Origin: Hyphomicrobiales bacterium | GTDB taxonomy: Bacteria > Pseudomonadota > Alphaproteobacteria > Rhizobiales > Aestuariivirgaceae | Assembly: GCA_016185245.1 (NCBI GenBank) | Contig: JACPNZ010000016.1 | Location: 124,001-188,000, forward strand | Length of the DNA: 64,000 nt | Direction of reading: 5' to 3' | In this document: positions 1 to 64,000 of the stretch, one piece after another | Numbering within the stretch: position 1 is the stretch's first letter | How the letters are laid out: every line of letters starts with the position of its first letter | Program-made: the position numbers and the translations under genes | The notes under the pieces: model-generated | Databases searched by the model: none | What the model was told of the DNA's origin: nothing | Seen by the model: the letters and a program-made list of their open reading frames with translations, nothing else

Positions 1-455
1 CGCATTTCGTCTGCGATTCGGGCGGCAGCCTGTGTGAAGTGGTCGACCCCAGAAATCCCGACGATCCGGTGCTGAAATGCCTCGCCGCTAACAGCCTGCT
101 CCTCTACATCGAGGGCACCCCCCAGCACACCCGCACCCTGGTCGAACGCTTCCGCCGCAATCCCAAGCCGATGTACTACCAGCCGGCCTTTCTCGACGCC
201 AAATGGGCCGAATACAAGCAAGCGCACGGCATCGTCGCCGACGACGACGTCGATCCCGACGGCTTCGCCGTATGGGGCTTCGAGCAATTGCTCTTGCACC
301 GCATTCCGCTCTACCGGGCGGTCGCCGACAATTTCGGCTACACCGCCCGCATGCAGGACATTCCCGATATCCACTCCGATACCGATTTCATCAATCTGCT
401 CACCCGCCTCATCGACCAGACCGCCGCAGTGCCCTATGCCAATCCGGATCCCTAA
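1..455 (+). CDS. P-loop ATPase-like protein, C-terminal part (5' end outside window)
   Basis: The reading frame is open from the first bases of the window (codons in phase with position 3) and ends with TAA at 453-455, so only the last ~150 codons are present. The fragment begins [16 protein letters not shown] and later has a [10 protein letters not shown] segment. As far as I remember, this pattern is typical of a conserved alphaproteobacterial protein annotated simply as ATPase (shikimate-kinase-like P-loop fold); the P-loop would lie upstream of the window. The end overlaps the metA start by 20 nt, so the two genes are probably co-transcribed. The family is recognised from memory and its function is unknown to me. 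Confidence 0.55.
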
Positions 456-1353
456 CGACCTTCCCGCCCGCCAAACGCTTGCCGACGAAGGCGTGATGGT
501 GATGACCGAGGCAACCGCCTTGCGCCAGGACATCCGGCCGTTGCGCATCGGCCTGCTCAACCTGATGCCCAACAAGATCAAGACCGAGACCCAGTTCGCG
601 CGGTTGATCGGGGCAACGCCGCTGCAGGTCGAGCTGACGCTGATCAAGATCACCAGCCACACGCCGAAGAACACCTCGGCCGAGCATATGATCGCCTTCT
701 ACAGCGACTGGGAGGACGTCGCTTCCGAGAAGTTCGACGGCTTCATCGTCACCGGCGCCCCGGTCGAGCTCCTCGATTTCGAGGACGTGACCTATTGGGA
801 CGAGCTTTGCCGCATCTACGATTGGACTCAGACCCATGTGCATTCGACCATGAACATCTGCTGGGGCGCCCAGGCGGCACTGCATCATTTCCACGGCGTG
901 CCGAAACATCCCCTGCCGAAGAAGGCCTTCGGCGTCTACCGCCACCGCAACCTCGATCCGACCTCACCCTATCTTCGCGGCTTTTCCGACGACTTCTCGA
1001 TCCCCGTTTCGCGCTGGACCGAGAACCACCGTGCCGACCTGCCGAAGGGCAAGGGCCTCGAGGTGCTGATGGAATCCGACGAGGCCGGCCTCTGCCTGAT
1101 CGACGATCCGGCCCGGCGCTCGCTCTACATGTTCAACCACATCGAATACGACACCCATTCGCTGGGCGACGAATACTGGCGCGACACCAATGCCGGAAAG
1201 CCGATCGAGCTACCGGCCAACTATTTTCCCAGGAACGACCCCAAAGCGCCGCCGGAAAACCGCTGGCGCAGCCACGCCCATTTGCTGTTCGGCAACTGGA
1301 TCAACCAGGTCTACCAGACCGCGCCCTATGACCTCGCCAAGATCGGCGGATAG
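436..1353 (+). CDS. metA: homoserine O-acyltransferase MetA, probably acetyl-CoA dependent
   Basis: This enzyme acylates the hydroxyl of L-homoserine, the first committed step of methionine synthesis in the cytoplasm. The 305-residue protein aligns end to end with E. coli MetA, including the start [11 protein letters not shown], which fixes the ATG at 436. The catalytic residues sit at the classical positions: nucleophile Cys142 ([10 protein letters not shown]), His235 and Glu237 (FNHIEYD). Residue 111 is Glu (GAPVELLDF) where E. coli has Gly. In this family Glu111 goes with acetyl-CoA use and Gly111 with succinyl-CoA use, so the product is probably O-acetylhomoserine despite the usual succinyltransferase label. 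The start lies inside the upstream gene, leaving no room for a SAM-responsive leader directly before metA. Confidence 0.96.
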
Positions 1354-1356
1354 GCC

Positions 1357-2613
1357 CTACCGCGCCAGGCGCAGGGTGTTGCGCTTGATGCGCTGGGTGA
1401 TCGCCTTGAACACCGTGTCGATTTCGTTGCCGCTGGTCGAGGCCTCGAAGTAATTGTTGCCGGCGCACTTCTTCAGAAGATCGGTCACTTTGGCATCGGT
1501 GACGTCATAGGCGATGGCATACATGGTGATGCCCTTCTTCGCCAGATTGCCGCACAGCGTCACCAGATTGTCGTTGCCGTTGGTCACCGAGCGAATGCCG
1601 GTGGTTCCCCACTGTCGCGACGTCTGCACGCCGTCGGTCAGCAGCACCAGGAATTTCTTGTTGGTGTCGTCGGCATAGGCGGCACCCTCGGTAAACGGCG
1701 CATCCGGATCGAGCAGGTTCCAGCCGAACTCGACGCCGAGCGGAATATTGGTGTTGCCCACCGGTTGCATGGCGGCGAGCTTGTCCTTCACCGAGGCCAT
1801 GTCGTCGGTGAGCGGCACCATATCGAGATTGGCCGCGGCATAGGCGTCGCAGTCGCGCGGCGAGGCGTTTTCATTGTTGCTGTCGAGATAACCCCACTTG
1901 CCCTCGGCGCTGCCGTCGGGAGTCTTGACACCGACGTTCCACGGATACTGCCGGTCCTGGGTGCAGCCGGTCCAGGTCGCCGTGGCCGAAGGCTGGGAGA
2001 CATACTCCGCCGCCATCGAGGTGCGCACCATGGCCGAGAACGGCACCAGGCCGACCTTCAGGCTGGCCTTCTTCTTGGCGGCGGCGAGTGAATCGATCAT
2101 CCGCGAGGCCGCATCGCGCATTCTTGTGTACTTGTTGTTCTTCGTCATCGACTTCGAATAGTCGAGCACCATCACCACTTCGGCGCTGCGGTCGTTGCCG
2201 CCGTCGACCTGCGAATAGCCCGAGATCTTCATGGTATCAATTCCGGCCAGCGCCATGAAGCTGGTGGGATAGTCGAAATTCGCCGAGACGGTGACGACAT
2301 CGCCGTCGATCTTGATGGTAGGCTTGGCATCCTTGAGGGCGGAATCGATGAAATTGTTGGCGAAATAGCTGTAGCCGATCTGCATTCTCTCGGCGTTGTT
2401 GGTGACGCTCGAGGTGGCGATCGCCAGGGCTGCCCCGTCGACGGCGACCTGCAGATCGGTCTGGGCGCGGCTGCCGCGCACATAGTCGATGGCCGAGCCC
2501 GCCGCCAGGATCAACGGCACCGCCGCGATGGCAAACACCGTCGAGACGTTGCCATCGGCGCGCCGCGCCAGCAGGCGCATGACGCGCAAGCATTTGTTAA
2601 CCGTTTCAGCCAT
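1357..2613 (-). CDS. TadE/TadG-like pilus-associated protein with von Willebrand factor A domain
   Basis: About 418 residues from the ATG at 2613; an in-frame GTG at 2622 would add three. An N-terminal Arg-rich stretch and one hydrophobic helix (about residues 24-44, with AAVPLILAAGSAIDY) match the TadE/TadG N-terminal domain that anchors the protein in the inner membrane. The rest is a vWA-type domain with a MIDAS-like DYSKS motif after VVMVL and a later LLTDGVQ strand. Such proteins are minor components of Tad/Flp pilus systems or stand alone. No other tad gene is in the window, so a link to a pilus is by family only. The gene is convergent with metA, with only 3 nt between the stops, so there is no room for a conventional terminator between them. 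Confidence 0.85.
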   Translation of the reverse strand: MAETVNKCLRVMRLLARRADGNVSTVFAIAAVPLILAAGSAIDYVRGSRAQTDLQVAVDGAALAIATSSVTNNAERMQIGYSYFANNFIDSALKDAKPTIKIDGDVVTVSANFDYPTSFMALAGIDTMKISGYSQVDGGNDRSAEVVMVLDYSKSMTKNNKYTRMRDAASRMIDSLAAAKKKASLKVGLVPFSAMVRTSMAAEYVSQPSATATWTGCTQDRQYPWNVGVKTPDGSAEGKWGYLDSNNENASPRDCDAYAAANLDMVPLTDDMASVKDKLAAMQPVGNTNIPLGVEFGWNLLDPDAPFTEGAAYADDTNKKFLVLLTDGVQTSRQWGTTGIRSVTNGNDNLVTLCGNLAKKGITMYAIAYDVTDAKVTDLLKKCAGNNYFEASTSGNEIDTVFKAITQRIKRNTLRLAR

Positions 2614-2777
2614 GACCAGCACTCGCTTTGACTGTCAGTACCCGGATTATCAGAAACCTATCGGGAAATAGCTTACGGATTAAGTAAAATTCGATCCGTG
2701 GCGGAATTTTGGCCCGCCCGCACGCCGTGCTATGAGCCCCGGCCCATGCCCGCCACCTTTTCGCCGCGAGTTTGCCA

Positions 2778-3311
2778 GTGCTGACCCTGCTGCTGCTGCG
2801 CCATGCCAAGGCGGCCCCCGGCGAGGCGACAACGGCCGACTTCGACCGCCCACTGACCGGCCGGGGCCGGCGCGCCGCCCAGGCCATCGGCCGCCGCGTC
2901 GCGGCCTTGGGGCCGATGCCGGAACGGGTCCTCTGCTCGCCCGCCCGCCGGGCCCGCCAAACCTGGGAGATCGTGGCAGAAGAACTGCCAACCAGGCCCG
3001 ACACCGTGATCGACGAGGCGCTCTATGATTTTGGCGACGGCCAACGGCTGCTGGTGGTGCTTGCCGCCCGGGCGGACGGGGCCGAGACCGTCATGATCGT
3101 CGGCCACAACCCGGCCATCGAAAGCCTGGCCCGCCGTCTCGCCGCAACCGGCGATGCCAATGCCTTGGCGCGGCTTTCCGACAAGTATCCGACCGGCGGC
3201 CTTGCCGTACTGCGCTTTGCCACGTCGGACTGGTCGGCCATAGCCAACCGGCGAGGCCAGCTTCTATCCTTCACCAGGCCCCGCGACCTCGCTCCCGAGG
3301 AACGAGAGTGA
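2778..3311 (+). CDS. SixA-type histidine phosphatase
   Basis: A 177-residue protein of the phosphoglycerate-mutase-like histidine phosphatase superfamily. The N-terminus reads MLTLLLLRHAKAAPG, with the catalytic RHA motif at residues 8-10. A second conserved His lies in VGHNPAIE. The size and the very short N-terminus are those of SixA-like phosphohistidine phosphatases, which remove phosphate from histidine phosphotransfer proteins. The GTG at 2778 is preferred over a TTG two codons earlier because family members start directly before the RHG/RHA strand. An orphan Hpt protein is encoded at 29141-29518, but nothing in the sequence ties the two together. Confidence 0.85.
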   Translation: MLTLLLLRHAKAAPGEATTADFDRPLTGRGRRAAQAIGRRVAALGPMPERVLCSPARRARQTWEIVAEELPTRPDTVIDEALYDFGDGQRLLVVLAARADGAETVMIVGHNPAIESLARRLAATGDANALARLSDKYPTGGLAVLRFATSDWSAIANRRGQLLSFTRPRDLAPEERE

Positions 3312-3377
3312 CCCAACGTTCGGCTTGTATTTGCCCGTCTCGTTGCCCAGATTGACCGCCGGAAAACAGGGTCAGGC

Positions 3378-4811
3378 GTGAAACTCTCCGACGTCTACGA
3401 CAGTGGCCGCCTCGCCTTGGGTGGTTTGCGCGATTTCGCCAGCGGGCTGGTCCATCCGACCCTCAGGCTCGGCGTCACCGGCCTGTCGCGGGCCGGCAAG
3501 ACGGTGTTCATCACTGCCCTGGTCGACGCTCTTCTCAAGGGCGGCAGACTGCCGGGCTTCGAAGCCATGGCCGACGGCCGCATCGCCAGGGCCTATCTCG
3601 AGCCGCAGCCCGATCTCGATCTGCCGCGCTTCCGCTACGAGGATCATCTCGCCCAGCTCACCGCCGAAGACCGGCGCTGGCCCGAGGGCACCCGCCAGAT
3701 CAGTCAGCTGCGCCTCACTATCGAGTATACGCCGCGCTCCTTTCTCGCCCGCCACTTTTCGTCCGGCCGCCTGCATCTCGACATCGTCGACTATCCCGGC
3801 GAATGGCTGCTCGATCTGCCGCTGATGCGCCTCGCCTACGCCGAATGGTCGGCGGCAACCCTTGCCGCCAGCCGCCAGAGCCCGCGCCTCGGCCACGCCA
3901 CCGACTGGCACAACCATCTTAAAACTCTCGACACCTCGGCCGCGGCCGACGAAACGCAAGCAATCCGTGCCGCCGAACTGTTCACCAGCTACCTCGCCGC
4001 CTGCCGGGCCGACGCAGCGACGCTGTCGGCGCTGCCGCCCGGGCGCTTCCTGATGCCCGGCGACTACGCCGGTTCGCCGCTTCTCGCCTTCGCGCCTCTC
4101 GATGTCGGCGCCGATGCGCAGTTTGCCAGGGGTTCCATGGGCGCCCTCATGGAGAGCCGCTACCAGGCCTATGTCGCGCGCATCGTCAAGCCCTTCTTCT
4201 TCGGCCACTTTGCCAGGCTCGACCGTCAGGTGGTGCTGGTCGAAGCCCTTGCCAGCCTCAATGCCGGAGCGTTCGCGGTAAGGGAGCTGCAGGGGGCCCT
4301 CGCCGCTATCCTTGCCTCCTTTCGCCAGGGCGCCAATTCGCTCGCCTCCGAACTCTTCGGCCGGCGCATCGACCGCATCCTGTTCGCCGCCACCAAAGCC
4401 GATCTTCTGCACCATGAGTCCCATGACCGGCTCGAGAATATCCTGCGCCTGATCGTCGAGGACGCGGCAAGGCGCGCCGCCTTCGCCGGCGCCACCGTCG
4501 AGGTGGCGGCAATCGCCGCCATCCGCGCCACCCGCGAGGCCAAAGTGAAACAGCGGCGCGACCTGCTTGACTGCATTGCCGGCGTGCCGGAAGCCGGCGA
4601 AACGATCGGCGCCACTCGCTTTGACGGCGCAACCGAAGCGGCGATCTTTCCCGGCGACCTGCCGGAGGACCCGCACGCCGCCCTCGATGGCCGCCTCGAG
4701 GGTCGCCTGAAATTCGTCCGCTTCCGGCCGCCCTTGCACCAGCGCCAGACCTTTCCCCATATTCGCCTCGACCGGGCCATCGAATTCCTGATCGGAGACC
4801 GCCTCGCATGA
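3378..4811 (+). CDS. ycjX: YcjX family P-loop NTPase (DUF463)
   Basis: A 477-residue protein with the family hallmark Walker A GLSRAGKT near residue 36 and a TKADLLHH segment resembling the guanine-specificity motif of GTPases. YcjX is a conserved stress-associated protein that binds GTP in structural studies; its physiological role is poorly defined. It starts with GTG at 3378, preceded by a purine-rich AGGGTCAGG. Its last codons overlap ycjF in an ATGA junction (4808-4811), so the pair is translationally coupled, as in enterobacteria. Confidence 0.93.
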   Translation: MKLSDVYDSGRLALGGLRDFASGLVHPTLRLGVTGLSRAGKTVFITALVDALLKGGRLPGFEAMADGRIARAYLEPQPDLDLPRFRYEDHLAQLTAEDRRWPEGTRQISQLRLTIEYTPRSFLARHFSSGRLHLDIVDYPGEWLLDLPLMRLAYAEWSAATLAASRQSPRLGHATDWHNHLKTLDTSAAADETQAIRAAELFTSYLAACRADAATLSALPPGRFLMPGDYAGSPLLAFAPLDVGADAQFARGSMGALMESRYQAYVARIVKPFFFGHFARLDRQVVLVEALASLNAGAFAVRELQGALAAILASFRQGANSLASELFGRRIDRILFAATKADLLHHESHDRLENILRLIVEDAARRAAFAGATVEVAAIAAIRATREAKVKQRRDLLDCIAGVPEAGETIGATRFDGATEAAIFPGDLPEDPHAALDGRLEGRLKFVRFRPPLHQRQTFPHIRLDRAIEFLIGDRLA

Positions 4812-5827
4812 GCGAACGTCATCGCAAGCCCGCGGCCTTCGTGATCGACGAGTCTCCCACCGCCGGCGAGACCGCAAAACGCAAGCCCCGCATCGGCATC
4901 GAGTTCGCCACCGATGACGCAGAGGCAGTACCCACCATCCTGCCGCCGGCTCCGCCGCCACTGCGAAGGGGTCCGCGCTGGGGTGGCATACTGCTCAGCG
5001 CCATGGTGGGCCTCCTCATCATGTGGGCAGGCCTTACCGTCACCGGACTCATCGAGGATTTCTTCGCCCGCTCGCCCTATCTCGGCTGGCTGGCGCTCGG
5101 CCTCGCCGCGCTTGCCGGGCTTGCCGCCCTGGCGATCGTCGCCCGCGAGGCGGTGGGGCTTCTCCGCCTCAATCGCATCGAGCACATCCAGCGCGACGCC
5201 GCCCAGGCGCTTGCCTTCGACGATGCCGCCGCTGCTGGGCGGGCGATCGCCGCCCTGACGGCGATTCATCGCGGCCGCGTCGATTCCCTGTGGGGCCTCG
5301 AAAACATCCGCCAGCATGAGGCCGACGTGATCGACCCGCGCCAGCGCATGCGCCTGGTCGAGCGCTTTCTCGTTTCCCCACGCGACGAGGACGCCCACCG
5401 CATCATTGCCCGAACCGCCAGGCGGGTAACGCTCCTCACCACGGTCACTCCGGCGGCGGCTCTCGATATGCTGTTCGTCGCCATCCAGAATCTGCGGATG
5501 CTGCGGGAACTCGCCACCCTCTATGGCGGGAGGCCCTCGGGACTCGCCACCCTCAGGCTGGCCCGCATGGTGCTCGGCCATCTGGCCGTCACTGGTGGAC
5601 TGGCACTGAGCGACAACCTACTGCAGCACATCGTCGGCAAGGGACTTCTGGGACGGCTTTCGGCCCGCTTCGGCGAGGGCGCGGTCAACGGCATCATGAC
5701 CGCCCGCATCGGCCTTGCCGCCCACGACGTCTGCCGCCCGGTGCCGCAAGAACCCTCGGCCAGGGAAACCCTGGGCAGCCTGATGCGCGAACTCGTCACG
5801 TTCGATGCCGGCGAGGCTGGCGCATGA
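4808..5827 (+). CDS. ycjF: YcjF family inner-membrane protein (TIGR01620/DUF697)
   Basis: A 339-residue protein coupled to ycjX by a 4-nt overlap. The N-terminal ~55 residues are charged and proline-rich. Two hydrophobic segments follow (about residues 57-80, GGILLSAMVGLLIMW, and 95-118), then a soluble helical domain with the LTTVTPAAALDMLFV and AVTGG-type helices seen in DUF697. The order ycjX-ycjF is conserved in proteobacteria and is the strongest support for the call. The molecular function is unknown; a role with the YcjX GTPase at the inner membrane is inferred from co-occurrence. Confidence 0.9.
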   Translation: MSERHRKPAAFVIDESPTAGETAKRKPRIGIEFATDDAEAVPTILPPAPPPLRRGPRWGGILLSAMVGLLIMWAGLTVTGLIEDFFARSPYLGWLALGLAALAGLAALAIVAREAVGLLRLNRIEHIQRDAAQALAFDDAAAAGRAIAALTAIHRGRVDSLWGLENIRQHEADVIDPRQRMRLVERFLVSPRDEDAHRIIARTARRVTLLTTVTPAAALDMLFVAIQNLRMLRELATLYGGRPSGLATLRLARMVLGHLAVTGGLALSDNLLQHIVGKGLLGRLSARFGEGAVNGIMTARIGLAAHDVCRPVPQEPSARETLGSLMRELVTFDAGEAGA

Positions 5828-5892
5828 GGCCGCGGGCGCGCGGCGGCCCGCCGCCGCCGGCCCAAATGTGTCCTTTGCGGCGCGTGATGCGC

Positions 5893-5922
5893 CGGCCGGT
5901 TCTTCAGCGACGGAACCGGCCG
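5893..5922 (+). terminator. GC-rich hairpin after ycjF
   Basis: A perfect 10-bp stem (CGGCCGGTTC at 5893-5902, GAACCGGCCG at 5913-5922) with a 10-nt loop lies between ycjF and the EF-hand gene. No T-run follows, so intrinsic termination is uncertain. It may instead stabilise the 3' end of the ycjXF message. Confidence 0.4.
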
Positions 5923-5965
5923 TGGCTGCACGTCTAGTCTTGAGTTCGACCCACAGGAGCATTCC

Positions 5966-6535
5966 ATGCAGAAGAAGACGATTGCCATTGCCGCTGGCGT
6001 TGCGGCACTCATTGCGGTCGCTGGCGTTGCCGGTCTGGCCCAGGCCCAGATGGGTTTCGGCTGGCGCCCGCATCATCCGATGGGCGAAATGCTGGGCAGC
6101 GGCGGCCCGATCGGAGCGCGCCTGATGATGCGGAATTTCATCGAGCGCTATGACGCCGGCAAGACTGGCAAGATCACCCAGGCCGAGATCGACCAGAACC
6201 GCACCGCCTGGTTCAATGACGCCGATGTGGCCAAGAAAGGCAGCCTGACCCTCGACCAGTACCAAGCCCTGTGGCTGCGCGAGCATCGCCTCGAAATGGT
6301 GCGGGCCTTCCAGTTCCTCGACCGCAACGGCGACGGCCAGCTGACGCTTGACGAATACCGGGCGCCCTTCGCCACCATCGTCGCCGATCTCGACCGCAAC
6401 AACGACGGCTCCCTCGGCCGTGACGACCGACCGGCCCGGGGTCCCGATGGAAAAGGCCCCTGGGCCCGCTTCCGCCATCCCATGGGCGGCAATGATGGCG
6501 GCTCCGGCGGCGAAGATCGGGGCGACGGCCAGTAA
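5966..6535 (+). CDS. exported EF-hand calcium-binding protein
   Basis: A 189-residue protein with a Sec-type signal peptide (MQKKT, then an Ala/Val-rich core, cleavage near AQA-Q at residue 28), so it is probably periplasmic. It carries at least two clear EF-hand loops, DRNGDGQLTLDE (residues 119-130) and DRNNDGSLGRDD (143-154). A degenerate loop DAGKTGKITQAE lies at 63-74 and another candidate around 85-98. The C-terminus is Gly/Asp-rich. An AGGAG-like site (acaggagcattcc) stands before the ATG. Proteins of this type are common in alphaproteobacteria and likely bind Ca2+; no partner or pathway is visible in the flanking genes. Confidence 0.88.
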   Translation: MQKKTIAIAAGVAALIAVAGVAGLAQAQMGFGWRPHHPMGEMLGSGGPIGARLMMRNFIERYDAGKTGKITQAEIDQNRTAWFNDADVAKKGSLTLDQYQALWLREHRLEMVRAFQFLDRNGDGQLTLDEYRAPFATIVADLDRNNDGSLGRDDRPARGPDGKGPWARFRHPMGGNDGGSGGEDRGDGQ

Positions 6536-6626
6536 GACACAGCCGTCGTTAACACTTTGTAAACCATGATGGCACCGGCGGCGGTGAACAGCATTCGATG
6601 CCGGCAGGGTCCAGCCAGGTGGTGGC

Positions 6627-7862
6627 ATGGCAGTTGCAGGACAACCGGCCATGTACATCCGACTTGGCAGCTTCGCCGACGCCACGGCCGCGCGCACCGA
6701 TGCCGCCCGGTTCAGCCCTGCCCTGCCGGCCGGATCGCACCTGACGCTGGTCACCACCCTGGCCGACCTCGACGGTCTCGAACCCGGCTGGCGCCGTCTC
6801 GAGGCGCAGGGCCTGGGGGCCCATGGAGTCTTCCAGACCTTCGAGTGGGCGCGATGCTGGACGCAGACCTATGCCGAAAGCGGCGATGAACCTTGCATCA
6901 TCGCCGGTTTCCATGGCTCGGAGCTTGCCTTTGTCTGGCCGCTGATGCGGGTGCGCCTGGGTCCGCTCTGCATCCTGCGCTGGCTGTCGGAACCGCTGGC
7001 CCAATATGGCGACGTGCTGATCGGCGGCGGCCATTGCCCGCGGGCTTGGGCCGCCGCCGCCGTCGGCCTGGTCCGCCAGCTTCGCCATATCGATTCGATC
7101 CGGCTTCGCCATGTCAGGGCCGATGCGGTCATTTCCCCCTTTCTCGCCGACACCTTCCGCGATGCCCGCCATCCCGGGAAGGCGCCGTGGCTCGACCTCA
7201 CCCGCTTTGTCGACGAGGCGGCCTATGACGCCCGCTATACCGGCCAGCAGCGCAAGCGGCGGAAGAAGATCCGCAAGGCGCTGGAAGCCGATATCGGCCC
7301 GGTTGCCTTCGAAACTCTCGAACCCGGACCCGAGGCCCATCGGGCCATTGCCCAGGCGATTTCCGAGAAATGCAAGTGGATCGACCAGCGCGGTCGCCAG
7401 AACCACTTGTCCGGCAGCGGCCGGCTCATTGGTTTCCTACAGGAACTCTCCCGATCCGGATCGGGGCCGGTCAAGCTGATCGTCAGCCGCATGAGCGCCG
7501 GCGGAAGGCCCCTGTCATGGGAAATCGGCCTGCGCTTTGGCGCCACCCATTTCAGCTTCATCACCTCCCATGTGTCGGCTCTTACCGACTATTCCCCGGC
7601 AAGATTGCACATGGATGCCTCCCAGCGGCGGGCCCTCGCCGACGGCATGCAGGCCTTCGACCTCATGGTGCCCCATGATGCCCACAAGGAATCCTGGAGT
7701 TCCGGCGCTGTCGGCACCCATGACTACCACCTGCCATTAAGCTTCCGCGGCGCCCTCTATGGCCGCGCCTATCTCGAACTGGCCCGGCCGTTGCTGCGCG
7801 ACGCCTATTACCGCATGCCGCCAAAGCTCCTGCGCCTCATAAAGCTGCTGACCGGTCATTGA
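6627..7862 (+). CDS. GNAT-fold N-acyltransferase, CelD/BcsL (acetyltransferase_6) type
   Basis: About 411 residues. The middle holds the features of the acetyltransferase_6 family: an N-terminal WRRLEAQG...FQTFEWAR block, a basic KRRKKIRKALE helix, and a C-terminal half with YSPARLHMDASQRRALADG and FDLMVPHDAHKESW. Relatives are found in cellulose and exopolysaccharide loci and are thought to acylate polysaccharides or precursors. It lies upstream of the surface-glycan locus, which fits that role but does not prove it. Two starts are possible, ATG at 6627 or ATG at 6651. The second gives a more typical N-terminus and has an AGGA at a reasonable distance. Confidence 0.8.
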   Translation: MAVAGQPAMYIRLGSFADATAARTDAARFSPALPAGSHLTLVTTLADLDGLEPGWRRLEAQGLGAHGVFQTFEWARCWTQTYAESGDEPCIIAGFHGSELAFVWPLMRVRLGPLCILRWLSEPLAQYGDVLIGGGHCPRAWAAAAVGLVRQLRHIDSIRLRHVRADAVISPFLADTFRDARHPGKAPWLDLTRFVDEAAYDARYTGQQRKRRKKIRKALEADIGPVAFETLEPGPEAHRAIAQAISEKCKWIDQRGRQNHLSGSGRLIGFLQELSRSGSGPVKLIVSRMSAGGRPLSWEIGLRFGATHFSFITSHVSALTDYSPARLHMDASQRRALADGMQAFDLMVPHDAHKESWSSGAVGTHDYHLPLSFRGALYGRAYLELARPLLRDAYYRMPPKLLRLIKLLTGH

Positions 7863-7953
7863 CCTCTGCGGCCCTCGCATGGCTTGCCCTGTAGGCCCGC
7901 CGCCTGGCTCTGCTATGGTGCCGGCGTTCCCGGTATTCGGCAGCTCTCACGCC

Positions 7954-10014
7954 ATGACCACGACCCTTCTCCGCTCCAGCGATCCCCTGCTTCAGCCATT
8001 CCAACTCAAGCATCTGACGCTTCGCAACCGGCTCATGTCGACCGCTCACGAGCCCAACTATGCCGAGGACGGGATGCCGACCGAGCGCTATCGTCTCTAC
8101 CACGTGGAGAAGGCCAAGGGCGGCATCGCGCTGACCATGACGGCGGGCTCGGCCGTGGTCTCGCGCGATTCGCCGCCCGTCTTCGGCAATCTCCTCGCTT
8201 ACAAGGACGAGATCGTGCCGTGGCTCCGCAAGCTCGCCGACCAGTGCCACGACCATGGCGCGGCGGTGATGATCCAGCTTACCCATCTCGGCCGCCGCAC
8301 CGTGTGGAACAAGGCCGACTGGCTCCCGGTTGTGGCGCCCTCGCCGGTGCGCGAACCCGCCCACCGCGCCTTTCCCAAGGAAATGGAGGACTGGGATATC
8401 GAGCGCATCGTCGCCGACTATGCCGATGCCGCCGAACGCATGCAGGAAGCCCGTCTCGATGGCTTTGAAATCCAGTGCTACGGCCACCTGATGGACGGCT
8501 TCTGGTCGCCAGCCACGGGAAGGCGCGCGGATGAATATGGCGGCACCCTGGACAACCGTCTGCGTTTCGGTCTCCGCGTCCTTGCAGCGATCCGCCAGCG
8601 GGTGGGGCCCGACTACATTGTCGGCCTGCGGATCGCCGCCGACGAGGACTGGGAGCAGGGCCTCAGCCGCGAGGAAGGCATTGACATCTGCAAGCGCTTC
8701 CGCGACTCCGGCCTCATCGACTTCCTCAATGTGATCAAGGGCCATATCGACCACGATGCGCCGTTGGCCGAAATCATCCCGGTCGCCGGCATGAGGTCGG
8801 CGCCGGCCCTCGACTTCGCCGGAGAAGTCCGTCGACTGACGAAATTCCCGGTGTTCCACGCCGCCCGCATCAACGATGTGGCAACCGCCCGCCACGCCAT
8901 CGCCGCAGGCAAGCTCGACATGGTCGGCATGACCCGCGCCTTCATGGCCGATCCCCATATCGGGGTGAAACTCATGCAGGGCCGCGAGCCCGACATTCGG
9001 CCCTGCGTCGGCGCCACCTATTGCCTCGACCGCATCTATGAGGGCAACGACGCCCTGTGCATCCACAATCCTTCGACCAGCCGCGAGGCCACGCTTCCAC
9101 ACGAGATCGCCAGGAGCACCGGGGCCAAGCGCCATGTGGCGGTGGTGGGCGCCGGACCGGCAGGCCTCGAGGCAGCCCGGGTTGCCGCCGCGCGCGGCCA
9201 CAAGGTCACCCTGTTCGAAGCGTCGTCCGAGGCGGGCGGGCAAATTCGCCTGCTGACCAAGCTCCAGCGCCGCAAGGAGCTGATCGGCATCGTCGACTGG
9301 CGGCTTGCCCAATGCGCGCGCCTCGGCGTCGACACGCGCTTTAACACCCTTGTCGAGGCCGCCGATATCCGCGAACTCGACCCCGACATCGTCATCATCG
9401 CCACCGGCGGCCTGCCACAGAACCTCGCTTTTGCCGACGGCGCCGGCCTTGCCGTGTCGAGCTGGGACATTCTGGCCGGCGACGCGAAGCCGGCCGAGGA
9501 CGTACTGCTGTTCGACGACAACGGCGCCCATCCCGGCATGTCGGCGGCGGAATTGCTGGCCGATGCGGGCTCCCGCCTTGAGATCGTCAGCCCGGAGCGC
9601 TTCTTCGCCGCCGAAATGGGCGGCCTTAATCTGGTGCCCTACATGAAGAACCTGACCCGCCACGAAGTGCGGATCACTACCATGACGCGGGTCAGATCGC
9701 TCGCCCGCGACGGCAACAAGATCAGGGCAAGGCTGTGGAGTCCCTACAGCGAGGCCGATTGCGGCGAGCGTCTGGTCGACCAGGTGGTGGTGGAGAACGG
9801 TACAGCTCCCCTCGCCGATCTCTATTTCGCCTTGAAGGAGGAAAGCCTCAACCGCGGCGCGATCGATCACGCCGCCTTGATCGCCGGCGGACCCCAGGCG
9901 ATCCGCGCCAACCGCCAGGGGAAATTCCAGCTGTTCCGCATCGGCGATGCGGTGGCCTCACGCAACATCCACGCCGCGATCTACGAGGCAATGCGGCTGG
10001 TGCGGGTTTTTTGA
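7954..10014 (+). CDS. NADH:flavin oxidoreductase/NAD(P)-binding fusion, DgcA/N-methylproline demethylase-like
   Basis: A 686-residue flavoenzyme with an Old-Yellow-Enzyme TIM barrel (about 1-370) followed by a dinucleotide-binding FAD/NAD(P) module (VAVVGAGPAGLEAA near residue 395). The barrel start (LRNRLMSTAHEPNYA) and the C-terminus (FRIGDAVASRNIHAAIYEA) closely match what I remember of dimethylglycine demethylase DgcA and stachydrine/N-methylproline demethylases. The Fe-S segment has only three Cys (351, 357, 369; CVGATYC...C). The extra Cys of trimethylamine dehydrogenase is absent, as I recall it also being in the N-demethylase branch. It probably removes an N-methyl group from a betaine-type compound. 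The ATG at 7954 is chosen because the N-terminus then matches the family. Confidence 0.85.
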   Translation: MTTTLLRSSDPLLQPFQLKHLTLRNRLMSTAHEPNYAEDGMPTERYRLYHVEKAKGGIALTMTAGSAVVSRDSPPVFGNLLAYKDEIVPWLRKLADQCHDHGAAVMIQLTHLGRRTVWNKADWLPVVAPSPVREPAHRAFPKEMEDWDIERIVADYADAAERMQEARLDGFEIQCYGHLMDGFWSPATGRRADEYGGTLDNRLRFGLRVLAAIRQRVGPDYIVGLRIAADEDWEQGLSREEGIDICKRFRDSGLIDFLNVIKGHIDHDAPLAEIIPVAGMRSAPALDFAGEVRRLTKFPVFHAARINDVATARHAIAAGKLDMVGMTRAFMADPHIGVKLMQGREPDIRPCVGATYCLDRIYEGNDALCIHNPSTSREATLPHEIARSTGAKRHVAVVGAGPAGLEAARVAAARGHKVTLFEASSEAGGQIRLLTKLQRRKELIGIVDWRLAQCARLGVDTRFNTLVEAADIRELDPDIVIIATGGLPQNLAFADGAGLAVSSWDILAGDAKPAEDVLLFDDNGAHPGMSAAELLADAGSRLEIVSPERFFAAEMGGLNLVPYMKNLTRHEVRITTMTRVRSLARDGNKIRARLWSPYSEADCGERLVDQVVVENGTAPLADLYFALKEESLNRGAIDHAALIAGGPQAIRANRQGKFQLFRIGDAVASRNIHAAIYEAMRLVRVF

Positions 10015-10018
10015 CGCG

Positions 10019-11044
10019 TCAGCCGCGTCCGATCAACTCGCGAATGCGGGCTATCACCGTCTCATATCCCACCAGCGGCGGCGCCTGGCACGTGCCTTCC
10101 TCTCCAAGCAGCGTCGCATAGCCATGGCGCAACAGCCCGTCGATTACCGCCGGCATGTTGCGCGGCGATTGGACCAGGCCATGGCGTGCCAGGATTGCGG
10201 CAAGCCCGCGTTTCGCCGGCCAACTCACCGCCAGCGGCAACACCGGCAAGCGGAAGATATCCACCTTCTTTCCGGTGGCAATCGCTTCGCTTAGCATCGA
10301 CAAACTGTCCGAGGTGACGACAAAACGGTCAGCAAGCCTGAGTGCCGCCTGATAGGGATTGGCGTCGCCCCACGGATAGAGACGCACCGACCCGCCAAGT
10401 TTCCGCCCAATCAGGTTCATGATCTCCCTGTCGGTACGTGGGCTGGCGATCACAATCAGCGAGCCAGCGAGCCGGCCAAGCTCCGCCACCATCGCCTCGG
10501 CCACCCTTAGGCCGAAGTGTTGGGGAAATTTCGCTGCTCCCACCGCCACGGCAATCCATGGCCGCGGCAAATCCTTCCACGCTTCGCGCCAGCGAGCGAG
10601 CACTGCTTGGGAGACGGTCTTGGGGATGGCAAAGGGCAGCGCCAGCTCGATCACATTTGGCGCCGGCGGCAACCCGTATTGCGGCGTGGTCACGACGAGG
10701 TCGAAGGCCTCGAGCGGAGCTCGCGGCCGCCCCACATGGACGAGCTTCGTCATCCCTTGCGATTGCCGGCGGATGTAGCGGGCAATCGGTGCCGTCCGCT
10801 TGCCCGTGGCGATGACCAGCCGCGGCCAGGGCGGCGACAGTGCTGCCCGCCCGGCGAAATCGAGGCCGGCAACACTCTCGCCCAGGGCCCAGTTGGGCAG
10901 CCTGTGCAGGAGGTTGAAGGAGAGCGGCTTGACTTCGGCGCTGAGACCCAGACGCTCGGAGATCAAGCTCGCCTGAGCGTTGTCGCCGATCCGCGCTCCA
11001 TGCAGCACCCAGACAGCGGCCGATTTCGTCACGCGATTGTCCAT
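10019..11044 (-). CDS. ELM1/GtrOC1-family putative nucleoside-diphosphate-sugar-binding protein (DUF1022)
   Basis: A 341-residue protein that begins MDNRVTKSAAVWVLHGARIGDNAQ. This GD-N-Q motif near the N-terminus, together with KLVHVGRPRAPLEAFDLVVTTPQYGLP and a later FVVTSDSLSMLSEA motif, is characteristic of the ELM1 (mitochondrial fission protein) family. Bacterial members are GT-B-like proteins found in lipopolysaccharide and capsule loci, probably glycosyltransferase-related. The ATG at 11044 shares one base with the TAA of the upstream glycosyltransferase gene (TAATG), so translation is coupled. It converges with the DgcA-like gene 4 bp away. Confidence 0.82.
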   Translation of the reverse strand: MDNRVTKSAAVWVLHGARIGDNAQASLISERLGLSAEVKPLSFNLLHRLPNWALGESVAGLDFAGRAALSPPWPRLVIATGKRTAPIARYIRRQSQGMTKLVHVGRPRAPLEAFDLVVTTPQYGLPPAPNVIELALPFAIPKTVSQAVLARWREAWKDLPRPWIAVAVGAAKFPQHFGLRVAEAMVAELGRLAGSLIVIASPRTDREIMNLIGRKLGGSVRLYPWGDANPYQAALRLADRFVVTSDSLSMLSEAIATGKKVDIFRLPVLPLAVSWPAKRGLAAILARHGLVQSPRNMPAVIDGLLRHGYATLLGEEGTCQAPPLVGYETVIARIRELIGRG

Positions 11045-11946
11045 TAGACCGCTATCCGCATCTCGCTCAGCACCTGGTCGAGCGGCGGCACACGGTCGAT
11101 CAGGTCGAGCGCATCGTGGCGCACGTGATTGGCCCGCATTTCGGCGGTGATTTGCTGGCGCGTGATCTTCCCCTGATCGACGCACTCCTTGAGGAGGGCA
11201 AAGAAGAAGGCCTCCTGGCGCCGATCGGGATGCGGCTTGTACTTGCCCCACAGCCTGATGCCGTTCTCCGGCAGGAAGCGGCCGATCAGCGGCACGCGGT
11301 TAGTGAAGTCGATGGGCAAACCGGTCTTCCACGGCTGGGTGCGGCGCTTGGTGTTGTGGATGAACTTGGTGGCAGGCGTCAGCCGGTCGAAATCGTTCCA
11401 CTCGGACTCCAGGAAGCCGATCGTCTCGCGCGGCTCGCTGGCCAGCGCGATCCAGTTGTCGTAGTCGAGCTTGCCGGCGAACAGGTCCGCGAATTGATTC
11501 TTGACATTCCAGTGCTTGAGCTTGGCGCAGTCGAGCAGCATGACGCTCGAGGCGATGTAGTCGCCGCGGCCATTGTGCCCGGCGCGACCTTTGGCCATGA
11601 TCGCCTTGCCCTGCATGTCGCGGTTGAACAGCTCGGTGACGTCGCCGATGGCGAAGACATCCGGATCGATCACCACGGCGCGGCCCTGATAGCCCATCAG
11701 TTCCGGCGGCATGAAGCGAGTGGGGGTGAACGACTGCAGATCGTCGTTCTTCCAGCTGCGCCGGCCGCCGGCACGCAGGAACTGGCGGCCCTCGAACTCT
11801 TTGAAGAAGGCAAAGTCTTCCTGCTTTATTACTCTTACGTCAAAGTCATCTGGGTAACGGGAATTGCGTTTCAACGAGTGGGCAGCGACGATCGCCCCGG
11901 CAATCTGCTTGCCGTTGGTGTGGACGAAGACGGTGTTCTTCTGCAT
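11044..11946 (-). CDS. GT8-like glycosyltransferase
   Basis: A 300-residue cytoplasmic protein. The N-terminal part (MQKNTVFVHTNGKQIAGAIVAAHSLKR) resembles the start of GT-A-fold family 8 glycosyltransferases. It has the expected DPDVFA motif (metal/nucleotide-sugar DxD type, in VVIDPDVFAIGDVTELF) and a downstream SSVMLLDC strand. A WKTGLPIDFTNR segment lies in the acceptor half. The ATG at 11946 has a GGAG 7-8 nt upstream; longer in-frame starts lack a clear ribosome-binding site. It forms a two-gene minus-strand operon with the ELM1-family gene and is divergent from the surface-carbohydrate operon. Donor and acceptor are unknown. Confidence 0.72.
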   Translation of the reverse strand: MQKNTVFVHTNGKQIAGAIVAAHSLKRNSRYPDDFDVRVIKQEDFAFFKEFEGRQFLRAGGRRSWKNDDLQSFTPTRFMPPELMGYQGRAVVIDPDVFAIGDVTELFNRDMQGKAIMAKGRAGHNGRGDYIASSVMLLDCAKLKHWNVKNQFADLFAGKLDYDNWIALASEPRETIGFLESEWNDFDRLTPATKFIHNTKRRTQPWKTGLPIDFTNRVPLIGRFLPENGIRLWGKYKPHPDRRQEAFFFALLKECVDQGKITRQQITAEMRANHVRHDALDLIDRVPPLDQVLSEMRIAV

Positions 11947-12020
11947 GTCGTGCTCCGAAACGCGTTCTTTTGGCCGATTATCATAAGGGAAGACCCGAGT
12001 TTGCACCACTGCGCCAGCCG

Positions 12021-12038
12021 GCAAACCCTTCAGTTTGC
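12021..12038. promoter_or_regulatory. hairpin/inverted repeat in the divergent glycan-locus promoter region
   Basis: GCAAAC-CCTTCA-GTTTGC forms a perfect 6-bp stem with a 6-nt loop inside the 140-bp gap between the divergent genes starting at 11946 and 12087. GCCG/CGGC flanks could extend it with a bulge. It may be an operator or a 5'-leader structure of the plus-strand operon; no regulator is assigned. Confidence 0.35.
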
Positions 12039-12086
12039 GAAGCCGGCGGGCAGGTGTTAGGACGGCACCGGATTTTCCAGTACAAG

Positions 12087-13463
12087 ATGGCCGATACGCT
12101 TCCAGATATTCTCACCCTGCCGGTCGAAACCCTCAACCGTGAGTTCGACGCCAAGCTGCATCTGGCGCTTCGCGCCGTTTCCCGCGGCTGGAAAGTGGTG
12201 CTCGGCGGGAGGACCGCGCTGCACGCCCGCCTGCCGTCGTGGCCACGCTCGATCTATCTCTCCAAGGGCATCCGTATCGGCAACCGCCGCATGCTGGGGC
12301 TGATCGAGGCCCTGGGCCATGTCATCATCGCCCTCGACGAGGAGGCCTTGATCCGCCAGTCGGACGAAGCTCTGCTGATGATGCTCGACGAGGCGACCTT
12401 CAACCGCCCCAAGCTGCTCTACGCCTGGGGCCGCAGCAATGCCGATGTGTGGAAGCGCTTCAAGGGCTACCACGGCAGTCCCATCCTCGAGGTCGGCAAC
12501 CCGCGCGTCGATATGCTGCGGCCGGAACTTGCCCCCTATTTCGCCGCCGAGACGCAGGCGCTCCGCGACCGCTTCGGCCGTTTCGTGCTGTTTTCCTCGA
12601 ATTTCAGCCTGGTCAACCACTATATCCGCGACTATGTGCGCTTCCGCACGGCCAAGGGGGCCGACCCGCGGCGCGGTGCCGAACTGAAGAGCGGCCTCGT
12701 CGCCCACAAGGCGGCGATCTTCGAGGCCTTCCAGCGGCTCATTCCCGATCTCGCCCGGGCCATTGCGCCGGTCACCCTGGTGATCCGCCCCCATCCATCG
12801 GAAGATCCCCAGACCTGGGTGAAGGCGGCCAAGGGTCTCGCCAATGTGCAGGTGGCCCACGACGGCCCGATCACCCCCTGGCTGATGGCGGCGGATGTGC
12901 TGATCCACAATGGCTGCACCAGTGCCGTCGAGGCGGCGATCATCGGCACCCGGGCCTATGCCTTCAAGCCGGTCGCCTCGTCCGCCTATGACGTGGAACT
13001 GCCCGATGGTGTCAGCATCGCCTGTCCCAGTGCCGCCGACCTCATCGCCGCCGTCACCCGGTGCCTGGCGGAAGGCGAAAGGCCCAAGGCGATCCTCAAT
13101 CATCGACAGATGGCCCTGCTCCGCCACCACATCGCTTCCGTCGACGGCCCGCTATGTTCCGAACGCATTCTTGATTCGCTGGAAACCCACGCCGTTCTGC
13201 GTGGGTCGCTGCCGTACCCCGGCCCGGCGACCCGGCTGGCAGCGCTGGCCAGGCTTCACTGGCGCACACTCTCCCGCGCCGTGTCGACCAGAATTCCGGG
13301 CTCGCGCAGCAGCCGCGACTATACCGCCCACAAGTTTCCCGGCATCAGCCGCGCCATGATCGAGAGCCGCATCGCCCGCTTCCGGCCGCACATTCCCGGC
13401 CTGCCGAAGATGATCGCGGTCAACCAGCTTGCCACCGACATCTTCATGATCGAGAAAACCTGA
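12087..13463 (+). CDS. surface carbohydrate biosynthesis protein (GT-B-like)
   Basis: A 458-residue protein opening MADTLPDILTLPVETLNREFDAKL. This LPVE...REFDAKL...LA signature belongs to the family annotated as surface carbohydrate biosynthesis protein, found in capsule and LPS loci with nonulosonic-acid genes. Later segments IRPHPSEDP, LMAADVLIHNGCTSAVEAAI and AYAFKP are typical of GT-B glycosyltransferases of the CDP/CMP-sugar type, as in capsule synthesis. It is the first gene of a plus-strand run that continues to 19175 with overlaps or very short gaps. It probably acts in the cytoplasm on a lipid- or sugar-linked intermediate. ATG 12087 fits the family N-terminus. Confidence 0.82.
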   Translation: MADTLPDILTLPVETLNREFDAKLHLALRAVSRGWKVVLGGRTALHARLPSWPRSIYLSKGIRIGNRRMLGLIEALGHVIIALDEEALIRQSDEALLMMLDEATFNRPKLLYAWGRSNADVWKRFKGYHGSPILEVGNPRVDMLRPELAPYFAAETQALRDRFGRFVLFSSNFSLVNHYIRDYVRFRTAKGADPRRGAELKSGLVAHKAAIFEAFQRLIPDLARAIAPVTLVIRPHPSEDPQTWVKAAKGLANVQVAHDGPITPWLMAADVLIHNGCTSAVEAAIIGTRAYAFKPVASSAYDVELPDGVSIACPSAADLIAAVTRCLAEGERPKAILNHRQMALLRHHIASVDGPLCSERILDSLETHAVLRGSLPYPGPATRLAALARLHWRTLSRAVSTRIPGSRSSRDYTAHKFPGISRAMIESRIARFRPHIPGLPKMIAVNQLATDIFMIEKT

Positions 13464-13480
13464 GTCCCGTGGAGCAACCG

Positions 13481-14263
13481 ATGTCCGACCAAATCCTGGC
13501 CTACTGGCAGGCCCAAGGCCTCGACCGCCTGGTGGCGCTCTACCACGATCCGGACGCGGCCGACCCCTTTCACGCCACCGCTGGCAAGGCCAGGACGGCG
13601 TTCGCGCCACAGATCGCCGACCTCGTCCGCCTGCACCGCCTGGTGCGCCAGCGCCTGGCAGCGACGGTGCTCGAATTCGGCGTGGGCTTTTCGACGGTGG
13701 TGCTGGCCGATGCGCTAGCCAAGAACCAGGCCGATTTCGCCGCCCTCCCCGAGAAGCCCAAGCTGCGCAATTCACGGCTCTTCCAGCTGGTCAGCGTCGA
13801 CGCCAGCCGCCACTGGATCGCCGAAACTAGAAAACGCCTGCCGAAGAAACTCAGCCCCTACGTCACCTTCCACTACAGCGCGGTCGAGATCGGCACCCAC
13901 AACGGCCAGCTCTGCCACTTCTACAAGAGCCTGCCGAACGTCATCGCCGATTTCATCTATCTCGATGCGCCTTCGCCCAAGGACGTGAAGGGCAAGATCA
14001 ACGGCCTGGATTTTTCCATCGACGAGCGCACCGTCATGTCGGGCGACCTTCTGCTGATGGAATCGACCATGTTGCCCGGCACTTTCATCATCGTCGACGG
14101 GCGGGTGAACAATGCCCGCTTCCTGCAGCGCAACTTCACCCGGCCCTTCCGCCACGATTACAGCCGCGACGGCGACATCACCACCTTCGAGCTCGACGAG
14201 CCGCCGCTCGGCCGCCACAGCCATGACCTCGCAGCCCTGGTCCGGGCGCAGAAAGGCAAATGA
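13481..14263 (+). CDS. class I SAM-dependent methyltransferase-fold protein of unknown substrate
   Basis: A 260-residue protein with a recognisable methyltransferase motif I (VLEFGVGFSTVVLADAL), an acidic strand where motif II is expected (FQLVSVDASRHW), and FIYLDAPSPKD later. The ATG at 13481 has a ggagc site about 7 nt upstream; a GTG at 13469 is less well supported. It sits 17 nt after the surface-carbohydrate gene and overlaps the next gene by ATGA. It therefore belongs to the glycan operon and may methylate a sugar, or may have lost activity. I do not recognise a characterised homologue. Confidence 0.65.
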   Translation: MSDQILAYWQAQGLDRLVALYHDPDAADPFHATAGKARTAFAPQIADLVRLHRLVRQRLAATVLEFGVGFSTVVLADALAKNQADFAALPEKPKLRNSRLFQLVSVDASRHWIAETRKRLPKKLSPYVTFHYSAVEIGTHNGQLCHFYKSLPNVIADFIYLDAPSPKDVKGKINGLDFSIDERTVMSGDLLLMESTMLPGTFIIVDGRVNNARFLQRNFTRPFRHDYSRDGDITTFELDEPPLGRHSHDLAALVRAQKGK

Positions 14264-15408
14264 TGACGGCCCGCCGCCAATCGACTAGAACCCGCGCGGA
14301 CCGTTCAGGCTTCGACATGCACACAATCAGGATCATCGGCGCCGGCTCGATCGGCAATCATCTCGCCCATGCGGCCCGGAGTCACGGCTGGGCGGTGACC
14401 CTGACCGACATCGACCCCGCCGCCCTGGAGCGGGCCCGCACCGACATCTATCCTTCGCGCTATGGCGCCTGGGACGAGGCGATCGTGCTGAAGGACTCAG
14501 CAGCCGCCATGGCCGATCCGGCCGACGTCGTGTTCATCGGCACACCACCCGACAGCCACATCGCCATCGCCAATGCGGTGCTCGACCGGTTGACGCCGAA
14601 GGCGCTGGTGATCGAGAAGCCCTTGGCCGGCCCCGATCTCGCCGGCTGTGCCGCGCTTCATGCCCGCGTGACCAAGGCCCACATCTTCGCCGGCGTCGGC
14701 TACAACCACAGCCTCGGCCAGAACACCGTTGCCGCGGAAAAAACCCTGAAGACCGGCGCCCTGGGACCCATCGCCACCATCTCGGCCCGGACCCGCGAGC
14801 ATTGGGGCGGCATCTTCAAGGCCCATCCCTGGCTGTCGGGACCGGCCGATTCCTATCTCGGATTTGCGAGCCGCGGCGGCGGTGCTGCCGGCGAGCACTC
14901 GCACGGCATCAACATCTGGCAGCACTTCGCCCATGTGATCGGCGCCGGCCGGGTTGCCGAAGTCTCGGCCATGCTCGACATGGTGACCGATGGCGGCGTT
15001 GCCTACGACCGGCTGTGCTACCTGACGCTGGCAACCGAGGAGGGCCTGGTCGGCGACGTGATCCAGGACGTGGTGACCGCTCCCACCGAAAAGTCCTGCC
15101 GCATCCAGGGCCGCGACGGCTTCGTCGACTGGCGCGTCAACCACCGACCGGGCCACGACGCGGTCATTTCCGGCACCGCCGATACCGCCGAGGAAACCCT
15201 GATCGCCAAGACCCGGGCCGATGACTTCAAGGCCGAGATCGCCCACCTTGAGGATGTGCTCGCCGGCAAAGTTGCCAATTCGCCCATCGCGCTTGCGCGC
15301 GGCCTCGACACAATGATGGTGATCGCCGCCGCCTTCAAATCCCACGAGCTAAAGCGCCGCGTCCGCATCGACTGGCATGAAGGTTACACGCCCGAAGCGC
15401 TGATCTAA
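14260..15408 (+). CDS. Gfo/Idh/MocA family NAD(P)-dependent sugar dehydrogenase
   Basis: The Rossmann fold starts at IRIIGAGSIGNHLAHAA, followed by FIGTPPDSHIAIANAVL and the family hallmark VIEKPLAG (the EKP catalytic lysine motif). A C-terminal alpha/beta substrate domain contains GGGAAGEHSHGINIW, where His residues are expected at the active site. The ATG at 14260 overlaps the previous stop (ATGA), giving 382 residues. An internal ATG at 14317 directly before the Rossmann fold (363 residues) is also plausible. In the glycan operon it probably oxidises or reduces a sugar or nucleotide sugar used for the nonulosonic-acid precursor; the exact substrate cannot be read from sequence. Confidence 0.88.
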   Translation: MMTARRQSTRTRADRSGFDMHTIRIIGAGSIGNHLAHAARSHGWAVTLTDIDPAALERARTDIYPSRYGAWDEAIVLKDSAAAMADPADVVFIGTPPDSHIAIANAVLDRLTPKALVIEKPLAGPDLAGCAALHARVTKAHIFAGVGYNHSLGQNTVAAEKTLKTGALGPIATISARTREHWGGIFKAHPWLSGPADSYLGFASRGGGAAGEHSHGINIWQHFAHVIGAGRVAEVSAMLDMVTDGGVAYDRLCYLTLATEEGLVGDVIQDVVTAPTEKSCRIQGRDGFVDWRVNHRPGHDAVISGTADTAEETLIAKTRADDFKAEIAHLEDVLAGKVANSPIALARGLDTMMVIAAAFKSHELKRRVRIDWHEGYTPEALI

Positions 15409-15418
15409 GGAAGGCACA

Positions 15419-16951
15419 ATGTCCCGCAGCTTCGATTTCGAAAACCTCTTCGTCTACGACCTCGCCAACAACCACCAGGGCGACCTCGATCATGCCCGCC
15501 GCATTGTCGGCGAAGTGGGTCGCGTCAACCGCGAGGCCAAGGTCAAAGGCGCGCTCAAATTCCAGTTCCGCCAGCTCGACAGCTTCATCCATCCCGACTT
15601 CAAGGGGCGCAGCGACCACAAATACGTCAAGCGCTTCTCCGAGACCCGCCTCGAGACGAAGGCCTTCGCCGAGCTGGCAAACCACGTCCGCGCCCAGGGC
15701 CTGCTCACCATGTGCACGCCCTTCGACGAGGAATCGGTCGACGTGATCTGCGACATGGGCCTCGACATCATCAAGATCGCCTCGTGCTCGGCCGACGACC
15801 GGCCGCTGCTCGAGAAGGTGGCCCGCGTCAACAAGCCGGTGGTGGTCTCGACCGCGGGGCTCCGTACCGACGAGATCGACTGGCTGGTCAATTTTCTCGA
15901 GACCGAGCGCGTCGATTTCGCGCTGATGCATTGCGTGGCACTCTATCCCACCCCCGACGACAAGCTGCAGCTCAACCAGATCGCCGGCCTGTGCGAACGC
16001 TATCGCAACGTACCCATCGGCTGGTCGACCCACGAAGACCAGAACAATACCTCCGCCGTGCAAATCGCCTACGCACTTGGAGCCCGTCTGTTCGAGCGCC
16101 ACGTCGGCCTTGCCACCGAGAAGTACAAGCTCAACGCCTATTCCTCGACGCCCGAACAGCTGGAGAGGTGGATCGCTGCTTTCCATGGCGCCCGCGCCAT
16201 GATCGGCAACGAGGAGCGCAGCCCCACTTCGCCGGCCGAACGCCAGACGCTGGTCGAGCTGAAGCGCGGCACCTATGCCAGGCGCGCCCTCGCCAAGGGC
16301 GAGACCGTGCAGCGGGCCGATGTTTTCTTCGCCATGCCGGTACAGGAGGGTCAGCTCATCTCCGGCCAGTGGCGCCCCGGTCTCGTCGCCGACCGCGACT
16401 ATGCCGCAAACGCCCCTCTCGATTCCGGCCTCGGCGGCCAGGGGCTAACCAACGAGCAATTGGTCTACCAGATCATGCTGCAGGTGCGCGGCATGCTCAG
16501 CAAGGCCAACATCCACATCAACGAGGACTCCGCAATCGAGATCTCGCACCACTATGGCCTCAGGCGCTTCCGCGAATTCGGTGCGGTGATCGTCACCTGC
16601 ATCAACCGTGCCTATGCCAAGAAGCTGGTGATCCAGCTGCCGCGCCAGAAGCACCCCTATCATTTCCACAATCAGAAGGAGGAGACCTTCCAGCTCCTCG
16701 ACGGCGATCTCGAGATCGTCAAGGACGGCGCCAAGACCAAGCTCCGGCCCGGCGACACCTTCCTGGTCGAGCCCAGCCAATGGCACAAGTTCGCCACCCT
16801 CGAAGGCTGCATCTTCGAGGAGGTCTCGACCACCCACTTCAACAACGACAGCTTCTACGAGGATCCGGCGATCGCCCGCATGACCCGCGACGACCGCAAG
16901 ACCAAGGTGGACAACTGGCTTGCCTATTTCCGCACCCGACATGCCCTTTGA
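15419..16951 (+). CDS. neuB: NeuB-family nonulosonic acid synthase with C-terminal cupin domain
   Basis: A 510-residue fusion. Residues 1-275 form the NeuB TIM barrel, which condenses phosphoenolpyruvate with a six-carbon sugar (ELANNHQG-type start LANNHQGD, KFQF, STAGL, HCVALYPTP, GWSTHE). Residues ~280-345 form a SAF (antifreeze-like) domain (RGTYARRALAKGETV). Residues ~395-475 add a complete cupin with candidate metal ligands His415, His417, Glu421/422 and His456 (HPYHFHNQKEE...QWHKF). Typical NeuB ends after SAF at ~345 residues. The cupin resembles sugar-isomerase cupins and may supply or modify the sugar. A strong AAGGAAGG site precedes the ATG. HAD phosphatase and NeuA genes follow. 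Confidence 0.92.
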   Translation: MSRSFDFENLFVYDLANNHQGDLDHARRIVGEVGRVNREAKVKGALKFQFRQLDSFIHPDFKGRSDHKYVKRFSETRLETKAFAELANHVRAQGLLTMCTPFDEESVDVICDMGLDIIKIASCSADDRPLLEKVARVNKPVVVSTAGLRTDEIDWLVNFLETERVDFALMHCVALYPTPDDKLQLNQIAGLCERYRNVPIGWSTHEDQNNTSAVQIAYALGARLFERHVGLATEKYKLNAYSSTPEQLERWIAAFHGARAMIGNEERSPTSPAERQTLVELKRGTYARRALAKGETVQRADVFFAMPVQEGQLISGQWRPGLVADRDYAANAPLDSGLGGQGLTNEQLVYQIMLQVRGMLSKANIHINEDSAIEISHHYGLRRFREFGAVIVTCINRAYAKKLVIQLPRQKHPYHFHNQKEETFQLLDGDLEIVKDGAKTKLRPGDTFLVEPSQWHKFATLEGCIFEEVSTTHFNNDSFYEDPAIARMTRDDRKTKVDNWLAYFRTRHAL

Positions 16952-17549
16952 CGCTGCGGTCTTCGATTTCGACGGAACTCTCGTCGATTCGGCCATGGCC
17001 AAGCGCACCGCCTTCTTCGAGCTGTTCCCGGCGAGCCGTGCACACCGCGCCATTGTCGAAGAAGTGCTTGCCGCCGATCCCGACGGCACACGCCATCGCG
17101 TCGTCGCGCGCATGGTGGCGCTGATGCAAGACAAGGGGCTTGCCTGCGACGACGCCACGGTGCTCGTCCCCCGCTACGGTGACATTTCCGCCGCCGCGGT
17201 CGCCGGCGCCGCCGAACTTCCCGGCGCCAGCGCCATCCTCGCCGAACTGGCACCCCTCCTGCGCCTCCATCTCTGTTCCAACACGCCGGCGGAAACCGTG
17301 CGGGCCCATGTGGCGGCGCGCGGCTGGTCGGGCCACTTCCGCTCGGTCGACGGCTATCCGACCGCCAAGTCCGCCAAGATCGCCGCCGTGCTGGCGAGCG
17401 ATGCCGCGGCGGGCTCGCGCCTCGCCGTCATCGGCGACGGGCCATCGGACGAAGAAGCAGCCCGGGCCAACGGCTGCACCTTCTTCGCCATCCGCCGGCC
17501 CACCGATCTCATGACCGCCGCCCGAGCCTTGGGAGCCCGCCATGTTTGA
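16941..17549 (+). CDS. HAD-superfamily phosphatase in the nonulosonic acid operon
   Basis: A 202-residue HAD hydrolase with motif I DFDGTLVDS (residues 7-15), a Ser/Thr motif II (LCSNTPAE) and motif III/IV GDGPSDEEAA. The start overlaps the neuB end by 11 nt and its own end overlaps neuA by 8 nt. This position between synthase and cytidylyltransferase matches pathways in which the synthase makes a 9-phosphate (as for Neu5Ac-9-P or Kdn-9-P) and a HAD enzyme removes it. I infer that route here. The sequence alone does not identify the sugar. Confidence 0.88.
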   Translation: MPFDAAVFDFDGTLVDSAMAKRTAFFELFPASRAHRAIVEEVLAADPDGTRHRVVARMVALMQDKGLACDDATVLVPRYGDISAAAVAGAAELPGASAILAELAPLLRLHLCSNTPAETVRAHVAARGWSGHFRSVDGYPTAKSAKIAAVLASDAAAGSRLAVIGDGPSDEEAARANGCTFFAIRRPTDLMTAARALGARHV

Positions 17550-18264
17550 AGGCCGCCGGGTGCTCGTCGTCGTTCCCGCCAGGGGCGGCTCGAAGGGTGT
17601 CAAACTCAAGAACCTGCGCGAGGTGGGCGGCGTGCCGCTGGTCGCCCTCGCCGGCCGTATTGCCGCGGCACTTCCCTGGGCCGATCGCCGCATCGTCTCG
17701 ACCGACCACGGCGAGATCGCCCGCGTCGCCAAGGCATCTGGCCTCGCTGTGCCGTTCCTTCGCCCCGAGGAGATTTCCGGCGCGATCATCGGCGACTGGC
17801 AAGTGCTGATCCATGCCCTGACCGAGATGGAGCGCATCGACGCGGTCTCCTACGACATCGTAGTGATGCTGCAGCCCACGTCGCCGAGCCGCAGGCCCGA
17901 GCATGTGACCCGCACCGTCGCCCATCTCGTCCAGGGCAACTACGACTCGGTCTGGACGGTAAGCGAGTCCGATCCCAAGGGACATCCGCTAAAGCAGCTC
18001 GTCCTGTCGGATAAGGGCGACGTTTCCTATTACGATCCCAATGGCGCCAGGATCGTCGCCCGCCAGCAATTGACACCCCTCTACACCCGCAACGGCATCG
18101 CCTATGCCATGACCAGGGAGTGCCTCGTCGAGCAGAAGACCACCGCCGGGGCTCGCTGGGGGGCGGTGCTGATCAAGGGCGAGCTCGCCAACATCGACAC
18201 CGAGCTCGACCTCCTGTGGGCCAATTTCCTCCTCGCCCACCAGGATCTCGCAGGCATCGAATGA
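17542..18264 (+). CDS. neuA: acylneuraminate cytidylyltransferase family protein (CMP-nonulosonate synthetase)
   Basis: A 240-residue nucleotidyltransferase with the family signature PARGGSKGVKLKNL (residues 12-25), VSTDHGEIA, QPTSPSRRPEH and a C-terminal NIDTELDL that contributes an acidic metal site. It activates a nonulosonic acid with CTP to give the CMP-sugar donor for surface glycan transferases. It is coupled to the HAD phosphatase upstream (8-nt overlap) and to a sulfotransferase downstream (ATGA). Which nonulosonic acid is activated (Neu5Ac, Kdn, legionaminate or another) is open; no NeuC-type epimerase was found in the window. Confidence 0.92.
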   Translation: MFEGRRVLVVVPARGGSKGVKLKNLREVGGVPLVALAGRIAAALPWADRRIVSTDHGEIARVAKASGLAVPFLRPEEISGAIIGDWQVLIHALTEMERIDAVSYDIVVMLQPTSPSRRPEHVTRTVAHLVQGNYDSVWTVSESDPKGHPLKQLVLSDKGDVSYYDPNGARIVARQQLTPLYTRNGIAYAMTRECLVEQKTTAGARWGAVLIKGELANIDTELDLLWANFLLAHQDLAGIE

Positions 18265-19175
18265 CTGGCCCCCTGCCCTCCTGGACCGAGGCGGCCGTGC
18301 TGGTCTACGGCCCCCGCAAGGCGGGAACCACCCTGTTTCAGAACCTGCTCGACGGCAGCGAAGAGATGCTGGTCTATCCCGCCGAGCTCAAACTCAAATA
18401 TTTCGCCAAGCCCCACAATCCCGGAGAAGGCCTTGGCGAAGCCTGGCGTGGCCTGTCGCGCATCGGGCAAATTAAGTCGCCGCATTTCTCCGTCGAAACC
18501 TATGAGCGCCTGTGGCGCGAAGGCGATCCCGGGAACGATCTCGCGAGTCTGGTTCGCCGCGATGCCCGGGCGGTTCTCGAAAGTTGCAGCCGCAAACCCT
18601 CGAAGCTTCGCCTGTGGTGCGCCAAGGAAGTGGGCAGCGACACCGACGCCATCCTCGCCCTGTGGCGCAAGCTCTTTCCGCACGGCAGAATTCTTTTCAT
18701 CCTACGCGATCCGCGCCTCGTCAGCCGCGCCATCCTCAACGACCGGCGGCGCAAGAAGCGCCCTCTGTCGCTCTACCAGATCGCCCGCGAGGCCTGGGAT
18801 TCTCTCCGCGTCGTCAGAGCCCAGGCGCGGCATCTAGCCGACTCCGGCCTCTTCGCCATCGCCTATGAAGACCTCGTCGCCGATCCCGCAGGCACCATGC
18901 AGCGCGTCGCCGGCTTTCTCGGCGTCGAGCCCTGGCCCACCATGGCCACCCCCACCCTGTTCGGCGAAGCCATCGTGGTGCGCACCGCCTCGCGCGCCGA
19001 AACCGCGGTCTTTGCCGACAATGCCGACTGGCGCGACGGCCTCACCACCCGGGAGAAATGCGTCGTATCGGCAGCCTTCACTGCAGCAAGGCTCCTGGGG
19101 CTTGCCCCCGACTACGACACCATCCGGCGGAAGCTCAAAGCTCCAGCGCCATCCGCTGGACGGAATCGAGATTGA
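18261..19175 (+). CDS. PAPS-dependent sulfotransferase 1
   Basis: A 304-residue cytosolic sulfotransferase. The 5'-phosphosulfate loop is VYGPRKAGTTLFQNLL near residues 14-29 and the 3'-phosphate site is FILRDPRLVSRAIL near residues 147-160. It begins with an ATG overlapping the neuA stop (ATGA), so it is the last gene of the glycan operon and probably sulfates a sugar of the same polymer or a lipid-linked intermediate. Its 3' end overlaps the convergent PhyH gene by 41 bp. It is not closely similar to the other three sulfotransferases nearby, so it is unlikely to be a recent duplicate. Confidence 0.82.
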   Translation: MTGPLPSWTEAAVLVYGPRKAGTTLFQNLLDGSEEMLVYPAELKLKYFAKPHNPGEGLGEAWRGLSRIGQIKSPHFSVETYERLWREGDPGNDLASLVRRDARAVLESCSRKPSKLRLWCAKEVGSDTDAILALWRKLFPHGRILFILRDPRLVSRAILNDRRRKKRPLSLYQIAREAWDSLRVVRAQARHLADSGLFAIAYEDLVADPAGTMQRVAGFLGVEPWPTMATPTLFGEAIVVRTASRAETAVFADNADWRDGLTTREKCVVSAAFTAARLLGLAPDYDTIRRKLKAPAPSAGRNRD

Positions 19176-20088
19176 GCTCGCGGGCGAGCCTTGCCGCCGG
19201 CCAGACGACCGGCGGTTGCTCGGGCACCGCATGGGACACATACTGGATCAGGATCACGACGCGGTCGGTCTTGTTGCGGTTCGAACCGTAATGCAGGCAG
19301 CGCGAGGTATCGCACAGCAGCGCCGAGCCGGCCGGGCCGGTTACCTGAATTTCCTTGTCGCCGCCAACCGCCTTGCGCACCTGGTCGATGGTCAGCCGCC
19401 CGCGGTCGTAGTCGTAGGTCTTGACCAGCTCCTCGGTCACCGGAATGGGCGTGAAGGTGAAGGGCCCGTTGTCGGCCGTCACCTCGTCCACATAAACGAA
19501 GAGCTTCACCTGCTTCTCGTCGGCGAAATCCAGATGGTAGAGCTGGCTGCCCACCTCGCTGTCGTTGGGCATGCTGACCAGGATCGAGGCATTGCCGACA
19601 ATCGGCACTTCGCCCAGATATTCGGTGACAGCGTCGAGCACCGGCCGTGCCACGGCGAGTTTCATGATCGCCGGATAGTTGGCCGTCGCCTCGCTGTCGG
19701 CGGCATATTGCATGAAGGTCTTGCGCGAGGTGCCGTGGTGGCCGAGTTCGAGGGCGGCTCTTTCGACGGCGAATCTGTAGGCTTTGTGAGCTTCGGCGAT
19801 GGCCGGGCCGACCTCGGGCAGGGCATCGGGGTTGAGACGCTGGAAACCCTGGACCTTGTCGATCGCTATGGCTTGCGCCTTGCCCCTGCGTTCGGCGATG
19901 ATCTTCTGCGCCATGTCGCGGCGGCGCTTCAGCTCGAAGGGGGCGGCGATCACATTGAGCGACCGCGCGAGCCTGATGGCCGACACCCGCTTCACCCCGA
20001 ATTTCTTGGCGAGGAACAGGTTGAAGCTGCGGCTCAGCCGGTAGCGCATCGGCGTGCGGGGCGTGGCCGTCTCGGTCATATCCTGCAT
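19135..20088 (-). CDS. phytanoyl-CoA dioxygenase (PhyH) family Fe(II)/2-oxoglutarate oxygenase
   Basis: A 317-residue protein with the facial triad of 2-oxoglutarate oxygenases: HLDFAD (His-x-Asp) in SQLYHLDFADEKQVKLFVY, and a distal His in CLHYGSNRNKTDRVV with the Arg that binds 2-oxoglutarate. These enzymes hydroxylate small molecules or lipids; several occur in polysaccharide and lipid A loci. Start ATG 20088 is used; ATG 20079 is an alternative. It is divergent from sulfotransferase 2 across a 110-bp gap and overlaps the 3' end of sulfotransferase 1. Its substrate may be a glycan or lipid component of the same pathway (inference). Confidence 0.82.
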   Translation of the reverse strand: MQDMTETATPRTPMRYRLSRSFNLFLAKKFGVKRVSAIRLARSLNVIAAPFELKRRRDMAQKIIAERRGKAQAIAIDKVQGFQRLNPDALPEVGPAIAEAHKAYRFAVERAALELGHHGTSRKTFMQYAADSEATANYPAIMKLAVARPVLDAVTEYLGEVPIVGNASILVSMPNDSEVGSQLYHLDFADEKQVKLFVYVDEVTADNGPFTFTPIPVTEELVKTYDYDRGRLTIDQVRKAVGGDKEIQVTGPAGSALLCDTSRCLHYGSNRNKTDRVVILIQYVSHAVPEQPPVVWPAARLARELNLDSVQRMALEL

Positions 20089-20118
20089 CTGGCGCCTTTG
20101 GAGCGTTGCTGATAGTTC

Positions 20119-20130
20119 AGTTTCGAAACT
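20119..20130. promoter_or_regulatory. 12-bp perfect palindrome between divergent PhyH and sulfotransferase genes
   Basis: AGTTTCGAAACT is a perfect palindrome in the 110-bp gap between start codons at 20088 (minus) and 20199 (plus). Its position 31 bp from one start and 69 bp from the other suits an operator controlling both. No binding protein is identified. Confidence 0.4.
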
Positions 20131-20198
20131 ACCGAAACCACTTCGCCCGTTCAGGTGAACCCAAGGTGGCGGGCGGTGACAAGCGGCGGAGCTGCATA

Positions 20199-21194
20199 GT
20201 GAACCTAACCGAGAGCGAAGTCCTGGTCCATGTTGGTTTTCCCAAGACCGCCACCACATGGTTGCAGGATCATTTGTTCTCACGACCGGATCGGGGTTTC
20301 TTTGCCCCCGGCCCCGATGACGGCAGCGGCAAGCCGCCGGTGAAATCCCTCGGACAGTTGTTCTACCGCGATGCCGCCGGCCAGTTCCTGCGCGACGAGG
20401 ATTTCGATGCAATGGCGATTCGGGCAGCGATCGAACCCATCGCCGTTCCCGCAGGCCTCGTGCCGGTGATCAGCAACGAACGCCTCGTCGGTCACGCCCT
20501 GTCGGCCGGTATCGACCGCGCCGCCATCGCCCGTAGGCTGCACGCGGTATTTCCCGAGGCGCGGGTTCTCCTCGTCATCCGCGAGCAGCGCGCCATGCTG
20601 CTGTCGAGCTACATCCAGTATCTGGGCTATGGCGGCTGGTACGGCATCGACCGCTTTCTCGCGGCACCTTCCGACCTCCGGGCCCCCACCATCGATCTTC
20701 GCCACTGGCAATACGATCGCGCCATCGCCCTCTATCAGGAGGTCTTCGGCGCCGACCGGGTGCTGGTGCTACCCTTCGAAATGTTCGTGCGCGACAATGC
20801 CGCCTATGTGGCGGCGATCTGCCGCTTCATGAACGCCACCACCCCCGCCGATCTTCCGGCCGGCCGTGTCGAGAACGTCAGCCGCCCCTATGTCTCGTCC
20901 TACTGTCTGCGCTGGCTTACCTGCATCAACCGCTCGAGTTCGGCCAACGCCTTCTTCCCGCAATTCCTCAGCGCCGGCGCCGGCAAGCTCCTCGACCGGG
21001 GCGTCAAGCACGCCGTCGACCTGCTAATGCCGCAGGCCTTCGAGCGCCGGCTGAAGCGGACTTTGACCGAGAAGATCGCCCGGCGGGTCGAAGGCCTCTA
21101 TGCCGAAAGCAACCGCCGGGCCGCCTTGCTCAGCCGGCTCGATCTCGCGTCCTATGGCTACGACTGCAGCGCCGCCGCCACGATCTCGTCATAG
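20199..21194 (+). CDS. PAPS-dependent sulfotransferase 2
   Basis: A 331-residue protein with a sulfotransferase 5'-phosphosulfate loop VHVGFPKTATTWLQDHLF near residue 8 and a 3'-phosphate-binding segment VIREQRAMLLSSYIQY near residues 126-141. The GTG at 20199 is chosen because GGAG at 20188-20191 lies 7 nt upstream and the protein then starts just before the first strand; upstream in-frame codons lack such a site. It is divergent from the PhyH gene and overlaps sulfotransferase 3 tail to tail (21158-21194). The acceptor is probably a surface glycan, by locus context only. Confidence 0.82.
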   Translation: MNLTESEVLVHVGFPKTATTWLQDHLFSRPDRGFFAPGPDDGSGKPPVKSLGQLFYRDAAGQFLRDEDFDAMAIRAAIEPIAVPAGLVPVISNERLVGHALSAGIDRAAIARRLHAVFPEARVLLVIREQRAMLLSSYIQYLGYGGWYGIDRFLAAPSDLRAPTIDLRHWQYDRAIALYQEVFGADRVLVLPFEMFVRDNAAYVAAICRFMNATTPADLPAGRVENVSRPYVSSYCLRWLTCINRSSSANAFFPQFLSAGAGKLLDRGVKHAVDLLMPQAFERRLKRTLTEKIARRVEGLYAESNRRAALLSRLDLASYGYDCSAAATISS

Positions 21195-21910
21195 CGGTAG
21201 CGCCGCAACAACTCGTCGCAATAGGCGATATCCTCGCCGTCCATGTCCTCGACATGGCCGCCGATACGGCCGCGCCGCGCCTTGCGGCTGTCGGGATCGT
21301 CGACCTGGCCAGCGCTGAAGCGGTTGCCGTGCTGGGCGAAGAGTTCGCCCGACTGCTCGCGCGCCTTCATCCGGTCGAACCGATTGCGCGCCGCCGCGGC
21401 GGCAATCGCTGCATCGCCAACGCCAGGCACGTTGAGGAAATCGACGATCCGGCGCAGTGCCATGGGCGTGTCGGCGCACATCCCCTCGTAGCTCTCCACA
21501 TGGAAGCCGCGATGAAAGCGCTGGCGGGCGTCAAGCCAGGCGAGATTGAAGGCGAGAATGCGCTCGAAGCCGTAGTTCGGGTGGCGCAGGAAGGTCTTGA
21601 AATCGCCCTGCCACTTCTTGCCCCGCTTGGTGACCTGGTGGTAGTTCGAACACGTCGTGTCCTTCGGGTTGCGGATGAGCATCAGCACCCGGCGATGCCG
21701 GTAGTTCTCCACGCCCTCGGCGATGGCGGTGGCGGGCAGCGCGAGAATGTAGCGCGACTGCGCATGGGTAAAGCGCGGTCTGACGCCCAACTCGTCGAGC
21801 ATCACCCGGAGCCAGGTGCGACCGGAATTGGGATAAGAGACGATGCGCGTCCGCTGCCACAGGAAGACGATCCGTGCGGCCAGGTTTTGGCGGGTGCCGG
21901 CAAAATTCAT
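21158..21910 (-). CDS. PAPS-dependent sulfotransferase 3
   Basis: A 250-residue protein of the sulfotransferase_1 type. RIVSYPNSGRTWLRVMLDEL is the 5'-phosphosulfate loop (near residues 22-40), and LIRNPKDTTCSNYHQ is the 3'-phosphate site. The EDMDGEDIAYCDELLRRYRY tail is typical of the C-terminal helices. ATG 21910 has GGAG at a good distance; an ATG at 21952 is a longer alternative. It is transcribed toward and overlaps the end of sulfotransferase 2. Different from its neighbours in sequence, it probably has another acceptor site. Confidence 0.8.
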   Translation of the reverse strand: MNFAGTRQNLAARIVFLWQRTRIVSYPNSGRTWLRVMLDELGVRPRFTHAQSRYILALPATAIAEGVENYRHRRVLMLIRNPKDTTCSNYHQVTKRGKKWQGDFKTFLRHPNYGFERILAFNLAWLDARQRFHRGFHVESYEGMCADTPMALRRIVDFLNVPGVGDAAIAAAAARNRFDRMKAREQSGELFAQHGNRFSAGQVDDPDSRKARRGRIGGHVEDMDGEDIAYCDELLRRYRYDEIVAAALQS

Positions 21911-22013
21911 CGGGGCGGCTCCAGGTGCCACATAGGGAGCTGGCCCCTGCATCCGCCGCCGGGCCAGGCTCTCACGGTTGCTAGTTCAAACCGACAAAGT
22001 TTACAATAAGGCG

Positions 22014-22988
22014 ATGTCATTCGAGGATCGGCCAGCAGACCCGGGCGCCGCCATTCCGGTGATCTACGTCGCCAGCCACGGCCGCTCCGGCTCGACCCTG
22101 CTGGGCTCGGTCCTTGGTCTGGCCCGCGGCCACGTCTATGTCGGCGAGATCCGCGATGTCTGGCGCGACGGGCTCGGCCAGAACGAAGTCTGCGGCTGCG
22201 GTGAGAAATTCCGTGACTGCCCGTTCTGGGCCGAAGTCTTCGCCCGCGCCTTCGGCGGCTTCGACACCGAAGAGGTCCGCGCCGCCGCCGCTCACATCAA
22301 TCGTGTCGCCGCCGCCGCCGAGGCGCCGCGCCTGCTCTGCCTGGCCTGGTCCTTCCCCAAGAGGCAAGGTGCGCCACTCGAATTTGCCGGCCCCCTGGCC
22401 AAGCTCTACCGTGCCATCGGCGACGTATCGGGGGCCACAGCCATTGTCGATACCTCCAAGACCATGCGCTATGGCGCCCTGGTGGCTGGAACGCCGGGCC
22501 TGACGATCCGCCTCGTCAATTTGATTCGCGATCCGCGCGGCATCGTCGCCTCGCGCGCCAGGCGAGCCCGCTATCGCGATGGCAGCCTCAAACCCGCCGC
22601 AGCAGGTTATGGCGGCGGCCACCGGATCGTCCGCATCTTGTTCAAATGGGTGGCGCGCAATGCCCTTGCCGCCCACGCCATGAAGCGCCACGGGGGCCTG
22701 CGCCTTCTCTATGAGGATTTCGTCGCCGACCAGACCTGGTTCCTGGTCGAGGTCGTGGGCGAGACCGAGGCGCAACGCATCGCAGCCTTGCTGAAAACCG
22801 GAACCGGCACCGGCCTTGTCCAGCACCAGATCGCCGGGAACTGGGTGAAGGACCTGCGCATCGAGCCGTCCGAGACCTGGCGGACCGGCCTGCCGGCCTG
22901 GCCGCGGCTTTTCGTGGGCTGGCTTTCCGCCCCCTTCCGGCGCCATTACCGGTCACGCCGTTACGGCCGCCCCGTCGACCGGCCTTGA
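22014..22988 (+). CDS. PAPS-dependent sulfotransferase 4
   Basis: A 324-residue protein with the loop VASHGRSGSTLLGSVLGL near residues 17-34 and the 3'-phosphate site LIRDPRGIVASRARR. A Cys-containing block (VCGCGEKFRDCPFW) follows the first domain and is common in bacterial sulfotransferases of this subgroup. ATG 22014 is preceded by AAGG; the upstream TTG extension at 21978 is unlikely. It is followed 33 nt later by the ABC exporter gene, so these two may be co-transcribed, linking sulfation to export. Confidence 0.82.
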   Translation: MSFEDRPADPGAAIPVIYVASHGRSGSTLLGSVLGLARGHVYVGEIRDVWRDGLGQNEVCGCGEKFRDCPFWAEVFARAFGGFDTEEVRAAAAHINRVAAAAEAPRLLCLAWSFPKRQGAPLEFAGPLAKLYRAIGDVSGATAIVDTSKTMRYGALVAGTPGLTIRLVNLIRDPRGIVASRARRARYRDGSLKPAAAGYGGGHRIVRILFKWVARNALAAHAMKRHGGLRLLYEDFVADQTWFLVEVVGETEAQRIAALLKTGTGTGLVQHQIAGNWVKDLRIEPSETWRTGLPAWPRLFVGWLSAPFRRHYRSRRYGRPVDRP

Positions 22989-23021
22989 GTTCGCGCTTAA
23001 GCCTCTCTAATCACTTCCGCA

Positions 23022-24764
23022 ATGAAACGCGTCATTTCCGTTTTCTTCAGCGCCCGCGAAGCCCACCCGATTGCGGTGCTGCTGTGCCTGCTGGTCGCCT
23101 CGGTCACCGAAGCGATCGGAGTGGGCTCGTTGCTCCCCGCCGTCACCATGCTGGCCGGCGGCGATACCTCGCGCTCTTCCGGGCTCAACCGCATGGTGCG
23201 CGAGACGGTCAATTCCCTCGGCATCACTCCGGATTTTGCCAATCTGATTGTCTTTGCCACATTGCTGCTGGTCGCCAAGGCGCTACTGTTGATGGCCGCC
23301 CTCTCCTATGTCAGCACCTCGGCTACCAATGTCTCGAACAGTCTGCGCCGCCGCCTGGTTGCGGCCCTGTTCGATGCGCGCTGGAGTTTTTTCGCCGACC
23401 AGAGCACCGGCCGCTTTGCCAATGCCATCAGCAACGACGCCGGACGCGCCGCTGATGCTTACCTGACCGGCGCCCAGGTTCTGGTCCTGCTGATCAAGTC
23501 GGTCGCCTATGCGATCATAGCCCTGGTGCTCGACTGGCGCCTGGCATCGATCGGCCTCGTCGCCAGCATGACGATCGCCCTGCTGATGGGGCGGCTGGTC
23601 CGCATCACCAGGCGCGCCGGCTACAAGCAGACCGACCGTACCTCGGCCCTCATCATCGCCATGGTCGACATGCTGACCAACATCAAGCCGCTGAAATCGA
23701 TGCAGCGTTACGATGCCATGCTGACCGACATCGCCATGAAGCTCAAGCGCCTGAAGCGGTCGCTGGCCCGGCGCGAGGTCACCAAGGTGATCATGCAGCA
23801 GGGCAATGACGCCATGATAGTGGTGCTGGTCGGCATCGTTGCCTGGTTCGCCTATGCGGTGTGGAGCATCCCGCTGCCCGAACTCCTGGTCAGCGGCCTG
23901 GTTTTCTTCCAGATCGTCGCCACCATGTCGGCCCTGCAGAAATCCCTGCAACAATTCGCCGGCCACGAGTCGGCCTATGTCCGCACTCAGGAACTGGTGG
24001 CGCATGCCGAAGGCCAACGCGAAGACAATCCCGGCCGCGGCGTTCCAGCGGTGGGCGATGGCTGCCGCTTCGACCGCGTGAGTTTCTCCCACGACCGTAC
24101 GCCGGTCATCAAAGCTGCGAGCTTCGAGATCCCGGCCAACGCCATCACCTTGTTCAGCGGTCCCTCGGGTGCTGGCAAGACCACCATCATCGACCTCCTC
24201 ATCGGCCTCAACCGGCCCGATGCCGGCACCATCACGGTGGGCGGCGTGCCGCTTGCCGAACTCGACATGCGGGCCTGGCGCCGGATGATCGGCTATGTGC
24301 CGCAGGAACTGAGCCTGTTCCACTCCTCGATCCGCGACAACATAACCCTGGCCGACAGCGCCATCGCCGATGCGGCAGTGCTGGAAGCCCTCGATCTTGC
24401 TGGTGCCGCGGGCTTCCTCGCCACCCTTCCCGACGGCCTCGACACCAATGTGGGCGAAATGGGCACCAAGTTCTCCGGCGGCCAGCGCCAGCGTATTTCG
24501 CTGGCCCGCGCTCTGGTGACCAGACCCCAGGTCCTGATCCTCGACGAGGTAACGAGTGCGCTCGATCCCGCCACCGAAGCCGAGATCGTCGCCAACATCG
24601 CCGCCCTGCGCGGCCGCTTCACCATCATCGCCATCACCCATCGCCCGGCCTGGACCGAGATCGCCGACCGGCTCTACCGGGTCTCCGGCGGCCGAGTGAG
24701 TCAGGAAAAGCCGGAAAGGCCGGCAAAGCCCAAGTCCGGGGCGTCGCCTCAGCCCCTGCCGTAG
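23022..24764 (+). CDS. ABC exporter, fused permease and ATPase (type IV, MsbA-like)
   Basis: A 580-residue half-transporter. An N-terminal membrane domain with about six hydrophobic helices (residues ~10-320) is followed by a nucleotide-binding domain with Walker A GPSGAGKTT (~380), signature FSGGQRQR (~483) and Walker B VLILDEVTSALDP (~503). It works as a homodimer in the inner membrane and exports lipids, lipid-linked sugars or peptides. Its place at the end of the glycan locus suggests export of a lipid-linked or lipid A-like intermediate. The last 16 bp overlap the convergent peptidase gene. Confidence 0.9.
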   Translation: MKRVISVFFSAREAHPIAVLLCLLVASVTEAIGVGSLLPAVTMLAGGDTSRSSGLNRMVRETVNSLGITPDFANLIVFATLLLVAKALLLMAALSYVSTSATNVSNSLRRRLVAALFDARWSFFADQSTGRFANAISNDAGRAADAYLTGAQVLVLLIKSVAYAIIALVLDWRLASIGLVASMTIALLMGRLVRITRRAGYKQTDRTSALIIAMVDMLTNIKPLKSMQRYDAMLTDIAMKLKRLKRSLARREVTKVIMQQGNDAMIVVLVGIVAWFAYAVWSIPLPELLVSGLVFFQIVATMSALQKSLQQFAGHESAYVRTQELVAHAEGQREDNPGRGVPAVGDGCRFDRVSFSHDRTPVIKAASFEIPANAITLFSGPSGAGKTTIIDLLIGLNRPDAGTITVGGVPLAELDMRAWRRMIGYVPQELSLFHSSIRDNITLADSAIADAAVLEALDLAGAAGFLATLPDGLDTNVGEMGTKFSGGQRQRISLARALVTRPQVLILDEVTSALDPATEAEIVANIAALRGRFTIIAITHRPAWTEIADRLYRVSGGRVSQEKPERPAKPKSGASPQPLP

Positions 24765-25831
24765 GCCTGCATCAGCGCCAGGAGTTGGTCGTGCGGCAGA
24801 GCGATCGAGCGGTTGCCGTCGCGACCCACCATGGTGTCGTTGGCCAGCATGGCATCGATCACCGCCTCCTCGATTGCCTCGACCGTGGCATCGAACAAGG
24901 GATCGAGACTGCCGTTGGGCAGGAATTCCATCGCTCGCACCCCGGCACCCGCCGCAAAGGCCTTGGCGTTGGCAGTCGAGAAGGCAAGAAAGATATCGCC
25001 CGAGCCGTTGTTGCCGACCGTTCCGGTGCGGGCGAGCCCCATCGGCACGCGTTTCGCAATGCGCTTCAGCTGATGGGCGAGAAGTGGTGCGTCGGTGGCG
25101 ACGATGGCGATGATCGAACCCTGGTCCTTTTTTCTCAGCTTGTCGCGGGTGATATGGCGGCCGACCGGCGCGCCCAGCACCGTCAGGCATTCGCGGCGCC
25201 CGAAATTGGCCTGCACAAAGACGCCTACAGTGTAGCGCTCGCCATCCACCGTCACGATGCGTGAGGCCGAGCCGTTGCCGCCCTTGAAATCGTAGCAGAT
25301 CATCCCGGTGCCGCCGCCGGCGCTGCCGAGCTCGATCTGCCCGCCATGGGCACCATCAAGAGCCTTCAGCGTGTGCTCGACGGTGACGTGAAAGCCGTTG
25401 ATGTCGTTAAGTTCGCCGTCATAGGTCTCCGCTGCAACGGGAAGACCCCAGTCCTGGCTGGTGCCGATGCCGCGCGAAATGAGCCAGCGGATTGTCGCAT
25501 CGCGCGTCACCCCGCAAGAGTGCGTGTTGGTGATGGTGATCGGCGTCTGCAGCTCGCCCGATTCCTCGACCCAGACGACGCCGGTCATCTCGCCGTTACC
25601 GTTGAACGCATAATAACCGGCGGCACACGGGACGACCGCCCCGGCGCGGCCACGCGGCAGGATGGCGGTAACCCCGGTCCGCACCGGCCCCCGACCTGCA
25701 ACCAGCGGGCCGTCGCCCTCGATCAGCGTCACCATGCCGACTTCGACGCCCGCCACATCGGTGATGGCATTGAAGCCTCCCGTCTCGCCCTGAAACGGCA
25801 ACCCCAGTTCCCGCCCGCGCCGTCCGATCAT
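24749..25831 (-). CDS. P1 family (DmpA/BapA-type) aminopeptidase
   Basis: A 360-residue N-terminal-nucleophile hydrolase. The probable self-cleavage site is Gly238-Ser239 in DQGSIIAIVATDAPLL, which would give an alpha chain of 238 residues and a beta chain with Ser239 as catalytic N-terminus. NNGSGDIFLAFSTAN and the substrate-pocket segment THSCGVTRD also match the family. Members release N-terminal D- or beta-amino acids from short peptides. No signal peptide is visible. It is divergent from the cation antiporter gene. The exact peptide substrate is unknown. Confidence 0.92.
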   Translation of the reverse strand: MIGRRGRELGLPFQGETGGFNAITDVAGVEVGMVTLIEGDGPLVAGRGPVRTGVTAILPRGRAGAVVPCAAGYYAFNGNGEMTGVVWVEESGELQTPITITNTHSCGVTRDATIRWLISRGIGTSQDWGLPVAAETYDGELNDINGFHVTVEHTLKALDGAHGGQIELGSAGGGTGMICYDFKGGNGSASRIVTVDGERYTVGVFVQANFGRRECLTVLGAPVGRHITRDKLRKKDQGSIIAIVATDAPLLAHQLKRIAKRVPMGLARTGTVGNNGSGDIFLAFSTANAKAFAAGAGVRAMEFLPNGSLDPLFDATVEAIEEAVIDAMLANDTMVGRDGNRSIALPHDQLLALMQAYGRG

Positions 25832-25901
25832 CTTTTTCCCATTTTCGCGCTTTCAATTTCGGCCCTTATGCCACACATTCGCCCGAGGAAAAGCAGGCAA
25901 G

Positions 25902-27704
25902 ATGGCAGCCGACACACTGGCCCAATACCGGGAATTCTTGATCGTTCTCGCGGCGGCGGGGCTGGTCGTGCCGCTGTTCTTGCGGATTGGCATCAATTCG
26001 GTGCTGGCCTTTCTGATCGTCGGCATTCTCCTCAGCCCCGACGTGCTGGGGCCGCTCGCCGCGAGGGTTCCGGCGCTTGCCATGCTGATGATGGGCGACA
26101 GCCCCAGCATCGTCTCGCTCGCCGAGTTGGGAGTCGTCTTCCTCCTCTTCCTCATCGGACTCGAATTATCCTTCGAGCGCCTGATGACCATGCGCCGCAT
26201 GGTCCTCGGCCTGGGTGGCCTGCAGGTGGTGGTCACCACGGCAATAACCGCACTCGCCGCCTGGGGCCTCGGTCTTGCCTATGGCGCCGCCCTCACCCTG
26301 GGCGCTGCCCTGTCGCTGTCCTCCACCGCCATCGTGGTGCAACTTCTCTCCGACGCCAAACGCCTCGGCTCGCACACCGGCCGGGCGAGTTTCGCCGTGC
26401 TCCTGGCCCAGGACCTCGCGGTCATTCCGCTCTTGCTGCTGGTCGGTATCCTCGGCCGTAACAACGACGGCCCGGTGATCGCCGGGATAGCCCTGGCACT
26501 GGCCCAGGCGGTGCTTGCCATCGCCGTCATCGTGCTGGTCGGGCGCTTTGCCTTGCGGCCGCTGCTTCGCCTGGTCGCCGGCACCCGCAGTTCCGACCTG
26601 TTCATGGCGGCGGTACTGCTGATCGCCGTCGGCACCGGGGTAGCCGCCAATCTGGCCGGGCTTTCCATGGCGCTTGGCGCCTTCATCGCCGGTCTGATGT
26701 TGGCCGAGACCGAATACCGCCGCGCCATCGAGGCGATCATCGAGCCATTCAAGGGCCTGTTGCTCGGCGCCTTCTTCCTGCTGTTGGGGCTGGGTCTCGA
26801 TCTCGACGGCTTGTTCGGCAATCCCCTGCGCATCGCCGCCATCGCCGTGGCGGTCATCGCTCTCAAGTCCCTCATCATCTACGGCCTGGCCCGCATCTTC
26901 CGGGTGGGCCGCGCGGTGGCGCTGGAAACCGCCTTGCTGCTCGGCCCGTGCGGTGAATTCGCTTTCGTCATTCTGGCCGCCGCGGCTGCCGCGAAGGTTC
27001 TCGGCGGCGATGCGGTGCGCGATGCCCAGCTCATCGTCACCCTCACCATGATCGTACTGCCCATCCTCGCCCATGTCGGGCGCCGCCTCGCCCTTGAGCT
27101 CAAACACAGAGCGGCGGTGTCGGGAGAAGCCGCCACACCGCTCCCCGCCGACCACCAACCACGCGTCATCGTGGCGGGCTTCGGCCGCGTCGGCCATCTG
27201 ATCGGCGCCATGCTCGACGAACACAAGATCGCCTACATCGCCGTCGACGCCGATGCCGATCTCGTTGCGCGCGAGCGCCGCAACGGCTTTCCGGTCTACT
27301 ATGGCGATGCCACCAATCCGGAATTCTTGCGCAAATGCGGCATCGCCGAGGCAACGGCGCTGGCCGTCACCATGGACCATCCGCTGCGCGTCGACGAGGT
27401 GACGCGCATCGCCCGGGCCGAGCGCATCGACCTCAAGATCATCGCCCGGGCCCGCGACGAGCGCCATGCCGCGAGACTCTACGCCGCCGGCGTCACCGAA
27501 GCGGTGCCGGAAACCATCGAATCGAGCCTGCAGCTTGGCGAAGCGCTTCTGGTCGAGGCCGGAATCCCGGTGGGGCTGGCCATCGCCTCGGTGCACGAGC
27601 GCCGCGACGGCTTCCGCAAATTGCTCGGCCGGCCCAGCCGCCGCGAGGCGATGGCGGCCGCCGACCTCAAGAAGCTGCGCAGCCGGCGGAAACCGCTGGC
27701 GTAA
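25902..27704 (+). CDS. KefB/KefC-type cation:proton antiporter (CPA2) with TrkA-N domain
   Basis: A 600-residue inner-membrane protein. About 12-13 hydrophobic helices (residues ~10-395) carry the CPA2 pattern FLLFLIGLELSFERL and LAQDLAVIPLLLL, and GPCGEFAFVIL lies near the end of the membrane part. A RCK/TrkA-N nucleotide-binding domain follows (VIVAGFGRVGHLIGAML from ~422). It should exchange K+ or Na+ for protons under ligand control of the C-terminal domain. No KefF/KefG partner lies next to it. Its stop codon directly abuts that of the convergent ferredoxin reductase gene. Confidence 0.9.
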   Translation: MAADTLAQYREFLIVLAAAGLVVPLFLRIGINSVLAFLIVGILLSPDVLGPLAARVPALAMLMMGDSPSIVSLAELGVVFLLFLIGLELSFERLMTMRRMVLGLGGLQVVVTTAITALAAWGLGLAYGAALTLGAALSLSSTAIVVQLLSDAKRLGSHTGRASFAVLLAQDLAVIPLLLLVGILGRNNDGPVIAGIALALAQAVLAIAVIVLVGRFALRPLLRLVAGTRSSDLFMAAVLLIAVGTGVAANLAGLSMALGAFIAGLMLAETEYRRAIEAIIEPFKGLLLGAFFLLLGLGLDLDGLFGNPLRIAAIAVAVIALKSLIIYGLARIFRVGRAVALETALLLGPCGEFAFVILAAAAAAKVLGGDAVRDAQLIVTLTMIVLPILAHVGRRLALELKHRAAVSGEAATPLPADHQPRVIVAGFGRVGHLIGAMLDEHKIAYIAVDADADLVARERRNGFPVYYGDATNPEFLRKCGIAEATALAVTMDHPLRVDEVTRIARAERIDLKIIARARDERHAARLYAAGVTEAVPETIESSLQLGEALLVEAGIPVGLAIASVHERRDGFRKLLGRPSRREAMAAADLKKLRSRRKPLA

Positions 27705-29518
<1,814 letters not shown>

Positions 29519-29865
29519 GCACGTCTCCTTCACGGCAAGATTGCCGTCGATCGCTGCCCCACCCTAGGCGGCAGCCTTCAGGATGCCGTAAAGAAACGCA
29601 ATCAATCTTGGCTTTCCTGAATCATTTCAATTCGATCCACAATCTTAACCAAATCTTAAATTTGTCCCGGCCGGTCCCGTAGTTTGGGTTCAAGCCACTA
29701 AGCTCTTGCGATATGGTGAAAAAAGCGGCCATATCTCGTGGGGGGAGGCCAATTCCGCCTGCCAAGGTATTTGACGCCACGGCAGAGTAGGCGGAATTCG
29801 CCTCGGGTTGAGACGCAGTGCGGCAATATAAGCCGCAGGGCAGTGTGAGTGCGGGTGTAGACGAC
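29519..29865. promoter_or_regulatory. 347-bp divergent intergenic region between Hpt and growth-pole genes
   Basis: Noncoding as far as can be seen. The Hpt-proximal half is AT-rich (around 29580-29670), where promoters for both directions could lie. The half nearer the large gene holds two inverted repeats. One is GATATGG/CCATATC (29710-29716 and 29729-29735, 12-bp spacer). The other is AATTCCGCCT/AGGCGGAATT (29751-29760 and 29789-29798, 28-bp spacer). The second could fold in a long 5' leader. No small ORF with a convincing ribosome-binding site was found. Confidence 0.45.
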
Positions 29866-32800
29866 ATGGCAAGCAACACGACGGATACGCGGCGCCAGGA
29901 CAAGCGTCCCGGCGAAACCGAGGCCCAGCGTCGCGAGCCGCCGCGCATCAATCTGGAAGGCGCACCGGTGCGCGGGCGCCCCGCCAACGAAAACGATCCC
30001 GGCACCTCTATGATGCTGGCAAGATTGCGCCGCCAGCCGTCGTCGGGTCCCTATTGGGTCGCCTTCATCCTGTCGCTCGCTTGGATCGCCGGCTGGTTCT
30101 TCGTCTTCTCCAACACCATAATGGCCTCCCAGGAGGCGCTCACCCCAGCCGGCCTGCCCGAGACCATGCGGGCACTCGCCCTCCTCGCCTTGCCCATCGC
30201 CGGATTCTTCGTCTCGGCCTATCTCTTGTGGCGGGCAGCCCAGTTGCGCCAAGTCTCGGAAGTGCTGATGCAATCGGCCATGCGGCTGATCCGGCCCCAG
30301 GATGTGGCCACCGAAGGCCTCACTACCATCGCCCAGGCGGTGCGCTCGGAAATCGACCTTCTGGTCGGTGGCGTCGAGCATGCGGTGCAGCGCGCCGGGG
30401 TGCTCGAGGAGATCGTCCACAAGGAGATCGCCTCGATCGAACGCGCCTTCGGCGGCAACGAGGACCGCATCCGCAGCCTCGTCGCCGGCATCGAGAACCA
30501 GCGCTCGGCGCTGCATCAGGCGGGCCTGATCATCAACAACGACGCCAATCCGCTGCTCACCCGCCTGGAAAGCAGCACCCAGAATCTCGACACCATCATC
30601 GGCAACGCCCACGCCACCTTGGCCAGGCTCGAGAACAGCCTGCGCGATACCTCCGGCAACCTTGCCTCGACCATGGCCGAAGTAAGCGACCGGGCCTCGG
30701 CCGCCGGCCAGGAGATCGGCACCCAGACCACCCAGATGGAGCGGATGACCGGCTTGATCGCCAACGAGCTCCGCGATTTCTCCCGCCATCTCGCCGCCCA
30801 GATCGACGGCCTGTCGCGGGCCACCAGCACGCTCAATTCGGAATCGTCCGAATTCGGCCACCACGTGCAAAGCATGGAAGCCAACGTCGTCCAAGCCATC
30901 CGCCAGAGTGTCGACCAGCTGACCGGCGTCAACCAGGACATCGCCCGTTCGATCGAGCGCGTCACCACCGTTTCCACCGACCAGATGAAACAGGCCGCCG
31001 CCGCCCTGACCGAGACGGTCGAGACCACCGGTGGCAACATCGCCTATCACCTCAAGGCGACTAGCACCGACGTCGCTTTGACCCTCGAGCGCGCCGGTCT
31101 CGACGCCAGCCAGCAGATCGACCACAGTCGCGCCCTGGTGACGCAAGGGTTGCAGAACATCGCCACCGAATATCTCGACAAGGTGGCCAAGTCGCGCACC
31201 GACCTGGTGAGCTATCTCGACGCCACCTCGGCCGAGCTTTCCAGCACCATCAGCCAGGCCACCGACACCGTCGCCGACCGTCTCAATGCCGCCAGCGGCC
31301 AGTTCCTCGCCGGCATGGACCAGACCGCCAACTCGCTCTTGACCCAGCTCAACTCCACCGGCACTGGGCTGGCTGGAAGGGTCGAGCAAACCACCGGCAA
31401 GCTGTTCAACGAGATCGGCCAGCGGGCCGAACTGATCATCAACAAGCTCGACGATTCCGCCGGCCTGGTGTTCGGCCGCCTCGACGAACAGGCGAACCTT
31501 GTGACCAACCGGGTGGAGACGACGGCCAGCAATATCCTTGCGGCAATCGAGGACCGCACCGCCATCGCCACCCTTACCGTCGGCGACACCGCCGCCAAGG
31601 TGTTGGCCGCCATCGACGAGCAGAACGAGGGCTCCGCCGCCCGCCTCGCCGACAGCGCCCAGCGCGCGCAAGCGTCGATCGGCGATGCCGCGCAGAAAGT
31701 GCAGGAATCGATCTCCGAGGCCAGCCGCTTCCTCGGCGCCCATCTCGATACCACCACCAACGCCCTCACCGACCGCATGGACCGCAGTGTCGTCACCGCC
31801 GCCGGCCTCATCGACGAGCAGGCAACCCGCATGCTCGACGCCATCGACCGGCAGAACGAGGGTTCTGCCGCCAGGCTCACCGAGCAGGTCGATAAGGCCC
31901 AGCGGGCGATCGGCGAAGCCACCCAGATTCTCACCGGCCATCTCGACGAGCGCGCCCAGCAGATCGTCGGCCGCATGGATAGCGCCGTTTCTACGGCGGC
32001 AAGCCTTCTTACCGACTCGGTCAGCCAGGTGACCTCGGCCATCGAGCAGCAGAACAACTCCGCCGCCACCCGCATCACCGACACGGCCCAGCGGGTGCAG
32101 AAGGCGGTGGGTGAAGTGGCCCAGCATTTGACCGCCCGCCTCGACGAGCAGGGCGGCGAGCTCGCCGCGCGCATGGAGAAGGCCCTGGGCGATGCCACCG
32201 GTCTCATCGACGAGACCGCCGCCAGTATCCTCGGCGCCATCGAAAAGCAGAACGCCAGTGCGGCCGAGCGCATCACCGGCTCGGCCGAACGCGTGCAGCA
32301 GGCGATCGGCGAATCGACCCGCACCCTCACCACCCGGCTGGACACCGCCGCGGGCGAGCTCCTCGGCCAGATGGAAGGCCTCATTACCGACGCCACCGGC
32401 CGCTTCGACCAGACCACCCAGCGTTTCCAGACCCTGGTCGGCGGCACCTCGGAAGACCTCGAGCAGCGCATCGACGGTGCCGCCGAGCGCCTCTACGGCC
32501 ACATGAATGCCACCGTCACCTCGGTTACCGGCAAGATCGACCAGGCCACCGCCACGGCGGCCGGAAGGCTCGACCAGGTGGCATCCGCCATTGCCGGCAA
32601 TCTCGACCAGGCCACCTCCGGCATCGCCGGCCAGATGCAGTCGGCCTCGGCCACCGTCAACGATCTCCTGGTAACGACCAGCGGCACCATCGCCGCCCAC
32701 CTGAAGGAGACCGCCGGCATCGTCAATCGTCAGATGCAGGATTCAGGCATTGCCCTTGCTGCCAATATCGAGAGCTCCGGCGGCCTGGTTACCGACAAGC

Positions 32801-35352
32801 TGATCACCGTCTCCGGCAGCTTCGTTCAGAACGTCGCCAAGGCCCGCGAGGAACTGTTCGCGCTCCTCGATCGCTCGGCCAGCGAGATGACCTCGCGCCT
32901 GCAGGATACCACCCAGCAGCTCTACAGTCGCCTCGACGCCACCACCTCCGGCATCACCGGCCAGATCGACCAGACTTCGCTGAAGCTGTTCAGCCGCCTC
33001 GACGAGGCTTCGGCCCGGATGACCGGCGAGATCGAGCAGACCGCCCAGCGCATCACCGGCCATGTCAGCGGCACCGCCGACCAGGTGACTGGCAAGGTGG
33101 CAACCGTCACCGGCCAGCTCACCGCCCAGCTCGACCAGTCGACTAAGCATCTCGCCAGCCTGCTCGAGACCACCGCCAATCAGTTGGGCGGCCAGCTTGA
33201 CCGCGCCACCACCGATCTTTCGGAGATTTTCTCCACCTCGACCGAAATGCTTACCGGCCAGCTCGACAAGACCTCGTCGGGCCTCTCCAGCCTGTTCGGC
33301 ACCAGCACCAGGAGCATGACCGAACAGCTCGACAAGACCTCGACCGAGCTCGCCGCCCTGTTCTCGGCCAACACCCGGATGATGACCGAGCAGCTCGACA
33401 CCACCGCGACCGAGATGACCAACGCCTTCGCCGACACCGCGGTACGCGTCACCCGCCAGGTGAGCGAGGCCAATACCCTTATGGCCCAGCGCCTGGAAAA
33501 GACCTCGGCCGACGTCACCCAGCAGCTCGACACCGCCGGCAACAGCCTGTTCGCCCGCCTCGACCACACGGCGAGCGATCTCGGCCATCGCCTCGAGCGC
33601 ACCTCGGCCACCGTCACCGGCCAGCTCGATGCCGCCGGCAACACCATGTTCGCCAAGATCGACCAGACGGTGCGCGATCTGGGCCAGCGCTTCGATGTGG
33701 CGACCGGCCTCCTCGAGCGGGTCAGCGGCGATATCTCCGGCAAGCTCACCGGCACCGGCGCCAAGTTCGCCGAGATCGTCGGCAGCGCCAGCTCGCAAGT
33801 CATCAGCGATCTCGGCAAGGCTTCGAGTTCGGTCTACGAAGGCATGGGCCGGGCCAGCAGCCAGTTCGCCGACAATCTCGGCCAGACGACGCTGCAGATC
33901 ACCGGCAAGCTCGAGCAGGAATCGGGCCTGCTGCAGGGCCGCATCGAGCGCGCCGCCAAGGATCTCGAAACCGCCACCAGCACCACCGCCGCCAAGCTCG
34001 ACGATGCCCATCGCAAGTTCGCCAAGCATGTCGAAACCGCCAACCTCTATCTCGCCGACCAGCTGTCGGGGGCGGCCAACGCCATCGACGAGCGGCTCGA
34101 GGGTGTCTCGCTCAATCTCACCGGCAAGCTCGAGCTCACCGGCACCCGCATCTCCGAGCGCCTCGACGACGTGACCGAACTGGTCGAGCGCTCGATCGAG
34201 AAGTTCAATGGCGAAATGGAGCGCGTGTTGACCAGCCGCCGCGACGCCCTCGACCATCTGGTGTCGGACGCCAGCAAGCGCGCCACCGAGATCGACCAGG
34301 TGATGACCAGCTACATGAACCTGATCGACGACTCGCTTGCCGCCTCGGAAGCCCGCTCCAAGGACATCAGCCGCATCATCGCCGAGCAGACCGCCCAGGC
34401 AGCCGCCAATCTCGAGCAGGAGATCCGCAAGCTGGAGACGAGTTCCGGCGGCCAGATCACCCAGGCCTCGCGCGTCCTGCGCGACCAGCACGAACGCGCC
34501 ATGGCCTCGATGAACGAAATGCTGGCGGCGACCGCCAGCGACTTCCAGCAGACCGCCCAGGACATGCGCGTCACCGCCCAGCAGGTCGTGAAGGACATCG
34601 ACGCGGCGCGCAGCGAGCTGCGGCGCGCCATTCTCGATCTGCCCGAGGAGACCCGCAGCAATGCCGACGCCATGCGCCGGGTGGTATCCGACCAGATCAC
34701 CGCCCTCAATGCGCTGGCCGAAGTGGTCAAGCGCCAGGTCGGCGGCCTCGATCTGTCGGGGCCCGGCATTCCGGTGGGGCGAAGTCTAAGGGAGCCGCCG
34801 CCGGGAAAATCTGAGGGCGCCACGATCCCTGCTCCGCTGATCCGGACCGTGAACGCCCCGCCAAAACCCGAACGGAGCGAAGCCCCGGCCAGCGAAACAC
34901 CCGAGCCGCGCGGCCGCCTTCTCGCCGATCTGGCCCAGAGCACGGCCAGGCTCGCCGCGACGGCGGAGGAACCGCTGCCCTTGCCGCGCCAGGTCGATGT
35001 GCTGGTCGACAAGCTCAACATTGCCGCCCGCGACCTGGTCGAGGCCCTGGAAGGGAGCCTGCCGCGCGATGTCGAGAAGAGTTTCGTGGCCGGCGAACGC
35101 GGTGTCTTCACTCGCCGCCTGCATGCCGCCCGCGGCAAGCAGTTCCTTGCAGAACTGACCCGCCGCTATGCCAGCGACCGGCTGGTCCGGGCCCGCATCG
35201 ACAGCTTCATCCGCCTGTTCGAGCGGCTGCTCGATCGGATGAGCGCCTCGGCCCATGGCGACAAGCTGGTGGAAGCCTGCCTCGCCTCGGAATCGGGAGT
35301 GATCTATGTGATGCTGGCCGAGGCCGCCGGCCGTCTGGCTGCGCCGGCCTAG
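29866..35352 (+). CDS. giant membrane-anchored coiled-coil protein, GPR/RgsE-like growth pole protein
   Basis: A 1828-residue protein. A charged 60-residue cytoplasmic head is followed by two membrane helices (about 63-83 and 103-124). Then come ~1500 residues of Thr/Ala/Gln-rich amphipathic helix made of degenerate repeats such as TGQLDQT and AARLDQ, ending in a Pro-rich linker (~1650-1690) and a conserved helical C-terminal domain. This layout matches the growth pole ring protein GPR of Agrobacterium and RgsE of Sinorhizobium. They have apolipoprotein-like repeats, form a ring at the growing pole and are needed for unipolar growth in Hyphomicrobiales. The identification rests on architecture and order-level context, not an alignment. 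The start is ATG 29866; a GTG at 29818 is possible. Confidence 0.8.
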   Translation: MASNTTDTRRQDKRPGETEAQRREPPRINLEGAPVRGRPANENDPGTSMMLARLRRQPSSGPYWVAFILSLAWIAGWFFVFSNTIMASQEALTPAGLPETMRALALLALPIAGFFVSAYLLWRAAQLRQVSEVLMQSAMRLIRPQDVATEGLTTIAQAVRSEIDLLVGGVEHAVQRAGVLEEIVHKEIASIERAFGGNEDRIRSLVAGIENQRSALHQAGLIINNDANPLLTRLESSTQNLDTIIGNAHATLARLENSLRDTSGNLASTMAEVSDRASAAGQEIGTQTTQMERMTGLIANELRDFSRHLAAQIDGLSRATSTLNSESSEFGHHVQSMEANVVQAIRQSVDQLTGVNQDIARSIERVTTVSTDQMKQAAAALTETVETTGGNIAYHLKATSTDVALTLERAGLDASQQIDHSRALVTQGLQNIATEYLDKVAKSRTDLVSYLDATSAELSSTISQATDTVADRLNAASGQFLAGMDQTANSLLTQLNSTGTGLAGRVEQTTGKLFNEIGQRAELIINKLDDSAGLVFGRLDEQANLVTNRVETTASNILAAIEDRTAIATLTVGDTAAKVLAAIDEQNEGSAARLADSAQRAQASIGDAAQKVQESISEASRFLGAHLDTTTNALTDRMDRSVVTAAGLIDEQATRMLDAIDRQNEGSAARLTEQVDKAQRAIGEATQILTGHLDERAQQIVGRMDSAVSTAASLLTDSVSQVTSAIEQQNNSAATRITDTAQRVQKAVGEVAQHLTARLDEQGGELAARMEKALGDATGLIDETAASILGAIEKQNASAAERITGSAERVQQAIGESTRTLTTRLDTAAGELLGQMEGLITDATGRFDQTTQRFQTLVGGTSEDLEQRIDGAAERLYGHMNATVTSVTGKIDQATATAAGRLDQVASAIAGNLDQATSGIAGQMQSASATVNDLLVTTSGTIAAHLKETAGIVNRQMQDSGIALAANIESSGGLVTDKLITVSGSFVQNVAKAREELFALLDRSASEMTSRLQDTTQQLYSRLDATTSGITGQIDQTSLKLFSRLDEASARMTGEIEQTAQRITGHVSGTADQVTGKVATVTGQLTAQLDQSTKHLASLLETTANQLGGQLDRATTDLSEIFSTSTEMLTGQLDKTSSGLSSLFGTSTRSMTEQLDKTSTELAALFSANTRMMTEQLDTTATEMTNAFADTAVRVTRQVSEANTLMAQRLEKTSADVTQQLDTAGNSLFARLDHTASDLGHRLERTSATVTGQLDAAGNTMFAKIDQTVRDLGQRFDVATGLLERVSGDISGKLTGTGAKFAEIVGSASSQVISDLGKASSSVYEGMGRASSQFADNLGQTTLQITGKLEQESGLLQGRIERAAKDLETATSTTAAKLDDAHRKFAKHVETANLYLADQLSGAANAIDERLEGVSLNLTGKLELTGTRISERLDDVTELVERSIEKFNGEMERVLTSRRDALDHLVSDASKRATEIDQVMTSYMNLIDDSLAASEARSKDISRIIAEQTAQAAANLEQEIRKLETSSGGQITQASRVLRDQHERAMASMNEMLAATASDFQQTAQDMRVTAQQVVKDIDAARSELRRAILDLPEETRSNADAMRRVVSDQITALNALAEVVKRQVGGLDLSGPGIPVGRSLREPPPGKSEGATIPAPLIRTVNAPPKPERSEAPASETPEPRGRLLADLAQSTARLAATAEEPLPLPRQVDVLVDKLNIAARDLVEALEGSLPRDVEKSFVAGERGVFTRRLHAARGKQFLAELTRRYASDRLVRARIDSFIRLFERLLDRMSASAHGDKLVEACLASESGVIYVMLAEAAGRLAAPA

Positions 35353-35364
35353 GCCGCTCGGTCG

Positions 35365-36375
35365 ATGCCCTGGTCGCGCGTTGGTGGCAGAGGCCGGGTG
35401 GGCTTGGGTATTGCCCGCGAAAGCTGGCCGATCGCCGGACGTTTCACCATTTCGCGCGGCAGCAAGACCGCCGCCGACGTGGTGGTCGTGACGCTCTGCG
35501 AAGGGCCGCACACGGGCCGCGGCGAATGCGTGCCCTATCGGCGCTACGAGGAAACCGTGGCCGGCGTGGTTGCTGCTCTGGAGGCAGTACGGCCGGCCAT
35601 CGAAGCCGGCATGGCCCGCGAGGATGTGCCCCGCCTCGTCGCCCCCCGTGCCGCCCGCAACGCTCTCGACTGCGCCCTGTGGGACCTCGCAGCCAAGATG
35701 AGCGGCCGGCCCGTGTGGCAGCTCGCCGGTCTTGCCGAACCCCAGCCCCTGGTCACCGCCTATACGCTGAGCCTCGACCGCCCTGAGGCAATGGCGGCCG
35801 CCGCGGCCCGCGCCGCCCACCGGCCCCTGCTCAAGCTGAAGCTCGGCGGTGACGGCGATGCCGAGCGGCTGCGCCTCATTCGCGCCGCAGCTCCCCAGAG
35901 CCGCCTGATCGTCGATGCCAATGAAGGCTGGACGCCGGAGAGCCTCGAAACGCTCCTCGCCGTCTGCGCCGAGGTGGGTGTCGAGCTGGTCGAGCAGCCG
36001 CTTCCCGCCGGCAACGACGAAGCCCTGCGCGTGATCAAGCGCTGCGTCCCCGTCTGCGCCGATGAATCGGCCCATGACCGCGGCGGGCTGGCCGACCTCG
36101 TCGGCAAATATGACGCCATCAACATCAAGCTCGACAAGACCGGCGGCCTGACCGAGGCCATGGCGCTCGCCCGTGCGGCGAAGGCCGAGGGGTTCAAGAT
36201 CATGGTGGGCTGCATGCTCGCCACCTCGCTTGCCATGGCGCCCGCCATGCTGGTGGCGCAACTGGCCGATGTGGTTGATCTCGATGGGCCGCTGTTGCTC
36301 GAACGCGACCGCGAGCCCGGTATTGCCTATGACGGCAGTCTCATGCAGCCGCCTGCCCCTGCCGTGTGGGGCTGA
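35365..36375 (+). CDS. enolase-superfamily dipeptide epimerase / N-acyl amino acid racemase-like
   Basis: A 336-residue enzyme with the muconate-lactonizing/enolase fold. The KxK catalytic motif is LKLKLGG (Lys157, Lys159). Metal ligands are Asp184 (VDANEGW), Glu210 (VEQPLP) and Asp233 (CADES), and the second base is in NIKLDKTGG (Lys255/258). This arrangement is that of L-Ala-D/L-Glu epimerases, which act in murein peptide recycling; related Hyphomicrobiales proteins are annotated as N-acetyl-D-glutamate racemases. It starts 12 nt after the growth-pole gene and may be read from the same transcript. Its end overlaps the convergent MFS gene by 35 bp. Confidence 0.88.
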   Translation: MPWSRVGGRGRVGLGIARESWPIAGRFTISRGSKTAADVVVVTLCEGPHTGRGECVPYRRYEETVAGVVAALEAVRPAIEAGMAREDVPRLVAPRAARNALDCALWDLAAKMSGRPVWQLAGLAEPQPLVTAYTLSLDRPEAMAAAAARAAHRPLLKLKLGGDGDAERLRLIRAAAPQSRLIVDANEGWTPESLETLLAVCAEVGVELVEQPLPAGNDEALRVIKRCVPVCADESAHDRGGLADLVGKYDAINIKLDKTGGLTEAMALARAAKAEGFKIMVGCMLATSLAMAPAMLVAQLADVVDLDGPLLLERDREPGIAYDGSLMQPPAPAVWG

Positions 36376-37516
36376 GGCGCACCAGCAGCAGGGCAAGCAA
36401 CAGGGCCACGGCGGAATACCCCGCCATCACCAGATAGGCGAATCCGCCGAATGACCCGTAGAGCGGTCCTGCCCACCACATGAAGCCGCCAAGCAGAATG
36501 CCGTTGGCCCAGGCCGAATAGACGCCCTGCACCGTGTTGCGCAGGCCCTCCGGTGCGGTCTGGCGGATGAAATGCATGGTGCCGAGATGGGTCAGGCCGA
36601 AGGAGCCGGCATGCAGCGTCTGGGCGGCAAACCACAGCCACAGGGGCGGGTTCAGCGCAAAGACGATCCAGCGCAGGAGGCCGCAGGCCACCCCGATGGC
36701 GATCAGCCGCTCCGCCCCGAAGCGGCGGAAGAACACATTGGAGAAGGCGAACATGGTGACTTCGGCCAGGACTCCCGCCGCCCACAAGAGGCCGATCGTC
36801 AGCTTGCCGTAGCCCAGATGGTCCCAATGGACCGAACCGAAGGCGTAAAATACTCCGTGACTCGCCTGGCCGAGACCTGCCGCTAGTGCCAGAAGCAGAA
36901 ATCCGGCGCTGCCGAGGAAAGCCAGCAGCAGTCCTCTCCGCCCCCGGGCCGTGGCCGGGCGCGAGACGTGCTGGTCGGCCGGCAGCACCAGGGAGACAAG
37001 AGCGCCGGCCCCTTGCGCCCCCGCCAGCACCAGGATGACAAAGCTCACCGGGATCACCTCGAGAAGCGCTCCGGCCAGCAGGCTTCCAAGGAGGAAGCTC
37101 AGCGAGGCCCACAGCCTGATCCGGCCGTAGTCGATGCCATGCTGCACGCTGCCCTCAATCGCCAGCACTTCGGCCAGCGGCCCCACCGGCGCATAGAAGG
37201 CCGAGGCCAGCGTTGCCATGACGAGAACCGTCTCGAAGCCCGGCATCAGGCCCACAAGCGCATAGCAGACGAAGGAGGCCGAAGCCGCCACGATCACCAC
37301 CAGGCGCCGGTTGCCGGTATGGTCGGCGATGAAGGTGCCGACCGGAAAGGCCAGCACCCGGACCGCCATCATGGCAGCGACCACGAGCGCGATCTCGCCC
37401 GCCTCGAGGCCGCGCGACTTGAGCCACAGGGGCAGGAACGGCAGCTGGATGCCGCTACCGAGGAACAGGAAGACGTTGAACGTCGAGAGCCGGAGGCGGA
37501 ATTGGCTGGCGGTCAT
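36341..37516 (-). CDS. MFS transporter, HcaT/phenylpropionate permease-like
   Basis: A 391-residue protein with 12 predicted hydrophobic helices. The N-terminal half has FLFLGSGIQLPFLPLWLKSRGL and the loop ADHTGNRR; the C-terminal half has LHAGSFGLTHLGTMHFI and the GLRNTVQGVYSA motif. These patterns occur in the MFS_1-like group that includes HcaT (3-phenylpropionic acid transporter). The substrate is unknown. The ATG at 37516 is preferred because the protein then starts just before the first membrane helix. Confidence 0.85.
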   Translation of the reverse strand: MTASQFRLRLSTFNVFLFLGSGIQLPFLPLWLKSRGLEAGEIALVVAAMMAVRVLAFPVGTFIADHTGNRRLVVIVAASASFVCYALVGLMPGFETVLVMATLASAFYAPVGPLAEVLAIEGSVQHGIDYGRIRLWASLSFLLGSLLAGALLEVIPVSFVILVLAGAQGAGALVSLVLPADQHVSRPATARGRRGLLLAFLGSAGFLLLALAAGLGQASHGVFYAFGSVHWDHLGYGKLTIGLLWAAGVLAEVTMFAFSNVFFRRFGAERLIAIGVACGLLRWIVFALNPPLWLWFAAQTLHAGSFGLTHLGTMHFIRQTAPEGLRNTVQGVYSAWANGILLGGFMWWAGPLYGSFGGFAYLVMAGYSAVALLLALLLVRLSPTRQGQAAA

Positions 37517-37619
37517 GGTGGAGGGCGTGGGCGATTTAAACCAAAGATTCACCAGTTTCTACAATTATCGCGGATGGCGAGGTCTGCGTTGTCTGCAGGC
37601 CGGTGAGTGGAGTTTGCGT

Positions 37620-38180
37620 ATGTCGAGGACGGAGGAAGGCAGGAGCACGGCTCCCGCTTCCGAGGATTACGGCACCATCGAGCAGGCGGTAATGGAGACC
37701 GAGCGCGGCCGCTCCTTCCTCGCCGAACATGCAAGGCGGGTGAGAGCCGCCGAGACCGCCAGTCTCCGCGCTGCCATCGAGCGGCTGGAAGCGGCCCTTG
37801 CCGCCAACCGCGACGCCATCGCCGCCAGGCTCGCCCAGGCCCTGGACGAGACCAGACCGGAAACACCGATGGACAACGCCGGCGGCGAGCTTTCTCCCCG
37901 CCAGATGAAATATTATCGCGCCGACGAGGATATCTTCGAAGCTCCCGCCGCCACTGAGGCCGGTAAGAGCGCCCGCCTGACCATCCGCCACAGTGAGTCC
38001 GATGTGGGCTCGGCCACGCCGCCGCCCGAGCCCGAACCACAGCCCACCCCGGCCCCCGCTTCCGCCATGGAGTGGCCAAGCGCCGAAGCCGCCCCCAAAA
38101 GCCGCATCATTATCATCCGCCACAAGCCCGGCGAAACCATCGACGTGCCGCTCCAGAACGACCTGGCCCGCGGCGCCTAG
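37620..38180 (+). CDS. conserved hypothetical protein with N-terminal coiled coil
   Basis: A 186-residue protein without recognised domain. The N-terminal third holds a conserved-looking helix pair (IEQAVMETERGRSFLAEHAR and SLRAAIERLEAALAA) that I associate with small hypothetical proteins of Hyphomicrobiales. The middle is Pro/Glu-rich and probably disordered, and the end has the strand SRIIIIRHKPGE. GGAG lies 7 nt before the ATG, supporting this start. It is divergent from the MFS gene and overlaps the threonine dehydratase gene by 4 bp tail to tail. Function unknown. Confidence 0.75.
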   Translation: MSRTEEGRSTAPASEDYGTIEQAVMETERGRSFLAEHARRVRAAETASLRAAIERLEAALAANRDAIAARLAQALDETRPETPMDNAGGELSPRQMKYYRADEDIFEAPAATEAGKSARLTIRHSESDVGSATPPPEPEPQPTPAPASAMEWPSAEAAPKSRIIIIRHKPGETIDVPLQNDLARGA

Positions 38181-39154
38181 AACCGCCCTTCTATGATCTT
38201 CGCATAGAGCCCGGCATCGACATTGCCGCCCGAGGCGATGATCCCGATGGTCCGGCCCGCAACCGGCAGCCTCTCCGCCAGCACCGCGGCAAGGGCGACC
38301 GCGCCACCCGGCTCGATCACTAGTTTCAGCACCTCGAAGGCGTAGCGCATGGCGGCGGCCGCTTCCCCATCGCTCACCGCATATCCCTCGCCCAACAGGC
38401 CGCGGTTGATGGCGAAGGTGAGTTCGCCGGGCCCGGGCGACAGCAGCGCGTCGCAGATCGAGCCCGTCGCCGCCGCATTGCGTTCACGCTTGCCGGAAAC
38501 GAGACTTCGCGCCATGTCGTCGAAGCCGGCGGGCTCCACCGTATGCACCCGTGTTGCCGGCGAGCGTGCGGCAAAAGCGAGCGCAATTCCCGCCGCCAGC
38601 CCGCCGCCGCTGCACGGCACCAGCACATCGTCCAGCGTCGCGCCCAGTTGCTTGGCCTGCGCCGCGAATTCGAGACCAATGGTCCCCTGCCCGGCAATCA
38701 CATGCTCGTGCTCGAAAGGCGGGATGATTGCGGCCCCGCGTCTTTCCGCCAGCGTCATGGCGATCGCTTCGCGGCTTTCCGTCGCCCGGTCATAGGTTAC
38801 CACTTCGGCGCCATAGGCTTTGGTGCTGGCAATTTTGATTGCCGGCGTGTCGGCCGGCATGACGATCGCCGCCGGCAATCCTTTGAGTTGCGCCGCGGCC
38901 GCCACCCCCTGCGCATGATTGCCGGAGGAATAGGTCACCACGCCACCCTTGGCCGCGGCGGCATCAAGCTGCGAGATCGCATTCCAGGCGCCGCGGAATT
39001 TGAACGAGCCGGTGCGCTGCAGGCATTCCGCCTTGATCAGCACCCGTCCGCCTACTCGCTCGTTGAGCTTCGCAGATTCGACGACTGGCGTCCTCACCGC
39101 CAGGCCTTCAAGCCGCGCCGCCGCCTGCTCGATATCCGCCAACGTCACCGCCAT
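38177..39154 (-). CDS. PLP-dependent threonine/serine dehydratase, catabolic type
   Basis: A 325-residue fold-type II PLP enzyme. The Schiff-base lysine is Lys52 in GSFKFRGA. SSGNHAQG forms the substrate loop, CSGGGLAAG binds the cofactor phosphate, and the GIIASGGNVD end is also typical. It deaminates L-threonine or L-serine (or a hydroxy amino acid relative) to a 2-oxo acid. It has no C-terminal ACT domain, so it is the short, catabolic or racemase-like type rather than feedback-inhibited IlvA. A GGGAGAAGG site precedes the ATG at 39154. Confidence 0.88.
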   Translation of the reverse strand: MAVTLADIEQAAARLEGLAVRTPVVESAKLNERVGGRVLIKAECLQRTGSFKFRGAWNAISQLDAAAAKGGVVTYSSGNHAQGVAAAAQLKGLPAAIVMPADTPAIKIASTKAYGAEVVTYDRATESREAIAMTLAERRGAAIIPPFEHEHVIAGQGTIGLEFAAQAKQLGATLDDVLVPCSGGGLAAGIALAFAARSPATRVHTVEPAGFDDMARSLVSGKRERNAAATGSICDALLSPGPGELTFAINRGLLGEGYAVSDGEAAAAMRYAFEVLKLVIEPGGAVALAAVLAERLPVAGRTIGIIASGGNVDAGLYAKIIEGRF

Positions 39155-39166
39155 GCGCCTTCTCCC

Positions 39167-39187
39167 GCTATGGGTTGATACCATAGC
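39167..39187. promoter_or_regulatory. inverted repeat between divergent dehydratase and flavoprotein genes
   Basis: GCTATGG-GTTGATA-CCATAGC, a perfect 7-bp inverted repeat with a 7-bp spacer, lies in the 86-bp gap between starts at 39154 (minus) and 39241 (plus). It is placed where an operator could control both genes. The regulator is unknown. Confidence 0.4.
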
Positions 39188-39240
39188 CGAGCCGCATTGC
39201 CCCCTGCTATACGGGCTCCCACAAAAGGGAGACGAACCGC

Positions 39241-41289
39241 ATGGCCCGTGACCGGCGCTACGACATTCTCTTCGAACCGGTAAAGATCGGTCCGGTCACG
39301 GCGCGAAACCGCTTCTACCAGGTGCCCCATTGCAACGGCATGGGCTATCGCGACGTGAGCGCCCATGCCGCCATGCGCGGCGTCAAGGCCGAAGGCGGCT
39401 GGGCCGTGGTGTGCACCGAGATGACGGAAATCCACCACGGCGCCGATGTCGCTCCCTATGCCGAGCTGCGCAATTGGTCCGACCAGGACATTCCGGCCCT
39501 GGCCCGCATCGCCGAGAACATCCACGCCCATGGATCGCTCGCCGGCATCGAGCTCTGCCATTCCGGCCACACCGCGCCCAACCGCTGGTCGCGCGAAATC
39601 CCCATCGCCGTCAGTGCCCGGCCCGCCGCCGGCGGCTACCACGATCCGATCCAGGCCCGCGCCATGGACCTCGCCGACATCCGCAACCTGCGCCGCGCCC
39701 ACCGGGCGGCCGCACTTCGCGCCAAGCGCGCCGGCTACGATCTCGTCTATGTCTATGCCGGCCACGGCCTCGGCATCTTCCAGCACTTCCTGTCGCGGGC
39801 CACCAATCTGCGCACCGATGAATATGGCGGTTCCCTGCAAAATCGCGCCCGCCTTCTGCGCGAAGTGATCGAGGATACCAAGGACGCCGTCGGCGACACT
39901 TGTGCCGTGCCGGTGCGCATTGCCATGAACGAGTTCCAGGGTGCGGCCGGCCTCGAGCCCGCCGAAGTCGAGGATGCGATCGCCGGCATGGCCGAGCTTC
40001 CCGACCTGTGGGATTTGTCGCTGTCCGACTGGTCGAAGGATTCGCAGACCTCGCGCTTTTCCGCGGAAGGCTTCCAGGAACCCCACATCGCCGGGGTCAA
40101 GAAGCTCACGACGAAGCCAGTGGTCGGCGTCGGCCGCTACACCTCGCCCGACACCATGGTGCGCGTCATCAAGTCCGGCATCATCGACATGATCGGCGCC
40201 GCCAGGCCGTCGATCGCCGATCCGTTCCTGCCCAAGAAGATCGAGGAGGGCCGCCTCGATGACATCCGCGAATGCATCGGCTGCAATATCTGCGTCACCG
40301 GCGATGGCACCATGACGCCGATCCGTTGCACCCAGAACCCGGCGATGGGCGAAGAGTGGCGGCGCGGCTGGCACCCGGAATTGATCCGCCAACGGAGCAA
40401 TGACGCCCATGTGCTGGTGGTGGGCGCCGGCCCCGCCGGGTTGGAGGCGGCCCGCGCCCTGGGCGTGCGCGGCCACCGGGTCACCATTGCCGATGCCGCC
40501 CGCGAGGCCGGCGGCCGGGTGGCGCACGAATGCCGTCTGCCCGGCCTTGCCGCCTGGGGACGGGTGCGCGACTGGCGGCTCTTGCAGATCGGCAAGATGG
40601 CCAATGCCAGCCTCTATCTCGAAAGCGCCATGACGGCCGACCTGGTGGCCGAGGTCGAGGCCGATCATGTGCTGGTGGCGACCGGCGCCGACTGGCGCCG
40701 CGACGGCAGCGGCAGCCACAACACCCGCCCCATCGCCATTTCGCCGCAAGCCGAGGTCCTGACCCCCGACGATCTCATGTCCGGCAGGCGTCCCACGGGC
40801 CGCAATGTCGTGCTATTCGATGACGACCACTATTACATGGGCGGCGTGCTGGCCGAACTCCTGCGCCGCGAGGGCTTTCGCGTGAGCCTGGTCACGCCGG
40901 CCCCGCTGGTGTCGATCTTCGCGCAAAAGACCCTCGAGCAGGAGCTCATCCAGGCCCGCCTGATCGAGCTCGATGTCGGCATCCACGCCAACCTCGCGGT
41001 ATCCTCCATCGCCGCCGACCAAGTGCGCCTGGCTTGCGTCTTCACCGGCCGGGAGATGCCGCTGGCCTGCGACGCCACCGTGCTGGTAACCGCCCGCGAC
41101 CCCCGCGACCAATTGTTCCATGCCCTTGCGGCCCGGGGCGTGGCCGTGTCACGGACCGGCGACTGCTTTGGACCCGGCACCATCGCCGCCGCTGTCCATG
41201 CGGGCCGCCGCTTTGCCGAGGAATTCGGCGACCAGCCCCGCGATTTCACCGAGCTGCCCTTCCGTCGCGAAGTGACCGAGCTTGCCTGA
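39241..41289 (+). CDS. trimethylamine/histamine dehydrogenase-like flavoprotein with covalent-FMN cysteine
   Basis: A 682-residue protein that aligns throughout with trimethylamine dehydrogenase: an FMN TIM barrel (1-~340), a 4Fe-4S segment (CIGCNIC...C, all four Cys present) and FAD/ADP-binding domains (VLVVGAGPAGLEAA). Cys31 in NRFYQVPHC matches the Cys that forms 6-S-cysteinyl FMN in TMADH. Of the TMADH aromatic bowl, Tyr60 is Met here (TEM) and Trp355 is Asp (CVTGDG), so trimethylamine is an unlikely substrate. Asp at the latter position recalls histamine dehydrogenase. It probably oxidises an amine and passes electrons to ETF. The gene is divergent from the dehydratase. Confidence 0.88.
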   Translation: MARDRRYDILFEPVKIGPVTARNRFYQVPHCNGMGYRDVSAHAAMRGVKAEGGWAVVCTEMTEIHHGADVAPYAELRNWSDQDIPALARIAENIHAHGSLAGIELCHSGHTAPNRWSREIPIAVSARPAAGGYHDPIQARAMDLADIRNLRRAHRAAALRAKRAGYDLVYVYAGHGLGIFQHFLSRATNLRTDEYGGSLQNRARLLREVIEDTKDAVGDTCAVPVRIAMNEFQGAAGLEPAEVEDAIAGMAELPDLWDLSLSDWSKDSQTSRFSAEGFQEPHIAGVKKLTTKPVVGVGRYTSPDTMVRVIKSGIIDMIGAARPSIADPFLPKKIEEGRLDDIRECIGCNICVTGDGTMTPIRCTQNPAMGEEWRRGWHPELIRQRSNDAHVLVVGAGPAGLEAARALGVRGHRVTIADAAREAGGRVAHECRLPGLAAWGRVRDWRLLQIGKMANASLYLESAMTADLVAEVEADHVLVATGADWRRDGSGSHNTRPIAISPQAEVLTPDDLMSGRRPTGRNVVLFDDDHYYMGGVLAELLRREGFRVSLVTPAPLVSIFAQKTLEQELIQARLIELDVGIHANLAVSSIAADQVRLACVFTGREMPLACDATVLVTARDPRDQLFHALAARGVAVSRTGDCFGPGTIAAAVHAGRRFAEEFGDQPRDFTELPFRREVTELA

Positions 41290-41398
41290 AGCCTTGCCTC
41301 AATCCTGACGCAGCGGGCAACTAGTATTGCTGCAATTAACACAGCATTTACCAAAAGCGCCGACCATCGGATGCCTTGGCCAGTTAGGGGATTTCGCC

Positions 41399-42673
41399 GT
41401 GCTTTCGCGCCGCCTGTTTATCCGCTCCGCCGCAGCCTTCGCCAGCCTTTCGGCCTGCCTTGCCGCGCCCTCGGCGCTGGCCCAGGACTATACCGGCTCC
41501 ATCGCCTCGGTGACCCCGCAGACCGCCACCTCCGGCAAGCTCGCCACCCGCACCGAGATCGTCGCCGATCGGGGCCAGGTGGCGATGCTCACGCCCGGTT
41601 CGCTCGAAGCCCTGCAGGGCGCCATTGCCCAGTATGAGGAAATCGTCGCCGGCGGCGGCTGGCCCATGGTCGAGGGCAAGAAACTCGCTCGCGGCGCCAG
41701 GGGGCCCAACATCATCATCCTGCGCCAACGCCTGGTGAGCGAAGGCTATCTGCCCTTCGATACCCTCAGCGGCGACAAGCCCAATGTCTACGACGACGGC
41801 ATGGCCGAGGCGGTCAAGGCCTTCCAGGCCAATCATGGCGTGGCGGTGAGCGGCCGGGTCGATGACCGCACTTTAGCCGAACTCAACATCACCGCCGGAG
41901 CCCGCCTCTTCACGCTCCGCGAAAACCTGGCGCGCGTCGAGGCCTATGCCAAGGGCCTCGGAGCCCGCAACATTTTGGTCAACATCCCCTCGGCCCAGCT
42001 TGAAACCGTCGAGAACGGCCGCGTCTATTCCCGCCACAACGTCGTGGCGGGCAAGCTCGATCGGCCGAGTCCGGCGCTGGCGAGCACGGTCAGCGACATC
42101 ACTTTCAATCCCTACTGGAAAGCCCCGGCCTCGATCGTCGAGAAGGACCTGATCCCGCAATATCTCAAGGACCGGAACTATCTGGAGCAGCTCGGCATCC
42201 GCGTCTTCGACGGCGTCGGCGGACCGGAGATCGACCCCGCCACCGTCGACTGGGCCAACACCGCGCCCGACCGCTATTTCTTCCGCCAGGACCCCGGCGA
42301 CAAGAACGCGCTGGCCAAGGTGAAGATCAACTTCCCCAACAAGTTCATGGTCTATATGCACGACACCCCGCACCGTGAGCTGTTCGACCGCAATGCCCGC
42401 TATGAAAGCTCTGGCTGTATCCGCATCGACCAGGTGCGCATTGTGGTGAATTGGATCCTGCGCGGCCAGGAAGACTATAACGAGAGCGAATACGACAGTA
42501 TCACCGCCAGCAACGAGCCCTATGAGCTGAAGGTGCAGAACCCGCCCGAGGTGCGCTTCATGTATCTGACCGCCTGGGCCACCGAGGACGGTGCCGTCAA
42601 CTTCCGTCCCGACATCTACGGCCTCGACGGCACCGGTTTCGTCTTCGGCGAGCCCGAGCCGCGCAGCTTCTGA
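41399..42673 (+). CDS. L,D-transpeptidase (YkuD/YcbB-like) with peptidoglycan-binding domain
   Basis: A 424-residue exported enzyme. The N-terminus (LSRRLFIRSAAAFASL...APSALAQ) is a signal peptide with a twin-Arg, so Tat export is possible. A PG_binding_1-like repeat (LRQRLVSEGYL...AVKAFQANHGV) spans ~105-165. The YkuD catalytic domain contains YMHDTPHRELFD and the SSGCIRI motif with nucleophile Cys340. It makes 3-3 cross-links in peptidoglycan, which are abundant in polar-growing Hyphomicrobiales. GTG 41399 is chosen because AGGGG (41386-41390) is 8 nt upstream and it yields a clean signal peptide. Confidence 0.9.
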   Translation: MLSRRLFIRSAAAFASLSACLAAPSALAQDYTGSIASVTPQTATSGKLATRTEIVADRGQVAMLTPGSLEALQGAIAQYEEIVAGGGWPMVEGKKLARGARGPNIIILRQRLVSEGYLPFDTLSGDKPNVYDDGMAEAVKAFQANHGVAVSGRVDDRTLAELNITAGARLFTLRENLARVEAYAKGLGARNILVNIPSAQLETVENGRVYSRHNVVAGKLDRPSPALASTVSDITFNPYWKAPASIVEKDLIPQYLKDRNYLEQLGIRVFDGVGGPEIDPATVDWANTAPDRYFFRQDPGDKNALAKVKINFPNKFMVYMHDTPHRELFDRNARYESSGCIRIDQVRIVVNWILRGQEDYNESEYDSITASNEPYELKVQNPPEVRFMYLTAWATEDGAVNFRPDIYGLDGTGFVFGEPEPRSF

Positions 42674-42686
42674 GCAGGGCCCTTCC

Positions 42687-43712
42687 TCACGGCAGATTAT
42701 CGCGCACGAAGATGTCGATGCGGATGCGCTCCTGGGACTCGATCAGCGGCACATTGTCGGCCTTGGCCAAGAGCACGCGGACCGCACTTCTCACCTCATG
42801 GCCGGCATCCTGGTTGATGATCGCATCGATGGTGCCGCGGATGAGGCCGCGCCTGGTGGGGTCGGTCAGTTCGTGGGCGATGAACACGATGTCGCGGGCC
42901 CGGCCCGCCGCTTCGAGTCCGGCCACGATACCGCGCGTGCCGCCGCCGACGTTGTAGAGGCCGATCAGGTCGGGATGCTCGGCGAGAAGCTGCGCCGTCA
43001 TCGCCTCGAGCTTTTGCCAGTCGTCGCGCGACTCGCGCACCGGCAGCACCTTGAGGTGGGGGAACTCATGGGTCATCAGTTGCTCGAAGCCGAACTGCCG
43101 CTCGATATGGTCGCGCAGCGCCAGCGAGCCGGCGATCAGCCCAACCTTGCCGGAGAGCCCGCGCAGGAAGCGGCCCATCAGATTGGCGGCAGTACGCCCG
43201 GCCGAGGAATTATCGATCCCGGCATAATGCGCCCGCTTCGATCCCGGCACGTCGGAGACCAGCGTCACCACGCTGACGCCGCGCGCCTGCAGCGCGTTGA
43301 TCGCCTCGCGCACCGCCGGATGGTCGAGTGCCACCACGGCGATGCCATCGTAACCTTCGCCGATGGCGTCAAGCGCCTGGGCCAGCGCTTCGCCGTCGAA
43401 CACGTCGACCTGGCGCGCGGTGATCGTCACCCGCTCGCCCGCCATGCGGTCGGCCATCAACCGCACCTCGTCGGCGATTCGCTGCCAGAACTCGCTGCTG
43501 CGGGCCGGTAGCACGAAGCCGAAGCGGTATTGGCGCGAGCGTGCCAGCCTGGCGGCGATCCGGTCCGGCTGGTAGTTCAATTCGCGGATCGCCGCCTCGA
43601 CCTTGCTGACGGTCGCGCCACGCACGCCGGGCCTGCGGTTCAGCACCCGGTCGACGGTTGCAACGCTGACGTTCGCCGTACGGGCCACATCCTGGATGGT
43701 GACCTTGGCCAC
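42687..43712 (-). CDS. LacI-family transcriptional regulator of the LIV-type operon
   Basis: A 341-residue regulator. The N-terminal helix-turn-helix reads VTIQDVARTANVSVATVDRVLNRR and is followed by the hinge helix PDRIAARLARS. A periplasmic-binding-protein-like sensor domain follows (YGFVLPARSSEFWQ...; GVSVVTLVSDVPGS). GTG 43712 has AAGGGGG upstream and lies only 2 nt after the livM stop, so the regulator is the last gene of the transporter operon. It is probably autoregulated with it and likely senses the imported compound or a product. Confidence 0.92.
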   Translation of the reverse strand: MAKVTIQDVARTANVSVATVDRVLNRRPGVRGATVSKVEAAIRELNYQPDRIAARLARSRQYRFGFVLPARSSEFWQRIADEVRLMADRMAGERVTITARQVDVFDGEALAQALDAIGEGYDGIAVVALDHPAVREAINALQARGVSVVTLVSDVPGSKRAHYAGIDNSSAGRTAANLMGRFLRGLSGKVGLIAGSLALRDHIERQFGFEQLMTHEFPHLKVLPVRESRDDWQKLEAMTAQLLAEHPDLIGLYNVGGGTRGIVAGLEAAGRARDIVFIAHELTDPTRRGLIRGTIDAIINQDAGHEVRSAVRVLLAKADNVPLIESQERIRIDIFVRDNLP

Positions 43713-43714
43713 GC

Positions 43715-44668
43715 TCAGTCCCCCTTGAACCTGATGGGCGGCGAGGCTTCCGGTATGAGCCCCGACCGGAATTTCTGCAGCACGAATTGCAGCAGGAGCC
43801 CGATCAGCAGGATGCGGATATAGGACGAGCGGGTGATCCACTCCGGCGGCAGCAGTTGGTTGGTGAGGATCTCCGTCATCGACCAGATGGCCCAGATGCC
43901 GAGGCCGCCGGCGATCGCCCCCTTGTTGTTGCCGGAGCCGCCGGCCATCAGCATCACCCAGACGAGGAAGGTGACCATCAGCGGCTCGGTCGCCGCCGGC
44001 GACAGGAACTTGAATTCATGGGCCGTCAGCCCGCCGGCCACACCCATGATGGCGCAACCGATCACGAAGGTCTGCAGTCTGAACCGCTCGACATCCTTGC
44101 CGGCGGCGCGTGCCGCCGCCTCGTTGTCGCGGATCGCCCTGAGCGTCCGCCCCCACGGGCTGTCATGCAGGCGCTGGCTCACCACATAGGCGGCCGCCAC
44201 GATCACCCAGACGAAGCCGAGGAACAGGAGATCGGCGGCACGGCCTTGAACCCACCCGTCGAAGGGCCGTGGAATTCCGGCGATACCCAGGCTGCCGTTG
44301 GTGACCCGTTCCGCGTTGACGATGACCAGCCGCAGGATTTCGGCGATGCCGATCGAGGCCATGGCGAGATAGTCGCTCTTCAGCCGCACGCAGATCTTGG
44401 CCACCGCCCAGCCGGCAAGCCCCGCCAGCACCGCCGCCGCCACAAGCCCCACCGGCACCGGCATTCCGAAGCCGCCCAGGTGCTTGTCCGATGGTGCCGT
44501 GGTCATGATCGCCGAGGCATAGGCCCCGACCGCGAAGAAGCCGGCGATGCCGGCATTGAACAGCCCGCCCATGCCCCACTGGATGTTGAGAGCCAGGCAC
44601 AGGATCGCATAGATGCCGCTGGCGATGAGAAAGCTGACCAGATAAAAGAACAGGCCGGTCCATTCCAT
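43715..44668 (-). CDS. livM: branched-chain amino acid-type ABC transporter permease LivM
   Basis: A 317-residue inner-membrane permease with about nine hydrophobic helices and the LivM hallmarks NIQWGMGGLFNAGIAGFFAVGAY, LRLKSDYLAMAS-like VRLKSDYLAMASIG, and the EAA-like loop SPWGRTLRAIRDNEAAARAAGKD that contacts the ATPases. The start codon shares a base with the livH stop (TGATG). It forms the channel with LivH. The system is LIV-type (HAAT family), which also moves aromatic compounds, amides and ureas, so the name does not define the substrate. Confidence 0.93.
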   Translation of the reverse strand: MEWTGLFFYLVSFLIASGIYAILCLALNIQWGMGGLFNAGIAGFFAVGAYASAIMTTAPSDKHLGGFGMPVPVGLVAAAVLAGLAGWAVAKICVRLKSDYLAMASIGIAEILRLVIVNAERVTNGSLGIAGIPRPFDGWVQGRAADLLFLGFVWVIVAAAYVVSQRLHDSPWGRTLRAIRDNEAAARAAGKDVERFRLQTFVIGCAIMGVAGGLTAHEFKFLSPAATEPLMVTFLVWVMLMAGGSGNNKGAIAGGLGIWAIWSMTEILTNQLLPPEWITRSSYIRILLIGLLLQFVLQKFRSGLIPEASPPIRFKGD

Positions 44669-45558
44669 CAGAGCAGCCTCCCGCGGAACAGGCCCTGGGG
44701 CCGGAAGATCAGCAGCGCCACCATGATGAGAAAGCCCACCGCCGTCTTGTAGGAGGGCGAGATCAGTGGATTGTCGCCGACCCAGTTGTAGGTCGAAAGC
44801 TCCTCGGCAAGCCCGATGATGAAGCCCCCGGCGATCGCTCCCATGGGCTTGCCGATACCGCCGAGGATGGCGGCAGCGAACATGGCAAGTTGCAGGTTCC
44901 AGCCGAGATTGGGATGAACGGTCGTATCCATGCCGGCGAACACCCCGGCGATTGCCGCAAGGGCCGCGGCGATCACCCAGGTCCAGCGGATCACCTTTTC
45001 GGTGTCGATGCCGGCGACGGCGGCAAGCTCCGGCTCGTCGGAGACGGCGCGCATGGATCGCCCGGTTTTCGAGCGCGTGAGGAAGAGGTGCAGCGCCACG
45101 GCAATGACCAGCGTCAGGGCAATCGCCTCGGCATGGAGGGCGGCGATGCGGAAAGTACCGAACAGCACCAGGGGCGGCGTTACCCCCTTGACCAGCACCT
45201 GGTTGTCGGAACTCCACAGGAGTTGGGCCAGCGAGCGGAAGATGAGCGCCACGCCGAACGACGATATGACCGTGTAGATGGTGGCCAGCTGGCGCAGCGG
45301 CCGGTAGAAGAAGCGGTCGACGGCAAGTGCGGCGGCAATCGCCAGTGCCGCTCCCACCGGTATGAGCAAGAGAGGATGGACCGGCACAAACCACACGGCA
45401 GTCAGCACCCCATAGGCTCCGACCGTCATCAGGTCGCCATGGGCGAAATGGGCAAAGCGCAGGATGCCGAAGATCATCGAGATGCCGACCGCCCCCAGCG
45501 CGTAGATGCTGCCGAGAGTGAGCGCCGGAATGAGATAGTAGTTGATGAACTCGATCAT
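44668..45558 (-). CDS. livH: branched-chain amino acid-type ABC transporter permease LivH
   Basis: A 296-residue permease, helices throughout, with the LivH signatures LGSIYALGAVGISMIFGILRFAHFAHGD and the cytoplasmic coupling loop TRSKTGRSMRAVSDEPELAAVAGID. AILGGIGKPMGAIAGGFIIGLAEEL also matches. It overlaps livF upstream by 4 nt and livM downstream by 1 nt, so the whole transporter is translationally coupled. Confidence 0.94.
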   Translation of the reverse strand: MIEFINYYLIPALTLGSIYALGAVGISMIFGILRFAHFAHGDLMTVGAYGVLTAVWFVPVHPLLLIPVGAALAIAAALAVDRFFYRPLRQLATIYTVISSFGVALIFRSLAQLLWSSDNQVLVKGVTPPLVLFGTFRIAALHAEAIALTLVIAVALHLFLTRSKTGRSMRAVSDEPELAAVAGIDTEKVIRWTWVIAAALAAIAGVFAGMDTTVHPNLGWNLQLAMFAAAILGGIGKPMGAIAGGFIIGLAEELSTYNWVGDNPLISPSYKTAVGFLIMVALLIFRPQGLFRGRLL

Positions 45559-46277
45559 GCTGCTTCGCCCCCGCCCAGGAAGGAGCGGCGCACATTGTCG
45601 TTGGCGAGAAGTTCCGCCCCGCTGCCGGAGATGAAGTTGCGGCCATTGACCAGCACATGGGCTCGGTCGGCGATGCGCAGCGCTTGCCGGGCGTTCTGCT
45701 CGACCATCAAAATGGTGACGCCGGTCTTGCGCACGTCGAGAATGAGATCGAAGATTTTTTCGAGGTAGGCCGGCGATAGCCCGGCGGTGGGCTCGTCGAG
45801 CAGCAATAACCTGGGCTCGCTCATCAGGGCGCGGCCGATCGCCACCATCTGGCGCTGGCCGCCGGAAAGCTCGCCCGCCGGCTGGCCGAGCTTGGCGCGA
45901 AGATCGGGAAACAGCGCCAGGATGTTCGCCTCGGTGCGGGCCCGGTCGCGCGGCGGGGCGGCATAGGTGCCGATATCGAGGTTTTCGGCGACCGTCAGAT
46001 TGGGAAAGACGTTGCGGTTCTGCGGCACGGCGGAAATGCCGATCGGCACCAGTGCGGCGGTGGCAAGGCCCGTGATGTCGCGCCCCGCCATCGCAATGGT
46101 GCCGCCGGCAATTTTTGTCAGCGCGAAGATCGACTTGAGCAGCGTCGATTTGCCGGCCCCGTTGGGCCCGATGATCACGGCAACGGCGTTCTCTTCCACA
46201 TCGAGATCGACGCCCTCGATGATCGGCATGCCGCCATAGCCCGCCGTCAGCCCCTGCACCGAAAGGAGCGCCGTCAT
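45555..46277 (-). CDS. livF: branched-chain amino acid-type ABC transporter ATPase LivF
   Basis: A 240-residue ATPase with Walker A GPNGAGKSTLL, the LivF-type AVPQNRNVFPNLTVAENL segment, signature LSGGQRQM, Walker B LLLLDEPTAGLSP and a switch His in LMVEQNARQAL (Gln-Asn type as usual in LivF). Coupled by ATGA overlaps to livG upstream and livH downstream. It energises import with LivG. Confidence 0.94.
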   Translation of the reverse strand: MTALLSVQGLTAGYGGMPIIEGVDLDVEENAVAVIIGPNGAGKSTLLKSIFALTKIAGGTIAMAGRDITGLATAALVPIGISAVPQNRNVFPNLTVAENLDIGTYAAPPRDRARTEANILALFPDLRAKLGQPAGELSGGQRQMVAIGRALMSEPRLLLLDEPTAGLSPAYLEKIFDLILDVRKTGVTILMVEQNARQALRIADRAHVLVNGRNFISGSGAELLANDNVRRSFLGGGEAA

Positions 46278-47047
46278 GCCCGGCCCTCGTATTTGCCGCC
46301 GCCGAAATAGGCCTCGATGACCCGCTCGTCGCGCCGCACCTCGGCGGCGCTGCCGCGAGTAAGGACCTCTCCCTGGGCCATCACCACCACATTGTCGCAG
46401 AGCTTCGACACATAATCGAGGTCGTGCTCGATCAGGCAGAAGGTGAGCTGCCGGCCGGTGTTGAGCTCCTTGATCTTGTCGGCGATCTTGGCCAGCAGCG
46501 TCCGGTTGATGCCGGCGCAGATCTCGTCGAGCAGGACGATCTTAGGCGCCCGCATCAGCGCCCGGCCAAGCTCCAGGAGCTTTTTCTGGCCGCCCGACAG
46601 ATTGCCCGCCTTTTCGTCGCTCACCCGGTCAAGCTCGAGAAACCGCACCGTCTGGCGCGCCGCACGGGTCACCGCCTCTTCCTCGGCGAGAAACCGGCTG
46701 CGGCGGAACACCACGTTCAGCACATTTTCGCCAAGCGGTGCCGCCGCCGCCGCCATGAAATTCTCGAGCACCGAAAGCCGCGAGAACTCGTGCGGGATCT
46801 GGAAGGTGCGGGCCAGCCCCAGGGCAGCGCGTTCATGGGGCTTCAGCTTGGTGATGTCAGCGCCTTCGAGGAGCACCCGGCCCGAGGTCACCGGAACATG
46901 GCCGGCAATCGCATTGAACAGCGTCGTCTTGCCCGCCCCATTGGGACCGATGAGCCCGGTGATGCGGCCCGAAGGGATGTCGAAGCTCACATTATTGACG
47001 GCCTTGAGGCCGCCGAAGCTGACACTCACGTGATCGAGGCTGATCAT
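46274..47047 (-). CDS. livG: branched-chain amino acid-type ABC transporter ATPase LivG
   Basis: A 257-residue ATPase with Walker A GPNGAGKTTLFNAI, the LivG-type LGLARTFQIPHEFSRLSVLEN segment, signature LSGGQKKLLELGRAL, Walker B KIVLLDEICAGIN (Cys-Ala-Gly instead of the common Pro-x-Ala-Gly) and switch His in LIEHDLDYV. ATG 47047 is supported by GGAGG 8 nt upstream; the in-frame ATG at 47071 is unlikely. Confidence 0.93.
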   Translation of the reverse strand: MISLDHVSVSFGGLKAVNNVSFDIPSGRITGLIGPNGAGKTTLFNAIAGHVPVTSGRVLLEGADITKLKPHERAALGLARTFQIPHEFSRLSVLENFMAAAAAPLGENVLNVVFRRSRFLAEEEAVTRAARQTVRFLELDRVSDEKAGNLSGGQKKLLELGRALMRAPKIVLLDEICAGINRTLLAKIADKIKELNTGRQLTFCLIEHDLDYVSKLCDNVVVMAQGEVLTRGSAAEVRRDERVIEAYFGGGKYEGRA

Positions 47048-47094
47048 CGGGAGACCTCCGCGGCCGGCCAACCGGCCGCGGAGCGGTCATGCCG

Positions 47095-48297
47095 TTACTG
47101 CATCACCGCGGTCTGCTTGTACTTGTCGCCGTCGACCACGAACTTGCCGATATAGCCGGTGACATCGCCCGCCGCATCGAACACATAGGCGCCGCCGGCT
47201 CCGGTATAGGTGATGTCCTTGCCGTCCTTGATCAGCTGCTTGGCCTTAGCCCATTCGCCGGGGCCGATCTTCTCGCCCTTGCCGGAGCCGATGGCCCGGA
47301 GCGCCGCCGCCATCTTGGTTCGGTCGGCCGAGCCCGCCTTCTCAATGGCGAGCAGCGCCATGAAGGTCGCGTCATAGGTCTGGTCGACGAAGGCCTTGTC
47401 GGCGCCATCCTTGTAAGCGGCGTTGAATTCGTCATGCAGGGTCTTCTGGGCCGGATTGTCGGCCGGCGACGTGGGGGACGAGAAGAACGAGGTCTTGAGC
47501 GCGTCCGCCCCCACCTGCTTGATCAGCGCCTCGTCGCGCAGACCGTCGGTGCCGATGAAGCGGGTGAACAGGCCCCCTTCGATCGCCTGCTTGACGATGG
47601 TGCCGCCCGAGTCGCCGGCATAGGCCACGACCACCAAAGCTTCGGCTCCGCCCTTGGCCAGCGCCGCCAGCTCCGAGCGATAGGAGTTCTTCTTCTCCTC
47701 GTGCTTTACCTCGACCGCCACTTCGCCGCCGAGCTTCTTGTAGGCGTCGATGAAGGTCCGGCCGATGCCGACGCCGTAGTCGTTGTTGACATAGGTGACG
47801 GCGACCTTCTTGAGGCCCTCCGCGAGCACCATCTTGGCCAGCACCTCGCCCTGGTAATTGTCGGAGGGAACCACCCGGAACAGGAGATCGTTGTCCTTGA
47901 TGCCGGTGATGGCGGGCGACGTGGCGGTGGGCGAAATCTGCACCACGCCGGCCGGGATCGACACGGCTTCGGCCGCCGAAATGGTGGTGCCCGACATCAG
48001 CGCTCCCATGATGATCGGCACGTTCTCGATATTGACCAGCTTGCCGACCGCGTCGACGGACCCTTGCGCCGAGCCGGTGGTGTCGCCGTAGACGGCGACC
48101 GCCTTGCCGTCGAGCAACCCGCCCTGGGCGTTGACCTGGGTGATGGCCAGATTGGCGGCGTTCTGCAGCGGCGGAATGAAGCTGGCGATCGGCCCGGTGA
48201 TATCCATCAGGATACCAACCTTGGTGTCGTCGGCGAAGGCCAGCGTTGTCGAACCAAGAAGTGCGGCGGCGGCAAGTGCGATCAACGATTTTTTCAT
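47095..48297 (-). CDS. LIV-type periplasmic substrate-binding protein
   Basis: A 400-residue Peripla_BP_6 protein with a Sec signal peptide (MKKSLIALAAAALLGSTTLAFA, cleavage near 22) and a two-lobed ligand domain (KVGILMDITGPIASF; MSGTTISAAEAVS; VNNDYGVGIGRTF; YDATFMALLAIEKAG). A strong GGGAGGGAAG site precedes the ATG. It delivers the substrate to LivHMGF. As it is expressed together with a kynureninase-like enzyme and a cupin protein, the ligand may be an aromatic amino acid derivative or a cyclic amide rather than leucine (inference from context). Confidence 0.93.
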   Translation of the reverse strand: MKKSLIALAAAALLGSTTLAFADDTKVGILMDITGPIASFIPPLQNAANLAITQVNAQGGLLDGKAVAVYGDTTGSAQGSVDAVGKLVNIENVPIIMGALMSGTTISAAEAVSIPAGVVQISPTATSPAITGIKDNDLLFRVVPSDNYQGEVLAKMVLAEGLKKVAVTYVNNDYGVGIGRTFIDAYKKLGGEVAVEVKHEEKKNSYRSELAALAKGGAEALVVVAYAGDSGGTIVKQAIEGGLFTRFIGTDGLRDEALIKQVGADALKTSFFSSPTSPADNPAQKTLHDEFNAAYKDGADKAFVDQTYDATFMALLAIEKAGSADRTKMAAALRAIGSGKGEKIGPGEWAKAKQLIKDGKDITYTGAGGAYVFDAAGDVTGYIGKFVVDGDKYKQTAVMQ

Positions 48298-48364
48298 GTC
48301 TTCCCTCCCTTTGGAATAGTGCCGGATGCTACTTGAACGGGCTTCGGTCTGTCACCAGAAATCG

Positions 48365-49450
48365 CTAAGGCACGCTGGTTTTGAAGGTCCCCGGCAACGA
48401 CACCTCGAGCAGCTCGAGGCCCGGCGTGGCGCCGGCGTAGCGCGTCGCCAGGCCCGGCGGAACGACAAAGGCATCGCCCGGCGCCAGGCGATAGGGCTCC
48501 TTGCCTTCACCTTCGAGGGTCATTTCGCCCTTCATCACGAAACTGAACAGGATATCGCCGTCGTGCCGGGTCCATGGCGAGGCTTGCCCCGAGGGTCTGG
48601 CCACCATGACCGAGGCGACACCCCTGGTGTTCTCGCTAATCGTCGTATCGCGGGCTTCGAAGCCGGGGATGCGGAACGGCCTGAACACCCCCGACCTGGC
48701 CAGATTATGGACGAACTTCTGGCCCTCCCACTCCCGCTCGGGCCGCGGGCTGGCGGTTGGCAGGGTCATCACATGGTCGATCTCGGTTACATGCTCGGCT
48801 GGAACTCCGATCTCGATCACCTCGATGCCGTCGCCCGCCTGCAGCACCCGGTGGCGGATCATGGGCGGCTGGATGAAACAATCGCCGGCGGTGAGCCGCA
48901 ACGGACCGCCCTGGTCCTCATAGACCACATCGACCCAGCCCTTGAGACAGAAGATCAGCTGGAAGCCGACCTTGTGAAAATGCACCATGTCGGGCACCGG
49001 GCCATCGGGCACGCGGATATGCGAGGCAATGACCGCACCCCCCAGCCGCGACGGCACCAGGTCGCGATACTCCATGCCGGCGCGGCCGATGATCCACGGC
49101 GCCTGATCGGCGAGCCTCCGCACCACGAAAGCATGCCTGGTCGGCGGCAGCACCAGCGGCGGATTCAACTTATCGATTTCGATTTTCGTTCCGTTGGGAG
49201 CGATCAGTTCGCGCTTGCCATCGGCGAATTGATCCGGGTCTTCGGTGAGGATGCGGATCGTACCGGGCGCTTCCTTCGCCCCCTTCTCAATGCGGATGCG
49301 CAGGCCGTGGCCCGACAGCACCGCCACCTGCGGGTAGTCGGCCGGATAGATCATGTCGAGCCGCAGCTTCAGAACCTTCGTGTAGAACGGCAGATCGTCG
49401 CGCAATTCGTGCGTCGGAAGCCTGATCTCGGCGCGGGTTTCGCTGCTCAT
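48365..49450 (-). CDS. VOC-like/bicupin protein, possible dioxygenase or lyase
   Basis: A 361-residue protein. Residues ~10-60 look like a half glyoxalase/VOC module (PTHELRDDLPFYTKVL...VAVLSGHGLRIRIEKG). Residues ~145-225 form a cupin with probable metal ligands His-x-His (MVHFHKVGFQ) and a later His (QPPMIRHRV); Gln stands where the cupin Glu is usual. A second cupin at ~290-355 (FVMKGEMTLEGEG, GDAFVVPPG) lacks the distal His and may be structural. Bicupins often are Fe(II) dioxygenases. The start overlaps the kynureninase-like gene by ATGA. I cannot name a substrate. Confidence 0.72.
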   Translation of the reverse strand: MSSETRAEIRLPTHELRDDLPFYTKVLKLRLDMIYPADYPQVAVLSGHGLRIRIEKGAKEAPGTIRILTEDPDQFADGKRELIAPNGTKIEIDKLNPPLVLPPTRHAFVVRRLADQAPWIIGRAGMEYRDLVPSRLGGAVIASHIRVPDGPVPDMVHFHKVGFQLIFCLKGWVDVVYEDQGGPLRLTAGDCFIQPPMIRHRVLQAGDGIEVIEIGVPAEHVTEIDHVMTLPTASPRPEREWEGQKFVHNLARSGVFRPFRIPGFEARDTTISENTRGVASVMVARPSGQASPWTRHDGDILFSFVMKGEMTLEGEGKEPYRLAPGDAFVVPPGLATRYAGATPGLELLEVSLPGTFKTSVP

Positions 49451-50682
49451 ACGGATACCTTGGCGTATTTCGGCTGTCTCCAGATAGTTTCGGCCAGCAC
49501 GCGCTTCAGCCGTGCGACCGCCTCCCAGCAGTCGGCGTGGCGAATGACCAGTGGCGAGACGCCGAAGCGAATGGCGTCCGGCTGGCGGAACGAGGAGACC
49601 ACACCCGCGTCGATCAGCGCTTCGACGACCGATCCGGCACCGGGCGAGGAGAACGACACATTGCCGCCGCGCCGGCCATGGTCGCCGGGCGAATTGACCA
49701 CCACACCCAATGACCCACATTCCTGCTTCAGTGCGGCAATCAGGAAATCGGTGAGCGATTTGTGCTTGGCCCAGAGCTTTGCCGGATCGACCTTGGGCCA
49801 GACATCGAGCATGGCGGAAGCGAGCTCGTCGGCACCGACCAGCGGCGTGCCGGTGAGGAATTTCTTGACGCCCCCATGGGGCGCATAGTCGCGGGCGAAG
49901 GCATAGACATCGGCATGGCCCATCCAGCCGGCGAGCGCCGGCCAGACCTCATCGCCCAGCCCCCGCTTCACATAGATGAAGGCGGGGCCGCCCGGTCCGG
50001 CGCAGAGATATTTATAGCCGCAGCCCACGGCGAAATCGGCATCCGCACCCCTCACGTCGACCGGCACCGCACCGGCCGAGTGCGAGACGTCCCAGACGGT
50101 GAGCACGCCCTTGGCGTGAGCCGCCGCCGTCACCCGCCCCATGTCCCAGCGCCCGCCCGAGCGGTAGTCAACGTGCGACAGGGCCGCCACCGCCACTTCG
50201 GCGTCCATCGCCGCCACCGCCTCGTCCTCGCTGTCGACAAAGCGCAACGACAACCGCCCTTCGGATGCTGCGGCGATCCCCTGCAGCACATGCACGTCGG
50301 TCGGGAAATTGCCGTTCTGGGTGAGAAGCGTGCGCCGTTCGGGGCGAAGCGTCAGGGCATGGCTCACCGCCTTGAACTGGTTGAGCGTGGTCGAATCGCA
50401 CATCACCACCTCGCCCGGCCCCGCCCCGATCAGCGGTGCGATGCAATCGCCGAGCAGCGACGGCATCTCCAGCCATTGCCGCTGGCTCCAGCCGCGCCGG
50501 CGCAGGTTCACCCAATCGTCGAGCAGTCCCTTGGCCTTCCCCCTCGCCGCCTTGGGCATGGGCCCCACCGAATTGGCGTCCATGAAGATGACGTCGTCGG
50601 GCAGCTCGAACAGCTCGCGGATCGGCGCCAGCGGGTCTAAGGCATCGAGGGCCTGGGCGGCGGCGGCGGAAAGCGCAGTCAT
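49447..50682 (-). CDS. kynureninase-like PLP hydrolase (divergent paralog)
   Basis: A 411-residue fold-type I PLP enzyme of the kynureninase group. Lys224 in GCGYKYLCAGPG is the Schiff-base lysine and Asp198 (VWDVSHSAGA) pairs with the pyridine nitrogen. The N-terminal DANSVGPMP replaces the usual DGNSLGxxP. Compared with the KynU at 56126-57358, the PLP site is kept. The substrate-facing parts differ: NLRRRGWSQRQW versus NVHGWFDLPRK, and GWMGHADVYAFARDYAPHGGVKKFLTGTP in the active-site loop. It probably cleaves a kynurenine-like beta-keto amino acid but perhaps not kynurenine itself. First gene of the LIV-type operon; no Shine-Dalgarno sequence is visible. Confidence 0.78.
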   Translation of the reverse strand: MTALSAAAAQALDALDPLAPIRELFELPDDVIFMDANSVGPMPKAARGKAKGLLDDWVNLRRRGWSQRQWLEMPSLLGDCIAPLIGAGPGEVVMCDSTTLNQFKAVSHALTLRPERRTLLTQNGNFPTDVHVLQGIAAASEGRLSLRFVDSEDEAVAAMDAEVAVAALSHVDYRSGGRWDMGRVTAAAHAKGVLTVWDVSHSAGAVPVDVRGADADFAVGCGYKYLCAGPGGPAFIYVKRGLGDEVWPALAGWMGHADVYAFARDYAPHGGVKKFLTGTPLVGADELASAMLDVWPKVDPAKLWAKHKSLTDFLIAALKQECGSLGVVVNSPGDHGRRGGNVSFSSPGAGSVVEALIDAGVVSSFRQPDAIRFGVSPLVIRHADCWEAVARLKRVLAETIWRQPKYAKVSV

Positions 50683-50709
50683 GGCCGAAGCTAATCACGC
50701 CCCCGGTTT

Positions 50710-50746
50710 CCTTGCAATACTGAAAGAACCTTGCAATCCTGCAAGG
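50710..50746. promoter_or_regulatory. tandem TTGCA-type operators in divergent promoter region
   Basis: The 82-bp gap between divergent starts (50682 and 50765) holds two 18-bp elements with centres 19 bp apart. The second, CCTTGCA-ATCC-TGCAAGG at 50729-50746, is a perfect 7-bp inverted repeat with a 4-bp spacer. The first, CCTTGCA-ATAC-TGAAAGA at 50710-50727, keeps the left half and is degenerate in the right. The near-helical spacing suggests cooperative binding of a dimeric regulator. Candidates are the XRE-cupin protein at 54500 or the LacI protein at 42687. Confidence 0.7.
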
Positions 50747-50758
50747 CCGCGTCATAAT
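50731..50758 (+). promoter_or_regulatory. putative sigma70 promoter of hyuAB, possibly leaderless
   Basis: TTGCAA (50731-50736) and CATAAT (50753-50758) are separated by 16 bp, close to a sigma70 consensus. Transcription would begin about 50765, the A of the hyuA ATG, and no Shine-Dalgarno sequence is seen, so the message may be leaderless. The -35 lies inside the perfect operator, consistent with repression by a bound regulator. Confidence 0.5.
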
Positions 50759-50764
50759 CCGCCT

Positions 50765-52843
50765 ATGGCCAGACAGATCAAGCTCGCCGCCGATATCGGC
50801 GGCACCTTCACCGACCTGGTGCTCGAAGCGGGCGCCAGGCGTTGGAGCTGCAAGGTTCTGACAACCACCGCCGCTCCCGAACAGGGAGTGATCGAAGGCA
50901 TCGGCCTGGTTCTTGCCCAGTCGGGTCTCAAACCCGCCGATGTCGGCGTCTTTATCCACGGCACGACGCTGGCCACCAACGCCCTCATCGAACGAAAGGG
51001 CGCCAGGACCGCCTTCATCACCACCGAGGGCTTCCGCGACATTCTCGAGCAGGGTTACGAAAAGCGCTTCGACCACTATGACCTGATGATCGACCGCGCT
51101 CCGCCTTTGGTGCCACGCACCCTGCGCTTCACCGTGCGGGAGCGTCTCGCCGCCGACGGCGACGTGCTGGTGCCGCTGGATGAAAGCTCCGTGCACGGAT
51201 TGGCGAAGCGGCTCATCGCCGAGAACGTCAAGGCCGTGGCCATCGGCTTTCTCCACGCCTACGCCCATGACGCCCACGAGTGCCGCGTGCGCGACCGTCT
51301 GGCCAAGGCCCTGCCCAAGGACGTGACCATCTGCCTGTCCAGCGAAGTCGCCCCCGAGATCCGCGAATTCGAGCGCTTCTCCACCACCGTCGCCAATGCC
51401 TATGTGCGCCCCCTCATGTCGGGTTACCTGCATCGCCTCAGCGACCGGATGAAGGACATGGGTCTTACGGCACCGCTCTTTCTCATGATGTCCGGCGGTG
51501 GCCTGACAACCCTCGAAACCGCCGTGCGCTTTCCCATCCGCCTGGCCGAGTCGGGTCCCGCCGGCGGCGCCATTCTGGCGAGCCAGATCGCCGCCGAGTG
51601 CGCTCTTGGCGAAGTCCTCTCCTTCGACATGGGCGGCACTACCGCAAAGATCTGTCTCCTCACCGACGGCGAGCCCGAACGGGCCCGCAAGTTCGAGATC
51701 GCCCGGGCCTATCGCGACATGAAGGGTTCCGGCATCCCGGTGCGTATTCCAGTGATCGAGATGGTCGAGATCGGCGCCGGCGGCGGTTCCATCGCCCGGG
51801 TCGACAGGCTGAAGCGCATCACCGTCGGCCCCGACAGCGCCGGCTCGACGCCGGGGCCTGTCTGCTACGGCCGTGGCGGCACCGAGCCCGCCGTCACCGA
51901 TGCCAATCTGGCGCTGGGCAAGATCGACCCCGCCTATTTCGCCGGCGGCAAGATCAGGCTCGACGAGAAGAAAGCCGCTGCGGCCTTGCAGAAGATGATC
52001 GGCACTCCCCTGGGCCTCAAGGATTTCTGGCCCGCCGCCGGGGTCACTGAAATCGTCGAGGAGAACATGGCCAACGCCGCCCGTGTCCATGCCATCGAGC
52101 GCGGCCGCGATATCGCCTCCTGCACCATGATCGCCTTCGGCGGCGGAGCACCTCTGCATGCCTGCCGCCTCGCCGAGAAAGTGGGTGTGGCCAGGATCAT
52201 CGTGCCGAAGGGTGCCGGCGTCGGCTCGGCCATCGGCTTCCTCCGCGCCCCCGTCGCCTATGAGATCACCAAGAGCGCCGTCGTCTCGCTGGAAAAATTC
52301 GACGCGGCCCGCGTCAATGCCATGCTGACCCGGATCACCCGCGACGCCCGCGCCGTGGTCGAGTCGGCGCTTGCCGGAGCGAGGCCCATCGTCCAGGTGA
52401 TCGCCGACTGCCGCTATGTCGGCCAGGGCCATGAAATTCGCGTGCCCGTTCCGGTTCGCAAGCTCACGGAAAAGGACGGCGCCAAACTTAAGGCCGCCTT
52501 TGAGCGCCTCTACGAGCAGGTCTATGGCCTCCGCATCCCCAACCAGGAAGCCGAAGCCATCACCTGGTCGGTCACCGTCTCCTCGAAGCCGGTGAAGGCC
52601 AAGCGCGCCGCCCCGGCCGCGAAGAAAACCCCGCCCCAGCCCCGCAGCAAGCGCCCGATCTACGATCCGGCCTTGGGCCGGCAAGTCTCCGTCCCCGTCT
52701 ACTGGCGTTTCGACATGAAGGAGGGTGCCGCCATCACGGGCCCTGCCATCATCGCCGAGGATGAGACCTCGACCATCGTCGGCGCCAACTTCACGGCTGC
52801 CATCAACAGCCTCGGCTACATCATCCTGGAGCGGGTGAAATGA
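50765..52843 (+). CDS. hyuA: hydantoinase/oxoprolinase subunit A (HyuA family)
   Basis: A 692-residue protein with the N-terminal hydantoinase_A_N actin-like ATPase part (LAADIGGTFTDLVLEAG), HGTTLATNALIERKGARTAFITTEGFRD, the central hydantoinase_A domain (MSGGGL, ESGPAGG, DMGGTTAKICL, GAGGGS) and the C-terminal domain. A Lys/Ala/Pro-rich linker lies near residues 605-635. Together with HyuB it forms ATP-dependent amidohydrolases of the 5-oxoprolinase/N-methylhydantoinase type (some relatives are carboxylases). The stop overlaps the hyuB start (ATGA). The substrate is unknown; the neighbouring importer and kynureninase-like gene suggest a cyclic amide or lactam. Confidence 0.92.
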   Translation: MARQIKLAADIGGTFTDLVLEAGARRWSCKVLTTTAAPEQGVIEGIGLVLAQSGLKPADVGVFIHGTTLATNALIERKGARTAFITTEGFRDILEQGYEKRFDHYDLMIDRAPPLVPRTLRFTVRERLAADGDVLVPLDESSVHGLAKRLIAENVKAVAIGFLHAYAHDAHECRVRDRLAKALPKDVTICLSSEVAPEIREFERFSTTVANAYVRPLMSGYLHRLSDRMKDMGLTAPLFLMMSGGGLTTLETAVRFPIRLAESGPAGGAILASQIAAECALGEVLSFDMGGTTAKICLLTDGEPERARKFEIARAYRDMKGSGIPVRIPVIEMVEIGAGGGSIARVDRLKRITVGPDSAGSTPGPVCYGRGGTEPAVTDANLALGKIDPAYFAGGKIRLDEKKAAAALQKMIGTPLGLKDFWPAAGVTEIVEENMANAARVHAIERGRDIASCTMIAFGGGAPLHACRLAEKVGVARIIVPKGAGVGSAIGFLRAPVAYEITKSAVVSLEKFDAARVNAMLTRITRDARAVVESALAGARPIVQVIADCRYVGQGHEIRVPVPVRKLTEKDGAKLKAAFERLYEQVYGLRIPNQEAEAITWSVTVSSKPVKAKRAAPAAKKTPPQPRSKRPIYDPALGRQVSVPVYWRFDMKEGAAITGPAIIAEDETSTIVGANFTAAINSLGYIILERVK

Positions 52844-54513
52844 AAACGAACGCCCTCGCCGCCATCCGCACCCAGGTCATGTGGAACCGCCTCATCGCGG
52901 TGGTCGAGGAGCAGGCCCAGTCGCTGCTCCGCACCGCTTTCGGTGCCATCACCCGCGAGGCGGGCGATCTCTCCGCCGGCGTCTACGATCCCCACGGCAA
53001 CATGATCGCCCAGGCGATGACCGGCACGCCCGGTCACGTCAACACCATGGCGACCGCCGTTGCCCATTTCTTCAAGCACTTTCCGCAACACACGATGAAG
53101 CCCGGCGACGTCTATGTCACCAACGATCCCTGGCTCGGCACCGGCCATCTCTTCGACTATGTGATGACGACGCCGGTCTTCCTGGGAAAGAAGCTCGTCG
53201 CCTTCTTCGCCTCCACCTGTCATGTGATCGATGTGGGCGGCGTCGGTCTGTCGGCCAAGGCGAATTCAACCTTCGAGGAAGGAACCCTCATCCCCCACAT
53301 AAAGATCAGGAAGGAGGGCAAGCTCAACGAAGAACTCCTCGCCATCATCCTGGCCAATTCGCGCAACCCAGTGGAAGTGCGCGGCGATATCCTGTCGCTG
53401 ATCAGCGCCAACGATACCGGCGCCCGCCGGCTTATCTCCATGATGGAGGAGTTCAAGCTCGCCTCCATCGAGCCCCTGGCCAGGCACATCCTCACCCGGT
53501 CGGAGAAAGGTGCCCGCCAGGCGATCAAGGCGCTGCCCGAAGGCCAATGGTCCTATGAGATGCCACTCGATGGCTATGAGCGCCCCATTACCATCAAGTC
53601 GAAGCTGACCATCCGGCGCGGCAAGATCACCATCGATTTCTCCGGCTCCTCGCCCGCCTCGATCTACGGCATCAACAGCCCACGCACCTACACTCACGCC
53701 TATTCGGTGTTCGGACTGAAGGCGGTGATCGCCCCCCATGTGCCCAACAATATCGGTTCCCTCTCCTGCTTCGATCTGGTGACGGAAGCGGGCACCTGTG
53801 TCGATCCCATCCGCCCTTCACCGGTCACCGCCCGCCATGTCATCGGCCAGATGCTGGCCGATAGCGTCTTCGGCTGTCTCGCCCAGGCGCTGCCCGGCAA
53901 GGTGCAGGCGGAAAGCGCCGGCTCCATCTGGATTCTGGGACTGAACAGCGCCCACGGCCTCGTCCCCGCCGAAGAGACAGCGAAGGCCAAACGCTTTGGC
54001 GTCATCAACATCGGTTTGGGCGGCATCGGCGGCAGGCCCGGCAAGGACGGGCTCGCCACCACCGCCTTCCCCTCGGGTGTCGGCACCATTCCGGTCGAAG
54101 TGACCGAGACCCAATGTCCCCTCTACTTCAAGCGCAAGGAATATCTCCCCGACTCAGGGGGAGCCGGCCAGTGGCGCGGCGGCCTCTCCCAGGCGATCGA
54201 GATCGCCAACCGCGAGCCCGCCCCCTTTACCATTTCCGCCGCCACCTTCGACCGCATCCGCAATGCCGCTAGGGGCCGCGACGGCGGCTTGGCCGGACGC
54301 AAGGGTGTCGCTCGCCGCGGTTCGGGCCAGCCCATTCCCGACAAGGGCGTCCATGTGATCGCCGCCGGCGACAGCCTGGTAGTTGAACTCCCCGGCGGCG
54401 GCGGCTTCGGCGATCCGACCAAACGGGCCGCCGAACTGATCGAAGCCGACCTCAAGGCCGGCGTCGTTTCGGCCGAGGCGGCGCGCAACGACTACGACTA
54501 TGAACCGGCCTGA
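52840..54513 (+). CDS. hyuB: hydantoinase/oxoprolinase subunit B (HyuB family)
   Basis: A 557-residue hydantoinase_B protein: early SLLRTAFGAITREAGDLSAGVYD, the GDVYVTNDPWLGTGHLFDY motif, HVIDVGG, PEVRGDI-like VEVRGDILSL, and the C-terminal GGAGQWRGGLSQAIEI and GGGGFGDPTKRA motifs. It is the catalytic partner of HyuA. The 3' end overlaps the XRE-cupin regulator gene by 14 nt, so regulator and enzyme are co-expressed. Confidence 0.92.
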   Translation: MKTNALAAIRTQVMWNRLIAVVEEQAQSLLRTAFGAITREAGDLSAGVYDPHGNMIAQAMTGTPGHVNTMATAVAHFFKHFPQHTMKPGDVYVTNDPWLGTGHLFDYVMTTPVFLGKKLVAFFASTCHVIDVGGVGLSAKANSTFEEGTLIPHIKIRKEGKLNEELLAIILANSRNPVEVRGDILSLISANDTGARRLISMMEEFKLASIEPLARHILTRSEKGARQAIKALPEGQWSYEMPLDGYERPITIKSKLTIRRGKITIDFSGSSPASIYGINSPRTYTHAYSVFGLKAVIAPHVPNNIGSLSCFDLVTEAGTCVDPIRPSPVTARHVIGQMLADSVFGCLAQALPGKVQAESAGSIWILGLNSAHGLVPAEETAKAKRFGVINIGLGGIGGRPGKDGLATTAFPSGVGTIPVEVTETQCPLYFKRKEYLPDSGGAGQWRGGLSQAIEIANREPAPFTISAATFDRIRNAARGRDGGLAGRKGVARRGSGQPIPDKGVHVIAAGDSLVVELPGGGGFGDPTKRAAELIEADLKAGVVSAEAARNDYDYEPA

Positions 54514-55081
54514 GAAATCTCCCGACATCGGCGCGCGCCTCAAGGCGCTGCGCAAGGAGCGTGGGGCTTCGCTCGCCGAGCTGGCGAGAGCGACCGGCGT
54601 CTCGGAAGCGACCCTGTCGCGGGTCGAGAACGGCCAGTCGCTGGTCAGCGCCCACCATCTCTATCAGCTCTCCCGCACCCTCGGCGTCGACATCACCGCC
54701 TTCTTCGAGGCGGGCGGCAAGACACTCGCCGGCGGCATCCGCTCCATCTGCCGCAGGGGCGACGGCGTTCCCCTCTCCACCGCCCGCTACGAGGCCCAGG
54801 TGCTGTGCACCGACATCGCCGCTAAGCACATGCATCCGGCGATCAACACCGTCACCATCGCCTCGCTCGCCGAAGCCGGCGGCTTCTCGCGCCACGACGG
54901 CGAGGAATTCCTCCATGTCCTGTTGGGCCGGCTCCTGCTGGTCACCGAGTTCTACGAGCCGCTGCTGCTCGAAACCGGAGACAGCGTCTATTTCGACAGC
55001 CACATGGGCCACGCCTATCTCTCGCCCGATGGCCGACCGGTGCAGATTTTGGTGATCGCCACCACCGAGCCGCCGAAATGA
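54500..55081 (+). CDS. XRE-family regulator with C-terminal cupin domain
   Basis: A 193-residue regulator. The N-terminal HTH is IGARLKALRKERGASLAELARATGVSEATLSRVENGQ (quoted here in parts: recognition helix SEATLSRVENGQ). The C-terminal cupin sensor (~110-190) has EEFLHVLLGRLLLVTE and LETGDSVYFDSHMGHAY. Regulators of this type often sit next to catabolic genes and sense the substrate through the cupin. Its gene lies within the hyuAB operon, and the tandem palindromes at 50710-50746 are its likely target. Overlaps the SRPBCC gene by ATGA. Confidence 0.9.
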   Translation: MNRPEKSPDIGARLKALRKERGASLAELARATGVSEATLSRVENGQSLVSAHHLYQLSRTLGVDITAFFEAGGKTLAGGIRSICRRGDGVPLSTARYEAQVLCTDIAAKHMHPAINTVTIASLAEAGGFSRHDGEEFLHVLLGRLLLVTEFYEPLLLETGDSVYFDSHMGHAYLSPDGRPVQILVIATTEPPK

Positions 55082-55512
55082 CCGCCGGCCAGTCCCACAT
55101 CGCGTCGATCATGGTGAACAAGGACGCCGCCCAGGTCTTCGCCTTCATGGCCGATCCGGCGAAACTCAACCGCTGGTCCTTCGGCACCTGGGAAACCGAG
55201 GTGGCGCCAGATGGCCTGGTCACCGGCACGAGTATATTCGACGGCAACAAAATTCTCGTCCGCATCGATGCCGATCGCGAACGTCTCTCCATCGACTACC
55301 GGTTGGGCGCCGATCCGGCCAGGCTCGTCCCGCGCGTCACTGTCCGTATCATCCCCGGCGCCAACCTCGGCCTCGATGCCGGACACTGCGTCCTCACCTT
55401 CATCGCCTGGCGCTCATCAGCCATGGACGACGATCGCTGGCGGCGTCTGACCTCCTCCCACGAATTCGAAGTGGTGCTGATCAAGAACCTTCTCGAGAAC
55501 GACCGGGCCTAG
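55078..55512 (+). CDS. SRPBCC (START-like) small-molecule-binding protein
   Basis: A 144-residue protein with the SRPBCC pattern: beta strand IASIMVNKDAAQVFAFMADPAKLNRWSFG, then the GTWETEV strand, a central DYRLGADP strand, and a C-terminal long helix (DDDRWRRLTSSHEFEVVLIKNLLEN). Members bind hydrophobic ligands in a cavity; some are cyclases, hydrolases or oxygenase parts. Here it is the last gene of the hyuAB operon (ATGA junction) and may bind or process the pathway compound. Its end overlaps the convergent kynB by 4 bp. Confidence 0.78.
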   Translation: MTAGQSHIASIMVNKDAAQVFAFMADPAKLNRWSFGTWETEVAPDGLVTGTSIFDGNKILVRIDADRERLSIDYRLGADPARLVPRVTVRIIPGANLGLDAGHCVLTFIAWRSSAMDDDRWRRLTSSHEFEVVLIKNLLENDRA

Positions 55513-56129
55513 AGCCTTCGCAGCACCGCCCTGACCGGTGCCGCATCGAGGTTCTCGAAGCGCAGCGGCAGCGCGATCAGTTCGTAATCGCCCGGCGCCA
55601 CATGGGCGAGCACCAGGTTTTCCAGAATGCGCATGTCGGCGGCCCTTGCCGCCGTATGCGCCGGCAGCGCCTTCGAGGTTTCCGGATCGACCGACGGCGT
55701 ATCGATGCCGACCAATGTCACACCCCGCGCGGCCAGCAGCTCGACCGTTTCAGCCGCCAGCGCCCGGAAGCCCGTGGGCCACACTCGCGGGTCCCACCCG
55801 TCCATCAGCCGCAGCAGCACGCGGGGCGGCACGCCACCGAGAAACCGCGCCACGGCCTCGGGCCCGCACAATGCCGAACTCCCCCGTGCGTCGATGACCC
55901 GGCAGGGTCCGACGAACGGATCGAGTCCCAGCCCGCCGATGGCAACACCCTTGGCATCGTAATGCAGCGGTGCATCGGCATGGGTTCCGCAATGGCTGGA
56001 GAAGGCAACCCGCGCCACATTCACCGGACACCCTGGGCCGATGGCGAAGGTCTGGCGCTCCTCGTAGGGCGCATCGCCGGGAAAGCGCGCCATTCCCGGC
56101 GCCAGCGGCTGCGAGATATCGATGATCAT
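55509..56129 (-). CDS. kynB: N-formylkynurenine formamidase KynB
   Basis: A 206-residue cyclase-family metallohydrolase with the zinc motif His46-x3-His50-x-Asp52 (SSHCGTHADAPLHY) and the start MIIDISQPLAPGMARFPGD typical of bacterial KynB. It hydrolyses N-formyl-L-kynurenine to kynurenine and formate. It lies directly after and overlaps kynU (ATGA), so the two enzymes catalyse consecutive steps, giving anthranilate and alanine. No tryptophan 2,3-dioxygenase (kynA) gene is in the window. Confidence 0.93.
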   Translation of the reverse strand: MIIDISQPLAPGMARFPGDAPYEERQTFAIGPGCPVNVARVAFSSHCGTHADAPLHYDAKGVAIGGLGLDPFVGPCRVIDARGSSALCGPEAVARFLGGVPPRVLLRLMDGWDPRVWPTGFRALAAETVELLAARGVTLVGIDTPSVDPETSKALPAHTAARAADMRILENLVLAHVAPGDYELIALPLRFENLDAAPVRAVLRRL

Positions 56130-57358
56130 GTCACCGCCTTGCGGTCGAGAAACTCCGGCCTATCCCACAGGTGCTGGTCAAGAATATCGGCCAGCCGGTC
56201 GACCGCGTCCCACACATCGGTGAAAGACGTATAGAGCGGCGTGAAACCGAAGCGGATCACGTCGGGGGCGCGGAAATCGCCGACCACCTTGCTGGCGATC
56301 AGCGCCTGCATCACCGCATAGCCTTCGGGGCAGCCGAGCGACACATGCGAGCCGCGCTCCCGCCAGTCGCCGGGCCCCATGAGCTTGACACCGTGCCGCC
56401 CGCAGCGCTCGACCGCCAGATCGGCGAAGAGCCGGCACAGCGCCAGCGATTTCTTGCGCACCGCCTGCATGTCGATGCCGTCCCATGGATCGAGCGCCGC
56501 ATCGAGCGCCGCCAGCGAAAGGATGGGCTGGGTGCCGCACTGGTTGCGGACGATGCCGGGTGCCGGCCGGTAGTCGAGATCGAAGGCAAAGGGTGCCGCA
56601 TGACCCCACCAGCCGGCGAGCGGTGGCACGATCTTTTCCTGCAGGTCGGGCCGCACGTAGAGAAAACCCGGCGCTCCCGGCCCACCATTGAGATATTTGT
56701 AGGTGCAGCCGAGTGCCAAGTCGGCATCGGCGGCGGCGAGATCGACCGGCATGGCGCCGGCCGAATGTGCGAGATCCCAGATGGTCAGGGCCCCGGCCTT
56801 GTGGGCCACTTCCGTTACCGCCTTCATGTCATGGAGCCTGGCCGTGCGGTAGTCGACTTCGGTCAACATCACCACCGCCACCCTCTCGTCGATTGCGTCC
56901 AGCACCTCGTCCGGCTCGACCACGCGCAGCTCGTGTCCGACATTCAGGAGATCGCGCAAGCCTTGCGCCACATAGAGGTCCGAGGGGAAATTGCCGCTGT
57001 CGGAGAGAATGACCTTGCGCCCCGGCCTGAGCTTTACCGCCGCCCCCAGAAGTTTGAACAGATTGACCGAGATGGTGTCGCCGGCAATGACACTGCCGGG
57101 TGGCGCGCCGATCAGCTTGGCGATGCGGTCGCCCACCTTGCGCGGCAGGTCGAACCAGCCATGGACGTTCCACGAGGTGATGAGGTCCTGCCCCCACTCC
57201 TTGCCGATCACCTCGGCGATCCTTGCTCCCACATGGCGCGGCAAGATCCCCAGCGAATTGCCGTCGAGATAGATCATCCCCTCGGGCAACACAAAACGCT
57301 GCCGCATCGGGCCGAGCGGATCGGCGCGGTCGAGGGCCTGGCAGTCGGCGCGTTTCAT
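56126..57358 (-). CDS. kynU: kynureninase KynU
   Basis: A 410-residue PLP enzyme with the full kynureninase pattern: LDGNSLGILP (31-40), DSGNFPSDLYV, WDLAHSAGAMPVD with Asp195, Lys221 in GCTYKYLNGGPGAP, and the active-site loop GWWGHAAPFAFDLDY...GIVRNQCGTQP. It cleaves kynurenine to anthranilate and L-alanine. ATG 57358 overlaps the stop of the PP2C-like gene (ATGA); the longer in-frame start at 57424 is unlikely. This is the canonical copy; a divergent paralog lies at 49447-50682. Confidence 0.94.
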   Translation of the reverse strand: MKRADCQALDRADPLGPMRQRFVLPEGMIYLDGNSLGILPRHVGARIAEVIGKEWGQDLITSWNVHGWFDLPRKVGDRIAKLIGAPPGSVIAGDTISVNLFKLLGAAVKLRPGRKVILSDSGNFPSDLYVAQGLRDLLNVGHELRVVEPDEVLDAIDERVAVVMLTEVDYRTARLHDMKAVTEVAHKAGALTIWDLAHSAGAMPVDLAAADADLALGCTYKYLNGGPGAPGFLYVRPDLQEKIVPPLAGWWGHAAPFAFDLDYRPAPGIVRNQCGTQPILSLAALDAALDPWDGIDMQAVRKKSLALCRLFADLAVERCGRHGVKLMGPGDWRERGSHVSLGCPEGYAVMQALIASKVVGDFRAPDVIRFGFTPLYTSFTDVWDAVDRLADILDQHLWDRPEFLDRKAVT

Positions 57359-58212
57359 CGGGAACCCCGCAGCATCACCGCCGTTGCATCGTCGGCCGGC
57401 TTGAACCGGGGATAAGTCTGGCATGCGGGATCGCCCGCTTCAACCGCTCGCAGTGCCGCCAGCACCCGGGCCACGCCACCCGCCTCCCCGGAAGTCGCGA
57501 ACAGCGACTGGTCATCATACAGCCGGTAGTGATCGACCGCCCGGTAATATCCATCCGTACACAGAAGAATATCCCCGGGCAACCCCAGATCGAGATACTC
57601 GGCATATGCTGTGGCGGCGGCGCTGGCCTCGAGGATGCCGTAGCCACCCGGCGTATTGCGGCCGGCCCGGCCCTTTTTGAGTTGCGGGGCAAATTCGGCG
57701 AGCAGCGTCTTCACGTCGAGCACGCCTGCTGCCCGGCGCTTCGCCGCCTCACCCGCCAGCCAATGGTCGAAGGAGTTATTGGGCGAGGCGACGGCCAGCC
57801 GGTGAGCGCCGTCGGTGTTGCGCACCATCAGGCAGGAATCGCCCAGCCGCAGGGCCTTCCACCCGTAGCCATAGCGCTTCGCCAGGACCAGGCAGGCGGC
57901 CGGCGGATCGTAATCCGCTGGAAGTGCAAGGCCGGCCGAAATGCCGTGCCAGTCGGCAATCAGACCTTTGACCAACTGCGCCAAAATTTCGCCAAGCGGC
58001 AGATTGCCTCCGGCAAGGCGAAGGAGATGCCCATGAGCGCGGCCCACCAGCCAGGCCGCATCGCTGTCGCCCATCAGATAGTTCCGCCCATTGATGCCGG
58101 TGACGCCGTCGAAAACCCAGGCCGCGGTCACATCTTCGGGGCTGCCGAGAAAGCCCCAGCCATCCTCGTTGACGGCGCCACTTCTCTCCGAAACAGCACC
58201 GGCAAGCCTCAA
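57355..58212 (-). CDS. PP2C-like Ser/Thr phosphatase domain protein
   Basis: A 285-residue protein built like a compact PP2C phosphatase: SERSGAVNEDGWGF (in place of the usual N-x-D motif), AAWVFDGVTG (metal Asp-Gly), LRLGDSCLMV, ILLCTDGYYRAVD (Asp-Gly) and PADDATAVML (the final Asp). The metal-binding Asp positions are kept, so it may be active. It is unusual in an operon of amino-sugar and kynurenine enzymes. The most upstream coupled start is TTG at 58212, overlapping the previous stop (TTGA). The target protein or small molecule is unknown. Confidence 0.78.
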   Translation of the reverse strand: MRLAGAVSERSGAVNEDGWGFLGSPEDVTAAWVFDGVTGINGRNYLMGDSDAAWLVGRAHGHLLRLAGGNLPLGEILAQLVKGLIADWHGISAGLALPADYDPPAACLVLAKRYGYGWKALRLGDSCLMVRNTDGAHRLAVASPNNSFDHWLAGEAAKRRAAGVLDVKTLLAEFAPQLKKGRAGRNTPGGYGILEASAAATAYAEYLDLGLPGDILLCTDGYYRAVDHYRLYDDQSLFATSGEAGGVARVLAALRAVEAGDPACQTYPRFKPADDATAVMLRGSR

Positions 58213-59273
58213 AGCCGCACCACCTCGCCGGTCTTGACGCTTTCATCCGCCGCCAGCACGATTCGCAGCGAATTGATCGCATCCGCCACATGGGCCGACA
58301 TGTCGCGGTCGTGACGGATCGCATCGAGGAAAATCTCCTGCTCGCGGTTACACAGCTCCTGGTGGCCCGGCTCGTCATCCATGCGGATCACCTCGTCGGG
58401 GCTGGCGAACCTGCCTTCGGGTGTGAGCAGTGCATGATGCAGCCGCAGGGCGCTGGTCCGGGTGTGGCTGTCGATGTCGGAGGACTCGATCTTCGATTCC
58501 TCCATGGCGATCGACACGCAGCCCCTGGGCCCGATCATATCTTTGACGAAGAACGCCGTCTCGCTCATCATCGGCCCCCAGCCCGCCTCGTACCAGCCGA
58601 CCGAACCGTCGTCGAAGGTGACATGCAGATGGCCGTAATTATACATGCGCTCATGCACTTCGCTGGTGAGCCGCGCCCCCACCGCATGGACGCTCACAGG
58701 CCTGGCACCGGTCACCTGGCACATCACATCGACATAATGCACCCCGCAGTCGACGATCGGGCTGATCGAATTCATCAGATGCTTGTGCACCGCCCATTGT
58801 GGGCCCGACGACTGCTGGTTGAGGTTCATCCGCATGACCAGCGGCTTGCCGAGCGTCTTGCCCACCTCGACGAACTTGATCCACGAGGGATGGACTCGCA
58901 ATATATAGCCGATCACCAGCTTCTTGCCTGATGCCTTGGCCAGCCGGGCGATGTCCTCGGCCTCGGCCACCGTGTCGGCCAAGGGTTTCTCGATGAAGAT
59001 ATGACAGCCCGCCTTCAGCGCCATGCGGGCGAAGGCGGCATGGGTGTCGGGCCAGGTGTTGATCGACACGGCATCGGGCTTCACCTCGCTGAGCGCCTCG
59101 GCGAAGTCGGCAAACAGCGGCACGTCGGGAAACTCGTTACGTAGATCCTCGCGGGCGGCGATGTCGCGGGTGCATAGCCCGGCGATTTTGAACCCCTTGA
59201 TGCTGCGATAGGCCCTGGCATGGCTCATCCCCATGTTGCCCAGCCCCACCACCAATACGCTGACCGGTTTCAT
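58209..59273 (-). CDS. Gfo/Idh/MocA family oxidoreductase in the amino-sugar operon
   Basis: A 354-residue NAD(P)-dependent oxidoreductase with the Rossmann start VSVLVVGLGNMGMSHARAY, INTWPDTHAAFARMAL, the catalytic-type EKPLADT, and a C-terminal domain with NSISPIVDCGVHYVDVMCQV (His near the active site). ATG 59273 overlaps the nagA stop by ATGA. It probably oxidises or reduces a sugar derived from cell-wall turnover, but the substrate cannot be named. It is not closely similar to the other family member at 14260-15408. Confidence 0.9.
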   Translation of the reverse strand: MKPVSVLVVGLGNMGMSHARAYRSIKGFKIAGLCTRDIAAREDLRNEFPDVPLFADFAEALSEVKPDAVSINTWPDTHAAFARMALKAGCHIFIEKPLADTVAEAEDIARLAKASGKKLVIGYILRVHPSWIKFVEVGKTLGKPLVMRMNLNQQSSGPQWAVHKHLMNSISPIVDCGVHYVDVMCQVTGARPVSVHAVGARLTSEVHERMYNYGHLHVTFDDGSVGWYEAGWGPMMSETAFFVKDMIGPRGCVSIAMEESKIESSDIDSHTRTSALRLHHALLTPEGRFASPDEVIRMDDEPGHQELCNREQEIFLDAIRHDRDMSAHVADAINSLRIVLAADESVKTGEVVRL

Positions 59274-60391
59274 CTGCCCTCGATCCATGTTTGGCGAACC
59301 GCAAGATCATCACTCAAATGTACAAGGCTCGCAAGGAAGTCCGCGCGAATACGGCCAAGCTCATGGTCGCGGCGCAGGAATGCAGCCGGCGCCAGCGATG
59401 CCATCGTCAATGCGTCCTCAAGCCTGACGCCGAGCTGCGTCATGCAATAGCGCACCGCCTCGTCCATGGTGAGATTGGAGCCCGCCAGCGTGCCGTCGGC
59501 CAGTTGCAGCCGCCCATGCTCGCGCCGCACCTCACGGCCTTGTAACGTAAAATGGTCGGGCCCGCCCGCCGCCGTCGGCATGGCATCGGTCACCAGCATG
59601 ATGCGGGACCTTGGCTTGGCCGCCAGCACCACCCGCATGGCCGCGTCATGCACATGGAAGCCGTCGGCGATGAGGCCGACGAAGCATTCCCGGTCGGCGA
59701 GTGCGGCTCCCACCATGCCGGGCTCGCGTCCGTTCATCTGGCTCATGGCGTTGAAAATATGGGTGAAGGCGCGGGCGCCTGCCGTCAGCGCTACGCTGGC
59801 CTCCTCGCAAGTCGCCTCCGCATGACCGAGGCTCACCAGCACGCCGCGCTCCGCTAGTTGCTTCACCAGCGCCGGCGGAACCCGGTTCGGCGCCAGCGTC
59901 AGCATCACCGCGCCGCAATCCGCCGCGGCTATCTTCTCAACGTCGCCGACGGTCATCGCGCGAATGAACCGCGCCTCATGCGCTCCCTTCCGCGCCACAT
60001 CGAGAAACGGCCCCTCGATGTGGATGCCGAGCACGCCGGGAACGGCACCGGCCTTCACCGCCGCGATTGCCGCCGCCGTCACTTCCGGCGCATCGGTGAT
60101 GACCGTTGGCAGCAGCCCCGTCGTGCCGAAGGCCCGATGCGACTCGGCGATGCGGCGCACCGTCTCAACACTCGGCCGATCGTTGAGCAGCGCGCCGCCG
60201 CCGCCATTGACTTGCACGTCGATAAATCCCGGCGCCAAAACGCCGCCCTCGAGCTTGCGGCGTTCGATACTACCCGGGACTTCGGCCTCGGCACAGACAG
60301 CGGCAATCCGCCCCCCGTCGATGACGACCGCCATCCCATCGCGCATTGCTTCGCCGTCGAATAGCCGGGCGCCAGTCAGCGCAAAAGCCAT
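59270..60391 (-). CDS. nagA: N-acetylglucosamine-6-phosphate deacetylase NagA
   Basis: A 373-residue amidohydrolase. Metal and catalytic residues are visible as Glu126 (HIEGPFLD), His190 (SLGHAEA), His211 (FTHIFNAM) and Asp269 (VTDAMPT). PGFIDVQVNGGGG (54-66) and the C-terminal GSNLTMDEAVRYC also fit NagA. It removes acetate from GlcNAc-6-P to give GlcN-6-P. The start shares one base with the stop of the SIS gene (TGATG), and the end overlaps the oxidoreductase gene. Confidence 0.95.
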   Translation of the reverse strand: MAFALTGARLFDGEAMRDGMAVVIDGGRIAAVCAEAEVPGSIERRKLEGGVLAPGFIDVQVNGGGGALLNDRPSVETVRRIAESHRAFGTTGLLPTVITDAPEVTAAAIAAVKAGAVPGVLGIHIEGPFLDVARKGAHEARFIRAMTVGDVEKIAAADCGAVMLTLAPNRVPPALVKQLAERGVLVSLGHAEATCEEASVALTAGARAFTHIFNAMSQMNGREPGMVGAALADRECFVGLIADGFHVHDAAMRVVLAAKPRSRIMLVTDAMPTAAGGPDHFTLQGREVRREHGRLQLADGTLAGSNLTMDEAVRYCMTQLGVRLEDALTMASLAPAAFLRRDHELGRIRADFLASLVHLSDDLAVRQTWIEGR

Positions 60392-61395
60392 CACAGGGTC
60401 TCCGTCACTTTCTTCAGGAGCCGCGGCCGGTCGGGATCGCGGCCCAAGGCCTGGGCCGTGGCCTCGACAAAGCGATAAGCGGTCTGCACCATGGCAATGG
60501 GATCGAGCAACGGATTTGTGCTGCGCGCATAGGGAAGTCCACCCTCCTCCACCACCAGCACGCTCGCACCTGTCGCCCGGATTTTCGCCATCGCCTCGCG
60601 CGACGAAGCCCGCGACGGATCTTCCGGCGAATAGGCCAGTAGCGGAAAGCCCGCTCCTAGGAGTTCCAGCGGCCCATGCATCACCTCGGCGATCGAATAG
60701 GCCTCGGCATGGATGGCGCAGGTTTCCTTGAGCTTGAGGGCGGTTTCCGAAGCGATTGGGAGCGATGGCCCCCGCCCGACCACATAGAGCGACTCCGCCC
60801 CCTTCGCCAGGGCCACTGCCGCCGGCCAGTCGATGCGCGCGGCTTGCCTCAAGACTTCCGGCAAGGCGCCCAAACCCGCTAGCAAATCCTTGCGCTCGAG
60901 CCAATGGGCGACGATCGCCGCTCCCGCGGCCAGCGACACGATGAAGGATTTGGTGGCGGCGACACTCAGTTCCGGCCCGGCATGGAGCGGCAGGCAGATG
61001 TCGGCAGCTCTTGCCGCCGGCGAATCCTCGACATTGACCACCGCCACGGTAAAGGCCCCGGCTTTGCGTGCGCCCTCCTGGAGCGCCACGATGTCCGGGC
61101 TCTTGCCCGATTGTGACACGGTAAGGCACAGCGCATCTTTCGCTTTGAGCTTCGCGCCATAGACCGACACAACCGAAGCCCCCATCGAACAACAGGGAAT
61201 GCCGAGCAGGATTTCGGCGAGATACTTGAAATAGCCCGCCGCGTGATCGGAACTGCCGCGCGCCGAGGTGATGATAACCGGCGGCGGCCGAAGCCTCAGT
61301 CTCGCACCGATTTCGGCCAGTGCCGAGCCATTGCGGTCGAGAAAGCGGGCAACCGCTTCAGGTGCTTCGGCAGCCTCCCTTGCCATGTGGCTCAT
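60391..61395 (-). CDS. SIS-domain glucosamine-6-phosphate deaminase, NagB-II type
   Basis: A 334-residue protein with two SIS sugar-phosphate isomerase domains (ITSARGSSDHAAGYFKYLAE and LYVVGRGPSLPIASETALKLKETC) and no glutaminase domain. In NagA operons this architecture is the NagB-II deaminase, turning GlcN-6-P into fructose-6-P and ammonia; AgaS-like or GlmS-like isomerases look similar. Context (nagA, nagQ, GlcNAc kinase) supports NagB-II. Coupled by ATGA to the regulator gene upstream. Confidence 0.88.
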   Translation of the reverse strand: MSHMAREAAEAPEAVARFLDRNGSALAEIGARLRLRPPPVIITSARGSSDHAAGYFKYLAEILLGIPCCSMGASVVSVYGAKLKAKDALCLTVSQSGKSPDIVALQEGARKAGAFTVAVVNVEDSPAARAADICLPLHAGPELSVAATKSFIVSLAAGAAIVAHWLERKDLLAGLGALPEVLRQAARIDWPAAVALAKGAESLYVVGRGPSLPIASETALKLKETCAIHAEAYSIAEVMHGPLELLGAGFPLLAYSPEDPSRASSREAMAKIRATGASVLVVEEGGLPYARSTNPLLDPIAMVQTAYRFVEATAQALGRDPDRPRLLKKVTETL

Positions 61396-62162
61396 GCTGG
61401 GGCTCCTGCAGCGATGGTGAGTTCGGCGACGAAATCATAACTGTCGCCGCGATAATGCGAGCGGGTGTATTCGACGATGCGCCCGTCGGGAAGATACGAG
61501 ATGCGCTCGATGAACAAGGCCGGGCTGCCGTCGGGAAGATCGAGAAGCTCGGCCTCGCGGGCGTTGAGGGCGGTGGCATGGAGCCGCTGCAAAGCCCTCA
61601 CCGGCCTGACGCCGCGGGCTTCGAGGGCGGCATAGAGCGAGCCTTCCACTGCCTTGGGTTCGGGCAGGAAATGCTGCGGAATGACAGCGAGTTCGATCGC
61701 CATCGGCACACCATCGGCCCGCCTGAGGCGATGAAAGCGCGAGACGAGTTCCCCCGGCGAGATCGACAGTTTCAGCGCTTCCTCCGGCGTCGGCAGTCCG
61801 ACCGACCGGTCGAGCCAGTCGGCATCGGTCTTGAGCCCGCGCAGCTGCATGTCCTGGGTGAAGCTGGTCAACCGCGACAAGGGCTGCTCGATCCGCCGGC
61901 TCTTGCCGTTGACATAGGTGCCGGAGCCGCGGCGCTGCACCAGCACCCCTTCCGCCACCAGCTCGCTGAACGCCTTGCGCACGGTGACGCGTGAGACATG
62001 CAGAAGCTCGGCCACGTCGCGCTCGCCCGGAATGGCATCGCCCTCCTTGAGATCGCCCGCCGTCACCGCTTCCCGCACCAGCTTCTTCACCTGGATATAG
62101 AGGGGCGCACTGCTGCCAGGCTCGAAGCGCGTCAAATCGAAGATCGCCTGCATGACGTTCAT
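61392..62162 (-). CDS. nagQ: GntR/HutC-family regulator NagQ
   Basis: A 256-residue regulator with an N-terminal winged HTH (PLYIQVKKLVREAV; GERDVAELLHVSRVTVRKAFSEL; RRGSGTYVNG) and a UTRA effector domain (SRFHRLRRADGVPMAIELAVIPQ; EYTRSHYRGDSYDF). The UTRA domain of this group binds phosphorylated amino sugars. Tandem TGGTATT-N4-TGGTATT boxes stand before both divergent transcripts, the pattern I associate with NagQ sites. ATG 62162 overlaps the kinase stop (ATGA). Confidence 0.88.
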   Translation of the reverse strand: MNVMQAIFDLTRFEPGSSAPLYIQVKKLVREAVTAGDLKEGDAIPGERDVAELLHVSRVTVRKAFSELVAEGVLVQRRGSGTYVNGKSRRIEQPLSRLTSFTQDMQLRGLKTDADWLDRSVGLPTPEEALKLSISPGELVSRFHRLRRADGVPMAIELAVIPQHFLPEPKAVEGSLYAALEARGVRPVRALQRLHATALNAREAELLDLPDGSPALFIERISYLPDGRIVEYTRSHYRGDSYDFVAELTIAAGAPA

Positions 62163-63043
62163 GACCAGCGCTCCGCAAGCCCACGCGCTTTGCGCGCCAT
62201 CATGATGGCGCCGTCCATGGCATCGGCTTCGGGCGGCGTCAGCGCCCGCTTCACGTCGGCATCGAGATAGGGCGGATAGACCTGGGCCAGCCCGCCGAGC
62301 AGGCTGAGGCGTGCAGCCCCCCGCGCCAGCAGCGCCCGGCCCAGATTGGAGATCGCCGCCGCCCCCTCGATCACGATGGTCATGCCGTGCACGTCGCCCT
62401 TCGCCGCGCAGTCGAAGACCAGGGGCGCCATGCGGGCATAGTCGGCGGGCACCGCCTTCTCCGACCAGCGCGACAGGTCGAAGCGCGTGGCGCCCACCTG
62501 GCGCAGAACATTGTCGATAAGTGGTGTAGGCTGCAGCAACCCGTCGATTGCCAAGGCGGCGCGCCTCACCGCGTGATGCCCGAGCCAGGCGCCGGAACCG
62601 TGGTCGCCGAGGGCAAAGCCCCAGCCCCCCACCATGTGACGCGCTCCTCCGATCACCGCAAAGCCGATCGAGCCGGTGCCGGCGATGACGATGCCGCCGT
62701 CGCCGCCGCCGAAGGCCCCGACCTGGGCGGCATAGGCGTCGTTGTCGGCAATGACCGAGGCGAAGGGCAGTTTCGCCGCCTCGATCCGCTCGGCCCCCAC
62801 CGAAGTGACGATGCCGGCGAGCCCCAGCCCGGCATGAAGCTCCGTGGTCGGAACATTCGCCTGAGCCGCGGCTTGCGCGGCGGTGGCGACGATGCTGGCG
62901 ATGGCGCCGTCGAAATTCTGATAGATGTTGGAGGAGCCCCCCACCGCCTCGCCGCGGAGAACCCCCGCGCCATCGCGGATACGAGCCCGGCAACGGCTGC
63001 CGCCACCATCGATTCCAAGAAACACCTGTCCACCCTGGATCAT
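62159..63043 (-). CDS. N-acetylglucosamine kinase (BadF/BadG/BcrA ATPase family)
   Basis: A 294-residue actin-fold sugar kinase: phosphate-1 loop VFLGIDGGGSRCRARI, IADNDAYAA, GIVIAGTGSIGFAV (phosphate-2/adenosine region), GDHGSGAWLG and a C-terminal domain. Proteins of this family next to nagA/murQ phosphorylate GlcNAc (some also MurNAc or GlcN). It is the first gene of the eight-gene minus-strand operon. ATG 63043 is directly downstream of a tandem NagQ box. No importer gene for the free sugar is in the window. Confidence 0.88.
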   Translation of the reverse strand: MIQGGQVFLGIDGGGSRCRARIRDGAGVLRGEAVGGSSNIYQNFDGAIASIVATAAQAAAQANVPTTELHAGLGLAGIVTSVGAERIEAAKLPFASVIADNDAYAAQVGAFGGGDGGIVIAGTGSIGFAVIGGARHMVGGWGFALGDHGSGAWLGHHAVRRAALAIDGLLQPTPLIDNVLRQVGATRFDLSRWSEKAVPADYARMAPLVFDCAAKGDVHGMTIVIEGAAAISNLGRALLARGAARLSLLGGLAQVYPPYLDADVKRALTPPEADAMDGAIMMARKARGLAERWS

Positions 63044-63050
63044 GGCATAT

Positions 63051-63068
63051 AATACCAAACCAATACCA
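63051..63068 (-). promoter_or_regulatory. NagQ box upstream of the nag-kyn operon
   Basis: On the minus strand this reads TGGTATT-GGTT-TGGTATT: two 7-bp direct repeats with an 11-bp period, beginning 8 bp before the kinase start codon (63043). The same arrangement stands before murQ. Spacing of one helical turn and closeness to the start suggest repression by NagQ. Confidence 0.75.
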
Positions 63069-63152
63069 AATGGGAAGAGTTTTGTTAAGAAATTTGCAGA
63101 GAATCTCAATTTTAATAGATTTATCAAATGTTAACATTTTCTTCTGGACAAG

Positions 63153-63170
63153 TGGTATTAATTTGGTATT
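63153..63170 (+). promoter_or_regulatory. NagQ box upstream of murQ
   Basis: TGGTATT-AATT-TGGTATT, two direct repeats with an 11-bp period, ending 9 bp before the murQ ATG (63180). It mirrors the box before the divergent operon. The 136-bp gap (63044-63179) between them is very AT-rich compared with the rest of the window and holds the promoters of both transcripts. Confidence 0.75.
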
Positions 63171-63179
63171 GTCTAGCCC

Positions 63180-64000
63180 ATGGAAATGCAGCACGCCACC
63201 ACCGAACGGGTTTCCGCCGCCTCGACCGGGATCGACACCTGGAGCGATGCCGGAATTCTGGCGGCCCTGATCGAAGGCCAGGAGCGTGCCATAGCCGCCG
63301 TCCGCGCCGCCATTCCGCAAATCTCCCAGGCCGCCGCAGCAATAGCCGAGCGCCTGCGCGCCGGCGGCTGCCTCTACTATGCCGGCGCCGGCACCTCGAT
63401 CCGGGTGGGCGTCCAGGACGGCTCCGAACTCCCCGCCACCTTCGGCCTCGCCGAGACCCGTATCCGCTATCTCATCGCCGGCGGCCGCGCCGCCATGTTC
63501 GACACTCTGGCCAAGGCCGAGGATGATGCCGCCGAAGGCGCCCGCGCCGCGGAAGGCTGCACCCCAGCCGACGTGGTGATCGCCATCGCCGCCTCCGGCA
63601 CCACACCCTATACCGTCGCCGCAGCCAAGTCGGCCCGCGCCCGCGGCGCTTGCGTCATCGCCATGGTCAACAATGCCGGCACCCCGCTCGCCGCCGCCGC
63701 CGCCCACGAGATCCTGCTCGATTCCGGGCCTGAGGCGATCGCCGGCTCGACCCGCATGGCTGCGGGCACGGCCCAGAAGGCGGCCCTCAATCTTCTCTCG
63801 ACGCTGGCCAACATCAAGCTCGGCGCCGTCCATGATGGGTTGATGGTCAATGTCCAGGCCGACAATCAGAAGCTCAAGCAACGCGCCCGCACCATGATCG
63901 GTACCATCACCGGGGCCGACGAAGCCCGCGCCGCCGCGGCCCTCGAACAAACAAAGGGGCTGGTCAAGCCCGCCGTCCTCATCTGTGCCGGGGCGGCCTC
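63180..64000 (+). CDS. murQ: N-acetylmuramic acid 6-phosphate etherase MurQ (3' end outside window)
   Basis: The frame from ATG 63180 stays open to the last base (273 codons), so the gene is cut by the window end. The SIS-type protein shows the MurQ pattern: YYAGAGTSIRVGVQDGSELP (about 67-86; the Glu of DGSE is the catalytic acid position), AIAASGTTPYTVAA, and GPEAIAGSTRMAAGTAQKAALN. It cleaves the lactyl ether of MurNAc-6-P to GlcNAc-6-P, feeding NagA. It is divergent from the nag-kyn operon and shares the NagQ-controlled region. Confidence 0.92.
   Translation, partial: MEMQHATTERVSAASTGIDTWSDAGILAALIEGQERAIAAVRAAIPQISQAAAAIAERLRAGGCLYYAGAGTSIRVGVQDGSELPATFGLAETRIRYLIAGGRAAMFDTLAKAEDDAAEGARAAEGCTPADVVIAIAASGTTPYTVAAAKSARARGACVIAMVNNAGTPLAAAAAHEILLDSGPEAIAGSTRMAAGTAQKAALNLLSTLANIKLGAVHDGLMVNVQADNQKLKQRARTMIGTITGADEARAAAALEQTKGLVKPAVLICAGAA

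Follow-up and report, generated by a model that had tools for sequence, protein, structure and literature searches.

What is a kynureninase-like enzyme doing next to an ATP-dependent hydantoinase/lactamase? The question is raised by a locus in the window, the whole stretch of 64,000 nucleotides analyzed here, in which the start codons of a KynU-like gene and of HyuA are separated by exactly 82 bp (50683-50764). The first-pass annotation had described two divergent, tightly packed operons sharing this gap, and the coordinates confirm it, with overlaps of 1-14 nt and gaps of 2-67 nt. Overlaps of 4 nt join KynU-like to the cupin gene, LivG to LivF, LivF to LivH, HyuA to HyuB and XRE to SRPBCC; LivH and LivM overlap by 1 nt and HyuB and XRE by 14 nt, and the gaps measure 67 nt (cupin/SBP), 47 nt (SBP/LivG) and 2 nt (LivM/LacI). 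The genes of that annotation stand, but their extent does not: because its interval stopped at 55512, it left out KynB, a kynurenine formamidase (55509-56129, minus strand) convergent with the SRPBCC gene over a 4-nt overlap, and KynU2, a canonical kynureninase (56126-57424, minus strand). As kynB and kynU2 flank the cluster, its kynurenine theme becomes explicit. KynB, a PF04199 protein, is close to the solved kynurenine formamidase 4cog (1.9e-61, 210.6 bits) and matches isatin hydrolase only at 3.6e-4, which rules out the latter identity. We prefer to read the locus, at a little under an even chance, as serving the breakdown of kynurenine-type amino acids, with oxidized tryptophan products imported from outside as the likeliest.

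The KynU-like protein (49447-50682, minus strand) is a divergent kynureninase paralog. It scores 81.3 bits with KYNU_C and 344 bits against Pseudomonas fluorescens kynureninase 1QZ9, and lies under the TIGR01814 equivalog cut-off (228.0 versus 246.4 bits). The PLP lysine and its companion residues define kynureninase activity, and in the alignment KynU-like retains W64, D132, D201, H204, Y226, K227, W256, G281-T282 and R375 of 1QZ9; W64, D132, D201, H204, Y226, K227 and R375 are identical across 11 distinct KynU-like rows. Positions Y226, 257 and T282 are described as kynureninase pocket residues (PMC11704957). In fold family, length and all catalytic residues checked, the protein resembles the bacterial kynureninases; it differs in its score below the cut-off, in its position outside the canonical clade and in having HyuAB as neighbor instead of tryptophan 2,3-dioxygenase (TDO) or KynB. 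A quick tree of 66 of 73 rows, with duplicate and partial rows excluded, unites 47 canonical kynureninase rows including 1QZ9 in a clade without KynU-like (SH-aLRT 95), a result that speaks to the canonical clade and not to KynU-like monophyly. In four genomes of the window's family (G042, G047, G051, G055), a separate kynU match lies at most 50 nt from a TDO match. KynU-like is therefore not their ordinary kynureninase, and it probably serves another substrate than that enzyme.

Plain kynurenine salvage would make KynU-like redundant and HyuAB incidental, with imported kynurenine or N-formylkynurenine converted by KynB, KynU2 and KynU-like to alanine and to anthranilate for tryptophan synthesis. 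The window genome (G000, 97.2% complete) suits such a life: it has 0 PF03301 (TDO) matches, no full-length 2-aminobenzoyl-CoA monooxygenase and no anthranilate dioxygenase match at 1e-30, and a trpE-like gene adjoins a trpD-like gene (names by eye). Salvage is nevertheless quite unlikely, as the KynU-like rows share certain residue changes and fall outside the canonical clade, KynU-like persists as an extra copy where a canonical kynU-TDO pair is present, and the linkage of HyuAB and SRPBCC is left unexplained. TDO is present in 10/13 KynU-like genomes versus 15/71 relatives (raw counts from overlapping samples, kinship ignored), and a full-length 2-aminobenzoyl-CoA monooxygenase/reductase-like protein in 10/13 versus 40/150 (again overlapping samples with kinship ignored).

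A search for KynU-like, at an E cut-off of 1e-118 that can miss divergent members, recovered it in 13 genomes belonging to four family-level groups. HyuA and/or HyuB lies within about 5 kb of it in 12 of the 13, and in the remaining one the contig ends first; the co-occurrence of KynU-like with HyuAB, which the first-pass annotation had proposed for checking, is thereby upheld across the four groups. SRPBCC follows HyuB in all 11 KynU-like genomes that could be examined for it, and the ten such proteins besides the window's own are 34-66% identical to it. As a control, 14 canonical kynU loci from other genera (L046-L050, L062-L070) were examined, and HyuA/HyuB was seen in none of them. Such recurrence of the core across four family-level groups rules out a chance arrangement. 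This conserved core is KynU-like, HyuA, HyuB and SRPBCC. The bicupin, the LIV importer, LacI and XRE-cupin are exchangeable and vary between genomes, so that the claim of joint conservation stands for KynU-like and HyuAB but not for these genes. Transporter and oxidase parts differ between KynU-like loci; elsewhere a CDGSH-bicupin or a flavin monooxygenase stands in place of the bicupin, and the G051 locus has no LIV or aminotransferase match within the 19.5 kb examined.

The two operons might also be independent neighbors whose promoters merely share space, with HyuAB (often with LacI) acting on an unrelated lactam and KynU-like, bicupin, LIV, KynB and KynU2 forming a kynurenine unit. HyuAB indeed occurs without KynU-like in most genus relatives: HyuA at least 70% identical is found in 30 genus genomes, of which 7 have no kynureninase match better than 6.4e-9, and among five of these seven HyuA loci examined, LacI stands beside HyuA in three, and L165 and L168 lie next to genes resembling those of purine or C1 metabolism. 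Such independence is still somewhat unlikely, since the 12 genomes with HyuAB near KynU-like include distant families with a different gene order, one genome (G430) carries hyuB-xre-srpbcc-bicupin-KynU-like on a single strand with overlaps or short gaps, and 14 of the 22 genus kynU loci examined also carry HyuAB. One module, as first proposed, remains the natural reading of the KynU-like/HyuAB linkage; the seven kynureninase-less genomes make "always" too strong.

HyuA, the ATP-dependent hydantoinase/lactamase subunit (50765-52843, plus strand; Hydantoinase_A 273.7 bits, Hydant_A_N 161.6 bits), and HyuB, the metal subunit (52840-54513, plus strand; Hydantoinase_B 463.4 bits), have their domains above Pfam gathering scores and stand in the order AB. 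No third carboxylase subunit follows HyuB; the next gene encodes the XRE-cupin regulator (54500-55081, plus strand). With two subunits, ATP-site motifs and an Asp-His-Asp-His set, the pair is like the ATP-dependent lactamase family of CapAB, N-methylhydantoinase and IaaCE, the 2-oxoindoleacetyl-CoA gamma-lactamase of the indoleacetate pathway; it is unlike them in its genetic partners, a kynureninase and an SRPBCC protein. HyuB residues D43, H103, D106 and H128 align with D41, H99, D102 and H124 of CapB (6yra_B), which are its metal ligands (PMC8453981). In the HyuA tree, the KynU-like-linked proteins fall within 33 tips at least 61.8% identical to the window HyuA, with others at most 57.4%; as the node support is 0.19 and the root a midpoint, this grouping is by identity only.

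HyuA is far under the equivalog cut-off for the caprolactamase CapA (NF050156, 468.7 versus 1000 bits), so neither hydantoin nor lactam is favored. This bears on a hydantoin or N-acyl/N-carbamoyl route, in which HyuAB would open an aromatic amino acid hydantoin or lactam, an amidohydrolase would free the amino acid and KynU-like would cleave it. The route has parallels in a Marinibacterium row (pLA6_009) of amino-acid importer, M20 amidohydrolase, HyuAB and distant "kynureninase", in Paraburkholderia plasmids carrying M20, MFS, class V PLP enzyme and bicupin genes in that order, and in f108 genomes, which have DUF2817 and, in 3/4, SBP_bac_5 before KynU-like. We regard it as improbable here, because an M20 or carbamoylase gene is absent from the window cluster, the Paraburkholderia M20 (a single query, tblastn 1e-6) is unmatched in loci L031-L034, L191 and L196, and the HyuA score does not single out a hydantoin.

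The fourth core protein, SRPBCC (55078-55512, plus strand), is Polyketide_cyc2-like at 23 bits, slightly short of the gathering score of 27.4, and its sequence found nothing in the PDB better than E 0.047. It had been listed as a putative sensor or regulator; its constancy equals that of HyuB and makes a purely accessory regulatory role less likely.

The 361-aa protein encoded after KynU-like (48365-49450, minus strand) had been called VOC/bicupin. The bicupin part is borne out by two Cupin_2 stretches; a Pfam search at 1e-3 gave no VOC model, and the N-terminal ~95 aa are VOC-like only by their predicted strand order, beta-alpha-beta-beta-beta. In the first cupin H157, H159, Q164 and H200 are invariant, and the second keeps H296. 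The predicted fold is that of a quercetinase-type bicupin (model pLDDT 73.7) and points to bicupin oxygenases, gentisate/salicylate dioxygenase among those considered, although seed globulins score equally. Against quercetinase YxaG and salicylate 1,2-dioxygenase, the protein shows 16% identity, an additional half-VOC-like N-terminal part and, unlike these enzymes, a second cupin without the full metal set. It was assigned no NCBIfam model. A role as alternative formamidase would fit a Hoeflea locus (L075) with a TDO-kynU operon and no kynB seen, but misfits G042, G051 and G637: there TDO is present, KynB goes unmatched at 1e-10, and the KynU-like locus carries no bicupin. In 65 of the best 80 loci, mostly of Rhodobacterales, the bicupin occurs without LIV, kynU or HyuAB; behind 15 of these best 80 bicupins lie substrate-binding proteins (SBPs) 75-80% identical to the window's.

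The LIV-type (HAAT) importer is complete, all on the minus strand: an SBP with Peripla_BP_6 and a signal peptide-like start (47095-48297), the LivG-type ATPase (46274-47047; ABC_tran and BCA_ABC_TP_C), the LivF-type ATPase of the same cassette (45555-46277), and LivH-type (44668-45558; BPD_transp_2, 152 bits) and LivM-type (43715-44668; BPD_transp_2) permeases. The SBP matches Leu/LIV-binding structures, and its gene neighbors point to a possible Trp/kynurenine-type ligand. In the Hoeflea locus, a tryptophan-kynurenine-anthraniloyl-CoA operon, a monooxygenase/reductase, CoA ligase and RidA accompany kynU and TDO, after which the bicupin and LIV genes follow. The LIV cassettes (SBP 79%) and bicupins (83%) of the two loci are alike and both adjoin a kynureninase; Hoeflea has TDO and a canonical kynU, whereas the window cluster has HyuAB in a genome without TDO, and the Hoeflea loci show no HyuAB within 10-kb flanks. 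In G108 and G147, LIV and LacI homologs flank kynB-TDO-kynU. Given that LIV and bicupin join canonical kynureninase and TDO in Hoeflea, the "amide or lactam" substrate field first proposed was too broad.

The LacI-type regulator (42687-43712, minus strand; LacI HTH and Peripla_BP_4) is read from a GTG start at 43712, which like the starts of LivG and LivM is a choice within a longer frame; its orthologs adjoin HyuAB or kynU in genus relatives. In the control region, tandem operator-like sites CTTGCAATACTGAAAG and CTTGCAATCCTGCAAG lie 19 nt apart at 50711-50745 (plus strand), the second overlapping a -35-like TTGCAA that is followed by CATAAT at 50753-50758. LacI and XRE-cupin may both act as regulators, the XRE protein probably on the TTGCAA tandem sites.

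Genes, families, catalytic residues and recurrent linkage are directly established, and from them we infer every reaction, ligand and regulatory contact. Uptake, ATP-dependent ring opening and kynureninase-type carbon-carbon cleavage, as the first reading had it, remain the natural sense of the gene set. The LIV importer would take up the amino acid; HyuAB would phosphorylate and hydrolyze a lactam, HyuA using ATP and the HyuB metal site opening the ring; and the PLP enzyme KynU-like would cut Cbeta-Cgamma to give L-alanine and an aromatic product of anthranilate or 2-aminophenylglyoxylate type. This product may then be oxidized by the bicupin, or elsewhere by the CDGSH-bicupin or flavin monooxygenase, and KynB and KynU2 would process N-formylkynurenine and kynurenine alongside. 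The frequency of TDO and of the 2-aminobenzoyl-CoA monooxygenase/reductase among KynU-like genomes speaks for this reading. Against it stand the seven genus genomes with HyuA but no kynureninase match, the lack of TDO and of the anthranilate routes sought in the window genome, the bicupins outside any such cluster, the G051 locus without LIV and the Hoeflea loci without HyuAB in their flanks.

The specific substrate favored here, from chemistry and neighbor genes only and improbable when taken by itself, is dioxindolylalanine, which HyuAB would open to 4-hydroxy-4-(2-aminophenyl)glutamate and KynU-like would split by retro-aldol cleavage into isatinate and alanine. Kynureninase performs such a cleavage on dihydrokynurenine. 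The arylglyoxylate could then be converted to anthranilate or anthraniloyl-CoA by the bicupin, CDGSH-bicupin, flavin monooxygenase or a 2-oxoacid:ferredoxin oxidoreductase; proposed pathways that degrade IAA to anthranilate pass through isatinic acid (PMC8383072). The dioxindolylalanine route would run beside KynB-KynU for N-formylkynurenine and kynurenine. Ring-opened oxindolylalanine was rejected as a KynU-like substrate, having neither the gamma-OH nor the gamma-keto group required for cleavage. Auxin-type substrates (oxIAA and conjugates) were set aside because kynureninase requires an alpha-amino acid and KynU-like keeps R375.

What is new is the combination, the kinds of enzyme themselves being known. 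The literature search found no paper joining "kynureninase" with "hydantoinase", and under "kynureninase" and "cupin" no title on bacterial bicupins. For the oxindole forms of tryptophan we know of no catabolic route described in bacteria, and a search under their names found none by title or abstract start among the matches listed. Oxidized tryptophan residues (oxindolylalanine, N-formylkynurenine, kynurenine) occur in photosystem proteins (PMC10665015). If the proposed substrate is true, a function would be given to a branch of proteins that annotation would name kynureninase, and one of the many HyuAB pairs without an assigned substrate would gain one. If it is false, there remains a conserved four-gene core (KynU-like, HyuA, HyuB and SRPBCC) whose substrate field is sharp and testable, and the locus also gives a starting point for work on a bicupin protein that is widespread.

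The coordinates and gene calls of the first-pass annotation, which had described two divergent operons with a shared control region of 82 bp, were borne out: the divergent kynureninase paralog (KynU-like, 49447-50682, minus strand) has its start codon at 50682 and HyuA at 50765. KynU-like shares its minus-strand operon with a VOC-like bicupin protein, all parts of a LIV-type importer and a regulator of LacI type; HyuA and HyuB are encoded on the plus strand together with an XRE-cupin regulator and a protein of the SRPBCC family. Packing is tight: neighbouring genes of an operon overlap by 1, 4 or 14 nt or are separated by no more than 67 nt. The genes placed in the interval 42687-55512 hold, but that interval ends too early, as the next two genes are KynB (55509-56129), a kynurenine formamidase, and KynU2 (56126-57424), a canonical kynureninase; both are oriented towards the SRPBCC gene, with overlaps of 4 nt between SRPBCC and KynB and 4 nt between KynB and KynU2. 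The window looks like a LacI-HyuA-HyuB-KynB-KynU core with a block of KynU-like, bicupin and LIV genes between LacI and HyuA.

Judged by its sequence, KynU-like is a non-canonical kynureninase paralog. It scores 228 bits against TIGR01814, under the cut-off of 246.4, and 344 bits against the Pseudomonas kynureninase 1QZ9, and is 40% identical to KynU2. In the alignment with 1QZ9, W64, D132, D201, H204, Y226, K227, W256, G281-T282 and R375 are retained, and the same set (1QZ9 numbering) is present in 11 of 11 distinct KynU-like rows. Changes surround the site: NSLG becomes NSVG, NSIG or NSMG, M170 becomes A or Y, and FGFTP becomes FGVSP, FGLSA or LGLSP. All 47 canonical kynureninases, 1QZ9 among them, group as one clade (SH-aLRT 95) in a quick tree built by maximum likelihood from 66 rows, with the 11 KynU-like rows outside. 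PMC11704957 assigns Y226, position 257 and T282 to the pocket.

KynU-like was detected in 13 genomes across four family-level groups (f1, f44, f108, f199), the window's own family supplying 7. These comprise 7 of 150 relatives, the window's own genome (G000) included (G000, G030, G042, G047, G051, G055, and G059, where a contig end cuts the copy short), and, at E 1e-118 or better, 3 of 397 genomes of an order sample (new, G430) and 6 of 385 of a class sample (new, G501, G622, G637, G717, G793). The proposed association with HyuAB was upheld, HyuA and/or HyuB adjoining KynU-like or lying within about 5 kb in 12 of the 13; in the other, G793, the contig stops before any HyuA or HyuB comes into view. 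Around 14 canonical kynU loci taken from other genera (L046-L050, L062-L070), the fetched flanks, some of them short, contained no HyuA or HyuB match. SRPBCC follows HyuB, directly or behind XRE, in all 11 genomes where the stretch is present (contig ends put it beyond view in G030 and G793), at 50-66% identity to the window copy, or 34% in G637. Three of these 11 (G000, G430, G637) have the XRE-cupin gene. So does G040: its contig opens inside hyuA and continues hyuB-xre-srpbcc-kynB-kynU2 as in the window.

Oxidase and importer parts appear exchangeable. The VOC-bicupin adjoins KynU-like in G000, G030 and G430, and its place is taken in G501, G622 and G717 by a protein with two cupin stretches, the scanned copy (G717) bearing CDGSH iron-sulphur motifs. 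Such motifs fused to two cupin stretches occupy the VOC-bicupin position in L195 (5972-7036; homologs in L192 and L193). In G042, G047, G051 and G055 the locus has a luciferase-like monooxygenase whose nearest NCBIfam model is SfnG (182.8 of 382.95 bits), and a HisC-like aminotransferase is next in G042, G047, G055 and G637. A LIV-type importer is present in G000, G030 (where the contig ends within it), G042, G047 and G055, and one of SBP_bac_5 type in G501, G622 and G717; by eye, the neighbours in G430 resemble a polar amino-acid importer. The 19.5 kb taken from G051 gave no match to LIV genes or to an aminotransferase. Indolepyruvate-oxidoreductase-like genes stand next to SRPBCC in G622 and G717.

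KynU-like probably acts on a substrate other than that of ordinary kynureninase, since KynU2 and KynB adjoin in the window and four genomes (G042, G047, G051, G055) carry a separate kynU match (46% identity to KynU-like) no more than 50 nt from a match to tryptophan 2,3-dioxygenase (TDO). Gene maps of G042 and G047 confirmed this pairing, with a CoA ligase homolog also there. Of the 13 KynU-like genomes, 10 have TDO (all but G000, G030 and G059), vs 15 of 71 relatives, uncorrected for kinship. A full-length 2-aminobenzoyl-CoA monooxygenase/reductase-like match, two of the ten with one in-frame stop, occurs in 10 of 13 (G000, G030 and G501 without) vs 40 of 150 relatives, likewise uncorrected and including 5 of the 13. 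The window's genome is an exception to this pattern: neither TDO nor a full-length match to the monooxygenase/reductase was found, nor an anthranilate dioxygenase match at 1e-30; by eye, a trpE-like gene adjoins a trpD-like gene. KynB had no match at E 1e-10 in seven TDO-bearing genomes (G042, G051, G430, G501, G622, G637, G717), so another formamidase may serve there.

Homologs of the window's LacI, LIV and bicupin genes occur in tryptophan-kynurenine operons, as seen in Hoeflea and in G108 and G147, where kynB-TDO-kynU is flanked by LacI (54%) and LIV (43-53%) homologs. A scan of genome contigs with a seven-bicupin alignment gave at least 585 relatives. Among the best 80, which were kept, 15 are followed directly by the whole or the greater part of the LIV cassette (72-81% identity); canonical kynU lies just upstream in 9 of these (8 titled Hoeflea, one MAG), and a distant class V PLP enzyme stands instead in 6 (two Roseibium, Labrenzia, Oricola, Mesorhizobium, one MAG). 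The other 65, whose titles mostly name Rhodobacterales or genera of that order, showed neither kynU/PLP enzyme nor LIV in the flanks examined. The operon of Hoeflea alexandrii (L075) begins with a monooxygenase/reductase homolog and with enoyl-CoA hydratase-like and acyl-CoA dehydrogenase-like genes (named by eye) and continues with CoA ligase, RidA, kynureninase (271.1 bits), TDO (422.7 bits; both above cut-off), bicupin and LIV.

Other arrangements were also seen. In L097, L125 and other Rhodobacterales loci of the scan the bicupin lacks kynU, LIV and HyuAB as neighbours; in L097 and L125 it is divergent from a malic-enzyme-like gene and close to pyrimidine-nucleoside genes (by eye). Two Paraburkholderia plasmids (L073, L074, about 6900-15050) carry LysR, M20 peptidase, MFS, class V PLP enzyme and bicupin genes, L074 adding SDR and dienelactone hydrolase. 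Marinibacterium anthonyi pLA6_009 (L202, 1124-12840) carries genes for an NtaA/DmoA-type FMN monooxygenase, an importer of amino acids, an M20 amidohydrolase, HyuA (54%) and HyuB, and one annotated 'kynureninase' whose product is without D132, H204 and Y226; a cluster of this kind may have arisen there independently.

The view that the genes of the two operons form one module stood in part. Of the 22 kynU loci fetched from the genus, 14 also have HyuAB, 7 of the 14 in the order LacI-HyuA-HyuB-KynB-KynU. HyuA at 70% identity or more occurs in 30 of 37 genus genomes, in some of them as fragments where a contig ends, but 7 of the 30 (G004, G005, G006, G009, G023, G032, G035; completeness 89% in G005 and 74% in G035) show no kynureninase, the best matches reaching only 5.3e-7 to 6.4e-9; HyuAB can therefore exist without it. 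Among the five of these seven loci fetched, LacI adjoins HyuA in G006, G032 and G035 and was not seen beside it in G004 and G009. A HyuAB ortholog without kynureninase (83-86%; L165, about 1-16056) is flanked, by eye, by trimethylamine/C1 and purine catabolism genes (hydroxyisourate, xanthine dehydrogenase), and a molybdenum-hydroxylase-like set lies near kynU in genus relatives L037 and L040 (about 11400-15340, by eye).

The control region holds two operator-like sites, CTTGCAATACTGAAAG and CTTGCAATCCTGCAAG, 19 nt apart. With one mismatch allowed, the pattern has 3 matches in the window, all in this region (chance mean 0.08); the third is the second site read on the opposite strand. An identical pair is present in G030, where the XRE gene falls past the contig end, and two TTGCAA occur in G637, which has XRE; TTGCAA is absent from the stretch examined in six loci without XRE in place (G042, G047, G055, G501, G622, G717). 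This association of TTGCAA with XRE suggests the XRE-cupin protein as a candidate actor at the sites. In a -35/-10-like pair, TTGCAA-16-CATAAT, the -10-like CATAAT stops 6 nt short of the hyuA start codon (50753-50765), so the hyuA transcript may be leaderless; such promoter-like sites number 3 vs 2.0 expected by chance, and no Shine-Dalgarno-like stretch was seen by eye before that start.

Literature searches, covering few subscription journals, returned no paper with both 'kynureninase' and 'hydantoinase' and no description of a KynU-like/HyuAB-type gene combination. Each enzyme of the locus is of a known family; the novelty lies in the conserved combination and in the kynureninase branch. 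The locus is real and conserved, and probably serves a catabolic route, so far undescribed, in the area of tryptophan and kynurenine.
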